Source: Asterias amurensis
Lineage: Eukaryota; Echinodermata; Asteroidea; Forcipulatida; Asteriidae
Direction of reading: 5' to 3'
Length of the DNA stretch: 64,000 nucleotides
NCBI RefSeq assembly: GCF_032118995.1
Contig: NC_092649.1
Coordinates: 24,783,332-24,847,331 of the forward strand
A model generated the notes under the pieces. That model searched no databases. It was not told the DNA's origin and saw nothing but the letters and a program-made list of their open reading frames with translations. The position numbers were made by a program, and so were the translations under genes. Position 1 is the stretch's first letter. Each line of letters opens with the position of its first letter. This document shows, piece after piece, positions 1-64,000 of the stretch.

Positions 1-378
1 TGCAACGACAAGTCCATGGCTCCAACTGGCGGTAAAGTCAACGCCACTCCCATTGACAGGCCACCTGTGAGAGGAAACCCAAACCAGGACAGACGCAGCG
101 GAACTGAGATGTCACTTCAACGTAAGACTACAAGAATGCTGTTCATTACCAGCGTCGTTTTCCTTTTGACTTGGTTCCCATACTGGCTCTATGTTGCTGT
201 TTTGCTTGCCAAGCTAGACGGTGCTGATATCGAAGAAAACGTGTTGACTGTTTTGTGGTACTGTACGCTAACTACCTACATCAATAACGTTGTGAATCCA
301 TTAATCTATGGTGTCGCAAACAGACGGTTTCAGAAAGACTGTCAAGTAGTTCTCAGGAAAATGAAAATATGGCAATGA
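1..378 (+). CDS. Class A GPCR, 3' end only (copy A, cut by window edge)
   Basis: Frame 1 is open from the first base to TGA at 376-378 and encodes the last 125 residues of a rhodopsin-class receptor. They are identical to residues 275-399 of the full gene at 8396-9595. Visible are the end of the long third intracellular loop, TM6 with TWFP (the CWxP position), TM7 with NPLIY, and a short basic tail ending KMKIWQ. The first internal ATG, at 16, lies in the loop and is not a true start. The 5' part must lie to the left of the window. Comparison with the second copy shows one synonymous change (ACT versus ACG) near the start of TM6. An intact plasma-membrane receptor is likely, but only this third is visible. 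The ligand is unknown. Confidence 0.9.
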   Translation, partial: CNDKSMAPTGGKVNATPIDRPPVRGNPNQDRRSGTEMSLQRKTTRMLFITSVVFLLTWFPYWLYVAVLLAKLDGADIEENVLTVLWYCTLTTYINNVVNPLIYGVANRRFQKDCQVVLRKMKIWQ

Positions 379-401
379 AAAAAAATACATTTTGAACCGG
401 T

Positions 402-407
402 AATAAA
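402..407 (+). terminator. Polyadenylation signal AATAAA after GPCR copy A
   Basis: AATAAA lies 24 bases after the stop codon and is conserved at 9619-9624 behind the duplicated gene. It implies a very short 3' UTR. Confidence 0.6.
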
Positions 408-584
408 CAACATTTCGGGTAAAAATGCCTGCAATCCATGAGGCACCCATTTTCACCGCAGTACAAAGGCATCCCATTATCCACAGCACTATTTTCCATA
501 CAGTTTACACTAAGGTACTCCTACTCGAGCACTAAGGACTCCCTAGTATGAGGCAACCCTTACACTAGACACCGATGGTACTCC

Positions 585-1300
585 GTGAAGGGGGGGTACA
601 TTGTACCCCAGACATCCCATGTACAACAGGTACTGAACACCCCTGTAAACCAGGTACCAAGACACCCCTTGTACTCTAGGAAGCAGGTACTTACAACAGA
701 CACCTATTGCACTTCGGGCAGTGAAGGACATTGTACTCCAGACATCCCTTGTACATTAGTGACTGAACACCCCTGTAAACCAGTACCAACACAGCACCCC
801 TGGTACTCTAGGAAGCAGGTACTTACAACAGACACCTATTGTACTTCGGGCAGTGAAGGACATTGAACTCCAGACATCCCTTGTACATTAGGTACCGGAC
901 ACCCCTGTAAACCAGTACCAACACAGCACCCCTGGTACTCTAGGAAGCAGGTACTTACAATAGACACCTATTGTACTCCGGGCAGTGAGGGACATTGTAC
1001 TCCAGACATCCCTTGTACATTAGGTACCGGACACCCCTGTAAACCAGTACCAACACAGCACCCCTGGTACTCTAGGAAGCAGGTAGTTACAATAGACACC
1101 TATTGTACTTCGGGCAGTGAAGGACATTGAACTCCAGACATCCCGTGTACAACAGGTACTGGACACCCCTGTAAACCAGGTACTAAGACACCCCTGGTAC
1201 TCTAGGAAGCAGGTAGTTACAATAGACACCTATTGTACTCCGGGCAGTGACGGACATTGTACTCCAGACATCCCGTGTACAACAGGTATTGGACACCTAT
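585..1300 (+). repeat. GTAC-rich minisatellite, 132-bp unit, about 5 units
   Basis: The anchor GTACTCTAGGAAGCAGGTA (TAC varies to TAG at its end) begins at 671, 803, 935, 1067 and 1197, giving periods of 132, 132, 132 and 130 bases. Units are full of GTAC-centred motifs such as TTGTACATTAG and AACAGGTAC. ORFs read through the array in both strands only because it lacks stops; they have no receptor or enzyme features and are not genes. The array starts about 200 bp after the GPCR stop codon. Copy B (9802-10250) has only 3 units. Confidence 0.9.
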
Positions 1301-2025
1301 TTCTTTCAACACATCACCCCTCCAGCTGTGAAAATGGTAAGGCCCTCCGCCGCCCTCGGGTAAACAACTCCTAATAAGGGAATGCTGTGCGCGGCGCGCG
1401 TATCGCGTGATGTGGCACAACTGTCCCGGCCGTAGTCTGGTCCCCTGACCAAATATTCCTTGACGTCTCTTGTTAAAAATCTTAGGTCAGGTATCACCCA
1501 CGGTTAAAAATAGAGCATGACACAACTTGCCAGGGTCGGGGGTCATCTCCGGAGAAACCATGTCTGCACTAGTTGCGATAACGTAAACCTCCTCCCGACG
1601 GCCGCGAGGCCGGAGGGTTACGAGATTATTTTGATCGGCAATTAATGACAATCTGGTTCAACACGTATAATTTCGACAGCTATAGTCACCAGATTTGCCC
1701 CATTTTTACCACTTTCAAAAATCATGAAACTTAATCCTCAATCAATGTCTAATGAACAATCAAGTCAAAACACCTTTGAAATGAAGAAAAAGGACAAAAA
1801 CATTACGATTCCATACCGAACATCAACGATACTGTCCGAATGTTGACGACAACACGTTCGGAACATTTCGGATAACTTCGAAAAAGGAGGAATCCCTCCT
1901 TTTTGGTCACGTGATTTTGGGTGATATCGGACCCATAATTCGACAGAGCCTAGTCGGAGATTTTTGGGTCTGGGAACCAGACTATCCCGGCCGTTGCTCT
2001 CGACCGATAGGAATGAAGAAACTAT
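1300..2025 (+). repeat. Dispersed repeat D, left copy, split by a nested element
   Basis: The two flanks (1300-1432 and 1985-2025) are the halves of a repeat also found whole near 24540-24705 (same orientation) and 44069-44375 (inverse). Between them sits the element at 1433-1984. Copy A ends at ACTAT (2025), whereas copy B continues for another 140 bases of the same repeat. Confidence 0.75.
1433..1984. mobile_element. Nested miniature inverted-repeat element, 552 bp
   Basis: The left end TAGTCTGGTCCCC and the right end (reverse complement TAGTCTGGTTCCC) form an imperfect inverted terminal repeat. The direct repeat TCCCGGCCG flanks it at 1424-1432 and 1985-1993. Repeat D copies near 24666 and 44240 show the unoccupied site, so this is a genuine insertion. 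No coding sequence is visible inside. The 9-bp duplication fits Mutator-like or, less well, hAT-like transposition; the family is not settled. Confidence 0.8.
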
Positions 2026-2102
2026 GGTCTATTTCAATCCTCTTGTTTAAAAACAACTTGTTTACAAACAACAACATCATATCAAGTTATTGTCATTGGC
2101 TT

Positions 2103-2270
2103 TTAGTCGACAGGGTAAAAAGAAAACCACGCAATTTCGAGGCATATTTGTTTAGATCATTGTATTCTACTTTTACAATATCTTTCTAATCATATACATT
2201 TTACAACAAACGGTTACAGAACGATTTTCAAAGACCAACTCGACCGATCCAAGGCAACGTGTTCCTTTAA
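2103..2270 (+). mobile_element. TTAA-2 element, right half only
   Basis: It begins at the centre of the long palindrome seen complete at 13144-13535 and ends with the terminal repeat ...CAACGTGTTCCTTTAA. The left half is missing, so the left duplicon broke at the palindrome centre. Confidence 0.85.
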
Positions 2271-2340
2271 ATGCAACTACAAAATAATAAATGAACCTCA
2301 CCCCTCATCTTGTTTTCTGTTGGAGTCCACGAGATGAATT

Positions 2341-2497
2341 TGCAGCGATAACGAGAACGGGAACTATAACGATAGCGACGCAAAGAGAACGCATTCCATT
2401 TGTTGGATGAGCGTGTGCGTGTTCTGCGTGGAGCAATTCAACCAATAGAGTGCGTTCTCTTTGCGTTGTGGTCGTTATCGTTCTCGTTATCGCTGCA
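2341..2497. mobile_element. Foldback element with GCAGCGATAACG ends
   Basis: TGCAGCGATAACGAGAACG at the left is the reverse complement of the right end, and the complementarity runs on through the AAAGAGAACGCATTC segment, giving arms of roughly 70 bp around a short loop. It has no coding capacity. The same element occurs twice in tandem in the right duplicon, at 13606-13762 and 13896-14052. Confidence 0.75.
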
Positions 2498-3141
2498 GTA
2501 GGACCGTGCCTTTACTGACAGTAACACTTCTCAATCTCAGATTGTGTATTTTTGTTTCAGGTTATTTTCCTGCGTGGACATAACCGCTCTTTGCTCAGCA
2601 ATATCTTTAAAACGCTTACCAAACTTTTTGAATGAAATGTTCACAGGTTAGTTTTATGGTGTATCTTTAACATGCCTGTCATTCGTGCCTACGCCCATAA
2701 GCTGGGGAACAAAACCCGTTGCTGCACCCCGGACCTGCTGGACCATGCCACTTGCTTAAAGTTCACTTTGGTATCACTTGTGTAGAATACACATGGGCTT
2801 TTGTGATCTAAGTGTTGTCCGTCGCAATAGAAGGCACGGTCGGGTTGTTTACTTTCTCTGTCTGTTCCAGAATCATAGTAGCACGGGGTTCGGGTTGCAC
2901 GTTGCAAATAATATACCCCGGGGTTTGACCGCTTGCCACTACTCAAGAGCAGGGGTGGATATGGCCCCGGGGTATGATGACCATTCGATTTAAGTTGTAC
3001 TAATCTTTTCAAACTGTTGTGAGTTGTGGCAGTATTGTAATGAATATACGCATTGCATGAAATGATCAGGTATTTAGTAGAAATTATTGAGTAATAAAAC
3101 CACAGGAAAAATAAAGAAGTGAGGCAAACGGTGGGTGTCCA
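2498..3141. other. Duplicon tail, no supported gene
   Basis: This is AT-rich sequence shared with 14053-14695. Open frames on both strands around 2700-3010 have no ATG start on the minus strand and no recognised domain. No promoter or RNA gene is visible. Confidence 0.6.
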
Positions 3142-3665
3142 CGGCTTCAGAAATATTAAGCTATACGTGAATCATAATTTTCTACTTCTTACAATATTTG
3201 TTGCCAAAAAAATAGTTAATGGCCTGACGTTTCGACCCTAGCAGAGTATTTCTCGAAGGCTAAATGACAACACAACAAACATGAACAGGTAACTAAGTGA
3301 TTTGTTGCTATAACCAAAATCGTTATGGCCCAAAGCGCCCGAATCCGAAGGCAATGCACCCCTTTAAAGCCCGAGTCTGAGTTCTTCTTTTGTACGGCAC
3401 AAGTCCATAGATTTATATTAAACTTTATATACGGTTTTAGAGAGTAGAAAGCTTCCCTTTACTTGCTGTGGTGCTACAGCTTTTTAGAAATGAATACAAC
3501 ATTATACACAAAAGGAATTTTCGTCTAATTGAGACGTAAATTATTAATCATGAACAACGGATTTCAATGATGCATAAAGACAGGTAAGTTTTATTACATA
3601 CATTTGCACTCACAGCTGCGAGTGCGGATTAATGTCATGTTCACAAACTGTATGTACGAAAGGTA
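3142..3665. other. Spacer with a possible retroelement 3' relic
   Basis: No gene is seen. The minus strand near 3221-3275 reads GGTCGAAACGTCAGGCC after a CTCTGCTAG motif, a phrase like the 3' ends of some decayed LINE or Penelope-type elements. That match rests on resemblance alone. Confidence 0.35.
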
Positions 3666-4061
3666 TTAAAGACATTGGACACTGTTGGTAATTGTCAAAG
3701 ACTAGTCTTTACATAGTTGTTGTATCTCAACATATGCATAAAATAACAAACCTGTGAAAATTTGAGCTCAGTTGGTCGTCGAAGTTGCGAGATATCAATG
3801 AAAGAAAAAACACCCTTGTCGCACCATGGTCACACGAAGTTGTGCGCTTTCAGATGCTTGACTTTGAGACCTCAAAATTCTAAATCTGAGGTCTCGAAAT
3901 CAAATTCGTGGAAAATTACTTCTTTCTCAAATACGTCACTTCAGAGGGAGCTGTTTTTCACAATGTTTTGTACTATCAACCTCTCCCCATTACTTGTAAT
4001 CAAGAAAGGTTTTATGATAATAATTATTTTGAGTAATTACGAATAGTGTCCACTGCCTTTA
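3666..4061 (-). mobile_element. TTAA-1 miniature inverted-repeat element
   Basis: TTAA flanks both ends, and the termini AGACATTGGACACTGTTGGT and its near-complement (...AATAGTGTCCACTGCCT) form the inverted repeat. The interior carries the family hallmarks: CTCAGTTGGTCGTCGAAGTTGCG, the GAGACCTCA/TGAGGTCTCG hairpin and CAGAGGGAGC. It is noncoding. Confidence 0.9.
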
Positions 4062-6691
4062 AAACATTTAATTATACGCACTCGCTCTATTTTTTGATCG
4101 CGTCATTAAATTTGTGCATCAAACTGCACTTGAGCGAGATGAACCAATTACAGTTCCTAGCACCCCCTCAACTGGCAATCTATACTATTAAAAGCGTAAC
4201 CTGCGCCATCTTGGATTGAAAATGAGAAGGTCCAGTGGTATGGCATCCCTGTGGAATCCAACACGGTTGTTTGTGTGGAATTCAATACGTTTGTGTGGTT
4301 TCAGACGTCGGGTTGCAAGTCTGCAAAACCCGGATCCAAACTCGCACTTACAAGTCATGTGATTGGAGGAAGTTTGGGCGGCGACCGTGCGTCAACCACT
4401 GGTTGATGTTGTTACCAGACTTCCTAGAAATTTTTCTGACAGGCGACTCATTGGACAGTGTTTCGCAGATGGTGCTCCGGATTGGTTCATTCATTGCCCC
4501 TTGCACGCCCACCCGCCATTCGATCCGCCCTTTTTGGTCAGGTTACTTTCGTGTTGTACTAAGCATGGTTCTCCGGATTGGTTCATTCATTGCCGCGCAG
4601 GGTCGAAAGGGTCGAAGAGGCTGGGTGCCAGGACAAAACCGAAACCAATCTCACGAATTTGACCGAATTTGCATTGAATGGATGAAGTACCGTAGATTGA
4701 TGTTTCGCAGGCGACCATGTGTCAACCACTGGTCGACGTTGTTATCAGACTTCCTAGAAATCCTTCTGCGGGTGACTCATTTGTTGAAAAGATTAAATGG
4801 AGAATATTTATAAAAAAGCATTCACTTCCAAACGGCATGAGAATTATCATGATGAACAAGGATGGGATCAAACGGAAGCTTAATAATTTGGAAACATTGG
4901 GTAGGGCCGGCTATAGGTTGGAAGGTGTCTAAGGGAACTTTACAATTAATAACATTTTGGGGGTGGGGGGGCCTTACACAAAGAGCCATTCTGGTCAGTG
5001 TATTGTGAGTGGTGTGTTGTCTGGTTTGAGACAGGCCATCTGTTGCTTGGTGAAGAAGGTCGCCGTGGGACCACTTTAGGTTGACAGTGGGTGGCGACCT
5101 TGGACCTTTTGCCAGTAAACTCAAATGGGTACATGAATACTGTTTTAGAATACGGTCTGTTCATGGAGGTATAATGTTGCAGTTTCAGAGTTTAACAATG
5201 GAGGTAGAATTGTGAAACCATTCCTTACTCTATGGTGAAACGTATACACGTACGTCAAAGGCTGTTTTGAAGCTGTAAAAAAAGAACTTTGCTTTGCATT
5301 TGGTCAAAGTTTTAAGCAAAACGACATTAAGTTTCCTTTTGAATAAGTCCATTCACAAAATTGGTTAGAGCAGTGTGTCGGTCAGGTCTCAGAATGTACA
5401 TTTTGCCAAATCCATTTTGAAGCCTATAATTTAGCCATCGGCCCGTCGGGTTGGTTACTGATGGAGATAATATTAACAAAAGAGACCTCGTGCGGCTGAA
5501 TGGGGTACATTTTTAGGAGTTTGTCTATTGACCCAAACTGGACGTAACAAACCCTAAACATGACTTGACATGCTTTCTGAAAGTGAAATAAGTTAGAGAA
5601 AATTAAGGAGTGGGGACGAGTTTATCGTTTTTATTTAGTTTGTACGATATAGGGTTCCAGAGATATGGGATGTATGGAGGTTTGTTCCTAGAGCAGCGTG
5701 AACATGAACGCGGTCAGAAATTGTGTCGTTTGTCGTTCAAATTTCGCGAGATGCAATAAGCCCAAAGTGACAATAAAACAAAACCAGACCTGCCAAGTCT
5801 CACGCATTAGGCGTGAGACTCACGCATTTGGGCTCTGTCTCACGCTCACACGCACATCAACCATTATTGGGGCGAGATCGGGAAAAAAAATTAACGACAT
5901 TTTTGGTACAAAATTTGTACAAACAGAGCGCAAATTTGCAGATTGCGCACGCTTCTGCTCATCCAGTAGGTTCAGCTCAAATTCGGCAGAGCACAAAACG
6001 CTTATTGCGCACAAGTTTGTTCCGATTCTTTTAGCAAATTCGTTGAAATGCGCTCCACTAGCGAAGACACAACAGGCAGAAGAAGTGAGCGATTGATTTT
6101 GAACATCATTTTTAGTCTATTTTTTTCAAGTTTGGAAGGATATAATCTGACACAATCGAACCTCCACATTAACCATCAACATCTCCTGTGTACCTCAAGT
6201 GAGTTTTAATTATTCTGAGGAGGTTTTTGATGCATTTTGAAACACTTTTTGTCCACAATTAAATTTCAAATTGTTTTATTTATTTATAAAAAAAAATAAA
6301 ATAAAAAAAAGGTTGGGCGGCGATTTAAAAAGGCCTTCTTAAACTGGCTATTTTTTTCCGGGGGGGATGGGGGTTGAGCTTTGAAAAATCTCCCACATAC
6401 TGATAGCTAGCCTCTGGACTTGGCATCTTTGCCTGCAAAACACTTTTTTGACGTTCACGTTAAGTGCTCCCGTTATACATGCAGCCTATTGACCAGAAAG
6501 TTTACAAGACCAATTCAGATGAGAATAAACTAAAAAGAGGCCTACGCTCTTACCCCCCCCCCCCTCCCGAAAAAAACAGTAGATAAATTAGATTTGTGGC
6601 ACACAGCATGTTCCAAAAACTCGCTTTACTTATAGTGCTGTAGCAACGCTATGTATCGTGGGACGTAAAAATGTCATTTTTAACGATGTTT
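4062..6691. other. Intergenic sequence with small local repeats
   Basis: No gene is supported. A segment of about 70 bp at 4380-4452 (GTCAACCACTGG, ACTTCCTAGAAAT) recurs at 4710-4776, and CTCCGGATTGGTTCATTCAT occurs at 4475 and 4571, so the long open frame at 4235-4813 is a repeat artefact. A TCTCACGC-rich palindrome lies at 5797-5845 and a 12-base poly(C) at 6553-6564. Confidence 0.6.
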
Positions 6692-6889
6692 TTAAAAATT
6701 GGTGCTTGTCTTATTAGGTTTGGGCCAATACACTCCGAGAATCAGACTGTTCCCAAACAGCCCGAGCAGCATCACGATAATATAGAAGATGATCTTCAGG
6801 ATGGCGTTAAGGACCAACCCGACATCAGGTCCCTGCGGTTTATCCGGTATCCAGCCCATGGTGGAGCTCTCGATGGATCCGTTATCCAT
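6692..6889 (-). pseudogene. 5' fragment of a GPCR gene (inverted, truncated)
   Basis: From ATG at 6889 the minus strand encodes 65 residues and then stops (TAA, 6694-6692). Residues from GWIPD through KTSTN match residues 10-62 of the 399-aa receptor with two substitutions (E to K, T to S), covering the N-terminus, TM1 and the start of the first intracellular loop. Homology stops within TM2's start and unrelated sequence follows, so only one membrane helix could be made. DNA identity over the matching part is about 96 percent by eye. It retains a promoter-like 5' region and points head to head with the intact gene at 8396. It is probably a truncated duplicate; a short membrane peptide product cannot be excluded. 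Confidence 0.85.
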
Positions 6890-7043
6890 TTTGTTAAACT
6901 CACAAATACCGGGTTCTTGTTTTCTAGTGAAGGTTATGGAATGGTACACAGAACGGACTATATATTTTATTCATAAGCGGTATAAACTCTTCTCAGTCTT
7001 CCCTTTCGATTCACACATATGACTAGATTTGTCATACAACGAT

Positions 7044-7086
7044 CTTATATACAATCTCAAATACACGAGTGACGCAAATGGTGATG
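7044..7086 (-). promoter_or_regulatory. Promoter of the inverted GPCR fragment (TATA plus TGCGTCA motif)
   Basis: On the minus strand, CATCACCATTTGCGTCA (7086-7070) is followed 18 bases later by TATATAAG (7051-7044), about 160 bases before the ATG. The same 17-base motif and TATA box stand before the intact gene at 8396, while the sequence around them has diverged. Confidence 0.7.
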
Positions 7087-8202
7087 AAGAAGATGAAGTC
7101 TTGACAAAGCAGAAATCGATAGACAGCTCCGTTAGATTCGATTTCAAGTTGTTGTCGAGTTTTTTTGGCAGATGATCAAATGCAATTTCATGTCCCGGTC
7201 CGGATTTATGCTGGATTACAACCGAGTATTACTAGATTATAGTTACCTTGACGTGGTGCTGTCAAATTTGTCTTGTGTTATTAGATGCTATCTTGTACTG
7301 CTAACAAAACATATACTATGCATTTTATTTTCTCTGTTGTCAGAGCCATTGTTGGCTTCTCACAATGACCAATCCAAAAGAGTTTTCAATAAAAGTACAC
7401 GCATCGAAGACACTATTCACACGTTTACAAAGCTTTGTACAATAATGATATAGTCCTCTAAAAAGCAAGGTCTCTAGGTATAAGGACGGTACTGTGCGAG
7501 AAAGGACAGGAGGAATGGCTATTCTCTTTTTCGTCTAAAGTTGCACTTCAAAAAAGGAAAAAGAAAAGGGACGTCATAAGAGCCAAACATGTGGGACGTC
7601 AATGCAAACAGTCAAATAAGTATTGATTCATATTTCCAGGAGTGCACAAGATGCTTCAGTACCGGAGTAAACTAAATTCCCGATTCAGTTTTGTGCTGAA
7701 TCTCATATGTCCCACTGGCAACAACTAATCAAGTTGTGATTTTTTAAGTACAGCTTGAGAAAATACAAGAATATGCTTTGTCCTTTCTCCGTGTCCTCTC
7801 CCATACAGTATCATCTGTAAATACTATAAGCCCCAGGTAACTTGGTTTGGTTGCTAACGTTATTGTTCATTATATTTGTACAAATCTTTGTCGATATTCT
7901 AACGTCTTCAGTGCATGTACTTTTATTTAAATACTGTATTTGATTAGATAGTAGTACAGTACAGTATTTTCTTTATATAATGCAACATAAAGTTGACAAA
8001 AACGTCACGTAACTAATGGGATAATACCTAATATTAGTTTAGGCATGACATCAGCTTCTTCTTTTTTATATCCTATAATACAATTATTGCCCATTCATTT
8101 GCAACACTGAATCATGTGATAGATAAAATGCCTTTGTAACAAGAAATTGTCAACTGGAAACGAAGAATGAAAAGCGGAGTTAACGTAGTTACGAGTATTC
8201 TC
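7087..8202. other. Spacer between the divergent promoters
   Basis: AT-rich unique sequence. The ORF at 7172-7453 has no recognised feature. I see no repeat family member and no RNA gene here. Confidence 0.5.
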
Positions 8203-8243
8203 CATCACCATTTGCGTCATCTTGCATTGTTGTATATAAAAGG
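8203..8243 (+). promoter_or_regulatory. Core promoter of the 399-aa GPCR gene
   Basis: CATCACCATTTGCGTCA (8203-8219) lies 13 bases before TATATAAAAGG (8233-8243), a strong TATA box. Transcription should begin near 8265-8275, giving a 5' UTR of about 125 bases with no need for an intron. TGCGTCA resembles an AP-1/CRE half-type bZIP site. Conservation of both motifs in front of the inverted fragment supports function. Confidence 0.75.
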
Positions 8244-8395
8244 CATGCAAGACTTAGCTGATCATTATTTGGTATGGTATTAAACGAGAGAGGGTTCATT
8301 CTGAAAGAGTCTGATTGTATTCTATGAATCTATACTGTGCGTGATTCCACTGCATTTGCCAGAAAGAAAAACTGTGCATTTAACGTAAAAAAGAA

Positions 8396-9595
8396 ATGGA
8401 TAACGCAACAACTTCCACCACGGGCTGGATACCGGATGAACCGCAGGGACCTGATGTTGGGTTGGTCCTCAACGCCATCCTGAAGATCATCTTCTATATT
8501 ATCGTGATGCTACTCGGGCTGTTTGGGAACAGTCTCATTCTCGGAGTGTATTGGCCCAAACCTAATAAGACAACCACCAATATCCTGATCATGGGGCTGG
8601 CTGGGATGGACCTCACCGTCTGCATGATGAGAGTACACAACCTCGCCGTCTTCATATCGTTTCTGGCTAACAAGGAGACCCCATTTGCTTTCCAGTACAT
8701 AAGAGTGATAAGCTTGGTGAGTCTCTTCGCCTCTGCTGTGCTGACCGGCTTCATTGCAGTGGACAGGTACGACTGCGTATGTCGGCCGAACAACCGATGG
8801 CTAAATCGCTTCGGAGCAAAGCTGCTGATTTTCGGTTCATATGGTCTAGCGATAATCCTTTTGATCCCACAGGCATTTGTAACATTCTGGATGCCCGATT
8901 CAAACGCACTCAGAAAAGCGGGTCTGGTCTGTCAGTTAGTACTGTACATCGTGGTAGTAGTCTTCATATGCATCTTCTATTGGAAAGTTCACATCACCAT
9001 ACGAAAGCATGTGAAAGTAAACGTATTAAGTCGACGTCTAGTTGAAAATGATCGGTCGACTGCTGCAGGGTCGATATGTCCCTCTCGAAGCACTGGCGAT
9101 GTATGGACATTAATGCCCTCAACCAAAGTCAAACCATTTGATCAATCTCATCTAAAGAGTATGACGAAAACACATCAAAACATCCCCTCAACTTCAAGGA
9201 AGTCAGATAGCCTTACTTGCAACGACAAGTCCATGGCTCCAACTGGCGGTAAAGTCAACGCCACTCCCATTGACAGGCCACCTGTGAGAGGAAACCCAAA
9301 CCAGGACAGACGCAGCGGAACTGAGATGTCACTTCAACGTAAGACGACAAGAATGCTGTTCATTACCAGCGTCGTTTTCCTTTTGACTTGGTTCCCATAC
9401 TGGCTCTATGTTGCTGTTTTGCTTGCCAAGCTAGACGGTGCTGATATCGAAGAAAACGTGTTGACTGTTTTGTGGTACTGTACGCTAACTACCTACATCA
9501 ATAACGTTGTGAATCCATTAATCTATGGTGTCGCAAACAGACGGTTTCAGAAAGACTGTCAAGTAGTTCTCAGGAAAATGAAAATATGGCAATGA
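8396..9595 (+). CDS. Class A (rhodopsin-like) GPCR, 399 aa, no visible intron
   Basis: Seven-helix receptor in one exon. TM1 is about residues 26-52 (GN at 44-45, position 1.50), TM2 62-85 (LAGMD, D72 at 2.50), TM3 100-122 followed by DRY at 123-125, TM4 141-163, TM5 177-200, a long polar third loop at about 205-315, TM6 316-343 with TWFP at 331-334, and TM7 354-378 with NPLIY at 373-377. The N-terminus is short (about 25 residues, one NAT glycosylation site) with no signal peptide. The usual cysteines at the start of TM3 and in extracellular loop 2 are absent, and so are the TM4 tryptophan and TM5 proline. The start is chosen by the upstream TATA box and by agreement with the paralogues. Short polar N-terminus, single exon and clustered paralogues suit a lineage-expanded chemosensory-type or orphan peptide receptor; the ligand is not predictable. 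The C-terminal third is duplicated at 1-378. Confidence 0.93.
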   Translation: MDNATTSTTGWIPDEPQGPDVGLVLNAILKIIFYIIVMLLGLFGNSLILGVYWPKPNKTTTNILIMGLAGMDLTVCMMRVHNLAVFISFLANKETPFAFQYIRVISLVSLFASAVLTGFIAVDRYDCVCRPNNRWLNRFGAKLLIFGSYGLAIILLIPQAFVTFWMPDSNALRKAGLVCQLVLYIVVVVFICIFYWKVHITIRKHVKVNVLSRRLVENDRSTAAGSICPSRSTGDVWTLMPSTKVKPFDQSHLKSMTKTHQNIPSTSRKSDSLTCNDKSMAPTGGKVNATPIDRPPVRGNPNQDRRSGTEMSLQRKTTRMLFITSVVFLLTWFPYWLYVAVLLAKLDGADIEENVLTVLWYCTLTTYINNVVNPLIYGVANRRFQKDCQVVLRKMKIWQ

Positions 9596-9618
9596 AAAAA
9601 AATACATTTTGAACCGGT

Positions 9619-9624
9619 AATAAA
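9619..9624 (+). terminator. Polyadenylation signal AATAAA after the 399-aa GPCR
   Basis: It lies 24 bases past the stop, in the same place as in copy A. Confidence 0.6.
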
Positions 9625-9801
9625 CAACATTTCGGGTAAAGATGCCTGCAATCCATGAGGCACCCATTTTCACCGCAGTACAAAGGCATCCCATTATCCA
9701 CAGCACTGTTCTCCATACAGTTTACACTAAGGTACTCCTACTCGAGCACTAAGGACTCCCTAGTATGAGGCAACCCTTACACTAGACACCGATGGTACTC
9801 C

Positions 9802-10250
9802 GTGAAGGGGGGGTACATTGTACCCCAAGCATCCCATGTACAACAGGTACTGAACACCCCTGTAAACCAGGTACCAAGACACCCCTTGTACTCTAGGAAG
9901 CAGGTACTTACAACAGACACCTATTGTACTCCGGGCAGTGAGGGACATTGTACTCCAGACATCCCTTGTACATTAGTGACTTGACACCCCTGTAAACCAG
10001 TACCAACACAGCACCCCTGGTACTCTAGGAAGCAGGTAGTTACAATAGACACCTATTGTACTTCGGGCAGTGAAGGACATTGAACTCCAGACATCCCGTG
10101 TACAACAGGTACTGGACACCCCTGTAAACCAGGTACTAAGACACCCCTTGTACTCTAGTAAGCCGGTACTCACAATAGACACCTATTGTACTTCGGGCAG
10201 TGAAGGACATTGTACTCCAGACATCCCGTGTACAACAGGTATTGGACACC
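9802..10250 (+). repeat. GTAC-rich minisatellite, 3 units
   Basis: Anchors GTACTCTAGGAAGCAGGTA or variants lie at 9888, 10020 and 10150 (periods 132 and 130). It is the same array as 585-1300 with two units fewer. Confidence 0.9.
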
Positions 10251-11098
10251 TATTTCTTTCAACACAACACCCCTCCAGCTGTGAAAATGGTAAGGCCCTC
10301 CGCCGCCCTCGGGTAAACAACTCCTAATAAGGGAATGCTGTGCGCGGCGCGCGTATCGCGTGATGTGGCACAACTGTCCCGGCCGTAGTCTGGTCCCCTG
10401 ACCAAATATTCCTTGACGTCTCTTGTTAAAAATCTTAGGTCAGGTATCACCCACGGTTAAAAATAGAGCATGACACAACTTGCCAGGGTCGCGGGGTCAT
10501 CTCCGGAGAAACCATGTCTGCACTAGTTGCTATAACGTAACCCTCCTCCCGACGGCCGCGAGGCCGGAGGGTTACGAGATTATTTTGATCGGCGATTAAT
10601 GACAATCTGGTTCAACACGTATAATTTCGACAGCTAGTCACCAGATTTGCCCCATTTTTACCACTTTCAAAAATCATGAAACTTAATCCTCAATCAATGT
10701 CTAATGAACAATCAAGTCAAAACACCTTTGAAATGAAGAAAAAGGACAAAAACATTACGATTCCATACCGAACATCAACGATACTGTCCGAATGTTGACG
10801 ACAACACGTTCGGAACATTTCGGATAACTTCGAAAAAGGAGGAATTCCTCCTTTTTGGTCACGTGATTTTGGGTGATATCGGACCCATAATTCGACAGAG
10901 CCTAGTCGGAGACTATCCCGGCCGTTGCTCTCGACCGATAGGAATGAAGAAACTATCTTATAAGCACAGGTGCAAGCTCGCGTGTCACGCCCATGTTTCA
11001 ACACGTTTTACTGGTACTAACCAAAGGTTTATACACACCCACGTGATGGGCTCTCCACCAATATGAATAGCGAAACTGTCTGAGGTATTTATGAATAT
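10250..11098 (+). repeat. Dispersed repeat D, right duplicon copy, split by a nested element
   Basis: Left part 10250-10385 and right part 10916-11098 together match the inverse of 44069-44375, including CCGATAGGAATGAAGAAAC, TTATAAGCACAGGTGCAAGC and the ACACACCCACGTGATGGGC segment. Confidence 0.8.
10386..10915. mobile_element. Nested element inside repeat D, 530 bp (right copy)
   Basis: Same element as 1433-1984 with TCCCGGCCG duplications at 10377-10385 and 10916-10924. The right terminal repeat is damaged: the GGGTCTGGGAACC segment present in copy A is missing, which fits a small deletion after duplication. It is noncoding. Confidence 0.8.
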
Positions 11099-11424
11099 GT
11101 AATTAAATGTAAACTTTCTCTCCGTTGCAAAACTTAGTTTTTCATGGAGTGGTACTTGTGTCCAGTAAAAACATTCATCCTCTCTAGATAAACTTGTGAG
11201 AGAAAACTTTACTGCATTAAGCAGAAGTGATCATGACGTTTTGTTGGGTTATTTATTACTTTCCAAACTTTAAAGGCATATTCTCCGTGTGGTATATTTA
11301 ATCAGCTGTTGACTCCGCTCGTGAGTTTTTCTGAACCATCTATTCGTTGATTTCTATTTAATATACAGAACCTCTGTAATATTTTTTTTTTTACAGATCC
11401 TTCAATTTGTTATTGTAATTATAT

Positions 11425-11595
11425 ACAAATATTGACTGCTTCGAGTGCTATGGTTAAAACTATGACTCCCGAGGTGATCCCCGGAGCGTTCTATTTTCCC
11501 GAGGCGAAGCCGAGGGAAAATAGAACGCTCCGGGGATCACCGAGGGAGTCATAGTTTTTGACCATTGCACGAGTAAAAGCAGTCAATATTTGTTT
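11425..11595. mobile_element. Large palindrome, arms about 75 bp
   Basis: The left arm ACAAATATTGACTGCTT... through CTATGACTCCC, GTGATCCCCGGAGCG and TTCTATTTTCCC reads back on the right as GGGAAAATAGAACGCTCC, GGGGATCAC, GGGAGTCATAG and GCAGTCAATATTTGT. The spacer at the centre is only a few bases. It is probably a foldback transposable element; no coding. Confidence 0.75.
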
Positions 11596-11754
11596 TATAA
11601 CACCCCGAACATTTCTAAATACTGTACTATTATTATTAAGTTACAGACCTGAATGCTACAATCCACGGACGACGCGAATACAGATTGCAAACACTTTTAC
11701 TTACTGTGTAGCATGTAGTGTCGTGCAATCCGAAATGGTTACAGACTATTAATT

Positions 11755-11940
11755 TATCATCCTCGTACACGCAACGGACGTCTGGGTACTGCACGCCATG
11801 TGCTAGTCTGTCGGACTAGCGCATGGCAAACCGACGCTCTATCACACGGCCGTCGTCTGGCAAAACTAAGACATGTAATGTGACGCGCTCTAAACCAATG
11901 AGCAGGCAGAATACTTGCAAGGGGTGTTATAATACTAATT
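11755..11940 (+). repeat. Dispersed repeat F (copy 1)
   Basis: GGACTAGCGCATGGCAAACCG, TATCACACGGCCGTCGTCT, GTGACGCGCTCTAAACCAAT and GGGGTGTTATAA recur in the same order at 34170-34310 with scattered substitutions. It is noncoding. Confidence 0.75.
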
Positions 11941-12437
11941 ATTGTTGAACAACACCAGAAAGTAATTGCTAAACAATAATTGCAGCATTTATCCCTAGAG
12001 GGGAGCCGCATTTATTCATAAAGCTATAAGCAGCCCAAACCCACCGGTCCGAAAACCCGCAGCGAATTTCAATGCTGTTCCAGTCCATTATCAAATTGAA
12101 TTTGTATTTTTTTAATCACCTGACGAAGCATTGGCTTGAACTTAGCGAAAATGTAAAACATGTTTTTTTAACTTTCTCATAGCATTGCAAAAATAGTTGT
12201 CTAATAAAATCACAGTTAAAATTACGGATAGCATCAGGTAAACATGACTTGTTTAACCTAATATAATAACCCTAATAAAAAACACAGCAAAGAATTATAC
12301 TAGAAATTACAGAAATAAACCGGGGAAAAAACTATAGACCCCATAAAAAAAAAACAAGAATCACCCGAGTGTATAAAAGAAACTATCCGTAGACCTCCGA
12401 CTACTACCAAAAATAAATGCCTTACAAACCTGAAGCT

Positions 12438-12905
12438 GGATGAAACTCATCCCGGATTATAGATCCACAAAAAGTCAAAGTTAAGACGTTTAAAGACCCT
12501 GTTAACGCCACACTTAACGAAATTTAAGACCAACAGTAAATGAATAATGCATGGGAGACAAAAAAACAATCTATGAAACCCTTTTAAAAGCATGATTTGC
12601 TCGAGGATAAAAAAGCTATCAGTTAAACTCTTACTACAATAACAAAAGAAGATGCTTTAAAATGTATAAAACGGTATGGATGAAACTCATCATAGATTAT
12701 AGATCTGTAGTACACAAAAAAAATCACATTTTGGACTTCTTAAGAACCTTTTAATGCCACCCTTGACAACATTTAAAAACAAGAGTAACTGAATAAAGAG
12801 AAACAGCTCATATTTTATAATAACGTTTGTTTTACATGCTGCGTAGTTCGGTTCTAACGTGAGCTGGTAGGAAAATTCAGTACAGGCTTCATCCAAAAGA
12901 CAAAT
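12438..12905 (+). repeat. Imperfect tandem repeat, 240-bp period, 2 units
   Basis: GGATGAAACTCATC followed by GATTATAGATC starts at 12438 and again at 12678. Later landmarks (ACGCCAC.CTT.AC.AA.ATTTAA, then GTAA.TGAATAA) follow at matching offsets. The units are considerably diverged. Confidence 0.65.
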
Positions 12906-12935
12906 CACCTAATTGAATCCCTTTTAGAACTTTTG

Positions 12936-13090
12936 AAAGGCCCTGGACACCGTTTGTAATTGTCCAAGAACAAATATTAGAATTTTTTAAATAACAAATC
13001 GGTGAAAGTTTGTACTCAATTAGTCATCGCAGCTACAACAGAACATTGAATGAAACAAAAACCTTGCGAAAATTTGTGTTCTTTCAGCTG
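12936..13090 (-). mobile_element. TTAA-1 fragment, decayed
   Basis: AAAGGCCCTGGACACCGTTTGTAATTGTCCAAGA is a degraded terminal repeat of the family, followed by weakly matching interior. The far end is lost. Confidence 0.55.
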
Positions 13091-13143
13091 GCTCGTCTCG
13101 TAACAGTCGTCTAAAACTAATTACATCCATGCCGCTTAGATTC

Positions 13144-13535
13144 TTAAAGGAACACGTTGCCTTGGATCGGACGAGTTGGTCTATTAAAGGCGTTTGAAAC
13201 CGTTTGTTATGAAATGCATAATATGGTTAGAAAGATGTTTTAAAAGTAGAATATAATAATCTACACAAGTATCACTCGAAACTGCACGGTTTTCATTTTA
13301 CGTCGCGAACTATCACGGTCGGCCATTTATGGGAGTCAAAATTTACTCCCATAAATGGCCGACCGTGTTAGTCGACAGGGTAAAAAGAAAACCACGCAAT
13401 TTCGAGGCATATTTTTGTAGATCATTGTATTCTACTTTTACAATATCTTTCTAACCATATACATTTTACAACAAACGGTTACAGAACGATTTTCAAAGAC
13501 CAACTCGACCGATCCAAGGCAACGTGTTCCTTTAA
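13144..13535. mobile_element. TTAA-2 long-palindrome element, complete
   Basis: TTAA flanks both ends (13144-13147, 13532-13535). The termini AGGAACACGTTGCCTTGGAT and the complementary ATCCAAGGCAACGTGTTCCT extend through the whole element into a central perfect stem of GGCCATTTATGGGAGT and its complement around a spacer of about 10 bases. The whole unit can fold into one hairpin. It is noncoding. Relatives lie at 2103-2270, 36716-37106 and 51340-51610. Confidence 0.9.
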
Positions 13536-13605
13536 ATGCAACTACAAAATAATAAATGAACCTCACCCCTCATCTTGTTTTCTGTTGGAGTCCACGAGAT
13601 GAATT

Positions 13606-13762
13606 TGCAGCGATAACGAGAACGAGAACTATAACGATAACGACGCAAAGAGAACGCATTCCATTGGTTGGATGAGCGTGTGCGTATTCTGCGTGGAGCA
13701 ATTCAACCAATAGAATGCGTTCTCTTTGCGTTGTGGTCGTTATCGTTCTCGTTATCGCTGCA
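13606..13762. mobile_element. Foldback element with GCAGCGATAACG ends, first tandem copy
   Basis: Same 157-bp foldback unit as at 2341-2497, with both terminal arms intact. Confidence 0.75.
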
Positions 13763-13895
13763 GTAGGACCGTGCCTTTACTGACAGTAACACTTCTCAAT
13801 CTCAGATTGTGTATTTTTGTTTCAGGTTATTTTCCTGTTATTTTCCTGAACCTCACCCCTCATCTTGTTTTCTGTTGGAGTCCACGAGATGAATT

Positions 13896-14052
13896 TGCAG
13901 CGATAACGAGAACGAGAACTATAACGATAACGACGCAAAGAGAACGCATTCCATTGGTTGGATGAGCGTGTGCGTATTCTGCGTGGAGCAATTCAACCAA
14001 TAGAATGCGTTCTCTTTGCGTTGTGGTCGTTATCGTTCTCGTTATCGCTGCA
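13896..14052. mobile_element. Foldback element with GCAGCGATAACG ends, second tandem copy
   Basis: Doubled with its flanks by the 290-bp tandem duplication rather than by a new insertion. Confidence 0.75.
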
Positions 14053-14695
14053 GTAGGACCGTGCCTTTACTGACAGTAACACTTCTCAATCTCAGATTGT
14101 GTATTTTTGTTTCAGGTTATTTTCCTGCGTGGACATAACCGCTCTTTGCTCAGCAATATCTTTAAAACGCTTACCAAACTTTTTGAATGAAATGTTCACA
14201 GGTTAGTTTTATGGTGTATCTTTAACATGCCTGTCATTCGTGCCTACGCCCATAAGCTGGGGAACAAAACCCGTTGCTGCACCCCGGACCTGCTGGACCA
14301 TGCCACTTGCTTAAAGTTCACTTTGCTATCACTTGTGTAGAATACACATGGGCTTTTGTGATCTAAGTGTTGTCCGTCGCAATAGAAGGCACGGTCGGGT
14401 TGTTTACTTTCTCTGTCTGTTCCAGAATCATAGTAGCACGGGGTTCTGGTTGAACGTTGCAAATAATATACCCCGGGGTTTGACCGCTTGCCACTATTCA
14501 AGAGCAGGGTGGATATGGCCCCGGGGTATTATGACCATTCGATTTAAGTTGTACTAATCTTTTCAAACTATTGTGAGTTGTGGCAGTATTGTAATGAATA
14601 TCCGCATTGCATGAAATGATCAGGTATTTAGTAGAAATTATTGAGTAATAAAACCACAGGAAAAATAAAGAAGTGAGGCAAACGGTGGGTGTCCA

Positions 14696-15833
14696 ATTTG
14701 TTTTAAAGATCAACTATTGTTAACCAACGAAATGACCAGGAGGTATTGAGCATTGAGGCGAGCTTCAAACTAACAAGATGGTACATGTGCGTACGCATTT
14801 ATCTGCAAACGACAATGAACGAACACGTCTGTGGAATTGCCTGTAGTTTCATCCCCGGAGTATTCTGGAAGAAGTGGTTTTTTTTTACGGGCGTGATTTC
14901 CGTGAAGTGTTGGTGGATGTCAGTGACCTACATCACTACATCGATTCACAACCAACTTCGATTGTACAGACAAACGTTGAAACATCGTGAGCGCAAAGTC
15001 GTGGAATGACCAGCAAAAAAATACAACTTAGGAAGTCAATCACGCAAAATGGCTGTGTATTTAAGGAGTTGAAAACAGGGGGGGGAGGGTGATATAGTGC
15101 GGATTTACAGTGTTTACGGTGTCGATATACCGTTGGGAAAGGGGTGGATGTGCCCGACACTTCGAGACGCTCGGGTGGCATAAGGACATTGGACATAGCG
15201 TAATCTAAACATGCGATGTATCATCGTTCCTATATATGATTAAAACATCTAACTGGTTGCAAATAAAATTGGAAGGTTGTCCACTCCTTTACACCGTCTA
15301 TCTTAAAAAAGTGGACACAATTGTAATTGTCACAGACCAGTCCATAAAATAACGGCTTTGCCCGGTCGGATATCAGCGCTGGATTACGCCAACTCAACTT
15401 CAACTCCATCTGCGTATTATGTTCAAACCCCTAGTTCGTGCTCCAGGCTGATTCAAATTCAAATTCAAGAAAGCCAGCACGGGTGTTTACTTCATACGTC
15501 AACAATTGGTTGTCTTGGAAACAGTTTTCAGTCCCCGAAGCAAGGACAAGGAGCTGTTTTTGCAACACTTCAATTCCCTTTCCTAATTGTCAAAGTCCCT
15601 TAATTTCTTCAAACTACAATAGAACAAATTGTTTCATCATCATTTTGTCGTAACCATCATTGTATCTCGAAGTACGCCGGTTCATCATTGTCCCAATCCA
15701 CAGGTACAGCTAGTTTTTAAATTGATTGTCCATCGTACTCACGTTGCCAATAAACCGACTCGGAACATTTAAGTGCAAAAGACTTCCCGAAGAAGACCCG
15801 CGTACGTGTTAACTATTTCAAAAGAAAAAATAT
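14696..15833. other. Intergenic sequence, nothing supported
   Basis: It starts where duplicon homology ends. Near 15308-15345, GTGGACACAATTGTAATTGTCACAGACCAG is a very worn relative of the TTAA-1 terminus. Open frames here show no domain. Confidence 0.5.
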
Positions 15834-16211
15834 AAAAGATACTGGACACTGTATTGGTAATTGTCGAAGACCAGGCTTCTCACTCGGTATACCCCAACAT
15901 ATGAATAAAAATTTAAAAAAACTGTGAGAATTTTAGCTCAATTTGTCGTCGAAGTTGCGAGATAATAATAAATGAAAAAACACCCTTGTCACACGAAGTT
16001 GTATGCTTTCAGATGCTTGATTTCGAGACCTCAAATTCTAAATCTGAGGTCTCGAAATCAATTTCGTGGTAAATTTTAAATGACCTCTGTCTCGAAAACT
16101 ATCAGAGGGAGACGTTTCTCACAATGTTTTATACTATCAACCTCTCCCCATTACTCGTGACCAAGTAAGGTTTTATGGTAATCATTATTGTGAGTAATTA
16201 CCAATGCTTTT
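15834..16211 (-). mobile_element. TTAA-1 element, near full length, worn ends
   Basis: It runs from ACTGGACACTGTATTGGTAA to GAGTAATTACCAATG. The internal hairpin GATTTCGAGACCTCA ... TGAGGTCTCGAAATC is perfect, at 16019-16059. Both TTAA flanks have been lost. Confidence 0.85.
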
Positions 16212-17791
16212 CGCCAGTATTATGTGGCCAGTATTAACTTATACAGCTCCGTTTATTCCATATGCACACCAACACCTTTTTCATATTTTTAGTATGTTTA
16301 TGTATGCCAGTTAATTAGGATCTCGACGTATAGGGTGAGGTGCTGTCAACCTCTAACATCTATTTTTTGTCCTTCCTGTTAATACTCTTGTTAATCTCGA
16401 GAGAGAGTCGAAGAAAAAAAAGTTTGCTCCTTGTGTTTTTGTTTAGTTTTAATAATCATTTTTCTTCAATGTGGTTTTAACTGGGTTTTTTCTTCATTAC
16501 CTGTTGCTTGTTACGTTAATGATTTTTTTTTTTCGTGTTAAGCGCTTGGGGCCAGGCATGAGGCGCTATATATAATACCTTTTCCAGTATTACTCGGAAA
16601 TAACAAAATCTTTTAACAAATAGGAAATGAATGACACATTTAGGTGTTCGTCAGTATATTTTTAGTGAAATGTTAACCAAGCTCAATAGCTGAATTCAAA
16701 GCATATGCTTTGTTCATCCATCATTGTTTGTTTTGGTCGTATTTAAAATTCAATTCTGTTGTTCGATCTAGCAGAAAGCCAAAACTTGCCATCCTTATGG
16801 TCAATTTTCAACGTTAGACTGTGTATTAACATTCAACTCAGGGTTTCCGCAGACCTTTAAAAAATAATAAACAAATGCTAAGTTGAACTATCGCATATTG
16901 AGGCCTTAAAGGCACTGGACACTAATAACAATTTCTCAAAAGAAATTAAAGCATCAAAAACTTACTGGGCAACGAGCAACGGGGAGCTGTTGATAGTACA
17001 AAACATAGTGAGAAACGGCTCCCTCTGAACGTAGTTTTTGAGAAGGAGGTAATTTCCGAACTCAAATTTTAATATACTTCAGCCTCTATTTTTAGTCTAT
17101 ATCCTTGGACAAATCAACTACAGCGTGCAGACTAAAATACATTTTTAACAATAAAGGGCGTGGCAGCCTCGCACTTCGAATCGACTTATGGGGAAATAGA
17201 ATCAAAGAGTATTTTTATCCTTCTCGGTATACAATATTGAAAAATGACGATATTAAAGTAAACCAAGTTGAAAGCAATTTAGTACTGAGACACACTGTAC
17301 CTTAAATTATTTTTGAAGCACTTAGAAGTTTTAGGAGCATGGGAAACAACAAGTCAACAATAACAAAATCAAAGTAAAAACTTACTTAAAACTGTTACTC
17401 TGCAAACCCAACTACAGAAACCTAAAACAACCTACTTACAATTTAACATAATGTTCAATATTGCAAGACAAAATGTCAATCGAAAAAGCTTTAGACCAAA
17501 AAAAGACAGAGTCAAACCAGGCTCACTAAAAAAGGAAGACAGGCGGTGAACACTATTCTGTGGAGAATTAATGAGCTGGGCTAGCGCAATCCCAGATTTC
17601 CAACAGAAGCAAAGTGTAAAGAACGTAGCGAATAATTCTCGCAACTTTCCTCTGCTGGAATCAAATGGCCTGAGTTATGGTATGGTCCTATCCCTCGTCG
17701 GATATCAACTCTAGTCACATCTTCCTCAATTGATGATTATCCTAAACAGTTACAACCCAGCAAGCACCACATCTACATTGGTCATCCACAA
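16212..17791. other. Intergenic, with a SINE-tail-like phrase and a TTAA-1 fragment
   Basis: No gene is seen. AAGCGCTTGGGGCC ... GAGGCGCTATATATAA at 16541-16576 resembles the 3' tail shared by several deuterostome SINEs. A TTAA-1 fragment lies at 16906-17075. The ORF at 17105-17305 has no recognised feature. Confidence 0.45.
16906..17075 (+). mobile_element. TTAA-1 element, left part only
   Basis: TTAAAGGCACTGGACAC leads into the family interior (AACGGGGAGCTGTTGATAGT, AACGGCTCCCTCTGAA) and stops before the central hairpin. Confidence 0.75.
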
Positions 17792-17904
17792 CTAGCTCGT
17801 GCATCTCATCCTGTCACGTGATGCATAAGTTAATACTTTTCACAATGATTGACGTGTGCTTAGTACACTTTTCTCCTGAGAGACAAGGAGGGACGAGAGG
17901 GAAA

Positions 17905-17913
17905 TATATAAAG
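17905..17913 (+). promoter_or_regulatory. TATA box, promoter unit 1
   Basis: TATATAAAG, 85 bases after CACGTG, would start transcription near 17935-17945. Role inferred from sequence only. Confidence 0.55.
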
Positions 17914-18100
17914 AGAGAGAATATTAGTTGACAAAGTGAAGTCGCTTCCGATTGGCACAACTTCTCGGCTATGCATTAGCTAGCTCGTGCATCTCATCCT
18001 GTCATGACAGCACGTGATGCATAAGTTAATACTTTTCACAATGATTGACGTGTGCTTAGTAAACCATTCTCCTGAGAGACAGGGAGGGGCGAGAGGTAAA

Positions 18101-18109
18101 TATATAAAG
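18101..18109 (+). promoter_or_regulatory. TATA box, promoter unit 2
   Basis: TATATAAAG in the same context as in unit 1. It is the closest intact TATA box upstream of the 402-aa receptor gene. Confidence 0.55.
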
Positions 18110-18331
18110 AGAGAGAGTATCAGTTGAATAAGTGAAGTCGCTTCCGATTGGCACAACTTCTCGGCTATGCGTTAGATAGCTCGTGCATCTCATCATGTCA
18201 CGTGATGCATAAGTTAATACTTTTCTCAATGATTGACGTGTGCTTAGTACACTTTTCTCCTGAGAGACAGTAGGGGCGAGAGGAAAATAGGAAGAGAGAG
18301 AATATCAGTTGAATAAGTGAAGTCGCTGCAA

Positions 18332-18937
18332 TGAGGTTAGCTGTGTTCGCCTTTGCCGAACGAAGACTTGAATGAAAGTTTCCGGTGCATGCTACATACA
18401 GACTACAGACATCATTAGTGGCGGTAACCTTTTAAGTGGATCGGCGAACCTTTTTTGTATCGAAGAAGATACTTCTAGGTTGACTCTCGTATGAGAAACT
18501 GCGACTCCTCCGCTAGTATTCCCCTCTCGTGAAATACGGGAAACTGAGCTTTAAACGCTGTGAAAGATACTGACTCCTTCAACGGGTGAGAGCAGAGATT
18601 TCAAGTTTTGAATGTTGTCTTGGCTTTGTTGATTTTAAAAAGACTCGTGGTAATTTATCGTTTGAGCTCCAGTTCCTGCCTTGTGCAGGAAGAGTTTGTT
18701 CTCCCGGTACTGAAAGTATCTCCATGAAATCGAAAAAACAACCAGGTATCAGTGTAACAGTTTCTTCAAAGTAGTTTGCTTTATGCTTTAAAGACGTCTC
18801 CGTGACAAGTGACACAGACAGTCCAGACAAAACGAATAGCAGCAGCTCTCCAAGTCGAGAATTCAGTCCAGTCCTTGTGAGACATTGACAATTCATTAAC
18901 TAAACAACAATCGTGATTTGCACCGGGCAAAAGAAAA
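18332..18937 (+). other. Probable 5' UTR or leader of the 402-aa GPCR gene
   Basis: It lies between the tandem promoter modules and the ATG. It contains several upstream ATGs and CAACGGGTGAGAG at 18578, which could be a splice donor. No clear acceptor is seen before 18938, so whether the leader is spliced cannot be decided. No recognised protein is encoded. Confidence 0.4.
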
Positions 18938-20146
18938 ATGAGTAACATGTCAGTCGAGACCTCTACCACGGACTTAAGACCGGATGAACCACCGCAGGGA
19001 CCCGATGCAGGGCTTCTCCTCAACGCAATCGCCAAGATTATCTTTTACTCTCTTGTGATGCTACTTGGGCTGTTTGGGAACAGTCTCATTCTCGGCGTGT
19101 ATTGGCCCAAACCTAATAAGACAAGCACCCAAATCCTGATCATGGGGCTTGCTGGGATGGACCTCACCGTTTGCCTGATGAGAGTCTACAACCTTACCAT
19201 GTATCTAATGTTTATCCAAAATAAGGAGACCCCATCGGCGGTTGAGTACATCGGAGTGATAGGCTTGGTGAATATGTTTGCGTCTTCTGTGCTGACCGGG
19301 TTTATTGCATTGGACAGGTACGACTGCGTGTGTCGCAGACCGGCAGACCGTTGGCTGAACCGCAACAGAGCCAAGATGATGATTCTCGGTGCGTACGCTG
19401 GGGCGATGCTCTTTGCTAGTCCGCGTATACTGGAGGTAATCTGGCTGCCAGCCACACTCGCCTTGCAGAAGACTTTTCTGGTGTTTCAAATTGTACTTTA
19501 CATCTTGGTGCTTGGCGTCATTTGCGTTTGCTACGGGCAGGTGTACGTAACCGTGCAGAAGCATGTCAAAGTGAATGTTCCTAGTGAGCGCCATGCACAC
19601 AATGATTTGTCGACAACGATGCGGGTACCCTCCTCGCGACACGGTGCGATACCAGCCATTGCGGACAAGGTACAAGTCACATTGCCCAAAAGCAGTGACG
19701 GTGGTCCACCCTCCACATCTAGACGACCAGAGAGAAGCGAAGCGGTCGGCTTACCAGCGGGCGTAGCCATTGAGTCCCGAAATGACCAGCCTATGACTGC
19801 AACTCAAGGTAATGTTAACTCCGCCCCAACTGGCCGTCCACGGAGGAACGTGAACCCAAACCAACTCAAATGTGAGGCGGTCTCACTCCAACGCAAGACG
19901 ACTAGAATGATGTTCGGCACCAGCGTTGTACTCCTCGTGACGTGGTTCCCATACTGGCTCTATGTTGCCTTGAGTTTATTCAAACTTAGCGGCGCTCCTA
20001 TCCCCATGTACGTAACGAAGGCCGTATACTACTGTACCGTCTCTGTGTTCATTAATAACATCTTTAATCCAATAATCTATGGTCTTGCGAACAGACGATT
20101 TCGGAAGGACTGTCTGCACGCAATGAAGAAAATGAAATTGTGTTGA
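18938..20146 (+). CDS. Class A (rhodopsin-like) GPCR, 402 aa, paralogue of the 399-aa gene
   Basis: Single-exon seven-helix receptor. TM1 is at about residues 29-55, TM2 65-88 (LAGMD), TM3 103-125 followed by DRY at 126-128, TM4 144-166, TM5 180-203, a long third loop at about 208-318, TM6 319-346 with TWFP at 335-338, and TM7 357-382 with NPIIY at 377-381. The basic tail ends KKMKLC. It shares an almost identical TM1 to TM2 segment and DRYDCVCR with the 399-aa gene but diverges strongly in TM4, TM5 and the third loop, so it is an older paralogue. Like that gene it lacks the TM3 and loop-2 cysteines of most class A receptors. N-terminal NMS is a possible glycosylation site. The ATG is the first in frame and aligns with the paralogue. 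Likely controlled from the tandem modules at 17792-18331. Ligand unknown. Confidence 0.93.
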   Translation: MSNMSVETSTTDLRPDEPPQGPDAGLLLNAIAKIIFYSLVMLLGLFGNSLILGVYWPKPNKTSTQILIMGLAGMDLTVCLMRVYNLTMYLMFIQNKETPSAVEYIGVIGLVNMFASSVLTGFIALDRYDCVCRRPADRWLNRNRAKMMILGAYAGAMLFASPRILEVIWLPATLALQKTFLVFQIVLYILVLGVICVCYGQVYVTVQKHVKVNVPSERHAHNDLSTTMRVPSSRHGAIPAIADKVQVTLPKSSDGGPPSTSRRPERSEAVGLPAGVAIESRNDQPMTATQGNVNSAPTGRPRRNVNPNQLKCEAVSLQRKTTRMMFGTSVVLLVTWFPYWLYVALSLFKLSGAPIPMYVTKAVYYCTVSVFINNIFNPIIYGLANRRFRKDCLHAMKKMKLC

Positions 20147-20188
20147 AGAGAGAAAACCGTACACAGCAAACACCAAATTGTTATTTCG

Positions 20189-20194
20189 AATAAA
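20189..20194 (+). terminator. Polyadenylation signal AATAAA after the 402-aa GPCR
   Basis: It lies 43 bases beyond the stop codon, predicting a short 3' UTR as in the paralogues. Confidence 0.6.
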
Positions 20195-20930
20195 GATTAC
20201 GGTGTGTGAGTGGAAGATCAGGTTCGAATCTTGTTTTGCATCACGGTTGAGATGCAAACAAAATGCCTTTAAACATGTTCCGTCTATTTCTCTTTCTTAG
20301 AGTGATTTTGTGTGCCCCCCCCCCCCCCCCACTCACACCCTAAGCCTCAGAGTAAAGCTCTGTTTGTGCGTTTTCAGTCGTAAATGAGCATTATTAGAAC
20401 ATAATTTTGTGGATGACAATTGTAGCTTCCTGGGTACACTTATTTTACCCCAGAAAGGGGATATGAATATTAACGATATGTATAGGACATGTATAGCTAG
20501 CTCGATAGTTATCTTAAATTAGAAGGTATTTAGAAGATGGAGAAGTTTGTTTATATATTATGAGATGTTATTTTAGTGATTTCAACACTTGCTTATAATT
20601 CAATGAGTGCAAGCTCCTCTCTGTTTACATTCGGTCAACCTGTCTGGGCTGATTAAATTGACCGTAGGAAGTGAATGCGGTAGTCGGGTAACGGTATTGC
20701 TGCCATAAGTGCACACATCGGGGTGTTTGGATTATTGTTGGACTAGTTGATCAATCTTTGAGGGGCTTAAAATGTACATGATACGGGCATGTGGGATGGT
20801 CACGGTCGCGTTGGGGGTATGCACTCACCATGGAGGTAATTACTCACCAACCGTGTGAAAAGTACTTTTGGATGGTGCAGAACCGTCGAAAAAAAGGTGC
20901 AGCATTGTTATGTGGTAAAGCCTCACGTAA
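20195..20930. other. 3' flank of the 402-aa GPCR
   Basis: No gene is seen. It contains a 16-base poly(C) at 20315-20330 and otherwise plain AT-rich sequence. Confidence 0.5.
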
Positions 20931-22200
20931 GTTACTTGTGAAATAAGTGTCAGAACACTGTGCATATTATTGATAAAATATTGTACAAATTAAATTGAGG
21001 AGTCGGTAGAATAATAACTTTGACTGAATGTAAATACTGCATGATAAACTAATGGGTTACAATTACAACACAAACCAGTATTAGTAAGCGCAGTTGAGGT
21101 CTCTAAAATAAGACGTTTAACTGAATGCAACGATCTGCTTATCTCGGGTATAAGTGTAGATTACGACTGTATAGAATATAACTGGAACCATGGCATTGTG
21201 AAATAATGGTTTCAGCACAAACTAATTGAAATCAGGTTTAAGCGCAGTTTAAGTTGTAGAATATGACGTTTAACTGATCGTATCAAGGAGGACCATGGCA
21301 TGCGGAACTAATGGTCATATTTTTATAACTATTAATTTATTAATTTTTTATTTATTTTTGTTTTTTAATTAAATACTAATTGTATGTACTATGGTGCATA
21401 ATTATTTGTTAAGTGGTCTATGTGGTACAGGCCAATAACACCATAACAGTCTGTGCAAATATTGTACAAATTAAATATAGTAACTTAGTAGGTAATTTCA
21501 GATAAATCGAGGTAATTACAGTTTAAGTCGGTATAATAACAAAGTTTAACTGAATTAGAATTACCACTTGAAGAACTATGGTTTAAATCCAGCACAAATT
21601 ATTTAACCGACTATGTATAAACAAGAACTTGAACTGTATGTAATAACCACAATATACTAATTATATATCACAGATAATCAATCCGAAGTGAACGCGGTTT
21701 AAGTCCATAATTATAAGATGACTTTTCAACTGAATATAACTGTAACCATGACGTGGGAACTTATTAACATAGTCCCCCCAAAAAGGTAAAAATTATTCAA
21801 CCGAGTGGACTCAGTTTAAGTTTGTAGAGTAAGACTGTTTGACTGAAAGTAAGTATCACATGAAGAACTAAATTGTTTACAGCAAATTTACCTAAACTGA
21901 GGTTAACGCAGTTTAAGTCTGTAAAGAAGTCAAACTGAATCTTTTCAGGACATGTTAACAAGTGGTTTGCAGCACAGATTAAACTGACGTATACTCAGTT
22001 TAAAAATGGAGGAAGGAGGGAGGAATTCTGTATGATAATAAGTAACTTGCATGACAGGATGGTTTATAATGTCAGCTCAAATAAAACCGCGGTAATGACA
22101 GTTTGTTAATCTGTAGATTATGACGTTTAACTGTTGATATTACTAACTCTAAGTACGGTGCAGAGAACCGTCATTGATATTTGTTAAGTTATCTATATTA
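20930..22200 (+). repeat. Degenerate tandem array, unit about 100 bp
   Basis: A loose consensus recurs: CAGTTTAAGTCTGTAGAAT, then GACGTTTAACTGAATGTAA, then CATGATAAACTAATGG, then CAGCACAAATTAAAC. The GTTTAACTG phrase or variants appear near 21014, 21113, 21264, 21543, 21627, 21728, 21835, 21935 and 22127. Units are heavily diverged, with indels. Outlying units lie at 22608-22970 and 24010-24170. It is noncoding. Confidence 0.7.
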
Positions 22201-22237
22201 TGTAGTACGTAACAGGTAATTTATAACACGTAAATTG

Positions 22238-22596
22238 TTAAAGGCAGTGGACAATAATGGTAATTACTCAAAATAAATATAAGCATAAAAACTTGGTATG
22301 GTAACGAGTAATGGAGAGAGGTTGGTAGTATAAAACATTTGGAGAAACGGCTCCCTCTGAAGTGACATTCGAGAAAGAAGTAATTTTCCACGAATTTGAT
22401 TTCGAGACCTCAGATTTAGAAGTCGAGCATCTGAAATCGAGCATCTGAAAGCACACAACTTCATGTGACAAGGGTGTTTTTTCGTTCATTATTATCTTGC
22501 AACTTCGACGACCGATTTAGCTCAAATTTTCACAGGTTTGTTATCTTATGCATTATGTTGAGATACACTAAGTGAGAAGACTGGTCTTTGTATTTA
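22238..22596 (+). mobile_element. TTAA-1 element, right end altered
   Basis: TTAAAGGCAGTGGACAATAATGG at the left, the full interior, then CTGGTCTTTGTATTTAAAA where the final terminal repeat should be. It is inserted in the degenerate tandem array. Confidence 0.85.
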
Positions 22597-22970
22597 AAAA
22601 ATGTTAAAATTGAACCAAGGTAAACGCAGTTTTAAGTCTGTTGGACGCGCTTTTAGTCTGTATTAATTATTAGTGTAAATGAATATCATTATCACATGAT
22701 AAACTAATGGTGTACAGCACAGAGTCGCCGCAGCCGAAATTTTCATAGGTTTGGTATCTTATCCATTATGTTGAGATACACCAATTGAGAAGACTGGTCT
22801 TTGGCAATTACCAATAGTGTCCAGTGTATTTAAATACTCTTCAAATTGAACCAAGGTAAACGCAGTTTTAAGTCTGTTGGACGCGCTTTTAGTCTGTATT
22901 AATTACAAGTGTAAATGAATATCATTATCACATGATAAACTAACGGTGTACAGCACAGGGTCACCGCAGC
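22505..22970 (+). repeat. Tandem duplication of about 233 bp including the end of a TTAA-1 element
   Basis: AATTGAACCAAGGTAAACGC and GTTGGACGCGCTTTTAGTCT occur at about 22610-22660 and again at 22845-22890. The segment between carries a second TTAA-1 right end (22736-22833) that still has the terminal repeat ending GTCCAGTGTATTTAA. The downstream unit therefore preserves the element end that the upstream one has lost. Confidence 0.8.
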
Positions 22971-24392
22971 TGAAGAATGTCCAAATAAAAACAACTTTAG
23001 AGTACATGAGCCTCGAAATGTGACGACAAAATCACACAACGAAGAGTCACCTTTGAACCCTATAACCAGCCCTGCAGGCCGCCGTGCCTGCCCTATTGCT
23101 TTTACAAGAGGGCCGTATGAGGAACAGAGGTGTGCCAGCTCATTTCTTAAAATAGCACAGGGCGCGCAGTATTTGAAACGCTCATTAAATATGCAGCTAG
23201 TCCTCGGTGCGGCACTTTGATAAAAATGAGGTGGCGTGCTATTTGAAACGTTCATGATCATATGCAGCAACTGTCAGTGTCTACATGGCATGCATGGTGT
23301 GTACGGTAGAATCGTTGCAATGACAATGGATGTATTTTCAGAGCATGCCTTTAATCAGTAGAATGATGGTCGCTTACAATTGGACATAATTAATAACAAC
23401 GTTATTCAGATGCGAATAAGGCAACGAAAGTGCACAATGCTCAGTTCAAACAGTTGGGTTAATAGTATATAATAAATAAAAAAATAATAAAACAAGTCAT
23501 TGACATAAGCGGCACTTGAAGAAAATGGCAATCACATGCAATATTTTAAACTACCTTAAATTCACTTTGTTTATACTGACAAACGGAGTTCCAGTTCCCC
23601 AAACTCAAAACACTATAGTGTTCGGAATGCAATAAACGACACATGTTTAGTTACCCTTATTATACAGTTAAAGGATTACATGATTGTTTTTTGCTGACAA
23701 AACAGTTGCTGGCATTGTAAGCATGCAATCCATCCTAATAGTGACAAACTCGTAATTGAGATCAATCGACTATCTTGGCCACAGGAAATAGTGAAAACCG
23801 ATTAGACGTTTTGCATGACATCGAGTCAAAAAATAATGAATAAAACGCTCACTGAGCGATAAATTCAAAACGGGAAATTAGTATCAATGTTTCTCTTCAA
23901 ATATTACATTTCAGACAGAAATATTCAAGGAATGATTTCTAATAATTTATAGTCATCATCTTTAGATCGTGTATAAGTTTTATGTAAATCTGTGTCTTGG
24001 ACGATTCTATTGTTCCTTAACTGAATGTAGTTATCACATGATAAACGACTGATTTACAGAACAATTTAAAACGAGGTGAGATTAACCAAAAGGTAAGTAT
24101 GAGATGATAGTTTACATTTAAAGTAAATTGTTTAAAGCACAAATTAAACAGATATGGGTAAACGCACGCGAGTAACAAACTTCGGGGATACACGAATCCA
24201 TCATCCGCACTTGCACTGTGTGTGACACGGCAATTTACAACATGACAAATTACAAACTTGTAAAACCATAGACGGTCATCGGGTCACGATAAAATAGATT
24301 AAACAAAATACTCTTTACACTAATCCCAATTTGTGTTCTTCAGAATCGAAAGATCAAAACATTTGTTATAGTAACTCATCAGACAATAGGTC
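22971..24392. other. Intergenic, no gene supported
   Basis: AT-rich sequence. Open frames at 22899-23270 have no recognised domain. A stray unit of the tandem array (AACTGAATGTAGTTATCACATGATAAACG) is at about 24018. Confidence 0.5.
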
Positions 24393-24705
24393 TATGGCAT
24401 TGAAATAAGGGAATCAATGTGTGGTGAAGAGGATTTCAACTAGTGGTTTAATCCCAACGAGGCCTGGTTCTTGATAATTTTACCGAGACGAAGTCGAGGT
24501 AAATTTGGTCAAAACGTAAAATGAGTGCATAAAATTGTTCAATGATTTCTTTCAACACAACACCCCTCCAGATATGAAATGGTAAGGCCCTCCGCCGCCC
24601 TCGGGCAAACAACTCCTTATAAGGGAATGCTGTGCGCGTCGCGCGTATCGCGTGATGTGGCACAATGTCCCGGCTGTTGCTCTCGACCAATAGGAATGTG
24701 TCACT
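24393..24705 (-). mobile_element. Repeat D with foldback end (second copy)
   Basis: The inverse of 44285-44600: GGGAATCAATGTGTGGTGAAGAGG, CCCAACGAGGCCTGGTTCTTGAT, CCGAGACGAAGTCGAGG, TCTTTCAACACAACACCCCTCC, GGCCCTCCGCCGCCCTCGGG and CGCGTATCGCGTGATGTGGC. Here CCCGGCTGTTGC is the empty site for the nested element of the duplicons. Confidence 0.8.
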
Positions 24706-27201
24706 ATCATAAACCTTAGATGTGATGATTAATGTTGTGTCAATGTACTTGAATTCTGATTGATGTGAAATTGAAAAGCCATTGGTTACAAAAAAATACA
24801 GCCTCTTGGTGCACAATGATAAGAATTCTGGACATAATCGACTTGGACAATATTGGCGGGGGGGGTTGATAGGGGAAAAATCTACATGTAATTGAAACAA
24901 GTGGTCATCGTTCACTTTGAATAATTATGTAGAAGTATAATTAGAAGGGTTGTACAGATCAATCAAGCAGGGTTAATATGTAAATAAACCTTTACTTTAT
25001 CTAAGTGCGTTATTAACTCCCGTAAATATGATTTAAGCATGACAATTCCTGTAAATTTCATTGTTCAATTAATAATGTACATTCATTTATTTTATTTTAT
25101 TTTTATTTATACAAAATAGGATTTTTGTATGTTCCTTTAGAAGTGGAACTATAATTGGCTCGCACACTTTGGTTTTATGGCTAAAGAAAAATATTTATCC
25201 ATTTAATCTTAATTTATTCGTTTCCAACACGTTCTAAGCTGGCAATTAATTACAAGTTGCAGCAACTCATTCCTCAACAAGAAACAGGTACGAACTGTCG
25301 TTGCTATTATTGTGTAAGGCCTACTTTTTAAAAATTTACTGACATGGGGAAAACGGGGATTTGATTAATAATAAGCATCAGTTACGTCTCAGAAAATGTG
25401 TGGATATACGTGCTTGGGACACACGTGTCATGCCGGACGAGTTGTTATATTCGTGGGTTTATTTTAAGTAAGGGACGACAGAAAGTGTTCACAATACGCC
25501 ATTTGATTGTGGAAGAAATCTAAACATTTATGCAAATTCTATGTTTATTTGGAATTTCGTCAAACAAATTGTTGTTCGCAACAAGATTTCTTTCCTCCAT
25601 GTTCCCAAAATCCATCACTGACTAAAGAGATAATAAATTATACAATTGACTTGACTAAGTACGTTGTTCCATTGTTTCCCAAGTTTTAAAGTGCCGGGCC
25701 TGGAATGTTATCTTTAAGAGGGCAAGGTCATTTTCAACTTTCAAAGGATAGGCCTAGCCTACTGGGAAAAAACTCGAAGTCTATGAGCACTTTTGAATGA
25801 GCACCAAGACAAAGACCAGGGCAACGAACTGCATTGCACGACCCTGTCCGTGCCCGTGACCTCCGTGTATTTCCAAGCATGCAGTGTGGCCATTCATTAC
25901 AATTTTAGGACGTTTTAAAACCCTAACCCAAATTCGGGTCCCTCTACATGCCCTACGAAATACAACAGAATGCAACACAGCTGAAATGAGAACCATACCA
26001 AAATGCAACAAAATGCAACAAGCATTGTGCCGCCATTTTGTTTGTGTTGGGACTGAGCAAGGATGTTTTCACTGCTAAAAATGCAACAGTTTGCACATAA
26101 GTCGCTGTTATTTAAATGTTGTTTGAATATTATACAGTCCTTTGAATAATGATTTCAATTATGATTCTTACCTAATATTTATACATCATACTTCTCAATA
26201 CTTTCCCCACATCCAATATTTTGTTTGCAACACCCATTGTAAAGTTGTTCAGACAACAGAAGCTCCACCAGCCTACATGAAGTCACTTCAACAACAAACA
26301 AGATGGTCTCCATTGTTGCATTTTAGCATGGTATGGGTTTTATTTAAGGATGAAACGAAAATTCATCTTCCATTATCTGATACTTTTATGAAGATTGAAC
26401 TCACCTATACTGCCTTTATCCATTCTTCACCCTCGGTTACCTGACCGACATCCTGGTGCAGTTCACCGGGTAGCCACCGGGTAGATGAACGCTAATCGCC
26501 CCATGAGCATCGTCGTCCGTGCACGGGTAAACGACTTGTAACTCCATCCACTCCCGGTCTTACAAAGATTAGACACTTCTTTTTTCAAATGATACTCAAG
26601 TAACACCGTAGTTCCACACGCACACTTTGCTGGAAATGCTCCACTGACATCCAGTTCCTCCATTTGTGGACAAATGTTGCAGTTTTAACGACGGAAATCC
26701 AGTTAATTCGGTGTTAAAATGTCACTTTTTAACTTCTTCGTCCAACAGAACGAGCAGGTAAAACACAGTGCTTGACTACATGTGTGAACTTTCTTTACGG
26801 CATGTACAATGTATGCACACGCTGCTCTTTGTTGGTACGCATTCCGTTACATTGCCAATTTGCACCTGTGATTCTTTCATTACATAATCAGCATTGAAAT
26901 TGACACAGTTACATTCTGTCAGTTGCGTGCAGCATTTTAGTTAGATCCAGTGATTTCATTGGCTACAATGATATCATTGGGTAGATGCAGTGGCTGCAAG
27001 CTACCGTGTCCGGGTTTGATTTGATTGGTCCGAGGTCACCTCGGACGACCAATCAAAACACAGATAAGGAAAATTTACTTTCGGTCGTCTGCATGCTGTG
27101 TCAACGCACGTGTGTATTGTATACAGTACTATATGCATGTGCATGTACATGTACATGTACTTGTATGTAATGTTGTGTAGAACTTGACTGTGTTTCTCTG
27201 T
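24706..27201. other. Intergenic, no gene supported
   Basis: Open frames show no domains. A short ATGCAACA-rich patch lies at 25970-26010 and a CATGTA microsatellite at 27134-27162. Confidence 0.5.
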
Positions 27202-27360
27202 ATAGAGTGCGTTCGTTTAGCTTCCCTGGGTCGACCCCGGTGTGTGGTGGGGGTTTTTTCCAGGACGAACGTGTGCAGATAATTACCCATTTTCGTCCTG
27301 GTAAAAAAAACGCCACACACCGGGGTCGACCCAGGGAAGCTAAACGAACGCACCCTCTAT
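27202..27360. mobile_element. Foldback element E (copy 1), arms about 60 bp
   Basis: ATAGAGTGCGTTCGTTTAGC, TTCCCTGGGTCGACCCCGG and TGTGTGG return as CCACACACCGGGGTCGACCC, AGGGAAGCTAAACGAACGCA and CCCTCTAT. Inner arms AGGACGAA and TTCGTCCT close the hairpin. It is noncoding. Confidence 0.8.
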
Positions 27361-27591
27361 GTGAAATTAATTTAGTTCAAAGGTGAAGATACACGACGGC
27401 TGGAGGCCAGTCTCTGGCGTTACTCACGAGCCTCGAAGTGTGACGTATTCTGGCTACTTTTTAGTTCTGATTTGTAGCAATTTTCTCTGAATATCACCAA
27501 CATCGAGACTTTTGTTAACAAAACAAGTGTCGTATACTTAGGGTAGTCAATAATCTGAGAAAAAATAATATCTCGGGATAATGGCACCGTT

Positions 27592-27880
27592 TTAAAGGCA
27601 GTGGACATTTAAATTGGTAACTACTCAAAATAATTATCAGCATAAGACCTCACTTGGTAACGAGTAACGGGGAGAGGTTGATAGTATAAGTCTCGAAATC
27701 AACCATCTGAAAGCACACAACTTTGTGTGACAAAGGTTATTTTTCTTTCATTATTATTTCGCAACTTCGATGACCGATTGAGCTCAAATTTTCACAGGTT
27801 TGTTATTTTATGCACATGTTGAGTGTACCAACTGTGAATGCTAGTCTTTGATAATTACCAATAGTGTCCACTGCCTTTAA
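27592..27880 (+). mobile_element. TTAA-1 element with internal deletion
   Basis: Both TTAA flanks and both terminal repeats are intact. The segment from GGAGAGGTTGATAGTATAA jumps straight to TCTCGAAATCAACCATCTG, so the central 90 or so bases and half of the hairpin are missing. Confidence 0.88.
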
Positions 27881-28627
27881 ATGTGTAATTCGGTATATTT
27901 TTTTAAGATTGCGCGAGTACAATATATCGGCTACAAGTTAGACTTACTTTCAAGTCTTAGATCGCGGTTATTCCTCTGCATCTCAGCCACAAAAAAATTA
28001 TAAGCTATCACGCGCCCAAACTCACAATCTAGGTTAATTGATGGATACAAGAGGGCGCTGTTTCAGTCAATAATGTAACGGCTATCGGGACGCAATTGTT
28101 TTCCCCGTACCGCACAAGAGCCAATACCCACACGCATAAGATATGGTCGCTTTCCCAGATCCCTTCACTGTTAACCTCGTAGCCAGCGTGTGGTACGAAG
28201 AAAAAAAATAGCTATCATACTGTTTTCTTAAGCGTAATTATGTTTAAAAAGGGGCCGATCCGTTACTTTTTGAATGACACTGTTTTACATCCTATAAAAA
28301 TTACCAGATATTTTCTGTGAGGCTTTACGATTATACAATGTTGTCGCACCAACTGTTTTTATTTAATTTCAAAACTTATAAATCTTTCAACTTTTCATTA
28401 TTCCGAATTAATCTTGACAAAATTAATCAATACTATAGTACGAGGTATAAAGTACACAATGCTAAATTATTAACAAGCAGCAAATTATTGACAATATTCA
28501 TAACACACTGTATACAATTTAGGTATGTGGCATTGCTTACGTCTCTATTGTCTTTAAGAGGAGAGAAAAGTCGCAAAAAGCTGCACTTTGTGTCAACAAC
28601 CTTGCCTCTCAGGCATCACAGGACCAG
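27881..28627. other. Intergenic, nothing supported
   Basis: The ORF at 28317-28670 is low-complexity and unrecognised. Confidence 0.45.
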
Positions 28628-28773
28628 TGGTCGATTTCACAAAGAGTTAGGAATAGTCCTATTATATTAGGACTAGTCCTAGGAGATATACAACACGTGT
28701 AGTCCTAAGTTAGGACTAGTAACTCATCCTTACTCGAGATAAGACTAGTCCTAACTCTTTGTGAAATCCACCC
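28628..28773. mobile_element. Foldback element G (copy 1)
   Basis: GATTTCACAAAGAGTTAGGA at the left pairs with TCCTAACTCTTTGTGAAATC at the right. The interior repeats TTAGGACTAGTCCTA-type palindromes. A relative is nested at 47019-47166. Confidence 0.78.
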
Positions 28774-28779
28774 CTGGAC

Positions 28780-28985
28780 CCAGTTCCGTAAAGACCCTAA
28801 GCATAAAACTTGCTAAGCACAGAAAAGGTTTGCTTAACAGGAACTGGATACCAGCCAAAATCCAATTTCGTTGTTGGAACTGGTGCCCTATTCATAATTT
28901 GCTTAGCAGTACTTTCTGCTAAACAGCATCATGGCTCTGCTTACCGCCTAATACTGCCCTGACGAAGTTGGGCCCTGTCCTGTAT
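28780..28985. mobile_element. Miniature element H (copy 1)
   Basis: TTGCTAAGCACAGAAAAGG, TTGCTTAACAGGAAC, GCTTAGCAGTACTTTCTGCT and AACAGC mark the element. The same phrases bracket the SINE at 54391. Confidence 0.55.
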
Positions 28986-29053
28986 GTCCAATGCACATTA
29001 ATATCAAAATTTAGCAATTCTGTATATCAAAACTATGGGCCGCTTCAGTTTCC

Positions 29054-29407
29054 TTAAAGACCCTGGACACTATCGGTAATTCCTATTTAAAAAAATTGCA
29101 TAAAAATTTACTTGGTCAGATACAATGGAGAGCTGTTGATAGTACAAAACATTGTGAGAAACGGCTCCCTCTTAAGTAATGTAGTTTTCGAAAAAGAAGT
29201 AATTTTCCAAGAATTTGATTTCAAGCATCTGAAAGCACACAACTTCGTTTGACGAGGGTGTTTTTTTCTTCCATTATTATCCCACAATTTCAACGCCCAA
29301 TTGAGCTCAAATTATTTTTCACAGGTTCCTTTTTTATGCATATGTTGAGATACACCAAGGGAGAAGACTAGTCTTTGACAATTACCAATAGTGTCCAATA
29401 TCTTTAA
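29054..29407 (+). mobile_element. TTAA-1 element
   Basis: TTAAAGACCCTGGACACTAT at the left and AATAGTGTCCAATATCTTTAA at the right, with TTAA on both sides. The interior is shortened between AATTTGATTTC and AAGCATCTGAAAGC. Confidence 0.88.
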
Positions 29408-29914
29408 ACATGCAACCGATGTTATTATAATATTAATTTACACACTTGTAATTATCTACTAACAAATCAATTTAATACAAAGAAAGGTCGTCTAAAAAAA
29501 AAATCTTAAACAACTTATTATTTTTAAAGTCAAAAACAAGTTTGTTATGCTAAAGTAAAACAAGGAACTTTCTCTTAAATAAACTCATTAGCACAAAAAT
29601 AAAGTATTTATAACCCATTTCATATAATAGCATGTTATTCATTTTCAATAAGGAAATGATCCTACAAAAACATTCAATCTTTTTGCGCGATTAGTTCTTA
29701 CATTTTTTTACTATTTGTTATTGGTCATTGCTGGTATGATACAAGGAATATTTTTTATGACCCAGAAAGTGTCAACATGTGTGGGTTTAACACCACATGC
29801 AACTCAGTCGGAATTCTAACCTACGACCAGGCTTGTTTAATATCAGTCTGCTGTCTTGACGTGTGATACCCTATTCCAATTGCTAGATAACTTCAACATT
29901 GGGTCTTATACTGG
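29408..29914. other. Intergenic, nothing supported
   Basis: Strongly AT-rich, with no recognised element. Confidence 0.45.
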
Positions 29915-30165
29915 GTGCGTTCAATTAGCTTCCATGGGTAAACCCCGGTCTGCCCGGGTACGTTCGAGTAGCTTTGACATGGGCTCACCCGGGTCAGCCC
30001 CAGTGCCCTGCTTGTGGAGCGGGTCACTTGGGGCTGGCCCATGGTGCAACGTCACCACGAGAGGGCGGGTGTGATCGTTCAAATAGCTCTTGTCAGGGGC
30101 TCACCCGGTCGCGTGAGCGGATGAGCACCGCGGGGTCGACCAGGGGAAGCTAATCGAACTTATCC
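29915..30165. mobile_element. Foldback element E (copy 2, compound)
   Basis: TGCGTTCAATTAGCTTCC at the left pairs with GGAAGCTAATCGAACT at the right. Further internal copies of the CGTTCGAGTAGCTTTGACAT and CGTTCAAATAGCTCTTGTC ends suggest one E-type element inserted inside another. The small ORF across it is incidental. Confidence 0.65.
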
Positions 30166-31274
30166 ATATACATAGCTCATTCTAATGAAGGGTCTTCGTC
30201 CAAACATAGCTCTACATAGCCTGTAGAACAAAAAAATGGGCGCCTTCAGACGCTCACCGGGTTTGATAAAACGCTATTGAACTGCGTTTATTGCAGGTTT
30301 CCCCGCCCTTTTCCCGGCAAAATATCGCCCACTTTCGTCTTTGAACACACACGGATTCGTTGTTTTCACTCAGGTACGTTTAAGTCAGTCTCATTTATTG
30401 TATTCAAGACTTAATTTTGCACTATTCTACGGTTGAATTTCTACGATCCTTTTAGTTTTATTTGACCAGTGAATGCTGAACTTTTGAAATTGAATTACCC
30501 CCTTTCGTCTGCTGCCTGCTGAGTGCTGATGCCATGTCACGGGTTCTTTTTCAAACGACACTGAATTGGCCGGGTGTTAAATTAAATGAGTTTTTGTCTT
30601 TAGGTGGTCGGGGGAAACCTAGTATAATGTATAACACAATCATGCCGGTTACTGCATCAGGAGATTCTGTCTCCCTGGAGATTCTGGGGTGCCCCCCCCC
30701 CCTCACCAATACAGTGAACTGTGTACTTATACAGTAGAGCTCTCTTTTGAATCCTCCTCCTTCAATGTTCGCTCGGCTCCAGCTGGGATGGGCTAATTGC
30801 TTGCACAGATTCTTGTCCAGGAAGTACGTCATGTATGCAGTGCACAGAAATATGGTGCAGTATGAGTTTCGAGTCTGATGCATGATGGGACTGCGCATTA
30901 TTTAACTAATGACAGTGGGAAGATACGTTTGCCCATCCCAGCGCCTTTGGTTTAAGCAAGGCGCTGGGGACGAGCGAACCTTCAATGCAGCCCGTGGTAC
31001 CGAACCAGTGATGTCATTGGATATAATAAATTCATCGGATAAAATGTGAAGTGACGCCAGCTTTCAATAGCTGTATTTTGACGGGTCCGAGTGTTTTGAT
31101 TGGTCGGATGGCGACTAGACTTGACAAGAACCCGACTAGACTAACATGAAACCATAAAGCACAGTGAGATTGACTATAGGACCATGCACTGGTGCATGGT
31201 CAATATGGTCAATTCGAGCGCTACGTCACAGTTTCTGGTCAAGTCTACCCGATCTTGCTTTAAAACGACTTGAC
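30166..31274. other. 3' flank of the LRR-Ig gene
   Basis: No other gene is supported. An 11-base poly(C) lies at 30692-30702. CCCAGCGCCTT and AAGGCGCTGGG near 30938-30970 form a short inverted repeat. TTTATT near 30390, an AATAAA on the minus strand, could end the LRR-Ig transcript, but nearer signals may exist. Confidence 0.4.
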
Positions 31275-33536
31275 CTAAGACCACACAATATCTACGTTCT
31301 CGTATACCTCCCTATCATCAACGATGTCTTGCTTGCCTACAGTAGGCTCCTCGTAAAAGTCATCGTCGATCTGACAGGATGGGTTCTTCGTTGCAGGGGT
31401 GGGCACGTATCTATTCCGTTCTACCGGGGTGTCATCTGGGGTCCCGTCCCCATCGTCAGTGCTACGGAAGACGACTTTGACATCAGTTCCTTTCTCAGGT
31501 TTCTTGCAGCGTTGACGGAACACGATGACGAAAGCGACAACAAACAATGTCACAACAATAGCGATGATAATGGCGGGGATATCGGTCACACCCGGTAAGA
31601 GAGCATTTACTGATGTGGCTGGGGACGTTGATACGGTAACACTAACCACAGCGTCGTTCATTTCACCCAGAACATTGTGTACCAGACAAGTGTAAACACC
31701 TTGGTCGGATTTCTGCACTGGTGTGATATGCAGAATCCTCCCCTGGAGAATAGCGAATCTTCCTTGCCACTCGTGAGGTATCTCGGTGCCGTTTGGTGAG
31801 AGCCATGTTATGGTAGGAGCAGGAATACCCTTGGCTGTACATGCGAGAACTGTATTCTGCCCAGCCACGACTGTCAGACTCTTCCTATCAGTCACTACCT
31901 TCGGACGCTTGCAGGAGAAGTCTTTGATGTCCAAGTCTGTTATCACTGACCCATAGTGTTGCTTCGGTCCTTCACATCGAGGCTCAACGTACGGTGGGTT
32001 GTTACGCAGCCAGTCTCGCAGACCTGTGAGCCTACAGTCACACTGCAGTGGGTTGCCTTCAAGATCTAGGATAGACAAAGCTTCGTTTCTCCCAGAAAGA
32101 GAATCACCGCGAACGATTTGGATCAAGTTATAACTCAGATCCAATTTTTCCAGGTTGCTGCAGTACCCAAAGACTTTATTGGTGTCATGAATCTTATTGC
32201 GAGCCAATGAGATATTGTGTAGGTTAGGATTAAGGACACAGTCCTGCAGGTCGACAAGCTGAAGCTCATTTCGGGATAAGTCCAAGGTAAGAATTTCAGG
32301 CACTAGTTGAAACATCTGTGAGTTGACGCTAGTGAGTTGATTCCCTGCGAGGTACAGACGCTTCAACGACACCAGACCCATGAAGTAATCAGAATGTAAC
32401 ATGGTGAGTCGGTTGTTGGTGATGGAGAGCTCAACTAAGTTAGACTGGTTGAAAAATACTCCTCCAAACAAAGACGTCAGGGCATTGTCATCGAGATACA
32501 GTGACTGTAGCATGGAGAGATGGCTCAGTGCAGTGGGTGAGATGAACAAGAGACGATTACTGGCTACATGCAGTTCAGTCAGATTGACAAAACCTGACAT
32601 GGTTGTCGAGGACAGGTTTGCAAGGAGGTTGGTATCAGCGTTAAGGAATTCGACTTTTTCCGCCCAAATTGGTTGAATCAAGGATTGGAGAGAGTTGTTG
32701 CTTACGTCCATTTTCTTCAAAAAGCTAGTGTAGCTTCCAAAACCAGAATTGTCCAAATGAGTCATAACATTACTGGCTATATTAAGCTCTTCGGGAAATG
32801 GATGCACATGCACAAAGGATTGAATTTCATTATGACTAACTGAAATTATTTTAAACACTTTGTTTGCATTTGTATTAAGTGCACCGTGGAAGTTTAAAAA
32901 GTTCAGGCTGTTGTGATCCAAATATAAAGACACGTTTAAATCTTTAAAATCAGGTTCGATATTGAAGGACAAAGTGCCACTTAGTCTGTTGAATTGCAAA
33001 CTAATATTTAAGAATGGAGAAATGTGTCCCAAAAAGAACCATCTATTACTCTTACTAATTAAATTGAAATCTGCTGAAAGTTGTCGCAAACGTCCGCATT
33101 CAGGCACCTGGAAGGTTGTAATTAAGTTGTAGTCTACAAATAGTTTGGTGAGGGAACTAAGTTGACAGGTTGTCGGCAAAATAGAAATGACGTTGTGCCT
33201 CGCAGACAACTTCCGTAGACTTCGTAGCTCGCTGGATCCCAACAGTGACGTCACATTAGATATGTTATTGTAGTCGACGTACAGTTCAGCCAGCCTGGAG
33301 AATGTGCCATTGAAATCGTCTGATGACAGCTCTGATATGTTGTTGTGGCTTAGGTCCATGATGAGGGCGTCTGGGTAGTTGACGGGGATGCAGTCGAGAT
33401 GGAGCGAGGAGCAGTCGGCCTTTGCAGTGACGTAGTCGTAGTGACACTGCGCATGACTGCAGATTGATGATTGAGAGCTGTCGAAGCAAGCTCCAACTAA
33501 ACAGACAAGTAACAACACCCATCCAAGTGGTGCCAT
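31275..33536 (-). CDS. LRR-Ig single-pass transmembrane receptor, 753 aa, single exon
   Basis: The start is ATG at 33536-33534, giving a clear signal peptide (residues 1-17, GWVLLLVCLVGAC). The frame can be extended 11 codons upstream only from a TTG right after an in-frame TGA, so that is not the start. Order: cysteine-rich N-terminal cap (C26, C31, C42, C49); about 15 leucine-rich repeats (about 55-495); C-terminal cap (CDC at 499-501, C521, C542); one I-set type immunoglobulin domain (about 547-636: C566, W578, DQGVYTC ending at C617); transmembrane helix 652-674; basic stop-transfer; cytoplasmic tail of about 80 residues with Y728 (YEEP) and Y745 (YENV, a YxN Grb2-type SH2 site). Many NxS/T sites lie in the ectodomain. 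Architecture matches the LINGO/LRIT/AMIGO/LRRC4 type of cell-surface adhesion or signalling receptors; the exact orthologue cannot be named. A role in neural or epithelial cell contact is plausible inference. Confidence 0.93.
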   Translation of the reverse strand: MAPLGWVLLLVCLVGACFDSSQSSICSHAQCHYDYVTAKADCSSLHLDCIPVNYPDALIMDLSHNNISELSSDDFNGTFSRLAELYVDYNNISNVTSLLGSSELRSLRKLSARHNVISILPTTCQLSSLTKLFVDYNLITTFQVPECGRLRQLSADFNLISKSNRWFFLGHISPFLNISLQFNRLSGTLSFNIEPDFKDLNVSLYLDHNSLNFLNFHGALNTNANKVFKIISVSHNEIQSFVHVHPFPEELNIASNVMTHLDNSGFGSYTSFLKKMDVSNNSLQSLIQPIWAEKVEFLNADTNLLANLSSTTMSGFVNLTELHVASNRLLFISPTALSHLSMLQSLYLDDNALTSLFGGVFFNQSNLVELSITNNRLTMLHSDYFMGLVSLKRLYLAGNQLTSVNSQMFQLVPEILTLDLSRNELQLVDLQDCVLNPNLHNISLARNKIHDTNKVFGYCSNLEKLDLSYNLIQIVRGDSLSGRNEALSILDLEGNPLQCDCRLTGLRDWLRNNPPYVEPRCEGPKQHYGSVITDLDIKDFSCKRPKVVTDRKSLTVVAGQNTVLACTAKGIPAPTITWLSPNGTEIPHEWQGRFAILQGRILHITPVQKSDQGVYTCLVHNVLGEMNDAVVSVTVSTSPATSVNALLPGVTDIPAIIIAIVVTLFVVAFVIVFRQRCKKPEKGTDVKVVFRSTDDGDGTPDDTPVERNRYVPTPATKNPSCQIDDDFYEEPTVGKQDIVDDREVYENVDIVWS

Positions 33537-33590
33537 TTTATTCTGAGGAAGATGAGAGAAAAATGCCAATCAAGTTGTGTATCGTCGACT

Positions 33591-33596
33591 CTTATA
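33591..33596 (-). promoter_or_regulatory. Possible TATA box of the LRR-Ig gene
   Basis: TATAAG on the minus strand lies about 55 bases before the ATG, in ACGCGGTATAAGAGTCG. It would give a very short 5' UTR, so it is only a candidate. Confidence 0.35.
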
Positions 33597-34165
33597 CCGC
33601 GTATAAAGGTGAATGTTCTGGTGATCGACCAGATAGCTGATCGACCAGATAGCGCCCTCTTTTGACTCAACTATACCTCCGACTCGTGTATAGGGAGATT
33701 TCGATTTGGAACGGGAGAAGGGAGGGGACGGAAAGTAACCAAACGCGGCGGTCCGGATGCTCACGCTCCCCTCCTATATTTGTAGGCTGTTGTGATTACG
33801 ATGTGACACGGCCACAGAGTCACGGTTCAGTGCAGTGCAACGTGTACAAATGAGACCACTCGATCGTGGGGGAGACCGGACGTTATTTCTCTCCGAGACC
33901 GTTCTCCAACTCTGCACTCTGCAGGACTGAGTCTTGTTCAGTTTCGCGGATGCGCAGACCGATTTTACCGATCCCTTACAGTCCCCTCCGGGAGAACACT
34001 ATTTTGAATTGTGTCCTTTCAGCCCTTTCAAACAAAACTGACCTAACCTTTCGTGAAGATTGTGTAGAAGGGTCACTTTAATTGATACTCATTCAGAGCG
34101 AAATTTGAAACGTGACGTCAATGGACAACAAAAGCAAACTGTTAATTTTTTTATTTTTTTTTACT
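33597..34165. other. Upstream region of the LRR-Ig gene
   Basis: Higher GC than its surroundings. TCTGGTCGATCAGCTATCTGG on the minus strand near 33622-33651 is an imperfect direct repeat of GATCGACCAGATAGC phrases. No gene is recognised on the plus strand. Confidence 0.4.
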
Positions 34166-34310
34166 CATACACCGATGTGTGTGGACTAGCGCACGGCAAA
34201 CCGATGCACTATCACACGGCCGTCGTCTAGTAAAACTAAGACATATCATGTGACGCGCTCTAAACCAATGAAAAGGCAGAATATTGGTAAGGGGTGTTAT
34301 AACACTGTAT
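34166..34310 (+). repeat. Dispersed repeat F (copy 2)
   Basis: Matches 11805-11935: GGACTAGCGCACGGCAAACCG, TATCACACGGCCGTCGTCT, GTGACGCGCTCTAAACCAAT and AAGGGGTGTTATAA. It begins abruptly, so it is probably truncated. Confidence 0.75.
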
Positions 34311-34510
34311 ACTCAGTACTTTCCGAAATTCCGATGATGAATTCCTGCGCCAGTAAAGGTAAAATTCAATGCAGTTTGATTGAATATTACAAATTAAAAT
34401 ATAAAAAAAATGGCTCCGCACCTCCGTATTTAAAAGCTTAAAACCAAATCAAAGTAATACAAACTAAAACAAAACATACCCTAAAAATTGTTGTATGTTA
34501 ACATAATAAT

Positions 34511-34847
34511 ATGTTGTATCTCAACATATGCGTAAAATAGCAAATCTGTGAAAATTTGAACTCAACTGGTAGTCGAAGTTGCGAGAGAATATTGAAAGAA
34601 ACACCTTTTTCATACAGTTGTGTGCATTCAGAGGCCTTGAATCCGAGACCTCAGCGGAGGTCTCGAATTCAATTCAAATTTTTGAGTGAGCAACTACTTC
34701 TTTCTCAAAAACTAAAGTTACTACAGAGGGAGCCGTTTTCTCACAATGTTATATACTATCAAAACAGCTCTCCATTTCTCGTTACCAAGTAAGATTGTAT
34801 GCTCACAATTATTTTGAGTAGTTACCAATAGTGTCCAGTGCCTATAA
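34511..34847 (-). mobile_element. TTAA-1 element, one terminus lost
   Basis: It starts inside the family at GTTGTATCTCAACATATGCG and ends at AGTAGTTACCAATAGTGTCC followed by AGTGCCTATAAA. The central GAGACCTCAGCGGAGGTCTC is a shortened perfect hairpin. Confidence 0.82.
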
Positions 34848-34965
34848 AGAGTAACTCTAAAAGCTTTATCACACAAAGTCCTATTTGCAGGGCCGCAAGA
34901 TATATGTTGCGGCCATATGAAATATTGTGTTGGCCACAGGATTTATGTGAGGTTATTTGGTCTGC

Positions 34966-35326
34966 TTAAAGCCATTGGACACTTTCGGTACAAAGTTCAC
35001 AGATTTACAAATAACTTACAGGGTTTACAGAAGGTGTGAAAGACTTCTCTTGAAATATTATTCCATGAAATGCTTAACTTTTTGAGAAAACATTAAAACA
35101 ATATCAATTCTCGATATCGAGAATTACGGATTTAATTTACACACATGTCATGACACGGCGAAACGTGCGGAAACAGGGGTGGGTTTTCCCGTTATTTTCT
35201 CCCGACGCCGATGACCGATTGAGCCTAAATTTTCACAGTTTTTTTTTTATTTTTATATATAAGTTGTGATACACGAAGTGTGGGCCTTTAAACATACTGT
35301 TTACCGGAAGTGTCCAATGGCTTTAA
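34966..35326 (+). mobile_element. TTAA-3 element, related family
   Basis: TTAAAGCCATTGGACACTTT at the left and AAGTGTCCAATGGCTTTAA at the right with TTAA flanks. The interior differs from TTAA-1 except for GACCGATTGAGCCTAAATTTTCACAG near the right end. AATTCTCGATATCGAGAATT at about 35105-35124 is a perfect palindrome. Confidence 0.85.
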
Positions 35327-35677
35327 ATGTTAAAAGAATCCAATAACAATTCACTCACCTATGAAAAATTTTACCTTTCAGAGAATCGTTGTATCGTCGA
35401 CAGAGACTGGTTGTCTGTCGGCGGGAAACTCTACAGCACAAGCTCATCGACTGTCGATGTAGAAATCTCACAAGAAATGTCTGAGTTTAACATTAAGTGT
35501 TCGTCATTTATAGGGGGCTGCGGAAAAATACAGACCATACTTCCCGTTTGATGCGTGAACTTTTTGGCGAAAGACCAAATATAAGAGTTGGGGAAATACA
35601 TTTTGTTTAATATATTGTTCTTCCCTGTTTGGATAAAAAAAAATATATATTACCAGTGGTTCTGTTTTTCTTACAAG

Positions 35678-36060
35678 TTAAAGGCAGTGGACACTATTGG
35701 TAAATACTCAAAATGATTATTAGCACGAAACCTTACTTGGTCACGAGTGAGAGGTTGGTAGTATAAAACATTGTGAGAAACGGCTCCCTCTGAAGTGGAG
35801 TAGTTTTCGAGAAAGAAGTAATTTTCCACGAATTTGATTTCGAGACCTCAAGTTCAGAGCTTAAGGGCTCGAAATCAACCATCTAAACGCACACAACTTC
35901 GCCCGTGTGACAAGGGTGTTTTTTCTTTCATTATTATCTCGCAACTTCGACGACCGATGAGCTCAAATTTTTACAGGTTTGTTATTTCATGCATATGTTG
36001 AGATACACCAAGTGAGAAGACTGGTCTTTGACAATTACCAATAGTGTCCACTGTCTTTAA
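35678..36060 (+). mobile_element. TTAA-1 element, complete
   Basis: TTAA flanks at 35678-35681 and 36057-36060, both terminal repeats (GGCAGTGGACACTATTGGTA and its complement), the family interior and the central hairpin arms are present. It is one of the best reference copies in the window. Confidence 0.92.
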
Positions 36061-36493
36061 ACTTTTATCACGCTGTCATATGTGTGTGTGTTATTTTCTT
36101 TTATAATACGATTTTGCTTTATTTATAATTATGCATTTGTTGTTTTTAATCTAATTTGTTCTGACGGATTTGGTTGTTTATGTGCGTTATTTATCTATTT
36201 ACTTTTTTCTTATGTTTGTTTTTATTTTATTTTTTATTTACCTGTTTATTTATGTATTTATTTATTTTGCCAATGTGTGTGATAATATGTTATACCTGCA
36301 TATCATAGGTCAATTAGGGTGAAAGTTTACAATTTGACCTTTCCCAAACAGACGACCTTTACACCACAATGCTCTGATGCTAGGTTCGTTTCACTCAGAA
36401 CGTGTATACGGCTGTTTAACTTCAGACATTCCGAGCCACAGATAACACAAGTTAGAACTACTTTCTTTATCCTTGAGAAGTCTCTTGTCTCAT

Positions 36494-36719
36494 TTAAAGG
36501 CACTGGCCAACTTTGGTAATTGTCAAAGACCAGTTTCCCACTTGGGAATGGTGTATCACAACATAAAATAACAAATCTGTGAAAATGTTGACTCAATGTG
36601 TCATCGAAGTTGCAAGAGAATAATGAAAGAGAAAAAAAAACACCCTTGTTGCATAAAATGTTTGTGCTTTCAGATGCTTAAAAAGGGCTAATTACTGATA
36701 GAGTGTTCATTGCCTTTAA
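36494..36719 (-). mobile_element. TTAA-1 element, internally deleted, abutting a TTAA-2 element
   Basis: TTAAAGGCACTGGCCAAC at the left; the right end ATTGCCTTTAA shares its final TTAA (36716-36719) with the first bases of the next element. Confidence 0.85.
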
Positions 36720-37106
36720 AGGAACACGTTGCCTTGGATCTGTCGAGTTGGTCTTTGAAAAGCGTCCTGTAACCGTTTGTTATAAAATCGATATGGTTAG
36801 AAAGATGTTGTAAAAGTAGAATACAATGATCAATACAAATATGCCTCGAAATTGCGTGGTTTTCGTTTTACCTCGTCCACAAACACGGTCGGCCATTTAT
36901 GGGAGTCAAAACTTTGACTCCCATAAATGGCCGACCGTGTTAGTTCGCGACGTAAAATGAAAACCGTGCAATTTTGAGTGATACTTGTGTGGATCATTAT
37001 ATTCTACTTTTAAAACATCTTTCTAACCATATGCATTTAATAACAAACGTTTTCAAACGCTTTTAATAGACCAACTCGTCCGATCCAAGGCAACGTGTTC
37101 CTTTAA
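36716..37106. mobile_element. TTAA-2 long-palindrome element, complete
   Basis: Same structure as 13144-13535: AGGAACACGTTGCCTTGGAT ends, a central stem of CACGGTCGGCCATTTATGGG and its complement, and TTAA on both sides. Confidence 0.9.
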
Positions 37107-37466
37107 GTAATAGTTGTTCAGCAATGTAATCAACCTTTAAACACTACTTTACTGTTTGTGGCTGACTTTGTGTTAAGTTGTTTGTGCGTCTTTTGTGTTC
37201 ACTTTAACAGGCCCATGGTGCATGGTTTGCCCCGGGGGCGTCGGTTTGGTTGCGCTAGTCGGAATATAATATAAAATACGGAGATTGTGTATGGAATGGT
37301 TAAATGGAGTTCAGGTGGAATATCAAATGCTAAAATCACAGGGGAAACTGAAAAAAAACTAGATCGGGATTTGAACCAGAGCGGAATTAGTCCACGCGCC
37401 CTTTGCGCTTCGTCGAGTGTTTTGAAAACAAAATGCCGCCTTCTAGAGAGAAACGGCTTATTACGT

Positions 37467-37772
37467 TTAAAGACAGTGGACACTATTGGTAATTGTCAAA
37501 GACAAACCTGTAAAAATTTGAGCTCTATTGGTCTTCGAAGTTGCGAGATAATAATGAAAAAAAAAAACACCCTTGAGACCTCAAATCTAAATCTGAGGTC
37601 TCAAAATCAAATTCATGAAAACTTACTTCTTTCTCGAAAATTACGTCACTTCAGAGGGAGCTGTTTCCCACAATGTTTTATACTATTAACCTCTCCCCAT
37701 TACTCGTTCCCAAGTAAGGTTTTATGCTATAATTATTTTGAGTAATAACCAATAATTGACCACTGCCTTTAA
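37467..37772 (-). mobile_element. TTAA-1 element
   Basis: TTAA flanks are present, with AGACAGTGGACACTATTGGT at the left and TTGACCACTGCCTTTAA at the right. Hairpin GAGACCTCA ... TGAGGTCTC at 37576-37601. Confidence 0.9.
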
Positions 37773-40504
37773 CTTCATGGTTAGAAACTTTGTAAATTAA
37801 TTTGAATGTTGTCGACCTTTTGGTTGTTTCTTATTCAGATTAAAATAAACCATTAACAATAATGCTAAATGGTTTAAAAAATAGAGTTAGCATAATTTAT
37901 TTTTCCCACACTTATCTTTTGGGCACTAGTGAGCATTGAGCATACATTTCAGCAAGAGCAAACTTTTTGACAGCTTGTGATGAATAGTAAACGTTCATCC
38001 ATAATTCACCATACAATGTATTCGCTGAAATACTAGTAAACTTTATGTTTATTGGAAATTTGACCGCTGAAATTGTACTATTCATTTGTTTTGATTAATA
38101 GTGTCATGTAATCTTTGTTAATGAATCAACTTTGGATGACGGTTGATTTAAATATGCAAATATTCTCAAAGATTACACGTTATCTTAGAGGCCGGTATAG
38201 TATAGACATCTCAGTAACCTTTGGAGCAACCAATGAAAATGCCTCACAGAGTTGACCACGCTTCGTGACTCGTGAACAAAGGCTTCTTATTGGATAATGA
38301 AGTCGCCCAGCATTCCGAAGGTCTTCTCAAGCAAATGAGGACCACCAAAAGAAAAGAAGAAAAAAAAGCGATAAGTAAAACCTGTCACCATCCCCTTTAC
38401 ACTCCAGCACTCAATGATTATAGCTTCGTTCTTTGAGGCCATCTGATCATAGAGAAAGGACCCTGATCGCACACAGGGACATTTTACACCAGACACAAAG
38501 TGGCCGTATTTCAGAAGCGAAAATATTGGAAGAATTTATACCAAGAACTGGGATTATAACTTAAGTACGTGGAAAGGAAAGTCAGCAGGACTGTGGAATA
38601 GGCTTTGTTTTGAGAGGAATTTTAAGTCTACTTGGTTTGCCGTCAATATGAGCTCTGGTATGCGAGCGGTTAAGGGCTCGGCTGCGCTCAGGCAGGTCAG
38701 AAGGTAAGCTCATATAGGGTCCAAATCACCTTCATGTGTAACTATTTCTCATCGATATGTCGTTTTTGGTTTCCTGAGAAAGTTGTACTCAAGTTACGTT
38801 CGGTTGCAAACGTAAATCTCACAGTGAAACAAACCTTGATGATTTGACATCCACGTAGTTTCTGAATACCTATGGACGTTAAGTCATGAAATACTTGGGA
38901 CATACTATTTACAATATGCTTATAGCAGCTTTCCGTCATTGGTTTAGCAAAGCGACGCCCACCCTGACACAGTTCCATGTTTAGAGAAAATCGTCTTTGA
39001 AGTTGGTGTAGTTTGACATAAATTGCTGTTTTGGAGACGGTTTGCCATTTAATCTTTATCATTTTCATTGTGTAATTGAAATAATAACTGCCGGCCCAAT
39101 TCCCAATCACGCAGAACTTTTGATAGTAATTGTTTCATCATCGAAACTTCTTAATTGAGTAATTAACTTATTCTGATGCTGTACACTTGCAAAACATGCA
39201 CTGTGATGACAATTACGAAAGACAAATACAAATTGCATTTGACTATTCACCGACTATAAACTACGCATTCAAAGAAGTCACAAGATTTGTCCTGGAAGCA
39301 AACTCATCATTGAAAAGTCATAAATACCGAAAGGATTGCACAGTAAACTGAATAACTAATTATCAACTTCATTTTACTTTGACATACCTATGAACTTGTT
39401 TCTGGACAAGTTTGTCGAGAAAAATTTTTTTCAAGAAGAAGACATGGAAGGTTTTAATCTGAGATTAAGAGCTCATTGATAATTAACATCACACCAGTGC
39501 CAATCTTCTTGATGCTCCGTTTGAATGACTAAATAAGGTGAGAAGAAATGTATTTGAAGACCCCCCGCGTCACCATTGTTTATTTCGATTGCTTTAATCG
39601 AAATAAGAAGCCTAAACCAAACTTTTTATTTTACTGAAACAGGACATCCCAATACTTGTTATTTTTTAAGTGAAAGTTTCAAAGTTTTTTTTTTTTTGGT
39701 ATTGATTGAAAACTATAATGGATGAGGATGAAGTTCCGCCCCTATAGAAATAAGCAATGAACTTTGTCTTTCAAGTGTCTGGTGTGGAAGAACTAAAGGT
39801 TAAGAACTTTAAAAATATAATCTTCAAAGGTTAGACTAAAATGGCTGGTAATTATTGCCCCATGCTTTATAATAATGTGTAAGGACACATTTGTATATAC
39901 TGTTGAGGTAGTTCAACGCCAACTTCCTTCAGACGTGTGTATACAACAGATGTTAAAATCATTTTGTTCAGTAGGGCGTCCTTTATGGTTTCAGCAATGT
40001 GTATTTAGGTGCGATGACTTATGGGGATTCCAATTATAAAAGTTCACACAAGTATCGACCTTAAAAGCTATATATTAGAGAGAAATATTGTCAAAGTTGG
40101 CAAAAGAGTGAATTGAAGCCACACATTAACACAATTGCATATTGCCACTGTCTAAATTAGCCAGATATAGTGACGTCCAATAATGTTGTCAAGATAGTTC
40201 GTGTTTGTTGGTTTTTACTTCTATATCCACGTGTGATAATCACTGTGCCCGTAATGCTTGCTGGGCCCTCCAAAGAATGAAGGCTAAAAGGCTACTCGAG
40301 CGGAATTCGAACCCACGACCTCCACATTCCATTCTTTATCTTATTCCATGTTGTTTTAGGCCACACCGAATGCACCATCTGAAAGAAGTAGGAAATACAT
40401 GTCATGTACTTCATCAAGGTAGACATTAGTTTGGAATCACATGTGAAAAGGGGTCATAGTTTACATAATGTAATGAGCACGTACTACATAACACCTTTTA
40501 CAAC
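37773..40504. other. Intergenic, no gene supported
   Basis: Open frames on both strands show no domains. GCGAGCGGTTAAGGGCTCG near 38660 recalls a tRNA box A but no box B follows. GGAATTCGAACCCACGACCT at 40301 resembles an inverted SINE box B. Confidence 0.45.
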
Positions 40505-40663
40505 TGGAAACACACATTCTTTCGTTATTGTCTTGCAACTTTGATGACCAATTGACCAATTGACAACGATTTTTTATTTTGTGCTTATTTTTTGTTGATA
40601 CACCAAGCGAGAAAACTGGTCTCTGCCAATCACCAAACGCGCCCAGTGCTCACTACTAAAAGA
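40505..40663 (+). mobile_element. TTAA-1 element, right part, decayed
   Basis: TTCTTTCGTTATTGTCTTGC, CACCAAGCGAGAAAACTGGTC and CACCAAACGCGCCCAGTG are recognisable but worn. Confidence 0.6.
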
Positions 40664-43540
40664 CAGCTATCATTTAGTAGTTTATAATATCTACCATCAC
40701 ACAGGAAGGAAATTCCAGCGATCGAACCATCGCATCCTCCTCTTCGTCCTCTCCAAACAAGGATAAAACTCCTTCTTCCCATTCTCTCCCTTCCCCCTTT
40801 CTCCCCCTCAACTTCCGGGCAGTGACCGATGGCCGCAGGCCTAATCACCAGTATCATCAGTGGAAACAGACGTATACATAATAACATACACAGCTCCTTA
40901 CCATCTGGTACTGGCCCAACGTGATGAGTAATTGGGCAGTGAACTGTGTAGGTGTTTCTGGTCACCAGGAAAGGGGGGGGGAAATGGTTTGTTTTTCTTA
41001 TAAAGGGAGCATCAACAAGAAACTAATAAGACAACTGACCCAATGGCTTTGACAGCTAGGAAAAAGAGCAATGTCCGGATAGGCAAATTGGCTCATTAGG
41101 AAACGTTTACGACCTTTGTTTCGCATAATATTTCAACCTACTTTCACCGTTACCCTCCAAAAGTTCCTGTTTATGGTAAAGCACGCCCTCTTGTGGTGCT
41201 GATGGTTAATGCAATAAGGATTTCGTTCTCTTCCGTAAAACAACCCCAGCGATCTGAAGGGATGGAGGATCACATCAGCACTGATCTTAATTATTTAATT
41301 ATTCGATACAAATAATGTATTGGCGCATGTTCTTGACTTGTTGAGTTTGAACGCATTGTCTTTTATGAAAAAAAAATGCTATCATTTTTGGAGAGTTGAT
41401 GCTCGATGACGTGGTGTGGTTACCCCCCCCCCCCCCTCCCCTCCCTTGTATGTATTCAATATATTCTGGGATCTCAGCAGAAATGTTTGTGCAAGACTGA
41501 AGGGTGTGTTAAAGCGTAGATCAAAGTGTGGGAACAATTGGGAAAGAGAAATTTGACACACATACTGGGCATGATATTATTTTGGACTTTCGTTAAAGAA
41601 ATAGTTTGGTTTTAAAAAACGCCTAGGTACCAAACAATGTAAATTTAAATCTAAAAACTATCAATTCATCTCTTCCGGATTCCGTGTGCCAAATCAACTA
41701 AAGTATGTCTTTAACAATGAACTTTTCGTCCCAAGGGACACACAATGGCTCAGATGTGTAATGGTATTACACGTCCAGAGGTCCCACTGTTATTATACCA
41801 ATACCTGGAAAGTCGTTCTCAGTTAATAGCTTTTCAATTTATTCAATTGATATTTCAGATGGCAAAGAAAGGCTGACATTACTTTCAACCAGACAAGAAA
41901 GAGCATACTTAAAGAACCAGTTCAAATAACTGAACTCTCAAAGCTCATCTTAAATAATTATAACTGAAAAGTAAATAGTCATTGTTTGGGATTGATGTAC
42001 ATTGCTTATAAGTGTTTGTGAAGAGAACCGGTCAGCCCGTAATGATCGCCACCGTATGAAAATTCGTACACCCTGGACAAATATTGCTGACTTTGATAAA
42101 CGTGCAGCTGTATTTTATAAAATACACACCCTAGGGACAAAAATGTCCCCGCCAGTCACCAAACATATCTAGATAAACAAAATGCTAAAACAACAATGTT
42201 AACTTGTTCGTGCACGTTTAGAGACGGCTTATCCAAATAAATTGGAATTTTTGTACCTCACTGACCTCCCCCCCCCCCGCCCCGCCCCAAGAATAAGCTC
42301 CTTGACAAGTCTTAAGTCTCCAAGAGATAACGTTTGAGCATCGCGTCCTGGCTATGATCATTACGTGGTCATTACTACACGAGCTGACAGACGGTTGGCA
42401 GAACCGATTTTAATTAATGGACAGAGTACATTTCGTCACCAATTCCTGAGGTCAGCGGCCCGCATTATGGACCCGCAAATACATCTCAACTTGGTTCTAT
42501 AGCTGCCGAAAACCAACGCCAACTATTTTACACAGCAGAATATAGCCCTGGTGGTCTTACACTTTCGTATTGTACTTGTATCTGTGTACAGAGGAAGAGT
42601 TCTATATAGGGCTAAGCAGAATATAACTTATTGGTAGCGGCATACCAGGAAGCAATGTGGCATAGGCCTTCCTCATTCGAGTACCGTAGATTGGATCTAG
42701 CTGTTACCGGTCGAGTGCAACAGCGCCCTCAATCACATTTTAAGGTCAGTGCCTTAAAGAGGGAAATCAAGTCTCCTCAGTTCCTGTTTTCAAGTTGCGT
42801 ATTTCCACACAATGTGACATCAAAACCCTTCCTGTGTGTGTTCCGAATGCCATTTTAAGAAAAACATCCTGCGCAGCAACCCATTGGATATGTTGTTTAT
42901 TCCTGTGTTTTGATGATATACCACACAATGAAACATCCTCTCTCTGCCTCTCTCTCTGACAAACCACTTCCATTCTCTGAGATTGATGGTATTATATTAA
43001 ACTTGTTGGTTTGTGTATTTAATTACAAACATCATATCCACGAAACATAAGCCGCAACATGAATTGGATGAACTCGCCAATGAAAACCAACCACAACTAT
43101 ATTAATGTAATAGAACACGAAATATATTGGAGAACGTCCGTCAAATCGTTCACCTTTCAAAAAGATGCCACCTTAAAACTTAATGTATGCATATTTCATC
43201 ACAATAAAAATGTAAATTTGTGACGCTTTTTCAAAAACAAATCGAGGATGTAAAAGCCCACTTTTGAAGTGACATGACATCATTTGACTTAAACTGTACG
43301 GTCATAAAAAAAAATCAACAACTGGTGAAAGTTTCATTGAAAATTATCTTCAAGTTCATTCTGTTTTATTTGCGTTTACGGTTTTTCAGACAACAATGAA
43401 TTGTATGCGGTTCCAATTTTGTAATCATCCATTTTTCAATTACTTACCCCCACCCCACCCACCCCGCCCCCCCCCCCCAAAAAAAGAGGGGAGTGTATAC
43501 GTATGGTTAGTATTTAATTTATTACTCTGAAATTAGAACT
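40664..43540. other. Intergenic, no gene supported
   Basis: Poly(C) tracts lie at 41423-41436, 42268-42278 and 43467-43478. I see no recognised element or conserved coding sequence. Confidence 0.45.
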
Positions 43541-43836
43541 GTAACACTGTGATAAACGGCTCCCTCTGAAGTGACGTTTTTTCGAGAAATAAGTAATTTT
43601 CCACGAGTTTGATTTCGAGACTTCGGAATTAGATTTTGGGGTCTCTAAATCAAACATCTGAAATCACACAATTATTTGTTTGACAAGGGTATTAATTTTT
43701 CTTTCATAGTTACCTCGCAACTTGGACAACCAATTAAGCTTAAATTTGCACAGGTTTTTTATTTTATGCATATTTTGTGATACAGCAAGTGAGAAGACTG
43801 GTCTTTGACAATTACCAATAGTGCCCAGTGTCTTAT
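43541..43836 (+). mobile_element. TTAA-1 element, left end lost
   Basis: It enters at CACTGTGATAAACGGCTCCC and runs to AATTACCAATAGTGCCCAGTGTCTTA. Confidence 0.82.
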
Positions 43837-44068
43837 AGGTGCACATTTCTGTTTTGAATTGTTCGTAGTCGCTGCCTGTTTGTCCTCTTTTAAATTTTTC
43901 TTTAATAAAACGATGAGTAATTAGTTCTGAGTAATTATTATATTATTTCCAATAGGAACTGCTTAGGAATGTTTGGATGACCGTGCGTCTATGGATGAGC
44001 GGCCAGGGATTCAATTAAGAAGCAACATTTGAACATAGTTCCGCTTCCCCATGGTCATAACTTTCATT

Positions 44069-44600
44069 CATAAATACCTCAGACAGTTTCGCTATTCCTA
44101 TTGGTGGAGAGCCCGTCACGTGGGTGTGTATAAACCTTTGTTTATGACCGGTAAAAAGTGTTAATTCATGGGCGTGACACGCGAGCTTGCACCTGTGCTT
44201 ATAAGACAGTTTCTTCATTCCTATTGGTCGAGAGCAACGGCTGAAACAGTTGTGCCACATCACGCGATACGCGCGACGCGCACAACATTCCCTTATAAGG
44301 AGTTGTTAACCCGAGGGCGGCGGAGGGCTTTACCATTTCATAGCTGGAGGGATGTTGTGTTGAAAGAAATCATTGAACAATTATAATTTTTGCATTTATT
44401 TTACTTTTTGACCAAAAGGGTTGATTCTTTTGACCGAAAAGGTATTTATGAATGGGAATCAAAGTGTGTTGAATCGATTTTCAACTAGTGGTAAAGGCCT
44501 GGTTCTTGATTATTTACCTCGACTTCGTCTCGGTATCAAGAACCAGGCCTCGTTGGGATTAAACCACTAGTTAAAAACCTCTTCATCACACATTGATTCC
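44069..44600 (+). mobile_element. Repeat D, longest copy, with terminal palindrome
   Basis: It carries the uninterrupted D sequence (CTCAGACAGTTTCGCTATTC, CTTGCACCTGTGCTTATAAG, ATTGGTCGAGAGCAACGGCTG, CCGAGGGCGGCGGAGGGC) and a foldback at 44480-44575: CAACTAGTGG, AAGGCCTGGTTCTTGAT and ACCTCGACTTCGTC against CCAGGCCT and CCACTAGTT. The central CAACGGCTGAAACAG is the empty target of the nested element seen in the duplicons. Confidence 0.8.
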
Positions 44601-47003
44601 CTTATTTATAAAGATGGCTAATTATCACAATCAGCAAAAAATTCCTTGGTTTTGGACATTTCATTCTCAAAAATTATGCGATTTGTTGACGATATTTAAA
44701 GAGGCTGGGATCTTTTAAACAGATTTATATTTTAGTTTTGATATTATTTGGTTTACCCTTACACATATTTGAGTATAAACACTTTGTGTTGGCTACTCAG
44801 TACTTTTCCGAGTTCTGTGGGGTAAAAAACGAGGCATGTACAAAATAAAAAAGAAAATCTACTTTGGGGACAAAAACTAACAATATCTGGAAATACATGT
44901 TATTAATGTGTGTCTTGTTCTGTTTGTTTTGGTGTTGCAAGTTGTTTGACATTGTTGTTATTTTGGGGTTTAGTTTTTTTTTTGGAGTCGGTACTATTGT
45001 TATCAAGGCAAACTACGTAGTCGCAGTTATGTTATTTTAAAAACAAAATGCCAGCCAACTTTGGGCATAGATACACTTTGCAACACATAAGGGGGTCTTC
45101 AGATCACGAGCTTCAAATGTCTGATTTAATGCTAACCCAATAAAAATGTCATTTTCCCAATCTCAGGGAGTGAACGACCTTCAGAAATGTTATTGTTGTG
45201 GCCAGCTATTTGTTTTACGCCCGGCTTCCTAAAACATTGTGAAGTTCCTTTGGTGTGGGCTAACGGTGTTGCATGAACCACACAGGGGAAAGAATAGTCA
45301 AAACCGTAACGTTGCTCTTCCTATATTCTCAATTTTCTATTTCGTAATAATTGTCATATTATTTCAAGGATCAAGAACCAAAACACCGTAGGCGAACCCT
45401 AGCCTTCCGCTTGTGGTCGCCCCCAACCAGGCTACAAAAACGCCTCGCAAGTGGCGCTCTGGCCTCGATATTTTCTCGACTCCCCTTGTTCAACTCCTGT
45501 AAGACGACACGCACGACGACCGTGGAATTCCTACCAGATTCTAAGCCTCTCACCGTACCGTCTCACTGCTAGAGGTCCCCGCCGTCCTGCACACAGCAAA
45601 GCTCCCGTTTGCTTCTTGTTACTCGTACTCCTTGTTCATTCGTGAGCAAACGGCTTTACTCCATCGCCAACTTTCTTGTTTACCACCCCCTAAAATCGTC
45701 AAAATCACTGGACCAACTTTACGTGTGTAAAGAGCTCACTTCAATTGAATTTACTTTCTCTGCTTTGTTTGGTAAGTTTTAAAGTTGTTATAATTATTTG
45801 ATTAATTCAATATTTTTTAGCGATGTGTATATCTTTAATGCGATGGTTGGATTGTGGTGGGAAGAGAACACATTCCACGATTTCATATTCGTACATGTCG
45901 TCTGCATGTCATGGGTATTACCATATAGATACGGAATGTGTGTGGTGTCCAGGCATAGGCGCTTTAGCACGTCATGTGCTCAAAGATGATCTCGGTTCAT
46001 TTCTTCCTCCATGGTTTTCACAGTAAGCCCAAATCGTGATAACAAACGTTTCATCAATTCATCTATAGGCCTACAGTGATTGCAAACTTGGGTGTTTAGA
46101 GTGTATTGGATGGATTGTGCGTTGAAAGCGAAATGATAGAAATAACCTACTTTAAATTGGCAAATTATAAATATACGGCTTCCAACTTCCATCTAGGTAA
46201 TAAAAAAAATACAGAACTTTTTTACTTTCTGTAACATGTGGTATGTAAAAAAAAATAAAAAATTAAACAATGTTTAGAAAATCTTCTATTAAATGTGGGG
46301 ATAATTTTTTTAATTGTATTTTTTTATTGTAGGCCCTAGACTGAAAAAACTGAGGTGTTAAAACTGACATCATGGGTGTTGTCTCTTAGGCCTATATATA
46401 TATCGAAGAAAGAGGATCAAAATTAACATAATAATGTGATTCTATTTTGGTATCTATAATGTGTCAACAATCCATGGTATCAATTTTAGCACCGTGGTAT
46501 TTGGAACGTACATCCCTTTGTACATGTAAAGGCTATGAGACGTAAAAAGCTGGCTAATTTTTACATTAAATGTTCCAAAAGACATTTACCCCTATTGCCG
46601 GCCCCTAGCACACTCTATGTGAAAATGCTGACAGTTGTATGTACACTGCAAACGTGGACACTTTTATGCAGTTTTTTTCCACATAGTGTCTTCAAGGTGG
46701 AAGAGTAAGAGAGTCTACAATGGTAGCCAGAGTGAGCGAATGACAAGTGACTTTTCCTCCATCTTAGGGGTGTATAGTCCTGCCCGGCCTGGCCTTGGGC
46801 CAACCATGGTTAAACTCACCGAAATGTCAGGGAATTTAAAGTATTTGAGGAACGTTTTGTTTCGTTTAACTCCTGTGGTCTTCTTGTTGTGGATGTCTCC
46901 ATTGTTAATCATCGTATAATAATACTTGACCAAAACAGAGACTGTGATTAAATTAGGCTGTTAAACCATGGTCAGACCATGGTCAGACTGACACCCTGTT
47001 TCC
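44601..47003. other. Intergenic, no gene supported
   Basis: ORFs such as 45351-45572 and 46635-46919 show no recognised domain. CATGGTCAGACCATGGTCAG is a short direct repeat at 46968. Confidence 0.45.
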
Positions 47004-47460
47004 TTAAAGGCACTGGGGTTTCGCAACTTAAGACTAGTCTTATATCGAGTTAGGACGAGTTACTCGTCCTAACTTTATGACCTAGCCTTAAGTTTGTAAT
47101 AACTCCTATATATTAAAGAGTCTTACGACAAGTCCTACGTTAGGATTATCTTTGTGAAATCGACACCATAACACGTTTTGTAACTCACTTTATGTATCCT
47201 AACATTAATATGCATAAACTAACAAACCTGTGCAAATTGGAGCTCAATTTGATCATGGCGAAGTTCCAAGAGAACAATGAAGAAGATAAAACAGTTGTCG
47301 CACAATTATTCTGTGTGCTTTCAGATGCATTCGTAATCAAAGGCATCCAGCTGACGTCTCTTGTTATTTGAGTGATTACCTCTTTCTCAAAACTATGAGG
47401 GAGCTGTTTCTCGCAATGTTTTATACTTTCAACAGCTCGCCAGCTTACCATTGCCTTGAA
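47004..47460 (-). mobile_element. TTAA-1 element interrupted by a G element
   Basis: TTAAAGGCACTGG (47004-47016) is cut by foreign sequence, and the family resumes at ACTCACTTTATGTATCCTAA near 47183 and runs to CTCGCCAGCTTACCATTGCC. Confidence 0.75.
47019..47166. mobile_element. Foldback element G (copy 2), nested
   Basis: GGTTTCGCAACTTAAGACTAGTC at the left and TAGGATTATCTTTGTGAAATCG at the right match the ends of 28628-28773, with GTTAGGACGAGTTACTCGTCCTAAC as a palindrome between. Confidence 0.7.
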
Positions 47461-48942
47461 ATGAAAGGAACAATTTAAAATCGTCCGGCTATGCCAATAA
47501 TTAATGATGACCTTTCTAAGGCAAATGTTCAGCCCAAAAGGTGTTTCCAGTACTCTTGTCTTGTTATCTTGTTTTCTGAAAATATACAAAATGAAATTAC
47601 ATTATAAACAAACTTCAGAACTTAGTGCCGGTTGGCCTACTCTATGTTCTGTGTTTGTTTTTGTTACGCCATTCGTTTTCCTGCAATAAGCACCAGAAGG
47701 AATAGGCATGTCTTTTCGTGGGCTTACTGTTACAGCATCGCTGTGAAATGGAAATCGCTCAGTATGAGTAAGCACAGCATCGGCCGTACATAAGCAGCTC
47801 TTTGACACTTAAGAAAAATGGAATAACAGACGTTTTCGAAATAACTGACGGAGTCCAAGCCCCAAGGCCCATAAGCCCAACGCCGTGTTTTCGAAAAGGC
47901 CCCCTAATGTTTCCTGAAATGTGTAGCGACACGTGACTCCAAAAAGTTTGTTGGTCTGGTGTCCTTGGTCCGTCTATGTTTTCTTAACATCAGGAAGGAA
48001 GCTTGGATGTTCCCCGACTGCTGGTCCGTGATTGAATGCAGAGTTTTGTTAAGCGACAAGGTGAATTTGTGATGAGGCGATCACGCTCTAGTGAGACTGT
48101 GGGTTAATACAACACGGCAGGGGTCCTGTTTGTTTTTGGTGTCGATGGTGCTATGTTGCCTTTGACCCCAGACGTAATTACGATCCTTGTCAAAAGTGTT
48201 AGGTTTAGCACCTTTTTTTTCTTGCATACTTCACCAGTTGTATCAGACGAGGAGTTAAATTGACGCTCAATCCAAAAGTGCAAAAGCAATACCCATGAAT
48301 AATCTTATGTCCAAAACGATTTTGTTTTGAGTCCTGGTATTGTAGAAATGACAGAAGTTAGAAACAGCACTCATCTCGAACTCGTTTCTTTCCTCCATGA
48401 CTCAACCTTGTCCATTCGAACTCAACCTCCAAAAAGCGGATCCGCAAATCGCCCACCCGTGTCCTCTGCACATAATTTCCCCGAACACCCAAGCTTGTTA
48501 TTTTGTATGATTTTATATAAATAATAACCCGCTAGTTATGTCAGATTGTGGTATCCAACAGTCTGGAGTCCTAATAAGAGTTACTTTCATGGACTGATCC
48601 AGGATTTGTAGGGGTTGCGTTACGTCACAACCCTTGACTTACGGAGGAAGTCTCTTTGGCGGGCAAAGTGACCCCTGTGTAGGGGAGGAGGATGGGCAGT
48701 GGTAGGCCTTTTCAAATTCTGTCCTAAATAGTATTCTTACTCCTAACACTCCTTTAAACCTGCATTCAGGTTTTAGAGCGGTGTTTGTTAGTGAAAGAGT
48801 GACAGAGCAGTGTATTAAAACACCAAAATTGAAACTTCGAGATGTGGCCACAATTTGCTGTTACCTTTTACAAACTAGTTTTTAGTTTAGAGTAGAGTAG
48901 AGTCTTGTCCTTGCTCTATTTTTTTTATGAAGCCAACGACCT
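47461..48942. other. Intergenic, no gene supported
   Basis: Several open frames without domains, and no repeat family recognised. Confidence 0.45.
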
Positions 48943-49130
48943 TTAAAGGGAAGGTACACGTTTGGCAACACAAATTCACAAATTCGTCCAATAAGGATGT
49001 TTTTTTCTCGCAACTTCGATGACCAATTTAGCTCAAATTTTCACAGGCTTGTTATTTTATGCTTATGTTGGGATACACCAAGTGAGAAGACTGGTCTTTG
49101 ACAATTACCAAATGTGTACCTTCCCTTTAA
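48943..49130 (+). mobile_element. TTAA-1 variant with divergent termini
   Basis: TTAAAGGGAAGGTACACGTT and its complement ending CGTGTACCTTCCCTTTAA-like form the inverted repeat. The interior GACCAATTTAGCTCAAATTT and CACCAAGTGAGAAGACTGGT is standard TTAA-1. TTAA flanks are intact. Confidence 0.82.
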
Positions 49131-49588
49131 ATTCCTTGAATTCATCGGGATGTAGGAGCAGCTTAACAGTCAGTTATGAGTTTCGTTCTGTCTTGTTGTT
49201 ACTTTAGAAGGCTTTATTGACCTATACAGGGATCTTCTCGGTAAAGCGTCCCCGTAAAGTCCGAAACCAGCGTGAATCGAAAAAACACCCGCCGGTACTC
49301 TGGCGCTGTGCTCGGTATTCCAATGGGCAAACAGCCACGGTCATGAAGCCTGCTATATTTAGATCTATCGGGGACGTAGTAATGTGATTTGCAAATTCAC
49401 CTGCATTAATACTCAGGAGTTGCAGTTTACGATCGTTTCATTGTCATGTTTACCATAAGTGTGACTTGATCACCAGAAGTCAACTTTATATGTTATATAC
49501 CTGGCCATTGACCTTTTACGGGTTGTTTCGTGAAGGGGTGGGTTCGCTGTGTCGCCCCCCCCCCCCCCCCCCACACACACACACCGTA
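49131..49588. other. Intergenic with an 18-base poly(C)
   Basis: Poly(C) at 49555-49572 runs into a CA microsatellite. No gene. Confidence 0.5.
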
Positions 49589-49944
49589 TTAAAGACAATG
49601 GACACTTTTGGCAATTGACAAAGACCAGTCTCCTCACTTGGTGTATCTCAACATGTAATGTGCATAAAATAACAAACCTGTGAAAATTTGAGCTCAAATT
49701 GGTCGTCGAAGTTGCAAGATAATAGTGTAAGGAAAAATACCCTTGTCGCACGAAATTGTATGCTTTTAGATGGTTGGAATCAAATTCTTGGAAAATTGCT
49801 TCTTTCTCGAAAACTACGTTACTTCAAAGGGAGCCGTTTCTCATAATGTTTTATACTATCTACAGCTCTCCATTACTCGTTACCAAGTGAGGTTTCATGC
49901 TAATAACTATGTTGAGTAATTACCAATAGTGTCCATGCCTTTAA
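49589..49944 (-). mobile_element. TTAA-1 element
   Basis: TTAA flanks; AGACAATGGACACTTTTGGC at the left and CCAATAGTGTCCATGCCTTTAA at the right. Nearly full interior, but the central hairpin is reduced. Confidence 0.9.
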
Positions 49945-50337
49945 TGTGTATAGCTAAAGCGCGGGTGTTTTTGCTTACAAGTTGAACATGTTATGAACGA
50001 TTAGAATATTTAGGTATTTAAATAACATTTTAATCAAATTATATCCAACCTCAATCACTCAATCGTTGCCAAGCCCTCGTTACCCTCCTTACATATCTCT
50101 ACATTCTGGGTCGGGAGTCAAGAAAAGAACAAGCTATCGTCAAGGTTTTGATTATGAAGGCCAACGGGGTCGATATGCCCAAGGAGCTGAAGCTAGTCTA
50201 ACCTTTTTGGATTCCCCAAAACCCGATGCAATCCCAAATAACCCTGGGCATTCTAGAGAGAGTCTAGCCAATGAGATGGATTTTTTCCAATCATTTAGAG
50301 TGATGGTGCAACATTTTGTTTTTAAAGGTATCATCAC

Positions 50338-50528
50338 TAAAGGCACTGGACACTATTGGTAATTACTCAAAATAATTGTTAGCATAAAAACTTTCTTTGT
50401 AACGAGTGATGGAGAGCTGTTGATAGTATAAAACATTGTGAGAAACGGCTCCCTCCGAAGTAACTTAGCTCTCACCAAGTGAGAAGAGGCGGTCTTTGAC
50501 AATTATCAAAGGTTGTCAGTACCATTAA
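50338..50528 (+). mobile_element. TTAA-1 element, internally deleted
   Basis: AAAGGCACTGGACACTATTG through CGGCTCCCTCCGAAGTAACT, then directly CTCACCAAGTGAGAAG and the right terminus. Confidence 0.82.
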
Positions 50529-51339
50529 AACTCTATTATTGTGAGAAAGACAATTATGGTGAACTAAGTATTGAATGAATGTCCTTCAAGTTGCAATTTT
50601 GGAACAATGTTTAAGGGCCATGTTAGTTACGCAAGAAACATTTCAGTTAAAGAAATACTGTGGTGGTAAAACAGATCAGTTGTTATCCCCAAAGTTTGAA
50701 TCTGTCAGTAACGCTTCTCAGATTGTGGTATTCCAATTACGGATTATTCTTCCTGTGTGGAAGTAATTCGCTCCGAAATGAAAGTTTCACTGGTTAGTTT
50801 TATTGTATTCCATCTTCATTGATAATTATTTATATGGATTTAATTCATCGAACAAATCCAAAAACCAAAGGTTGGTTATGATGGATTCAAAACAGTTGTC
50901 TCTCATTGGTTGACTTTTTTTTTTTTTTTTTTTTGGGGGGGGGGGGTAGGGTTTAGTGAGTTAGGGTTTAAGCCAGAGACTTCCAAACGAAAGAACTGTA
51001 AGATGTGGGCATAGAGGGGTCATAGACCTTATCGCAAATACCGATGCGCAAGCGCAGACTGTTGAATGAGGTGCATTGTGGGATATATATGAATCAAATT
51101 TTGCTACCAGCTAGACCACAATGCATCTAATTCCAAGCTTTACGCGCGCGCCCCGGTATTTGCGAAAAGGTCTATTGGTACCCTGTTGACAAACCTAACG
51201 CCTCCAATGGTAGGCTTACTTGGAGGAATTCCCCATACATTACGTCATGGTCTATGTATAAAATGCTCATGTCAATGGTATGGAGGGGTCTCTCTGGAGA
51301 TATAGCGAGTGAGTTCTGTAATAGTTCATTTCCGTCAAA
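50529..51339. other. Intergenic; T20-G12 tract
   Basis: No gene. T at 50915-50934 is followed by G at 50935-50946. AATACCGATGCGC/GCGCGC-type sequence near 51040-51170 is unremarkable. Confidence 0.45.
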
Positions 51340-51610
51340 CATGCCTCGAAATTGCGTGGTTTTCCTTTTACTCTGCGAACTACACGGTCGGCCATTTATG
51401 GGAGTCAAAAATTTCACTCCAATAAATGGCCGACCGTGTTACTCGACGAGGCGAGGTATAAGGAAAACCGTGTACTTTCGAGGCATGTTTGTGTGGATCA
51501 TTGTATTCTACTTTTACCACATCTTTCTACCCATCTTCATTTTACAACTAACGGTTACAAACGCTTTTCAAAGACCAACTCGACCGATCCAAGCCAACGT
51601 GTTCCTTTAA
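51340..51610. mobile_element. TTAA-2 element, left arm truncated
   Basis: It begins inside the left arm at ATGCCTCGAAATTGCGTGG and keeps the central stem CACGGTCGGCCATTTATGGG and the full right arm ending GTGTTCCTTTAA. Open frames across it are repeat artefacts. Confidence 0.85.
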
Positions 51611-52282
51611 ACAAAACACATGAATTCTCTCAAATAGGAGCATGGTTGCAAAATATACCTTATTTTAAAGTGAGGGTACCTTCAAACGCAAGAAACTCTT
51701 TCAGTGATATTGCAAATAATGTTATGCAATTATTCCTGTATCAAAATCGCAAAATCTTGTCAGATTTCAAATAATATTAAGTCGTCACTATACAAACAAC
51801 ATTAATTCTACTGAATAACATTAATTATGACAAATGCTGACCTACTGCTCTCATTCCAAGTTACCCTGTCCGACTGCCTTTCGGAAGTATTTGTATCCTC
51901 GAGCCATATTCAACTTTCTACTATAATATACAGAGTGGTATCATTTTGCGAAATCGAATAATCTCTACATGAAATTAACAAAGTTGACGAAGTCCCTTTC
52001 GATATTATTCAATCACCCAGAAACAAATCCATCTTGATGGGGGATAGACCCGAAGCTCATCATAATTGATTCAATTCGTACTATGTGATGTTGTGTGTGT
52101 TCACCGCTAAGCACCGCTAGTCCACCCAGTCTATCTAGACGTCTCTATGTTGCCTTATTTGGAGCTGACATACTTGCGACCTCCTCGCAGCATGTCTGTG
52201 CGGTTAGTCGCTGTAGACGTGCCATATCATCGGAGTTTGCGCTCCTTGCCGAAATTCCCTTACCGTCTGTGGTGAGGTGGCG
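51611..52282. other. Intergenic, nothing supported
   Basis: Small ORFs without domains. Confidence 0.4.
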
Positions 52283-52645
52283 TTAAAGGCACTGTACACT
52301 ATTGTTAATTACTCAAAATAATTGTTAGCATAAAAACTTACTTTGTAACGAGATATGGAGAGCTACTGATAATATAAAACATTGTGAAAACATTCGGCTC
52401 CCTCCGAAGTAACGTATTTTGTTCAGAAAGAGATCATTTCTAACTCGAATAATAAAAGCCTTTTATTATCCATCTGAAAGCACAAAAAGTAACGCAACAG
52501 GGGTGTTTTTCATGCAATACTCTCTTGAAAAGTTGATGACTAACTGGCCCAAATTTCCACAGCTTGTTATTTAATGCATTTGTTGGGATACATCAAGTGC
52601 GAAAACTTGTCTTTGACAATTACCAAACGTGTACAGCGCCTTTAA
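52283..52645 (+). mobile_element. TTAA-1 element, complete variant
   Basis: TTAA flanks; AGGCACTGTACACTATTGTT at the left and AACGTGTACAGCGCCTTTAA at the right. The central hairpin is replaced by AATAAAAGCCTTTTATT, a different small palindrome. Confidence 0.88.
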
Positions 52646-54304
52646 AAGGACCGCTACTACAACTTTTCCCCATCTCCAAGAGCAAAGGGGATGCCCTGTT
52701 TCTATGACGACCGAAGGGACCAGCTCCAGCCCAGCGCAGCCAGGGGTCATATTATAATTAATACGTCACGATAATTTGCGGCGATCTCATTTGCTAAACT
52801 TGGCCAGATTCCGCGCGCGCCTTTCGGACCCCCAGCGTGGCAGTGTGGGTCTCAGACAGCGCCGTAACACGTCACTTTTTCTCCCGTAGGCGAGTTGGTC
52901 TTTCACGCTCATAGGCAAAGCCTTTTTCCCTTCTCTTTGCATCTTAGTTTTCGGCTGGCCAAGCATAGCTTCCTGGTGTAGTTGGGGTTTATCTCTTGTC
53001 TCAACAGCGACTGGACTTATATCTTCACAACTTCTTTGTCCTTGCATTGAGGTCAACTTCGTTAGTCTTCTTTTTTGGAATAATTGTAAGTTTGTTTTAC
53101 CAATATTTTGTTTATTGTTTGTCCGTTGTACATTATGACAGTTCCTAAACTATAACAACAAAAAACTGTATCTATGTTGCTTCGGGGCAGCGAAACCCAT
53201 GTGTACGTTGTAATATTAAAATATTAAAATTATTCAACTTTGAAGCTCAAGTTTTCTTGCAGAGGCGGCGTTTAATGCAGTTATCGTAATTAGGTTACTG
53301 ATCATAGCGCCAATAATCACAGTGGATTAATCTAATCGCCTACCCATGTTTATAATAATCCCAGTGAGATTGTGGAATAGCACCATGAATATAAAACTAC
53401 ACTGTAGTGTCACTTGTCTGTTAATTTGTAATAATGTTCATTCTTGCACTATAGACGGATGTAGATACTTTCCTTCTTCTTTATTTTGTGGTGACAGGAG
53501 ATTTTATTTCTTCTTCATAATCTACGTGCTGCATGTTATTTTGTTCAATGTGTTTCCATGGATAATTCAAGGGGCTACATGAGACTGTTTTTAGTTCGCA
53601 AAGTATTGTGGTTAAAAGTTGGATACCAATGTCACAGTCTTCGTTTGTTTTTAAATTTGATGTGCTGACGTCATAAAACCATGAGTAGCATCATTTTCAG
53701 TTATTTTTTGTTGTCATTGTATTTCATGAGGAAGATAGACTGTTTGGTTTTAAGTAGGCGGGGCATAAATCAAAATACTTCACGGATAGGTAGAGTTGGC
53801 ACACCGGTATGGATGTTACATCAACATGGCTATTTTAGCATAAATTTGTTTCACTCACAATACAAAAGAAACGTGCAGAAGAATTTGGAGATTTAGTACT
53901 AAAATTTGCTGTGTATTACATGTTCATTTTATGGATGGGGGAAATCTCCAAATCTACAAGCTGTCGGGACATTCTTTTATCTATTGACAGTATCAAGTCA
54001 CAATGAGTTTACAAATTGTCTACCAAATAATTAATTTAAACGAATCAGTTTGCCCTTTTCAAACTCTTGCGAAACGACTGAGACGTCACACAGCGCCCTC
54101 TGTCGAAATCACACTGAAGGTGTGGCCATGCTCTAGACACTCTATAGTTGAACAGAGGAATGCGTGTTGATATTTTAATTAAAATGAAACATTAGCGGAG
54201 CTGAAGTATCTGTCTTTGACACATGTTGCTTGAGAATGCGAATGCGAAGATGATGGTGGAATATGAGAAGACGAAGATGAAGATGCGAGACAGGAGTCTA
54301 GAAC
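52646..54304. other. Intergenic, no gene supported
   Basis: ORFs at 52787-53056 (minus) and 53346-53896 (plus) show no domains. Confidence 0.45.
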
Positions 54305-54800
54305 CAGGGCCTATAATATCAGAAAGCACAAAACCTTGCTAAGCACAGAAAAGTGTTGCTTGACAGAAACAGCTTTCACCAGGTTATACTGGAAGCGTCG
54401 TGGCCGAGCGGTTAAGAGCACCCGTATACAAACTCTGGTGTTTCTGTTCAGCAGAGTTTGGGTTCGAATCCCCTCGTGACACTTGTGTCCTTAAGCAAGA
54501 CACTTCACCATTGCTTCGTGCTTCGTCCTTCGGATGAGACGTAACGCCGTTGGTCCCGTGTGTTGTGTAACGCACGTAAAATAACCCAGTGCATTGCGCC
54601 ACAGCACCTTGCACCTTTTTGAAAAAGACTGAGCTTTGTACGCCCCTTTAAGGTGTGAAAAGGCGCTCTGAAAGAACTGAGTATTAACTAAAACTACAGT
54701 AAGTTTACATTGTTGTCACTTGTGCTCCATTTTTGCTTAGGAAAGACATTTTGTCAAGCAGTATTTTCTGCTTAACAGCTTATGAAGCGGGTCACCTGGC
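54305..54800. mobile_element. Miniature element H (copy 2) split by a SINE
   Basis: CCTTGCTAAGCACAGAAAAG and TTGCTTGACAGAAAC lie before the SINE; TTGCTTAGGAAAGAC, CAAGCAGTATTTTCTGCTTA and ACAGC lie after it, in the order of 28780-28985. Confidence 0.55.
54391..54700 (+). mobile_element. tRNA-derived SINE
   Basis: The head contains a box A (TGGCCGAGCGGTTAAG, from 54401) and a box B (GGGTTCGAATCCC, about 54470-54482) at RNA polymerase III spacing, with a long extra arm as in class II (Leu/Ser type) tRNAs. The body follows without a CCA or mature tRNA 3' half: CTTAAGCAAGACACTTCACC, GGATGAGACGTAACGCCG, GTTGGTCCCGTGTG. It ends near GAAAGAACTGAGTATTAACT. It is not a functional tRNA gene because the acceptor stem does not pair. 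Confidence 0.82.
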
Positions 54801-56021
54801 CATTAAAAAACCCAGAGAATAATAAATTGATTGAACACGACGTCATCGACCATCATCTATGATATAAAACAAGTGCACGCGTTAACGCACTGCGCGCAAC
54901 TCTCATCCGATGGTGGTGGTGCACGTTTTATCAAAGATGGCCGCACGTTTGATCAAAGATAACCGCCAATGCAAGGGAATGACATTGTTTCAAATTCAAA
55001 TACACATGATGTTCAACTCCTCTTGTAACTGTGAAGTCGTTTTTAAATCATCTGTCACATAAGTTAGATGGTTTTCCCGCTTCCACTTCCACATCCGACC
55101 TCATTTTTACCTGCTAGATAAAGAACAGGATGGTGAGCAGAGTTCGACGTAATGTTACCACATAACAAACCTCGATGGAAGCAGAGAGTTCGATGACAAC
55201 TACATGAGCGGGTTTAGATTATTTTCTTGACAGTATATTTGCGCGTATAGTATGTCCACCTTTACGTCATCATTACATTCTCATTGAACTAGAATGGCAC
55301 TAAGGGGTGATTTTCAAGTAAATAAGTGTCCAACCTCACTTTGAAAGTCTCACTCAATACGGTACACGTGAACTGTATAGCGCCCTCTTTCGGCAAAATA
55401 ATTTCCCTCTTAGACTAAAGACATGGGAAAGTTTTTCTTACCAGCCACACACTGCCGCTCTTCTATCGAATAAGATTTTAGCATTATTATTTATAAAGTC
55501 ACAAACAGCAATTTTGCTACGAAGACCGTATATTATACCCCCGTATGACAGACCTGTAATTTTCTTTAAAACATGGTATTTTTCGACCAAAATGTTTCAG
55601 TTTTCACTAGCACGTAATATTTTTTGTACCGCATTTTGTTTTTGTTCGTGCTACACCACAATCGCATTAGTACAAACAAACAGTGGTTGCTATGGTAATA
55701 GCCCTGAAGCGTGTTTTCTTTTGCACAGAATACACCTCAACTCCTCCACGTCCTGTTTTGACGCTACAGATATCTACCTATGACCTATAGGTAATTTTAA
55801 CTAGTAAAATTTACGTCGGCCCGTACCGGCCCGTCCGTACCCGCAACACAGCTTTAACATGTAGAATGGAAGTGGTCATTATTTTTAGCAAACAAAATAC
55901 AGTTGTCGGTTTTTAATATTGTCTTTTGGTTTGTACAATTAATGTGAATTGTTTTGTTTGTAGGAAATGTCGTCATTATCTGAGGAAATGAGTCTGCTGA
56001 ATTGTTTGTGTTAAATTGCAT
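54801..56021. other. Intergenic, no gene supported
   Basis: GCACGTTTTATCAAAGATGGCCGC and GCACGTTTGATCAAAGATAACCGC are a short direct repeat near 54920. No recognised coding sequence. Confidence 0.45.
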
Positions 56022-56345
56022 TTGGTAATTACTGAACAAAATTATTTATGAACGTTAAAAACTCAATCGGTTTAATAGAGCGCTGGAGATCATCTGTTGA
56101 TACTATAAAACACAAACGACTCTCTTAAGGTAGTAGTTTTTGACAAACTGGGGTAGTTTTCGACACAATTTTGTTTTTTGTAATCTGGCTCAGGCATTTG
56201 AATAAACACAGTTATGTGGAACAACTGTATTTTTCTTTCATTATTTTCTTTTAACTTCGACGACCAATAATTCAGCCAAAAATGTCACAAGTTGTTATTC
56301 CAAGCGTGTTGTGGAGACTCCAAGTGAGAAAACTGGCATACCCTA
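56022..56345 (+). mobile_element. TTAA-1 element, strongly decayed
   Basis: GTAATTACTGAACAAAATTATTTATG, GTTGATACTATAAAACAC, TTCGACGACCAAT and CCAAGTGAGAAAACTGG follow the family order with many changes. Confidence 0.55.
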
Positions 56346-56544
56346 CCTGGTAAACTGTGACAGCTTGAACCATGTCTTAAAGATCACAAAACAAAATTTA
56401 GCAACTACCTTTTGCCAATGTGTTTGTAATTTCAGTTTTTTTTTTTTATAAGCTGTCATCTGGCTGTCCCTTGTCTATCCTTCTTTATATTGTGTAAGCC
56501 CTGCATTCAAATGGAAAAAGCGCCACTGAAGTTTTGTGATGTCT

Positions 56545-56703
56545 GTTTTGTTTCTTTCATTATAATTCTCTTGCAACTTACTTCGATGACCAGCTGAGTC
56601 CAAACTTTCTCAGGATTTGTTTTTATTTTATGCATATATGTTGGGATACACCAAGTGAGAATACTGGTCTTTGACAATTACCAAAGGTGTCCAATGCCTT
56701 TTA
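56545..56703 (+). mobile_element. TTAA-1 element, right part
   Basis: TTCATTATAATTCTCTTGCAAC, TTCGATGACCAGCTGAG, GGATACACCAAGTGAGAATA and ACAATTACCAAAGGTGTCC, ending AATGCCTTTTATT. Confidence 0.72.
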
Positions 56704-59700
56704 TTATTTCAAAGAGGTTTCTTACCGGATATAATTCTATATACACTATCTGATAAACGTGTGAAGTATGCCTTGGTTGAGTTACTCAATGTGTCAGGAC
56801 ATGACATAAGATGCGTGTACTAAAACAAACAACAAATAACCAACACAAGGTTATACATCTCGACCAGAGGTCATCGAATCAATTGTCCCTCAAAAGTAGG
56901 ATTAAGACATTTCGTTTGACCTCGGCAAATATTGATTAAATCACAGTTTGCTGAACACTTTCAAAGTATTCACTAGAATAAAAATGTGCTCAGCAAAGTA
57001 CAAACATTCCCACACACAGCAAAAAGAAACCTAAACATATTCAAGTGAACGTTTGGTGATGATGAACATACATTTCTTCATCTTGTGTTTATTTTAATAC
57101 TTTTGTATTTTAATAATTTTACTTGTGAAAATTGTTATAATTATAAATTGGTTGATACATTCTTCAATATAAACCCCAAACAATGACTCAAATCGTTCAC
57201 ACAGATGCGAAGTCACACTTACTCACACCATATTATAAAAAAAACGCAAACAAACAACACACAAACAAACAACAACAAACACCTTTTAACAACAATTAAG
57301 ACAACGTTAAGCCAGCAATCATTATAAAGAAAATGATAATTTTTGTCTGTATAATCCCTAATGATCCCTCTTTTAATAACAGCTAATGTCTTTCAAAGAA
57401 ACATAACTCAAAACAAACTATTCAAGGTTTAGACCTAAACAGTAGGTAGTGACTCAACTGTTTGTTATGGAGCCAACATTATGTCACTAACTGCAATGGG
57501 AAATGGAGGTCGGCAAGAGTGGTATTCACTCCATGTGGCATTTGTTGTTCAGAGAGTGGCCTTAACTCAATCGTCAACAAATACAGACAATCAACGACTC
57601 GTTTGAAATTGTTGTGGTTCTTGGCCATCACGGTTCATGTAACATTAGTCCATTTATGTTGTCGTGCATGATTGTTAAACTGGTGTATATTGAAGAAAGA
57701 CTTTAGGAAAGTTATTTGGAATGTTTCTATTTTAGGAACACCCATTAAACCATATTGGAAGAACGTTTCTACATTATGAATTTAATGTGTACTGTGGTTA
57801 TTAGTAAGTTTCGTTTAATTAACATATGGTAAATTTCACCACTAGCCCCCAGTGCATTTTATTTCCATGAATGGGTTCGCAAAATTTACGTGAATCAATA
57901 TGAAAGCACCCTTTTCTCGTTCAGATTTTTTTTCAGAGGTTGTTTGAATGTTTTAAATAATGTAGGCCTACATAGTCGCTGTGACAAATTGAAAGATCAT
58001 TTCTACGTTATTAATTTAAGGTGTAGGCCTACGTTGTTGACAAGTTTCGTACAATTAACAACAAAGAAGTTTCCCAAGACTAGCCTGCTCTCTTTATTTC
58101 AACAAATTGGTTCGCAATAATTATGTGTTCACAAGGCTGTTCTAAACCTAAAAATACTTCAGTCTGTGGCCTGCAACTACCGTCGTGACGTATTGTTTGG
58201 TCGTCCTTGGTTCAACATTTCTAATCTTGTAGGAATTCCACTACTGTCAAATCCAGTGGATACCCCTCAGACAGTATTTGACATAAATTTAAAGCCCACG
58301 CACCAATAACTTCCGACTCACCGCAGTGGCGGTCTACTTCAAGCTATGGGACCAGACCACCACCGCACTGCAGTTCACTCTGAGTGGTGGCGGTGCTTGA
58401 ACAGGTGGTATGTAAGACACGCCCTCCTAATTTCATATTCATGGTGGACGATAAGCTGGTTTCGAATCCTACTGCTCTTGCGGGTTTCGCTATAGCCCAG
58501 CTTTTACATTCAGTATAGACACTTATTCAAACTCAATAGGATATTTATTATCACACTGACATCCCCACAGTGCATAGAATTTGTCTAAGACAAATTTTAA
58601 GGGTCAGTTAGTTTGCAGAAGAATCAGTATAGCATGATTACAGTGTTAGTAGTTTAGTGATTAATATTACTTGAAGGGCAACAAACACTTTATGATGTCA
58701 ACATGTGGGAAAAGTGAGGCATAGCTTTTTTGTACTTTCCCTAGAAAACTCGAGAACACTTCAAAACAACACAAACGGACATAGACAGGAAAACACACCA
58801 ATGAGTGAGACTCAGTACAATGTGTTGATAGGCTGAACAAATTATATCATAAATTAAAAACTCTTAGAGGTTACTTTTGATAATAGATTACTTTTTCGAC
58901 ATGATCTTTTCTATGCACAAACCGGCCCTTTCTAAAGAAATATCGTATCAGCCAAATTTACCCTTAGTGTTTGGTACATTTAAAAAAAAAATTCTAACAT
59001 TCAAATTTTACTCAGCTTCTGTTTAGGGAACATATTTCATTTTTATGTTTTAATTGGCCAAGTGTCAGTTTCAATTTCAGGCTGACATTCATCAAGAGAT
59101 TAGAATTTCCTTACGTCTTACCTTAGGTTTCCTTTCAAGCTCATACTTCCCATCTTATTAGTACACGGCACCTTATCAGTTAGTTTTCACTTAAAACAGT
59201 CATTTATAATCAACTATATTACTGAATAATTTTGCATTAATTTTCTCTGAATATTTTACTCATATTTTGAAAATATGCAAAGAAAACTGTTTCATTTCTA
59301 CACATACAACCACAAACAGAAGTGGGACAAGTTGAATATATAAATAGTTAATAGATGTTATTATTTTTGTATATGAATTATTACAATAATTTTTTAATAA
59401 CAAAATTGAATGTTGATTCAAAAAGGAGCAAAGCACAGCAAACATTGTGCTTACCAGAATAACGTTACCAGCCGAAATACCATGACAATATTGTACAATC
59501 TATGACAGGTATACTGTTTATTTTTGCTAAGCCACAAAAAAATAAAAAATAATAATCAAGCAATACTTTCTGTACAAGTACTGCACCTCTATGAAATTGG
59601 GCTCAGTTGTTTCATAAATGAAATAGGTGGTTCTGGTTTTAAAAAAAAATTAAAAAATAGCCATTTTGGAAATTAAATAATTAAAAAGATCTTAAATCGG

Positions 59701-59906
59701 AAAAAGTTACATATATTAATAGACTCTACTTTCTTATGTGTCGTCGTTTTGTTGCCTTTTGTTTTCTTTTCTTTGAGTAAACCCATTTTATCTACTTGAT
59801 AAAAAAGAGGGGCGTGGCACTTGTCCCAGAAGCACAGTGGTTTTTCAATAAGTGTTTCCTTTTTCATGAATGACAATTAACTTCCGTATGTTTTCAACGC
59901 TGACAG
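56704..59906. other. Intergenic or upstream part of the filamin gene
   Basis: No coding sequence is supported. If the filamin leader is spliced, its noncoding first exon may lie here or further left, but I cannot identify it. A CAAACAAACAACA microsatellite lies near 57245-57285. Confidence 0.4.
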
Positions 59907-60298
59907 GTCTGGGTCAAGGGGCACGATGAATACTAATGAGGATGGGGCTGCCGGTGGCGATCAGGAGTATGAACAGAAGCGTGATCCTGACGCTGAGGAA
60001 GACGAAGAGATGGCGTTGAAAGAGAAGGATCTCGCGGACGACGCTCCATGGAAGAGGATTCAGAAGAACACCTTCACCCGTTGGTGTAACGAGCACCTAA
60101 AATGTGTCAACAAGCACATCGCCGACTTGGATACCGATTTAAGCGACGGAATTCGACTGATTGCCCTGCTGCAAGTGCTCTCTCAGAAGCGGGTTTCGAA
60201 GCACAACCAGAAGCCGACGTTCCGGTCGCAGAAGCTCGAGAATGTCTCGGTGGCGATGAAGTTTATCGAGGATCAGAACATCAAGATCGTTAACATAG
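59907..60298 (+). CDS. Filamin, first coding exon (N-terminus and most of CH1)
   Basis: Coding runs from ATG at 59926 to 60298, where ATAG|GTAAGT is a strong splice donor; the last codon is split after one base. The 19 bases before the ATG follow ...CGCTGACAG, a likely splice acceptor for a 5' UTR intron. The 124 residues have an acidic leader (1-36), then [54 protein letters not shown] and [10 protein letters not shown], which match the first calponin-homology domain of filamins far better than that of spectrin or alpha-actinin. Filamins are dimeric actin crosslinkers at the cell cortex with two CH domains and many Ig repeats. The rest of CH1 and everything downstream lie beyond the window. 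The frame that reads through the donor to 60339 is intronic. Confidence 0.92.
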
Positions 60299-60775
60299 GT
60301 AAGTGGCCACTATACGGGTTTTTATGTAGATTTGTATGAGAGGCAATGTCAGACTTCTGATGGTTTTTGTTTAGGAAGTGCAACCAATTTTAATAGTATT
60401 TGCACTCGTAAAAACATTGCAGCAGACGAGTTGTGTCAGTGGTTGGTGTTGCTATTGCTTGTTCTGGCATGTGGTTGTGGATGGTAAAGGCACCCGTCTA
60501 TTTTGTGTATAGTTTCTACGAAACTTGTGGCGCGGTGCCCAGGCTTCATATCTGAATTTGTTGTTTTTGTCATATTTCGCATTGCCACAGTCAACAGTGT
60601 TTGCAGAATAACACATTTTATAAATCCTGTCACTACCTGAAGGTGTACACAATCTTAATTGTTGATAATATGATATTATTTATCAAATAAATTTAAATAT
60701 TAGCGACAACAACATGATTCACTGCATAGATTGCAGAGCAATGGTCTTTGAGTTTGAGTTGACTAGGCAAACCGT

Positions 60776-61494
60776 AGCCTTGCTCAAGGCAGTCGAATTA
60801 TTCACTCCGAAAAAAGACCGCCGCTGTATAAAAAACCAACCGTATTCACTGTGCGTAAAACCCACCCGTATTCACTGTGCGTAACATCGCACAACACGAT
60901 GCCCCCGTACACTATCCGCATGCGGAGGCCGTCAGGCCGACAGCCTTGTAGGATCTGTGTTGAAGCCACTGACCTCATTACTATAATAAGCGAAGAGTTC
61001 CCACGGTCAGCTCATTACCATAATGCCCGCGAAAGACGAGACATGTTTACCTCACACACCACCACCACGGACGCATGATAGGGTCCAAAGGTCGTGATAA
61101 GGGAAGTGCGTGATTGGACGTCAAAATGAATAATTCATTTGCCTCACATCCTGTGTTGTCTGATAGGTCTGACGAACGATATACATATTCATGAGCTGCA
61201 TACTAGCATATCCTCGAGCCCCCCCAATTTCGTCCACTATTGGAATTTTTTCAATACAACACATTAAAACGGGAAGATACAGATCCGACAAGGCTGTCGG
61301 CCTGACGGCCTCCGCATGCGGTTAGTGGTGTACGAGTGCGATGACTTGTGTGAACATGTATTCGTGCAATGTCACAGTGTGTATACGGGTTGGTCATTCG
61401 GTGTGATCGCACACACCATGCACAGGGTATACGGCGGGTGGGTTTACAGCTGCGTCTTTTCGGAGCGAATAATGCGACTGCCTTGAGCAAGGCT
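60776..61494. mobile_element. Foldback transposable element in filamin intron, 719 bp
   Basis: AGCCTTGCTCAAGGCAGTCG starts the left end and its complement closes the right end at 61494. Pairing resumes strongly at CCGCATGCGGAGGCCGTCAG with CTGACGGCCTCCGCATGCGG, so the arms are roughly 190-210 bp around a loop of about 300 bp. AGGCAAACCG flanks both sides (60765-60774 and 61495-61504) as a target duplication. No transposase is present. Confidence 0.85.
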
Positions 61495-61997
61495 AGGCAA
61501 ACCGATGTTAAAAAAAAGAGCTCGAGCCATAACAACCCAACAAGGCAGGCTATAGTAGCCCAAGACCCCGTAACTGGGGTGCTAATCCACTTTTCCCCCC
61601 GAAATGTTGTCATTATCGGTAGTACTAGCTACAGTATGATCGATACATTTCGAAAAACGGAGTACTGCGCCCCAGTTACTTGAAATTTTGTCATTACCGA
61701 TTATGACAACACTTTGAAAAAAGGGGTACAGCGCCCCAGTTACTGGGTCTACAGTAGCCCCTGGACCTTGGCCTGTGTGTCCCTCTCAAATGTTCCCAGA
61801 AATTAGAAGTGACAATGGTGGATTAGCCCCTATTCAGCCTGCACATTGTGGGTTTCGTTTTGTGTGTAGTTATAATTGTACATATTGGATAATAGGTCTT
61901 AATACATCTTTTGCTGTGAATGACTAAAGTAGGGTGTTGATTCCAAGAACTTGGCCAAACTTGGCTCTGCTTAGTGCAGTTTTTGTACAGTCGACAT

Positions 61998-62381
61998 TTA
62001 AAGGCAGTGCACACTATTGGTAATTACTCAAAGTAATTATTAGCATAAAAACTTAACTTGGTAACGAGTAATTGGGAGAGGTTGATAGTATACAACATTG
62101 TGAGAAACGGCTCCCTCTGAAGTGACGTAGTTTTCAGGAAAGAAGTAATTTTCAACGAATTTGATTTTGAAACCTCAGATTTAGAATTTGAGGTCTCGAA
62201 ATCAACCATCTAAACGCACACAACTTCGTGTGACAAGGGTGTTTTTTCTTTCATCATCTCGCAACTTCTATGACCGATTGAGCTCAAATTTTCACAGGTT
62301 TGTTATTTTATGCAAATGTTGAGATACAGCAAGTGGGAAGACTGGTCTTTGACAATTACCAATAGTGTCTAGTGTCTTTAA
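61998..62381 (+). mobile_element. TTAA-1 element, complete
   Basis: TTAA flanks, AGGCAGTGCACACTATTGGT at the left, CCAATAGTGTCTAGTGTCTTTAA at the right, full interior with hairpin arms ACCTCAGATTTAGAATTTGAGGT. Confidence 0.92.
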
Positions 62382-62429
62382 GCTGCTTACAGGGTTTAGT
62401 ACCAAATTTCTGTGTACTGGAGAGCTTTC

Positions 62430-62550
62430 TTGTTCTCATGCTGGACCATCCCATCCATTGGAATGCTCTTGCACTGAACCTCAGTCTAGCGGACACTCTC
62501 TCCAACTTCAAAACCAAACTGGAAATTGTTCAGTCATTTATACTACCGTC
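62430..62550 (+). pseudogene. Possible LINE reverse-transcriptase C-terminal relic
   Basis: One frame reads HPIHWNALALNLSLADTLSNF followed by KTKL, recalling the P..WN.LP..LR...SL..FK..L pattern at the C-terminal end of many non-LTR retrotransposon ORF2 proteins. Only about 30 residues are recognisable, there are no RT catalytic motifs, and the surrounding frames are closed. Confidence 0.45.
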
Positions 62551-63067
62551 ATCAGCAGATTTGTTTTTGTTTGATGCGACAGCATTGTCTTTCTGACAGG
62601 CCCAGCGCTTCTTCAAGTACAACTTGAAGCTGAAGTTTGAATGTTATGTATATCAGTGGAAATGGATAGTATGGGAAAGTTTCTGGTACATAACACGCTT
62701 GTTGCACACTCCTGTATTGTTACATACAGGTATGCCTACTACATACCAACCGATACATTGGTAAAGGTTTTGTGTCTAAGCCCCGCCTATATTTCTAGGG
62801 AATCCATATTTGGTTGAGCCTGCCTCGGCTCGAAAAGCCGGGTTTTTGTTCAGTTGACACCTGACTTAACCTTTATTTTATTATGAAATGAACCAGGAAA
62901 CATAATTTGTGCTGGAAATACATTACATTGTACCTGCACTTGCATATTACCTTGCATCCAGCCAGGTCATACTTGTAGTGCAGCTACAAATAGTGCGCCT
63001 ACAAATATTTATTTTGACGAACACTTATCGTAGTGGCTGCACTAATTTATACTGCCATGTGTTAGTG

Positions 63068-63097
63068 CAGTGTATACACTGTGCAGTGTATACACTG
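63068..63097. repeat. Doubled 14-bp palindrome
   Basis: CAGTGTATACACTG, a perfect palindrome, occurs twice two bases apart. Confidence 0.7.
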
Positions 63098-63381
63098 TAT
63101 GGTGTCATTTGGCAGCCTACAGCGGCCATTTTCAAGACTAGGTTTTTTGTAACGAGCTGAGAACCATAGTTATATTCAAATTCTGTTTTTGTACAATATA
63201 TAAAATAGTATTAATTTCATTCGCAGAATATGTAGGGCCTACATACACTGTATGCTTACTACAACTTGTGGTTTTAAGTTGGAAGAAAATTTATCATTAT
63301 TGGGTTGGGAAAGCCGGAAGAAAAACCAGTCACCAAGTGAGTAAATTGTACCCTAAGGATCCAAGGTTCAAGTTTTCTTTT

Positions 63382-63622
63382 GTCAACTTTACACGTAACT
63401 CAAATACTTGTCTCTAACACTATACAAATATTCATCGTTCTGAATAAAATTATCAGTAATTATGACTTTTAAAAAGTGTGCACCTGTAGCACCATTCACC
63501 ATGGCAATGTCATCTTTACATGTAACTCAAGTACTTGCCTCCACCACATACAAACATTTGTCATTCTGAATCAAATTATCAGTAATTAGGCCCCTATGAC
63601 TTTAAAAAAAGTGTGCACCTAA
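63382..63622 (+). repeat. 127-bp tandem duplication in filamin intron
   Basis: GTCAACTTTACACGTAACTC at 63382 and GTCATCTTTACATGTAACTC at 63509 start two units that share ACTTGYCTC, ATTCTGAAT, AAATTATCAGTAATTA and AAAAAGTGTGCACCT. Confidence 0.8.
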
Positions 63623-64000
63623 TTTCTAAACATTTTGGGAGAGTTCAAAGCTCGAACTTTTGGAGTGTGTCTGGCTTGTGAGCTCACAACACATGACCTA
63701 AACTCTAAAAAGTCCACTGGAAAAAGCTGGAACAAAATGGAGTAGGCCTTTATGATATCAATAAAGAGGTCAATGGTTGCATAAAGAGGGGCTTTTATAT
63801 TCTTTTCAAGGTTCATTTTGTTTTTTGGCTGAATGAATTTCTTTTTTTGAGGGGGCAGTAACTGTCTAGTATAGAGTCTTTCCTGGCACATTGTTTAGTG
63901 GGCAACTCGTGGGGCGTGGAGTTTGTGTTCAGTTTTGTGGCACAGGGAGTGCCATACCCACCAGTAACCCTGTAAGAATAGCAACTAAGCTTTTAAGAGT

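Follow-up and report, generated by a model that had tools for sequence, protein, structure and literature searches.

The window, i.e., the whole stretch of 64 kb of Asterias amurensis DNA analysed here, contains two intact single-exon receptors of class A (7tm_1), called B and C, the cut 3' end of a third one (A) and an inverted 5' fragment (F). The same four elements within 20 kb had been reported in the first-pass annotation, and their coordinates are right according to the ORF listing, Pfam and tblastn (Table 1). The 7tm_1 bit scores are 93.6 for B, 99.9 for C and 40.3 for A, vs. a curated cut-off of 30.5. An in-frame stop is localized 15 nt (B) and 24 nt (C) upstream of the ATG, and an AATAAA starts at base 24 (A and B) or base 43 (C) after the stop codon. 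From these nearby signals, the coding region of each receptor is predicted to be one exon, though an intron may still interrupt the 5'UTR.

Table 1. Position, strand and description of the features of the receptor cluster in the window.
Feature	Positions	Strand	Description	Evidence
Receptor A	1..378	+	C-terminal 125 codons with the stop; truncated at the window edge	7tm_1 E 3.4e-10
Receptor B	8396..9595	+	399 aa, single coding exon	7tm_1 E 1.9e-26
Receptor C	18938..20146	+	402 aa, single coding exon, older paralogue	7tm_1 E 2.2e-28
Fragment F	6698..6889	-	inverted copy of B codons 1-62; 64 open codons in F	tblastn E 4e-30
Palindrome, left arm	6698..7646	-	F and its upstream region	arm score 615
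Palindrome, right arm	7655..8581	+	upstream region of B and first 62 codons	alignment of arms
Putative core promoter of B	8206..8240	+	CACCATTTGCGTCA (8206-8219) and TATATAAA (8233-8240)	
Same putative element in F arm	7044..7083	-	CACCATTTGCGTCA (7070-7083) and TATATAAG (7044-7051)	
Segmental duplication, copy 1	1..3141		left end outside the window	self-comparison
Segmental duplication, copy 2, part pairing with copy 1	9218..14695		includes 10957-13367, absent from copy 1	self-comparison
132-base minisatellite after A	559..1297		5.6 copies	
132-base minisatellite after B	9776..10250		3.6 copies	

Twenty stop-to-stop frames of at least 110 aa overlap positions 20100-64000. Receptor C is among them; Pfam was run on the remaining 19 and assigned only two to a family, one being an LRR-Ig protein and the other a calponin-homology exon. 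There is no receptor among the 19. When B and C were searched by tblastn over the 64 kb, with matches up to E 100, none beyond 20146 fell below E 1 (best match to the right: E 3.6), this right-flank search being one that could miss a diverged receptor broken up by introns. As no further copy appears in 20147-64000, the cluster probably ends, on its right side, inside the window, and the lack of another receptor copy in the 44 kb to the right counts against a «large expansion».

The other contents of the window are as follows. The LRR-Ig frame (31275-33569, minus strand) is a single-exon frame of 764 aa with LRR_8 (E 1.3e-41), Ig_3 (E 4e-15) and a C-terminal hydrophobic stretch, i.e., a predicted membrane protein of the neuronal-adhesion LRR-Ig type without introns. 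The exon with the calponin-homology domain (59881-60339, plus strand, E 1.3e-15) presumably resembles the first coding exon of filamin. A 196-base tandem repeat (17793-18327, 2.8 copies) is localized 0.6 kb upstream of C; TATATAAAG is found in two of its three copies and the repeat is possibly a multiplied promoter. A dispersed repeat of ~400 bases occurs at 3666-4062 and at 14 other places (pieces >150 bases), on both strands and partly incomplete, and no coding capacity was found in it. A family of fold-back elements with long inverted arms is present at 13143-13541, 36710-37106 and 51337-51611. NCBIfam, Rfam and tRNA searches gave no match.

The DRY, WxP and NPxxY motifs are all present in B and C. 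The extended motif DRYDCVCR, proposed earlier as a family signature, is indeed carried by both intact copies; as a signature it relies on these two sequences (n=2), A and F stopping short of it. DRYDCVC and two variants have no mention in the literature searched. The third loop had been said to exceed 100 residues, and B agrees: 102 residues separate the conserved block that ends at N209 from the one that starts at S312, and the gap between TM5 and TM6 is about 114 residues when estimated by hydropathy. No Cys is found at the places of the TM3-ECL2 disulphide, neither in B (77-126 and 130-178) nor in C (80-129 and 133-195). This disulphide is usual in class A, not universal, and some class A receptors are without it. 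An AlphaFold2 model made from two sequences has seven long helices and a short eighth one, at low confidence (mean pLDDT 44.8).

Over 386 aligned residues, B and C are identical at 220 (57%). Their dN is 0.33 and their dS 0.91; the resulting dN/dS of about 0.36 suggests that both genes are maintained by purifying selection. The animal proteins compared with B and C were those of solved structures. Among them the best matches are the cholecystokinin, neuropeptide FF, neuropeptide Y Y2, somatostatin and C3a receptors, with E values of 1.1e-14 (B), 3.5e-16 (profile of B and C) and 5e-15 (C, with an engineered C3a receptor fusion). The similarity to these peptide and anaphylatoxin receptors is low and mostly limited to partial stretches, and B and C differ by the missing TM3-ECL2 cysteines. 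Since the nearest solved receptors are mostly peptide, chemokine and anaphylatoxin receptors, a chemosensory role is not favoured by this comparison. The 7TM_GPCR_Srw family was rejected for C (16.2 bits, under its cut-off of 22.2). A pattern search for relatives gave 600 matches in viral contigs and 58 in prokaryote genomes, none of which was confirmed.

A and B are nearly identical: one substitution in 375 coding bases, and 23 in the 1923 compared non-coding bases of the duplication (1.2%), a count that leaves out the 132-base minisatellite, bases 2026-2102 of copy 1, the block 10957-13367 and an extra 290-base repeat copy in copy 2. The coding part is not significantly less changed than the flank (p 0.16). 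Together with the identity of B and C given above, this bears out the initial description of one near-identical pair and a much older paralogue. The fold-back repeat at 13143-13541 is whole in copy 2, while copy 1 has its right part only (2103 pairs with 13368); as it retains this part alone, copy 1 most likely lost the 2.4 kb block 10957-13367. A simple tandem duplication would place the start of copy 2 at 3142, giving a unit of about 11.55 kb with F inside, so that another F would be expected to the left of the window.

The A/B pair could also be an assembly artefact, i.e., two haplotypes of one locus placed side by side, and the cluster would then be reduced to B, C and F. The non-coding divergence, the difference in minisatellite copy number and the presence/absence of the 2.4 kb block fit two alleles, and divergence in this range is plausible between alleles of an outbred marine animal. 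However, the 64 kb contain no N and thus no scaffold gap at the junction, and the break is clean, the sequence beyond 3141 being unlike that beyond 14695. Neither point is decisive; the artefact is considered unlikely and a true tandem duplication is preferred.

Together, F and B form an imperfect palindrome, head to head, with arms of about 0.94 kb in which both upstream regions are included: the similarity runs through them to the centre near 7650. The first-pass annotation, which had F alone, missed this extension, but its more general proposal, i.e., growth by segmental duplication and inversion through events of clearly different age, is supported by the A/B blocks and the F/B arms. The upstream arms score 615, vs. 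a maximum of 337 in 300 dinucleotide shuffles, and the distal part of the arms alone scores 396, vs. a maximum of 265 in shuffles. Arms that are reversed and uncomplemented reach at most 332 over 624 centres. CACCATTTGCGTCA, without an exact match elsewhere in the window, is kept in both arms, each time followed by a TATA-like block. No other copy of the F or B arm was found in the window at E 1e-3, and the possibility that the palindrome is a common repeat was rejected on this basis.

It must be noticed that palindromes are not rare in the window, as four other centres (near 35250, 36900, 13350 and 50250, out of 1248 scanned) score above 615 and, among 200 neighbouring inverted pairs taken at random, six attained the 396 of the distal arms (highest: 700). 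Both arms overlap repeats recurring in the window for the centres near 35250, 36900 and 13350, and one arm does for that near 50250. A score of 387 is reached by 42/624 inverted pairs, 34/624 direct pairs, 17/624 pairs with partners about 20 kb apart and 0/624 pairs that are reversed only. The genome as a whole may be rich in inverted duplications. Further imperfect palindromes (arms of ~440-740 bases, 65-71% identity) are centred near 50250, 61200, 11500 and 59250, the last one with a score close to the background maximum.

The end of F was examined in two other respects. It was rejected as a splice site: past codon 64 the sequence enters TTTTTAAAA, without GT at the break. A further stretch of decayed receptor may lie behind F (minus strand, below 6698) but was not counted as a remnant, the protein and DNA scores being mostly within those of shuffles. 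The three-frame protein scores are 36, 33 and 38 for B and 46, 30 and 33 for C, to be compared with 200 shuffles (95% point: 44 in both cases; highest scores: 53 for B and 50 for C); the DNA scores, 255 and 199, are within shuffles. Only one of the six tests is just over the 95% line; it corresponds to residues 127-149 of C, around DRY (6163-6101, tblastn E 1.9).

The divergence between F and B is uneven. Upstream, 229 of 677 aligned bases differ (K80 0.45), vs. 12 of 186 in the coding part (K80 0.068; Fisher 7e-16). If protein constraint alone were acting, synonymous sites would be about as diverged as the arms; the four-fold sites are lower (4/27 differ, p 0.024, a weak test on its own). A comparable pattern is observed between B and C, where synonymous changes among identical degenerate residues amount to 23/93 in codons 1-130 vs. 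52/115 in codons 131-399 (Fisher 0.0024). The break point is at codon 128, with a permutation p of 0.019, which is the fairer value since the split at 130 was picked after seeing the data. Outside the coding regions no similarity was found between the upstream regions of C and B (166; shuffles up to 202), between those of C and F (124; shuffles up to 211) or between the downstream regions of B and C (82; shuffles up to 140).

In both pairs (F-B and B-C) the 5' coding part is thus less diverged than its surroundings, which suggests gene conversion as the simplest reading of the two. Selection on the protein and on synonymous sites could give the same likeness without any conversion: codons 1-130 hold TM1-TM3, the best conserved part of the protein, with a dN of 0.14-0.17 vs. 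0.34-0.60 later. Nevertheless, synonymous changes too are scarcer in these codons, and we regard selection as a rather less probable cause than not, to be kept behind gene conversion.

Gene conversion also has a bearing on the status of F. F might be a working short gene, encoding a peptide made of the N-terminus and first helix, and not debris: its frame is open from the ATG to codon 64, the upstream element and TATA-like block are kept, and dN and dS against B are 0.043 and 0.153. The open frame can be explained, however, by a recent conversion from B; moreover, a stop occurs two codons past the last codon common with B, and F alone has no Pfam match to E 1. A working F thus appears very improbable. 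Slightly more improbable still is a regulatory use, in which plus-strand read-through would produce a hairpin giving small RNAs, or a truncated first-helix peptide, that would act on the adjacent receptors, the arms being matched by conversion. If this were true, the coding stem would match B at ~94%, hence the A/B genes. The preferred reading of F remains a fragment left by a local inverted duplication.

Echinoderms are already known to carry tandem receptor arrays made up mostly of single-exon genes, and the cluster is a further case. The genome of the crown-of-thorns starfish is described as containing 775 rhodopsin-like receptors and 63 putative olfactory receptors, many of which form tandem arrays; on scaffold 10, 12 receptors of the ApOR set of Acanthaster planci are spread over 140 kb and occur in both orientations (PMC5442662). 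The likeness to ApOR, taken from that description, lies in rhodopsin-like tandem arrays and in a highly variable third intracellular loop. On the contrary, the ApOR set has conserved cysteines in TM3 and the extracellular loops (PMC5442662), and B and C are without them at TM3/ECL2. Sea urchin surreal-GPCRs, named in the same article as expanded rhodopsin-like sensory receptor families, are likewise comparable by description, as expanded rhodopsin-like families of an echinoderm. Lineage-specific expansions are also described for adrenergic-like receptors (PMC6267866).

In sea cucumbers, OR-like genes are reported as mostly single-exon and in tandem arrays, and the echinoderm clades OR-l3 and OR-l4 as retaining only LxxxD of the vertebrate motif (PMC7042368). 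The vertebrate odorant-receptor motif LxxPxYxxxxxLxxxDxxxxxxxxP is absent from B and C; a weak LxxxD core is present at 68 and 71, respectively. B and C thus share this core and the single-exon tandem layout with the sea cucumber receptors, LxxxD not being discriminating. The single-exon tandem array of echinoderm OR-like genes is found here as regards coding regions, with three receptor copies of which the first is cut by the edge. The cluster therefore fits the array layout of sea stars and sea cucumbers by description, not by sequence. The chemosensory use suggested in the first-pass annotation is a guess published for comparable arrays; by this analogy it is conceivable for B and C, though doubtful.

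The two complete receptors, the 3' end of A and the inverted fragment F thus display at least three different degrees of divergence. The locus is likely a small tandem cluster of working class A orphan receptors with single-exon coding regions, shaped by: (i) an old duplication, by which C would have parted from the ancestor of A and B; (ii) an inverted duplication, local and about 0.94 kb long, by which the upstream region of B and its first 62 codons would have been copied head to head, giving F; (iii) the recent duplication in tandem of a unit of probably 11.5 kb, from which A and B would derive; (iv) gene conversion between paralogues, which would hold down divergence in the 5' coding part relative to its surroundings. 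B and C are most likely ordinary G-protein-coupled receptors, which would bind their ligand in the helix bundle, with the DRY and NPxxY switch intact, and pass the signal via the long variable third loop.

What is new here is that the palindrome takes in the upstream regions and that gene conversion is probable. Provided that the gene models are right, the cluster would be a compact example of the growth of a receptor array, with all steps inside 20 kb. The processes it illustrates are known ones, here at a readable scale, and the understanding of such arrays is left unchanged.
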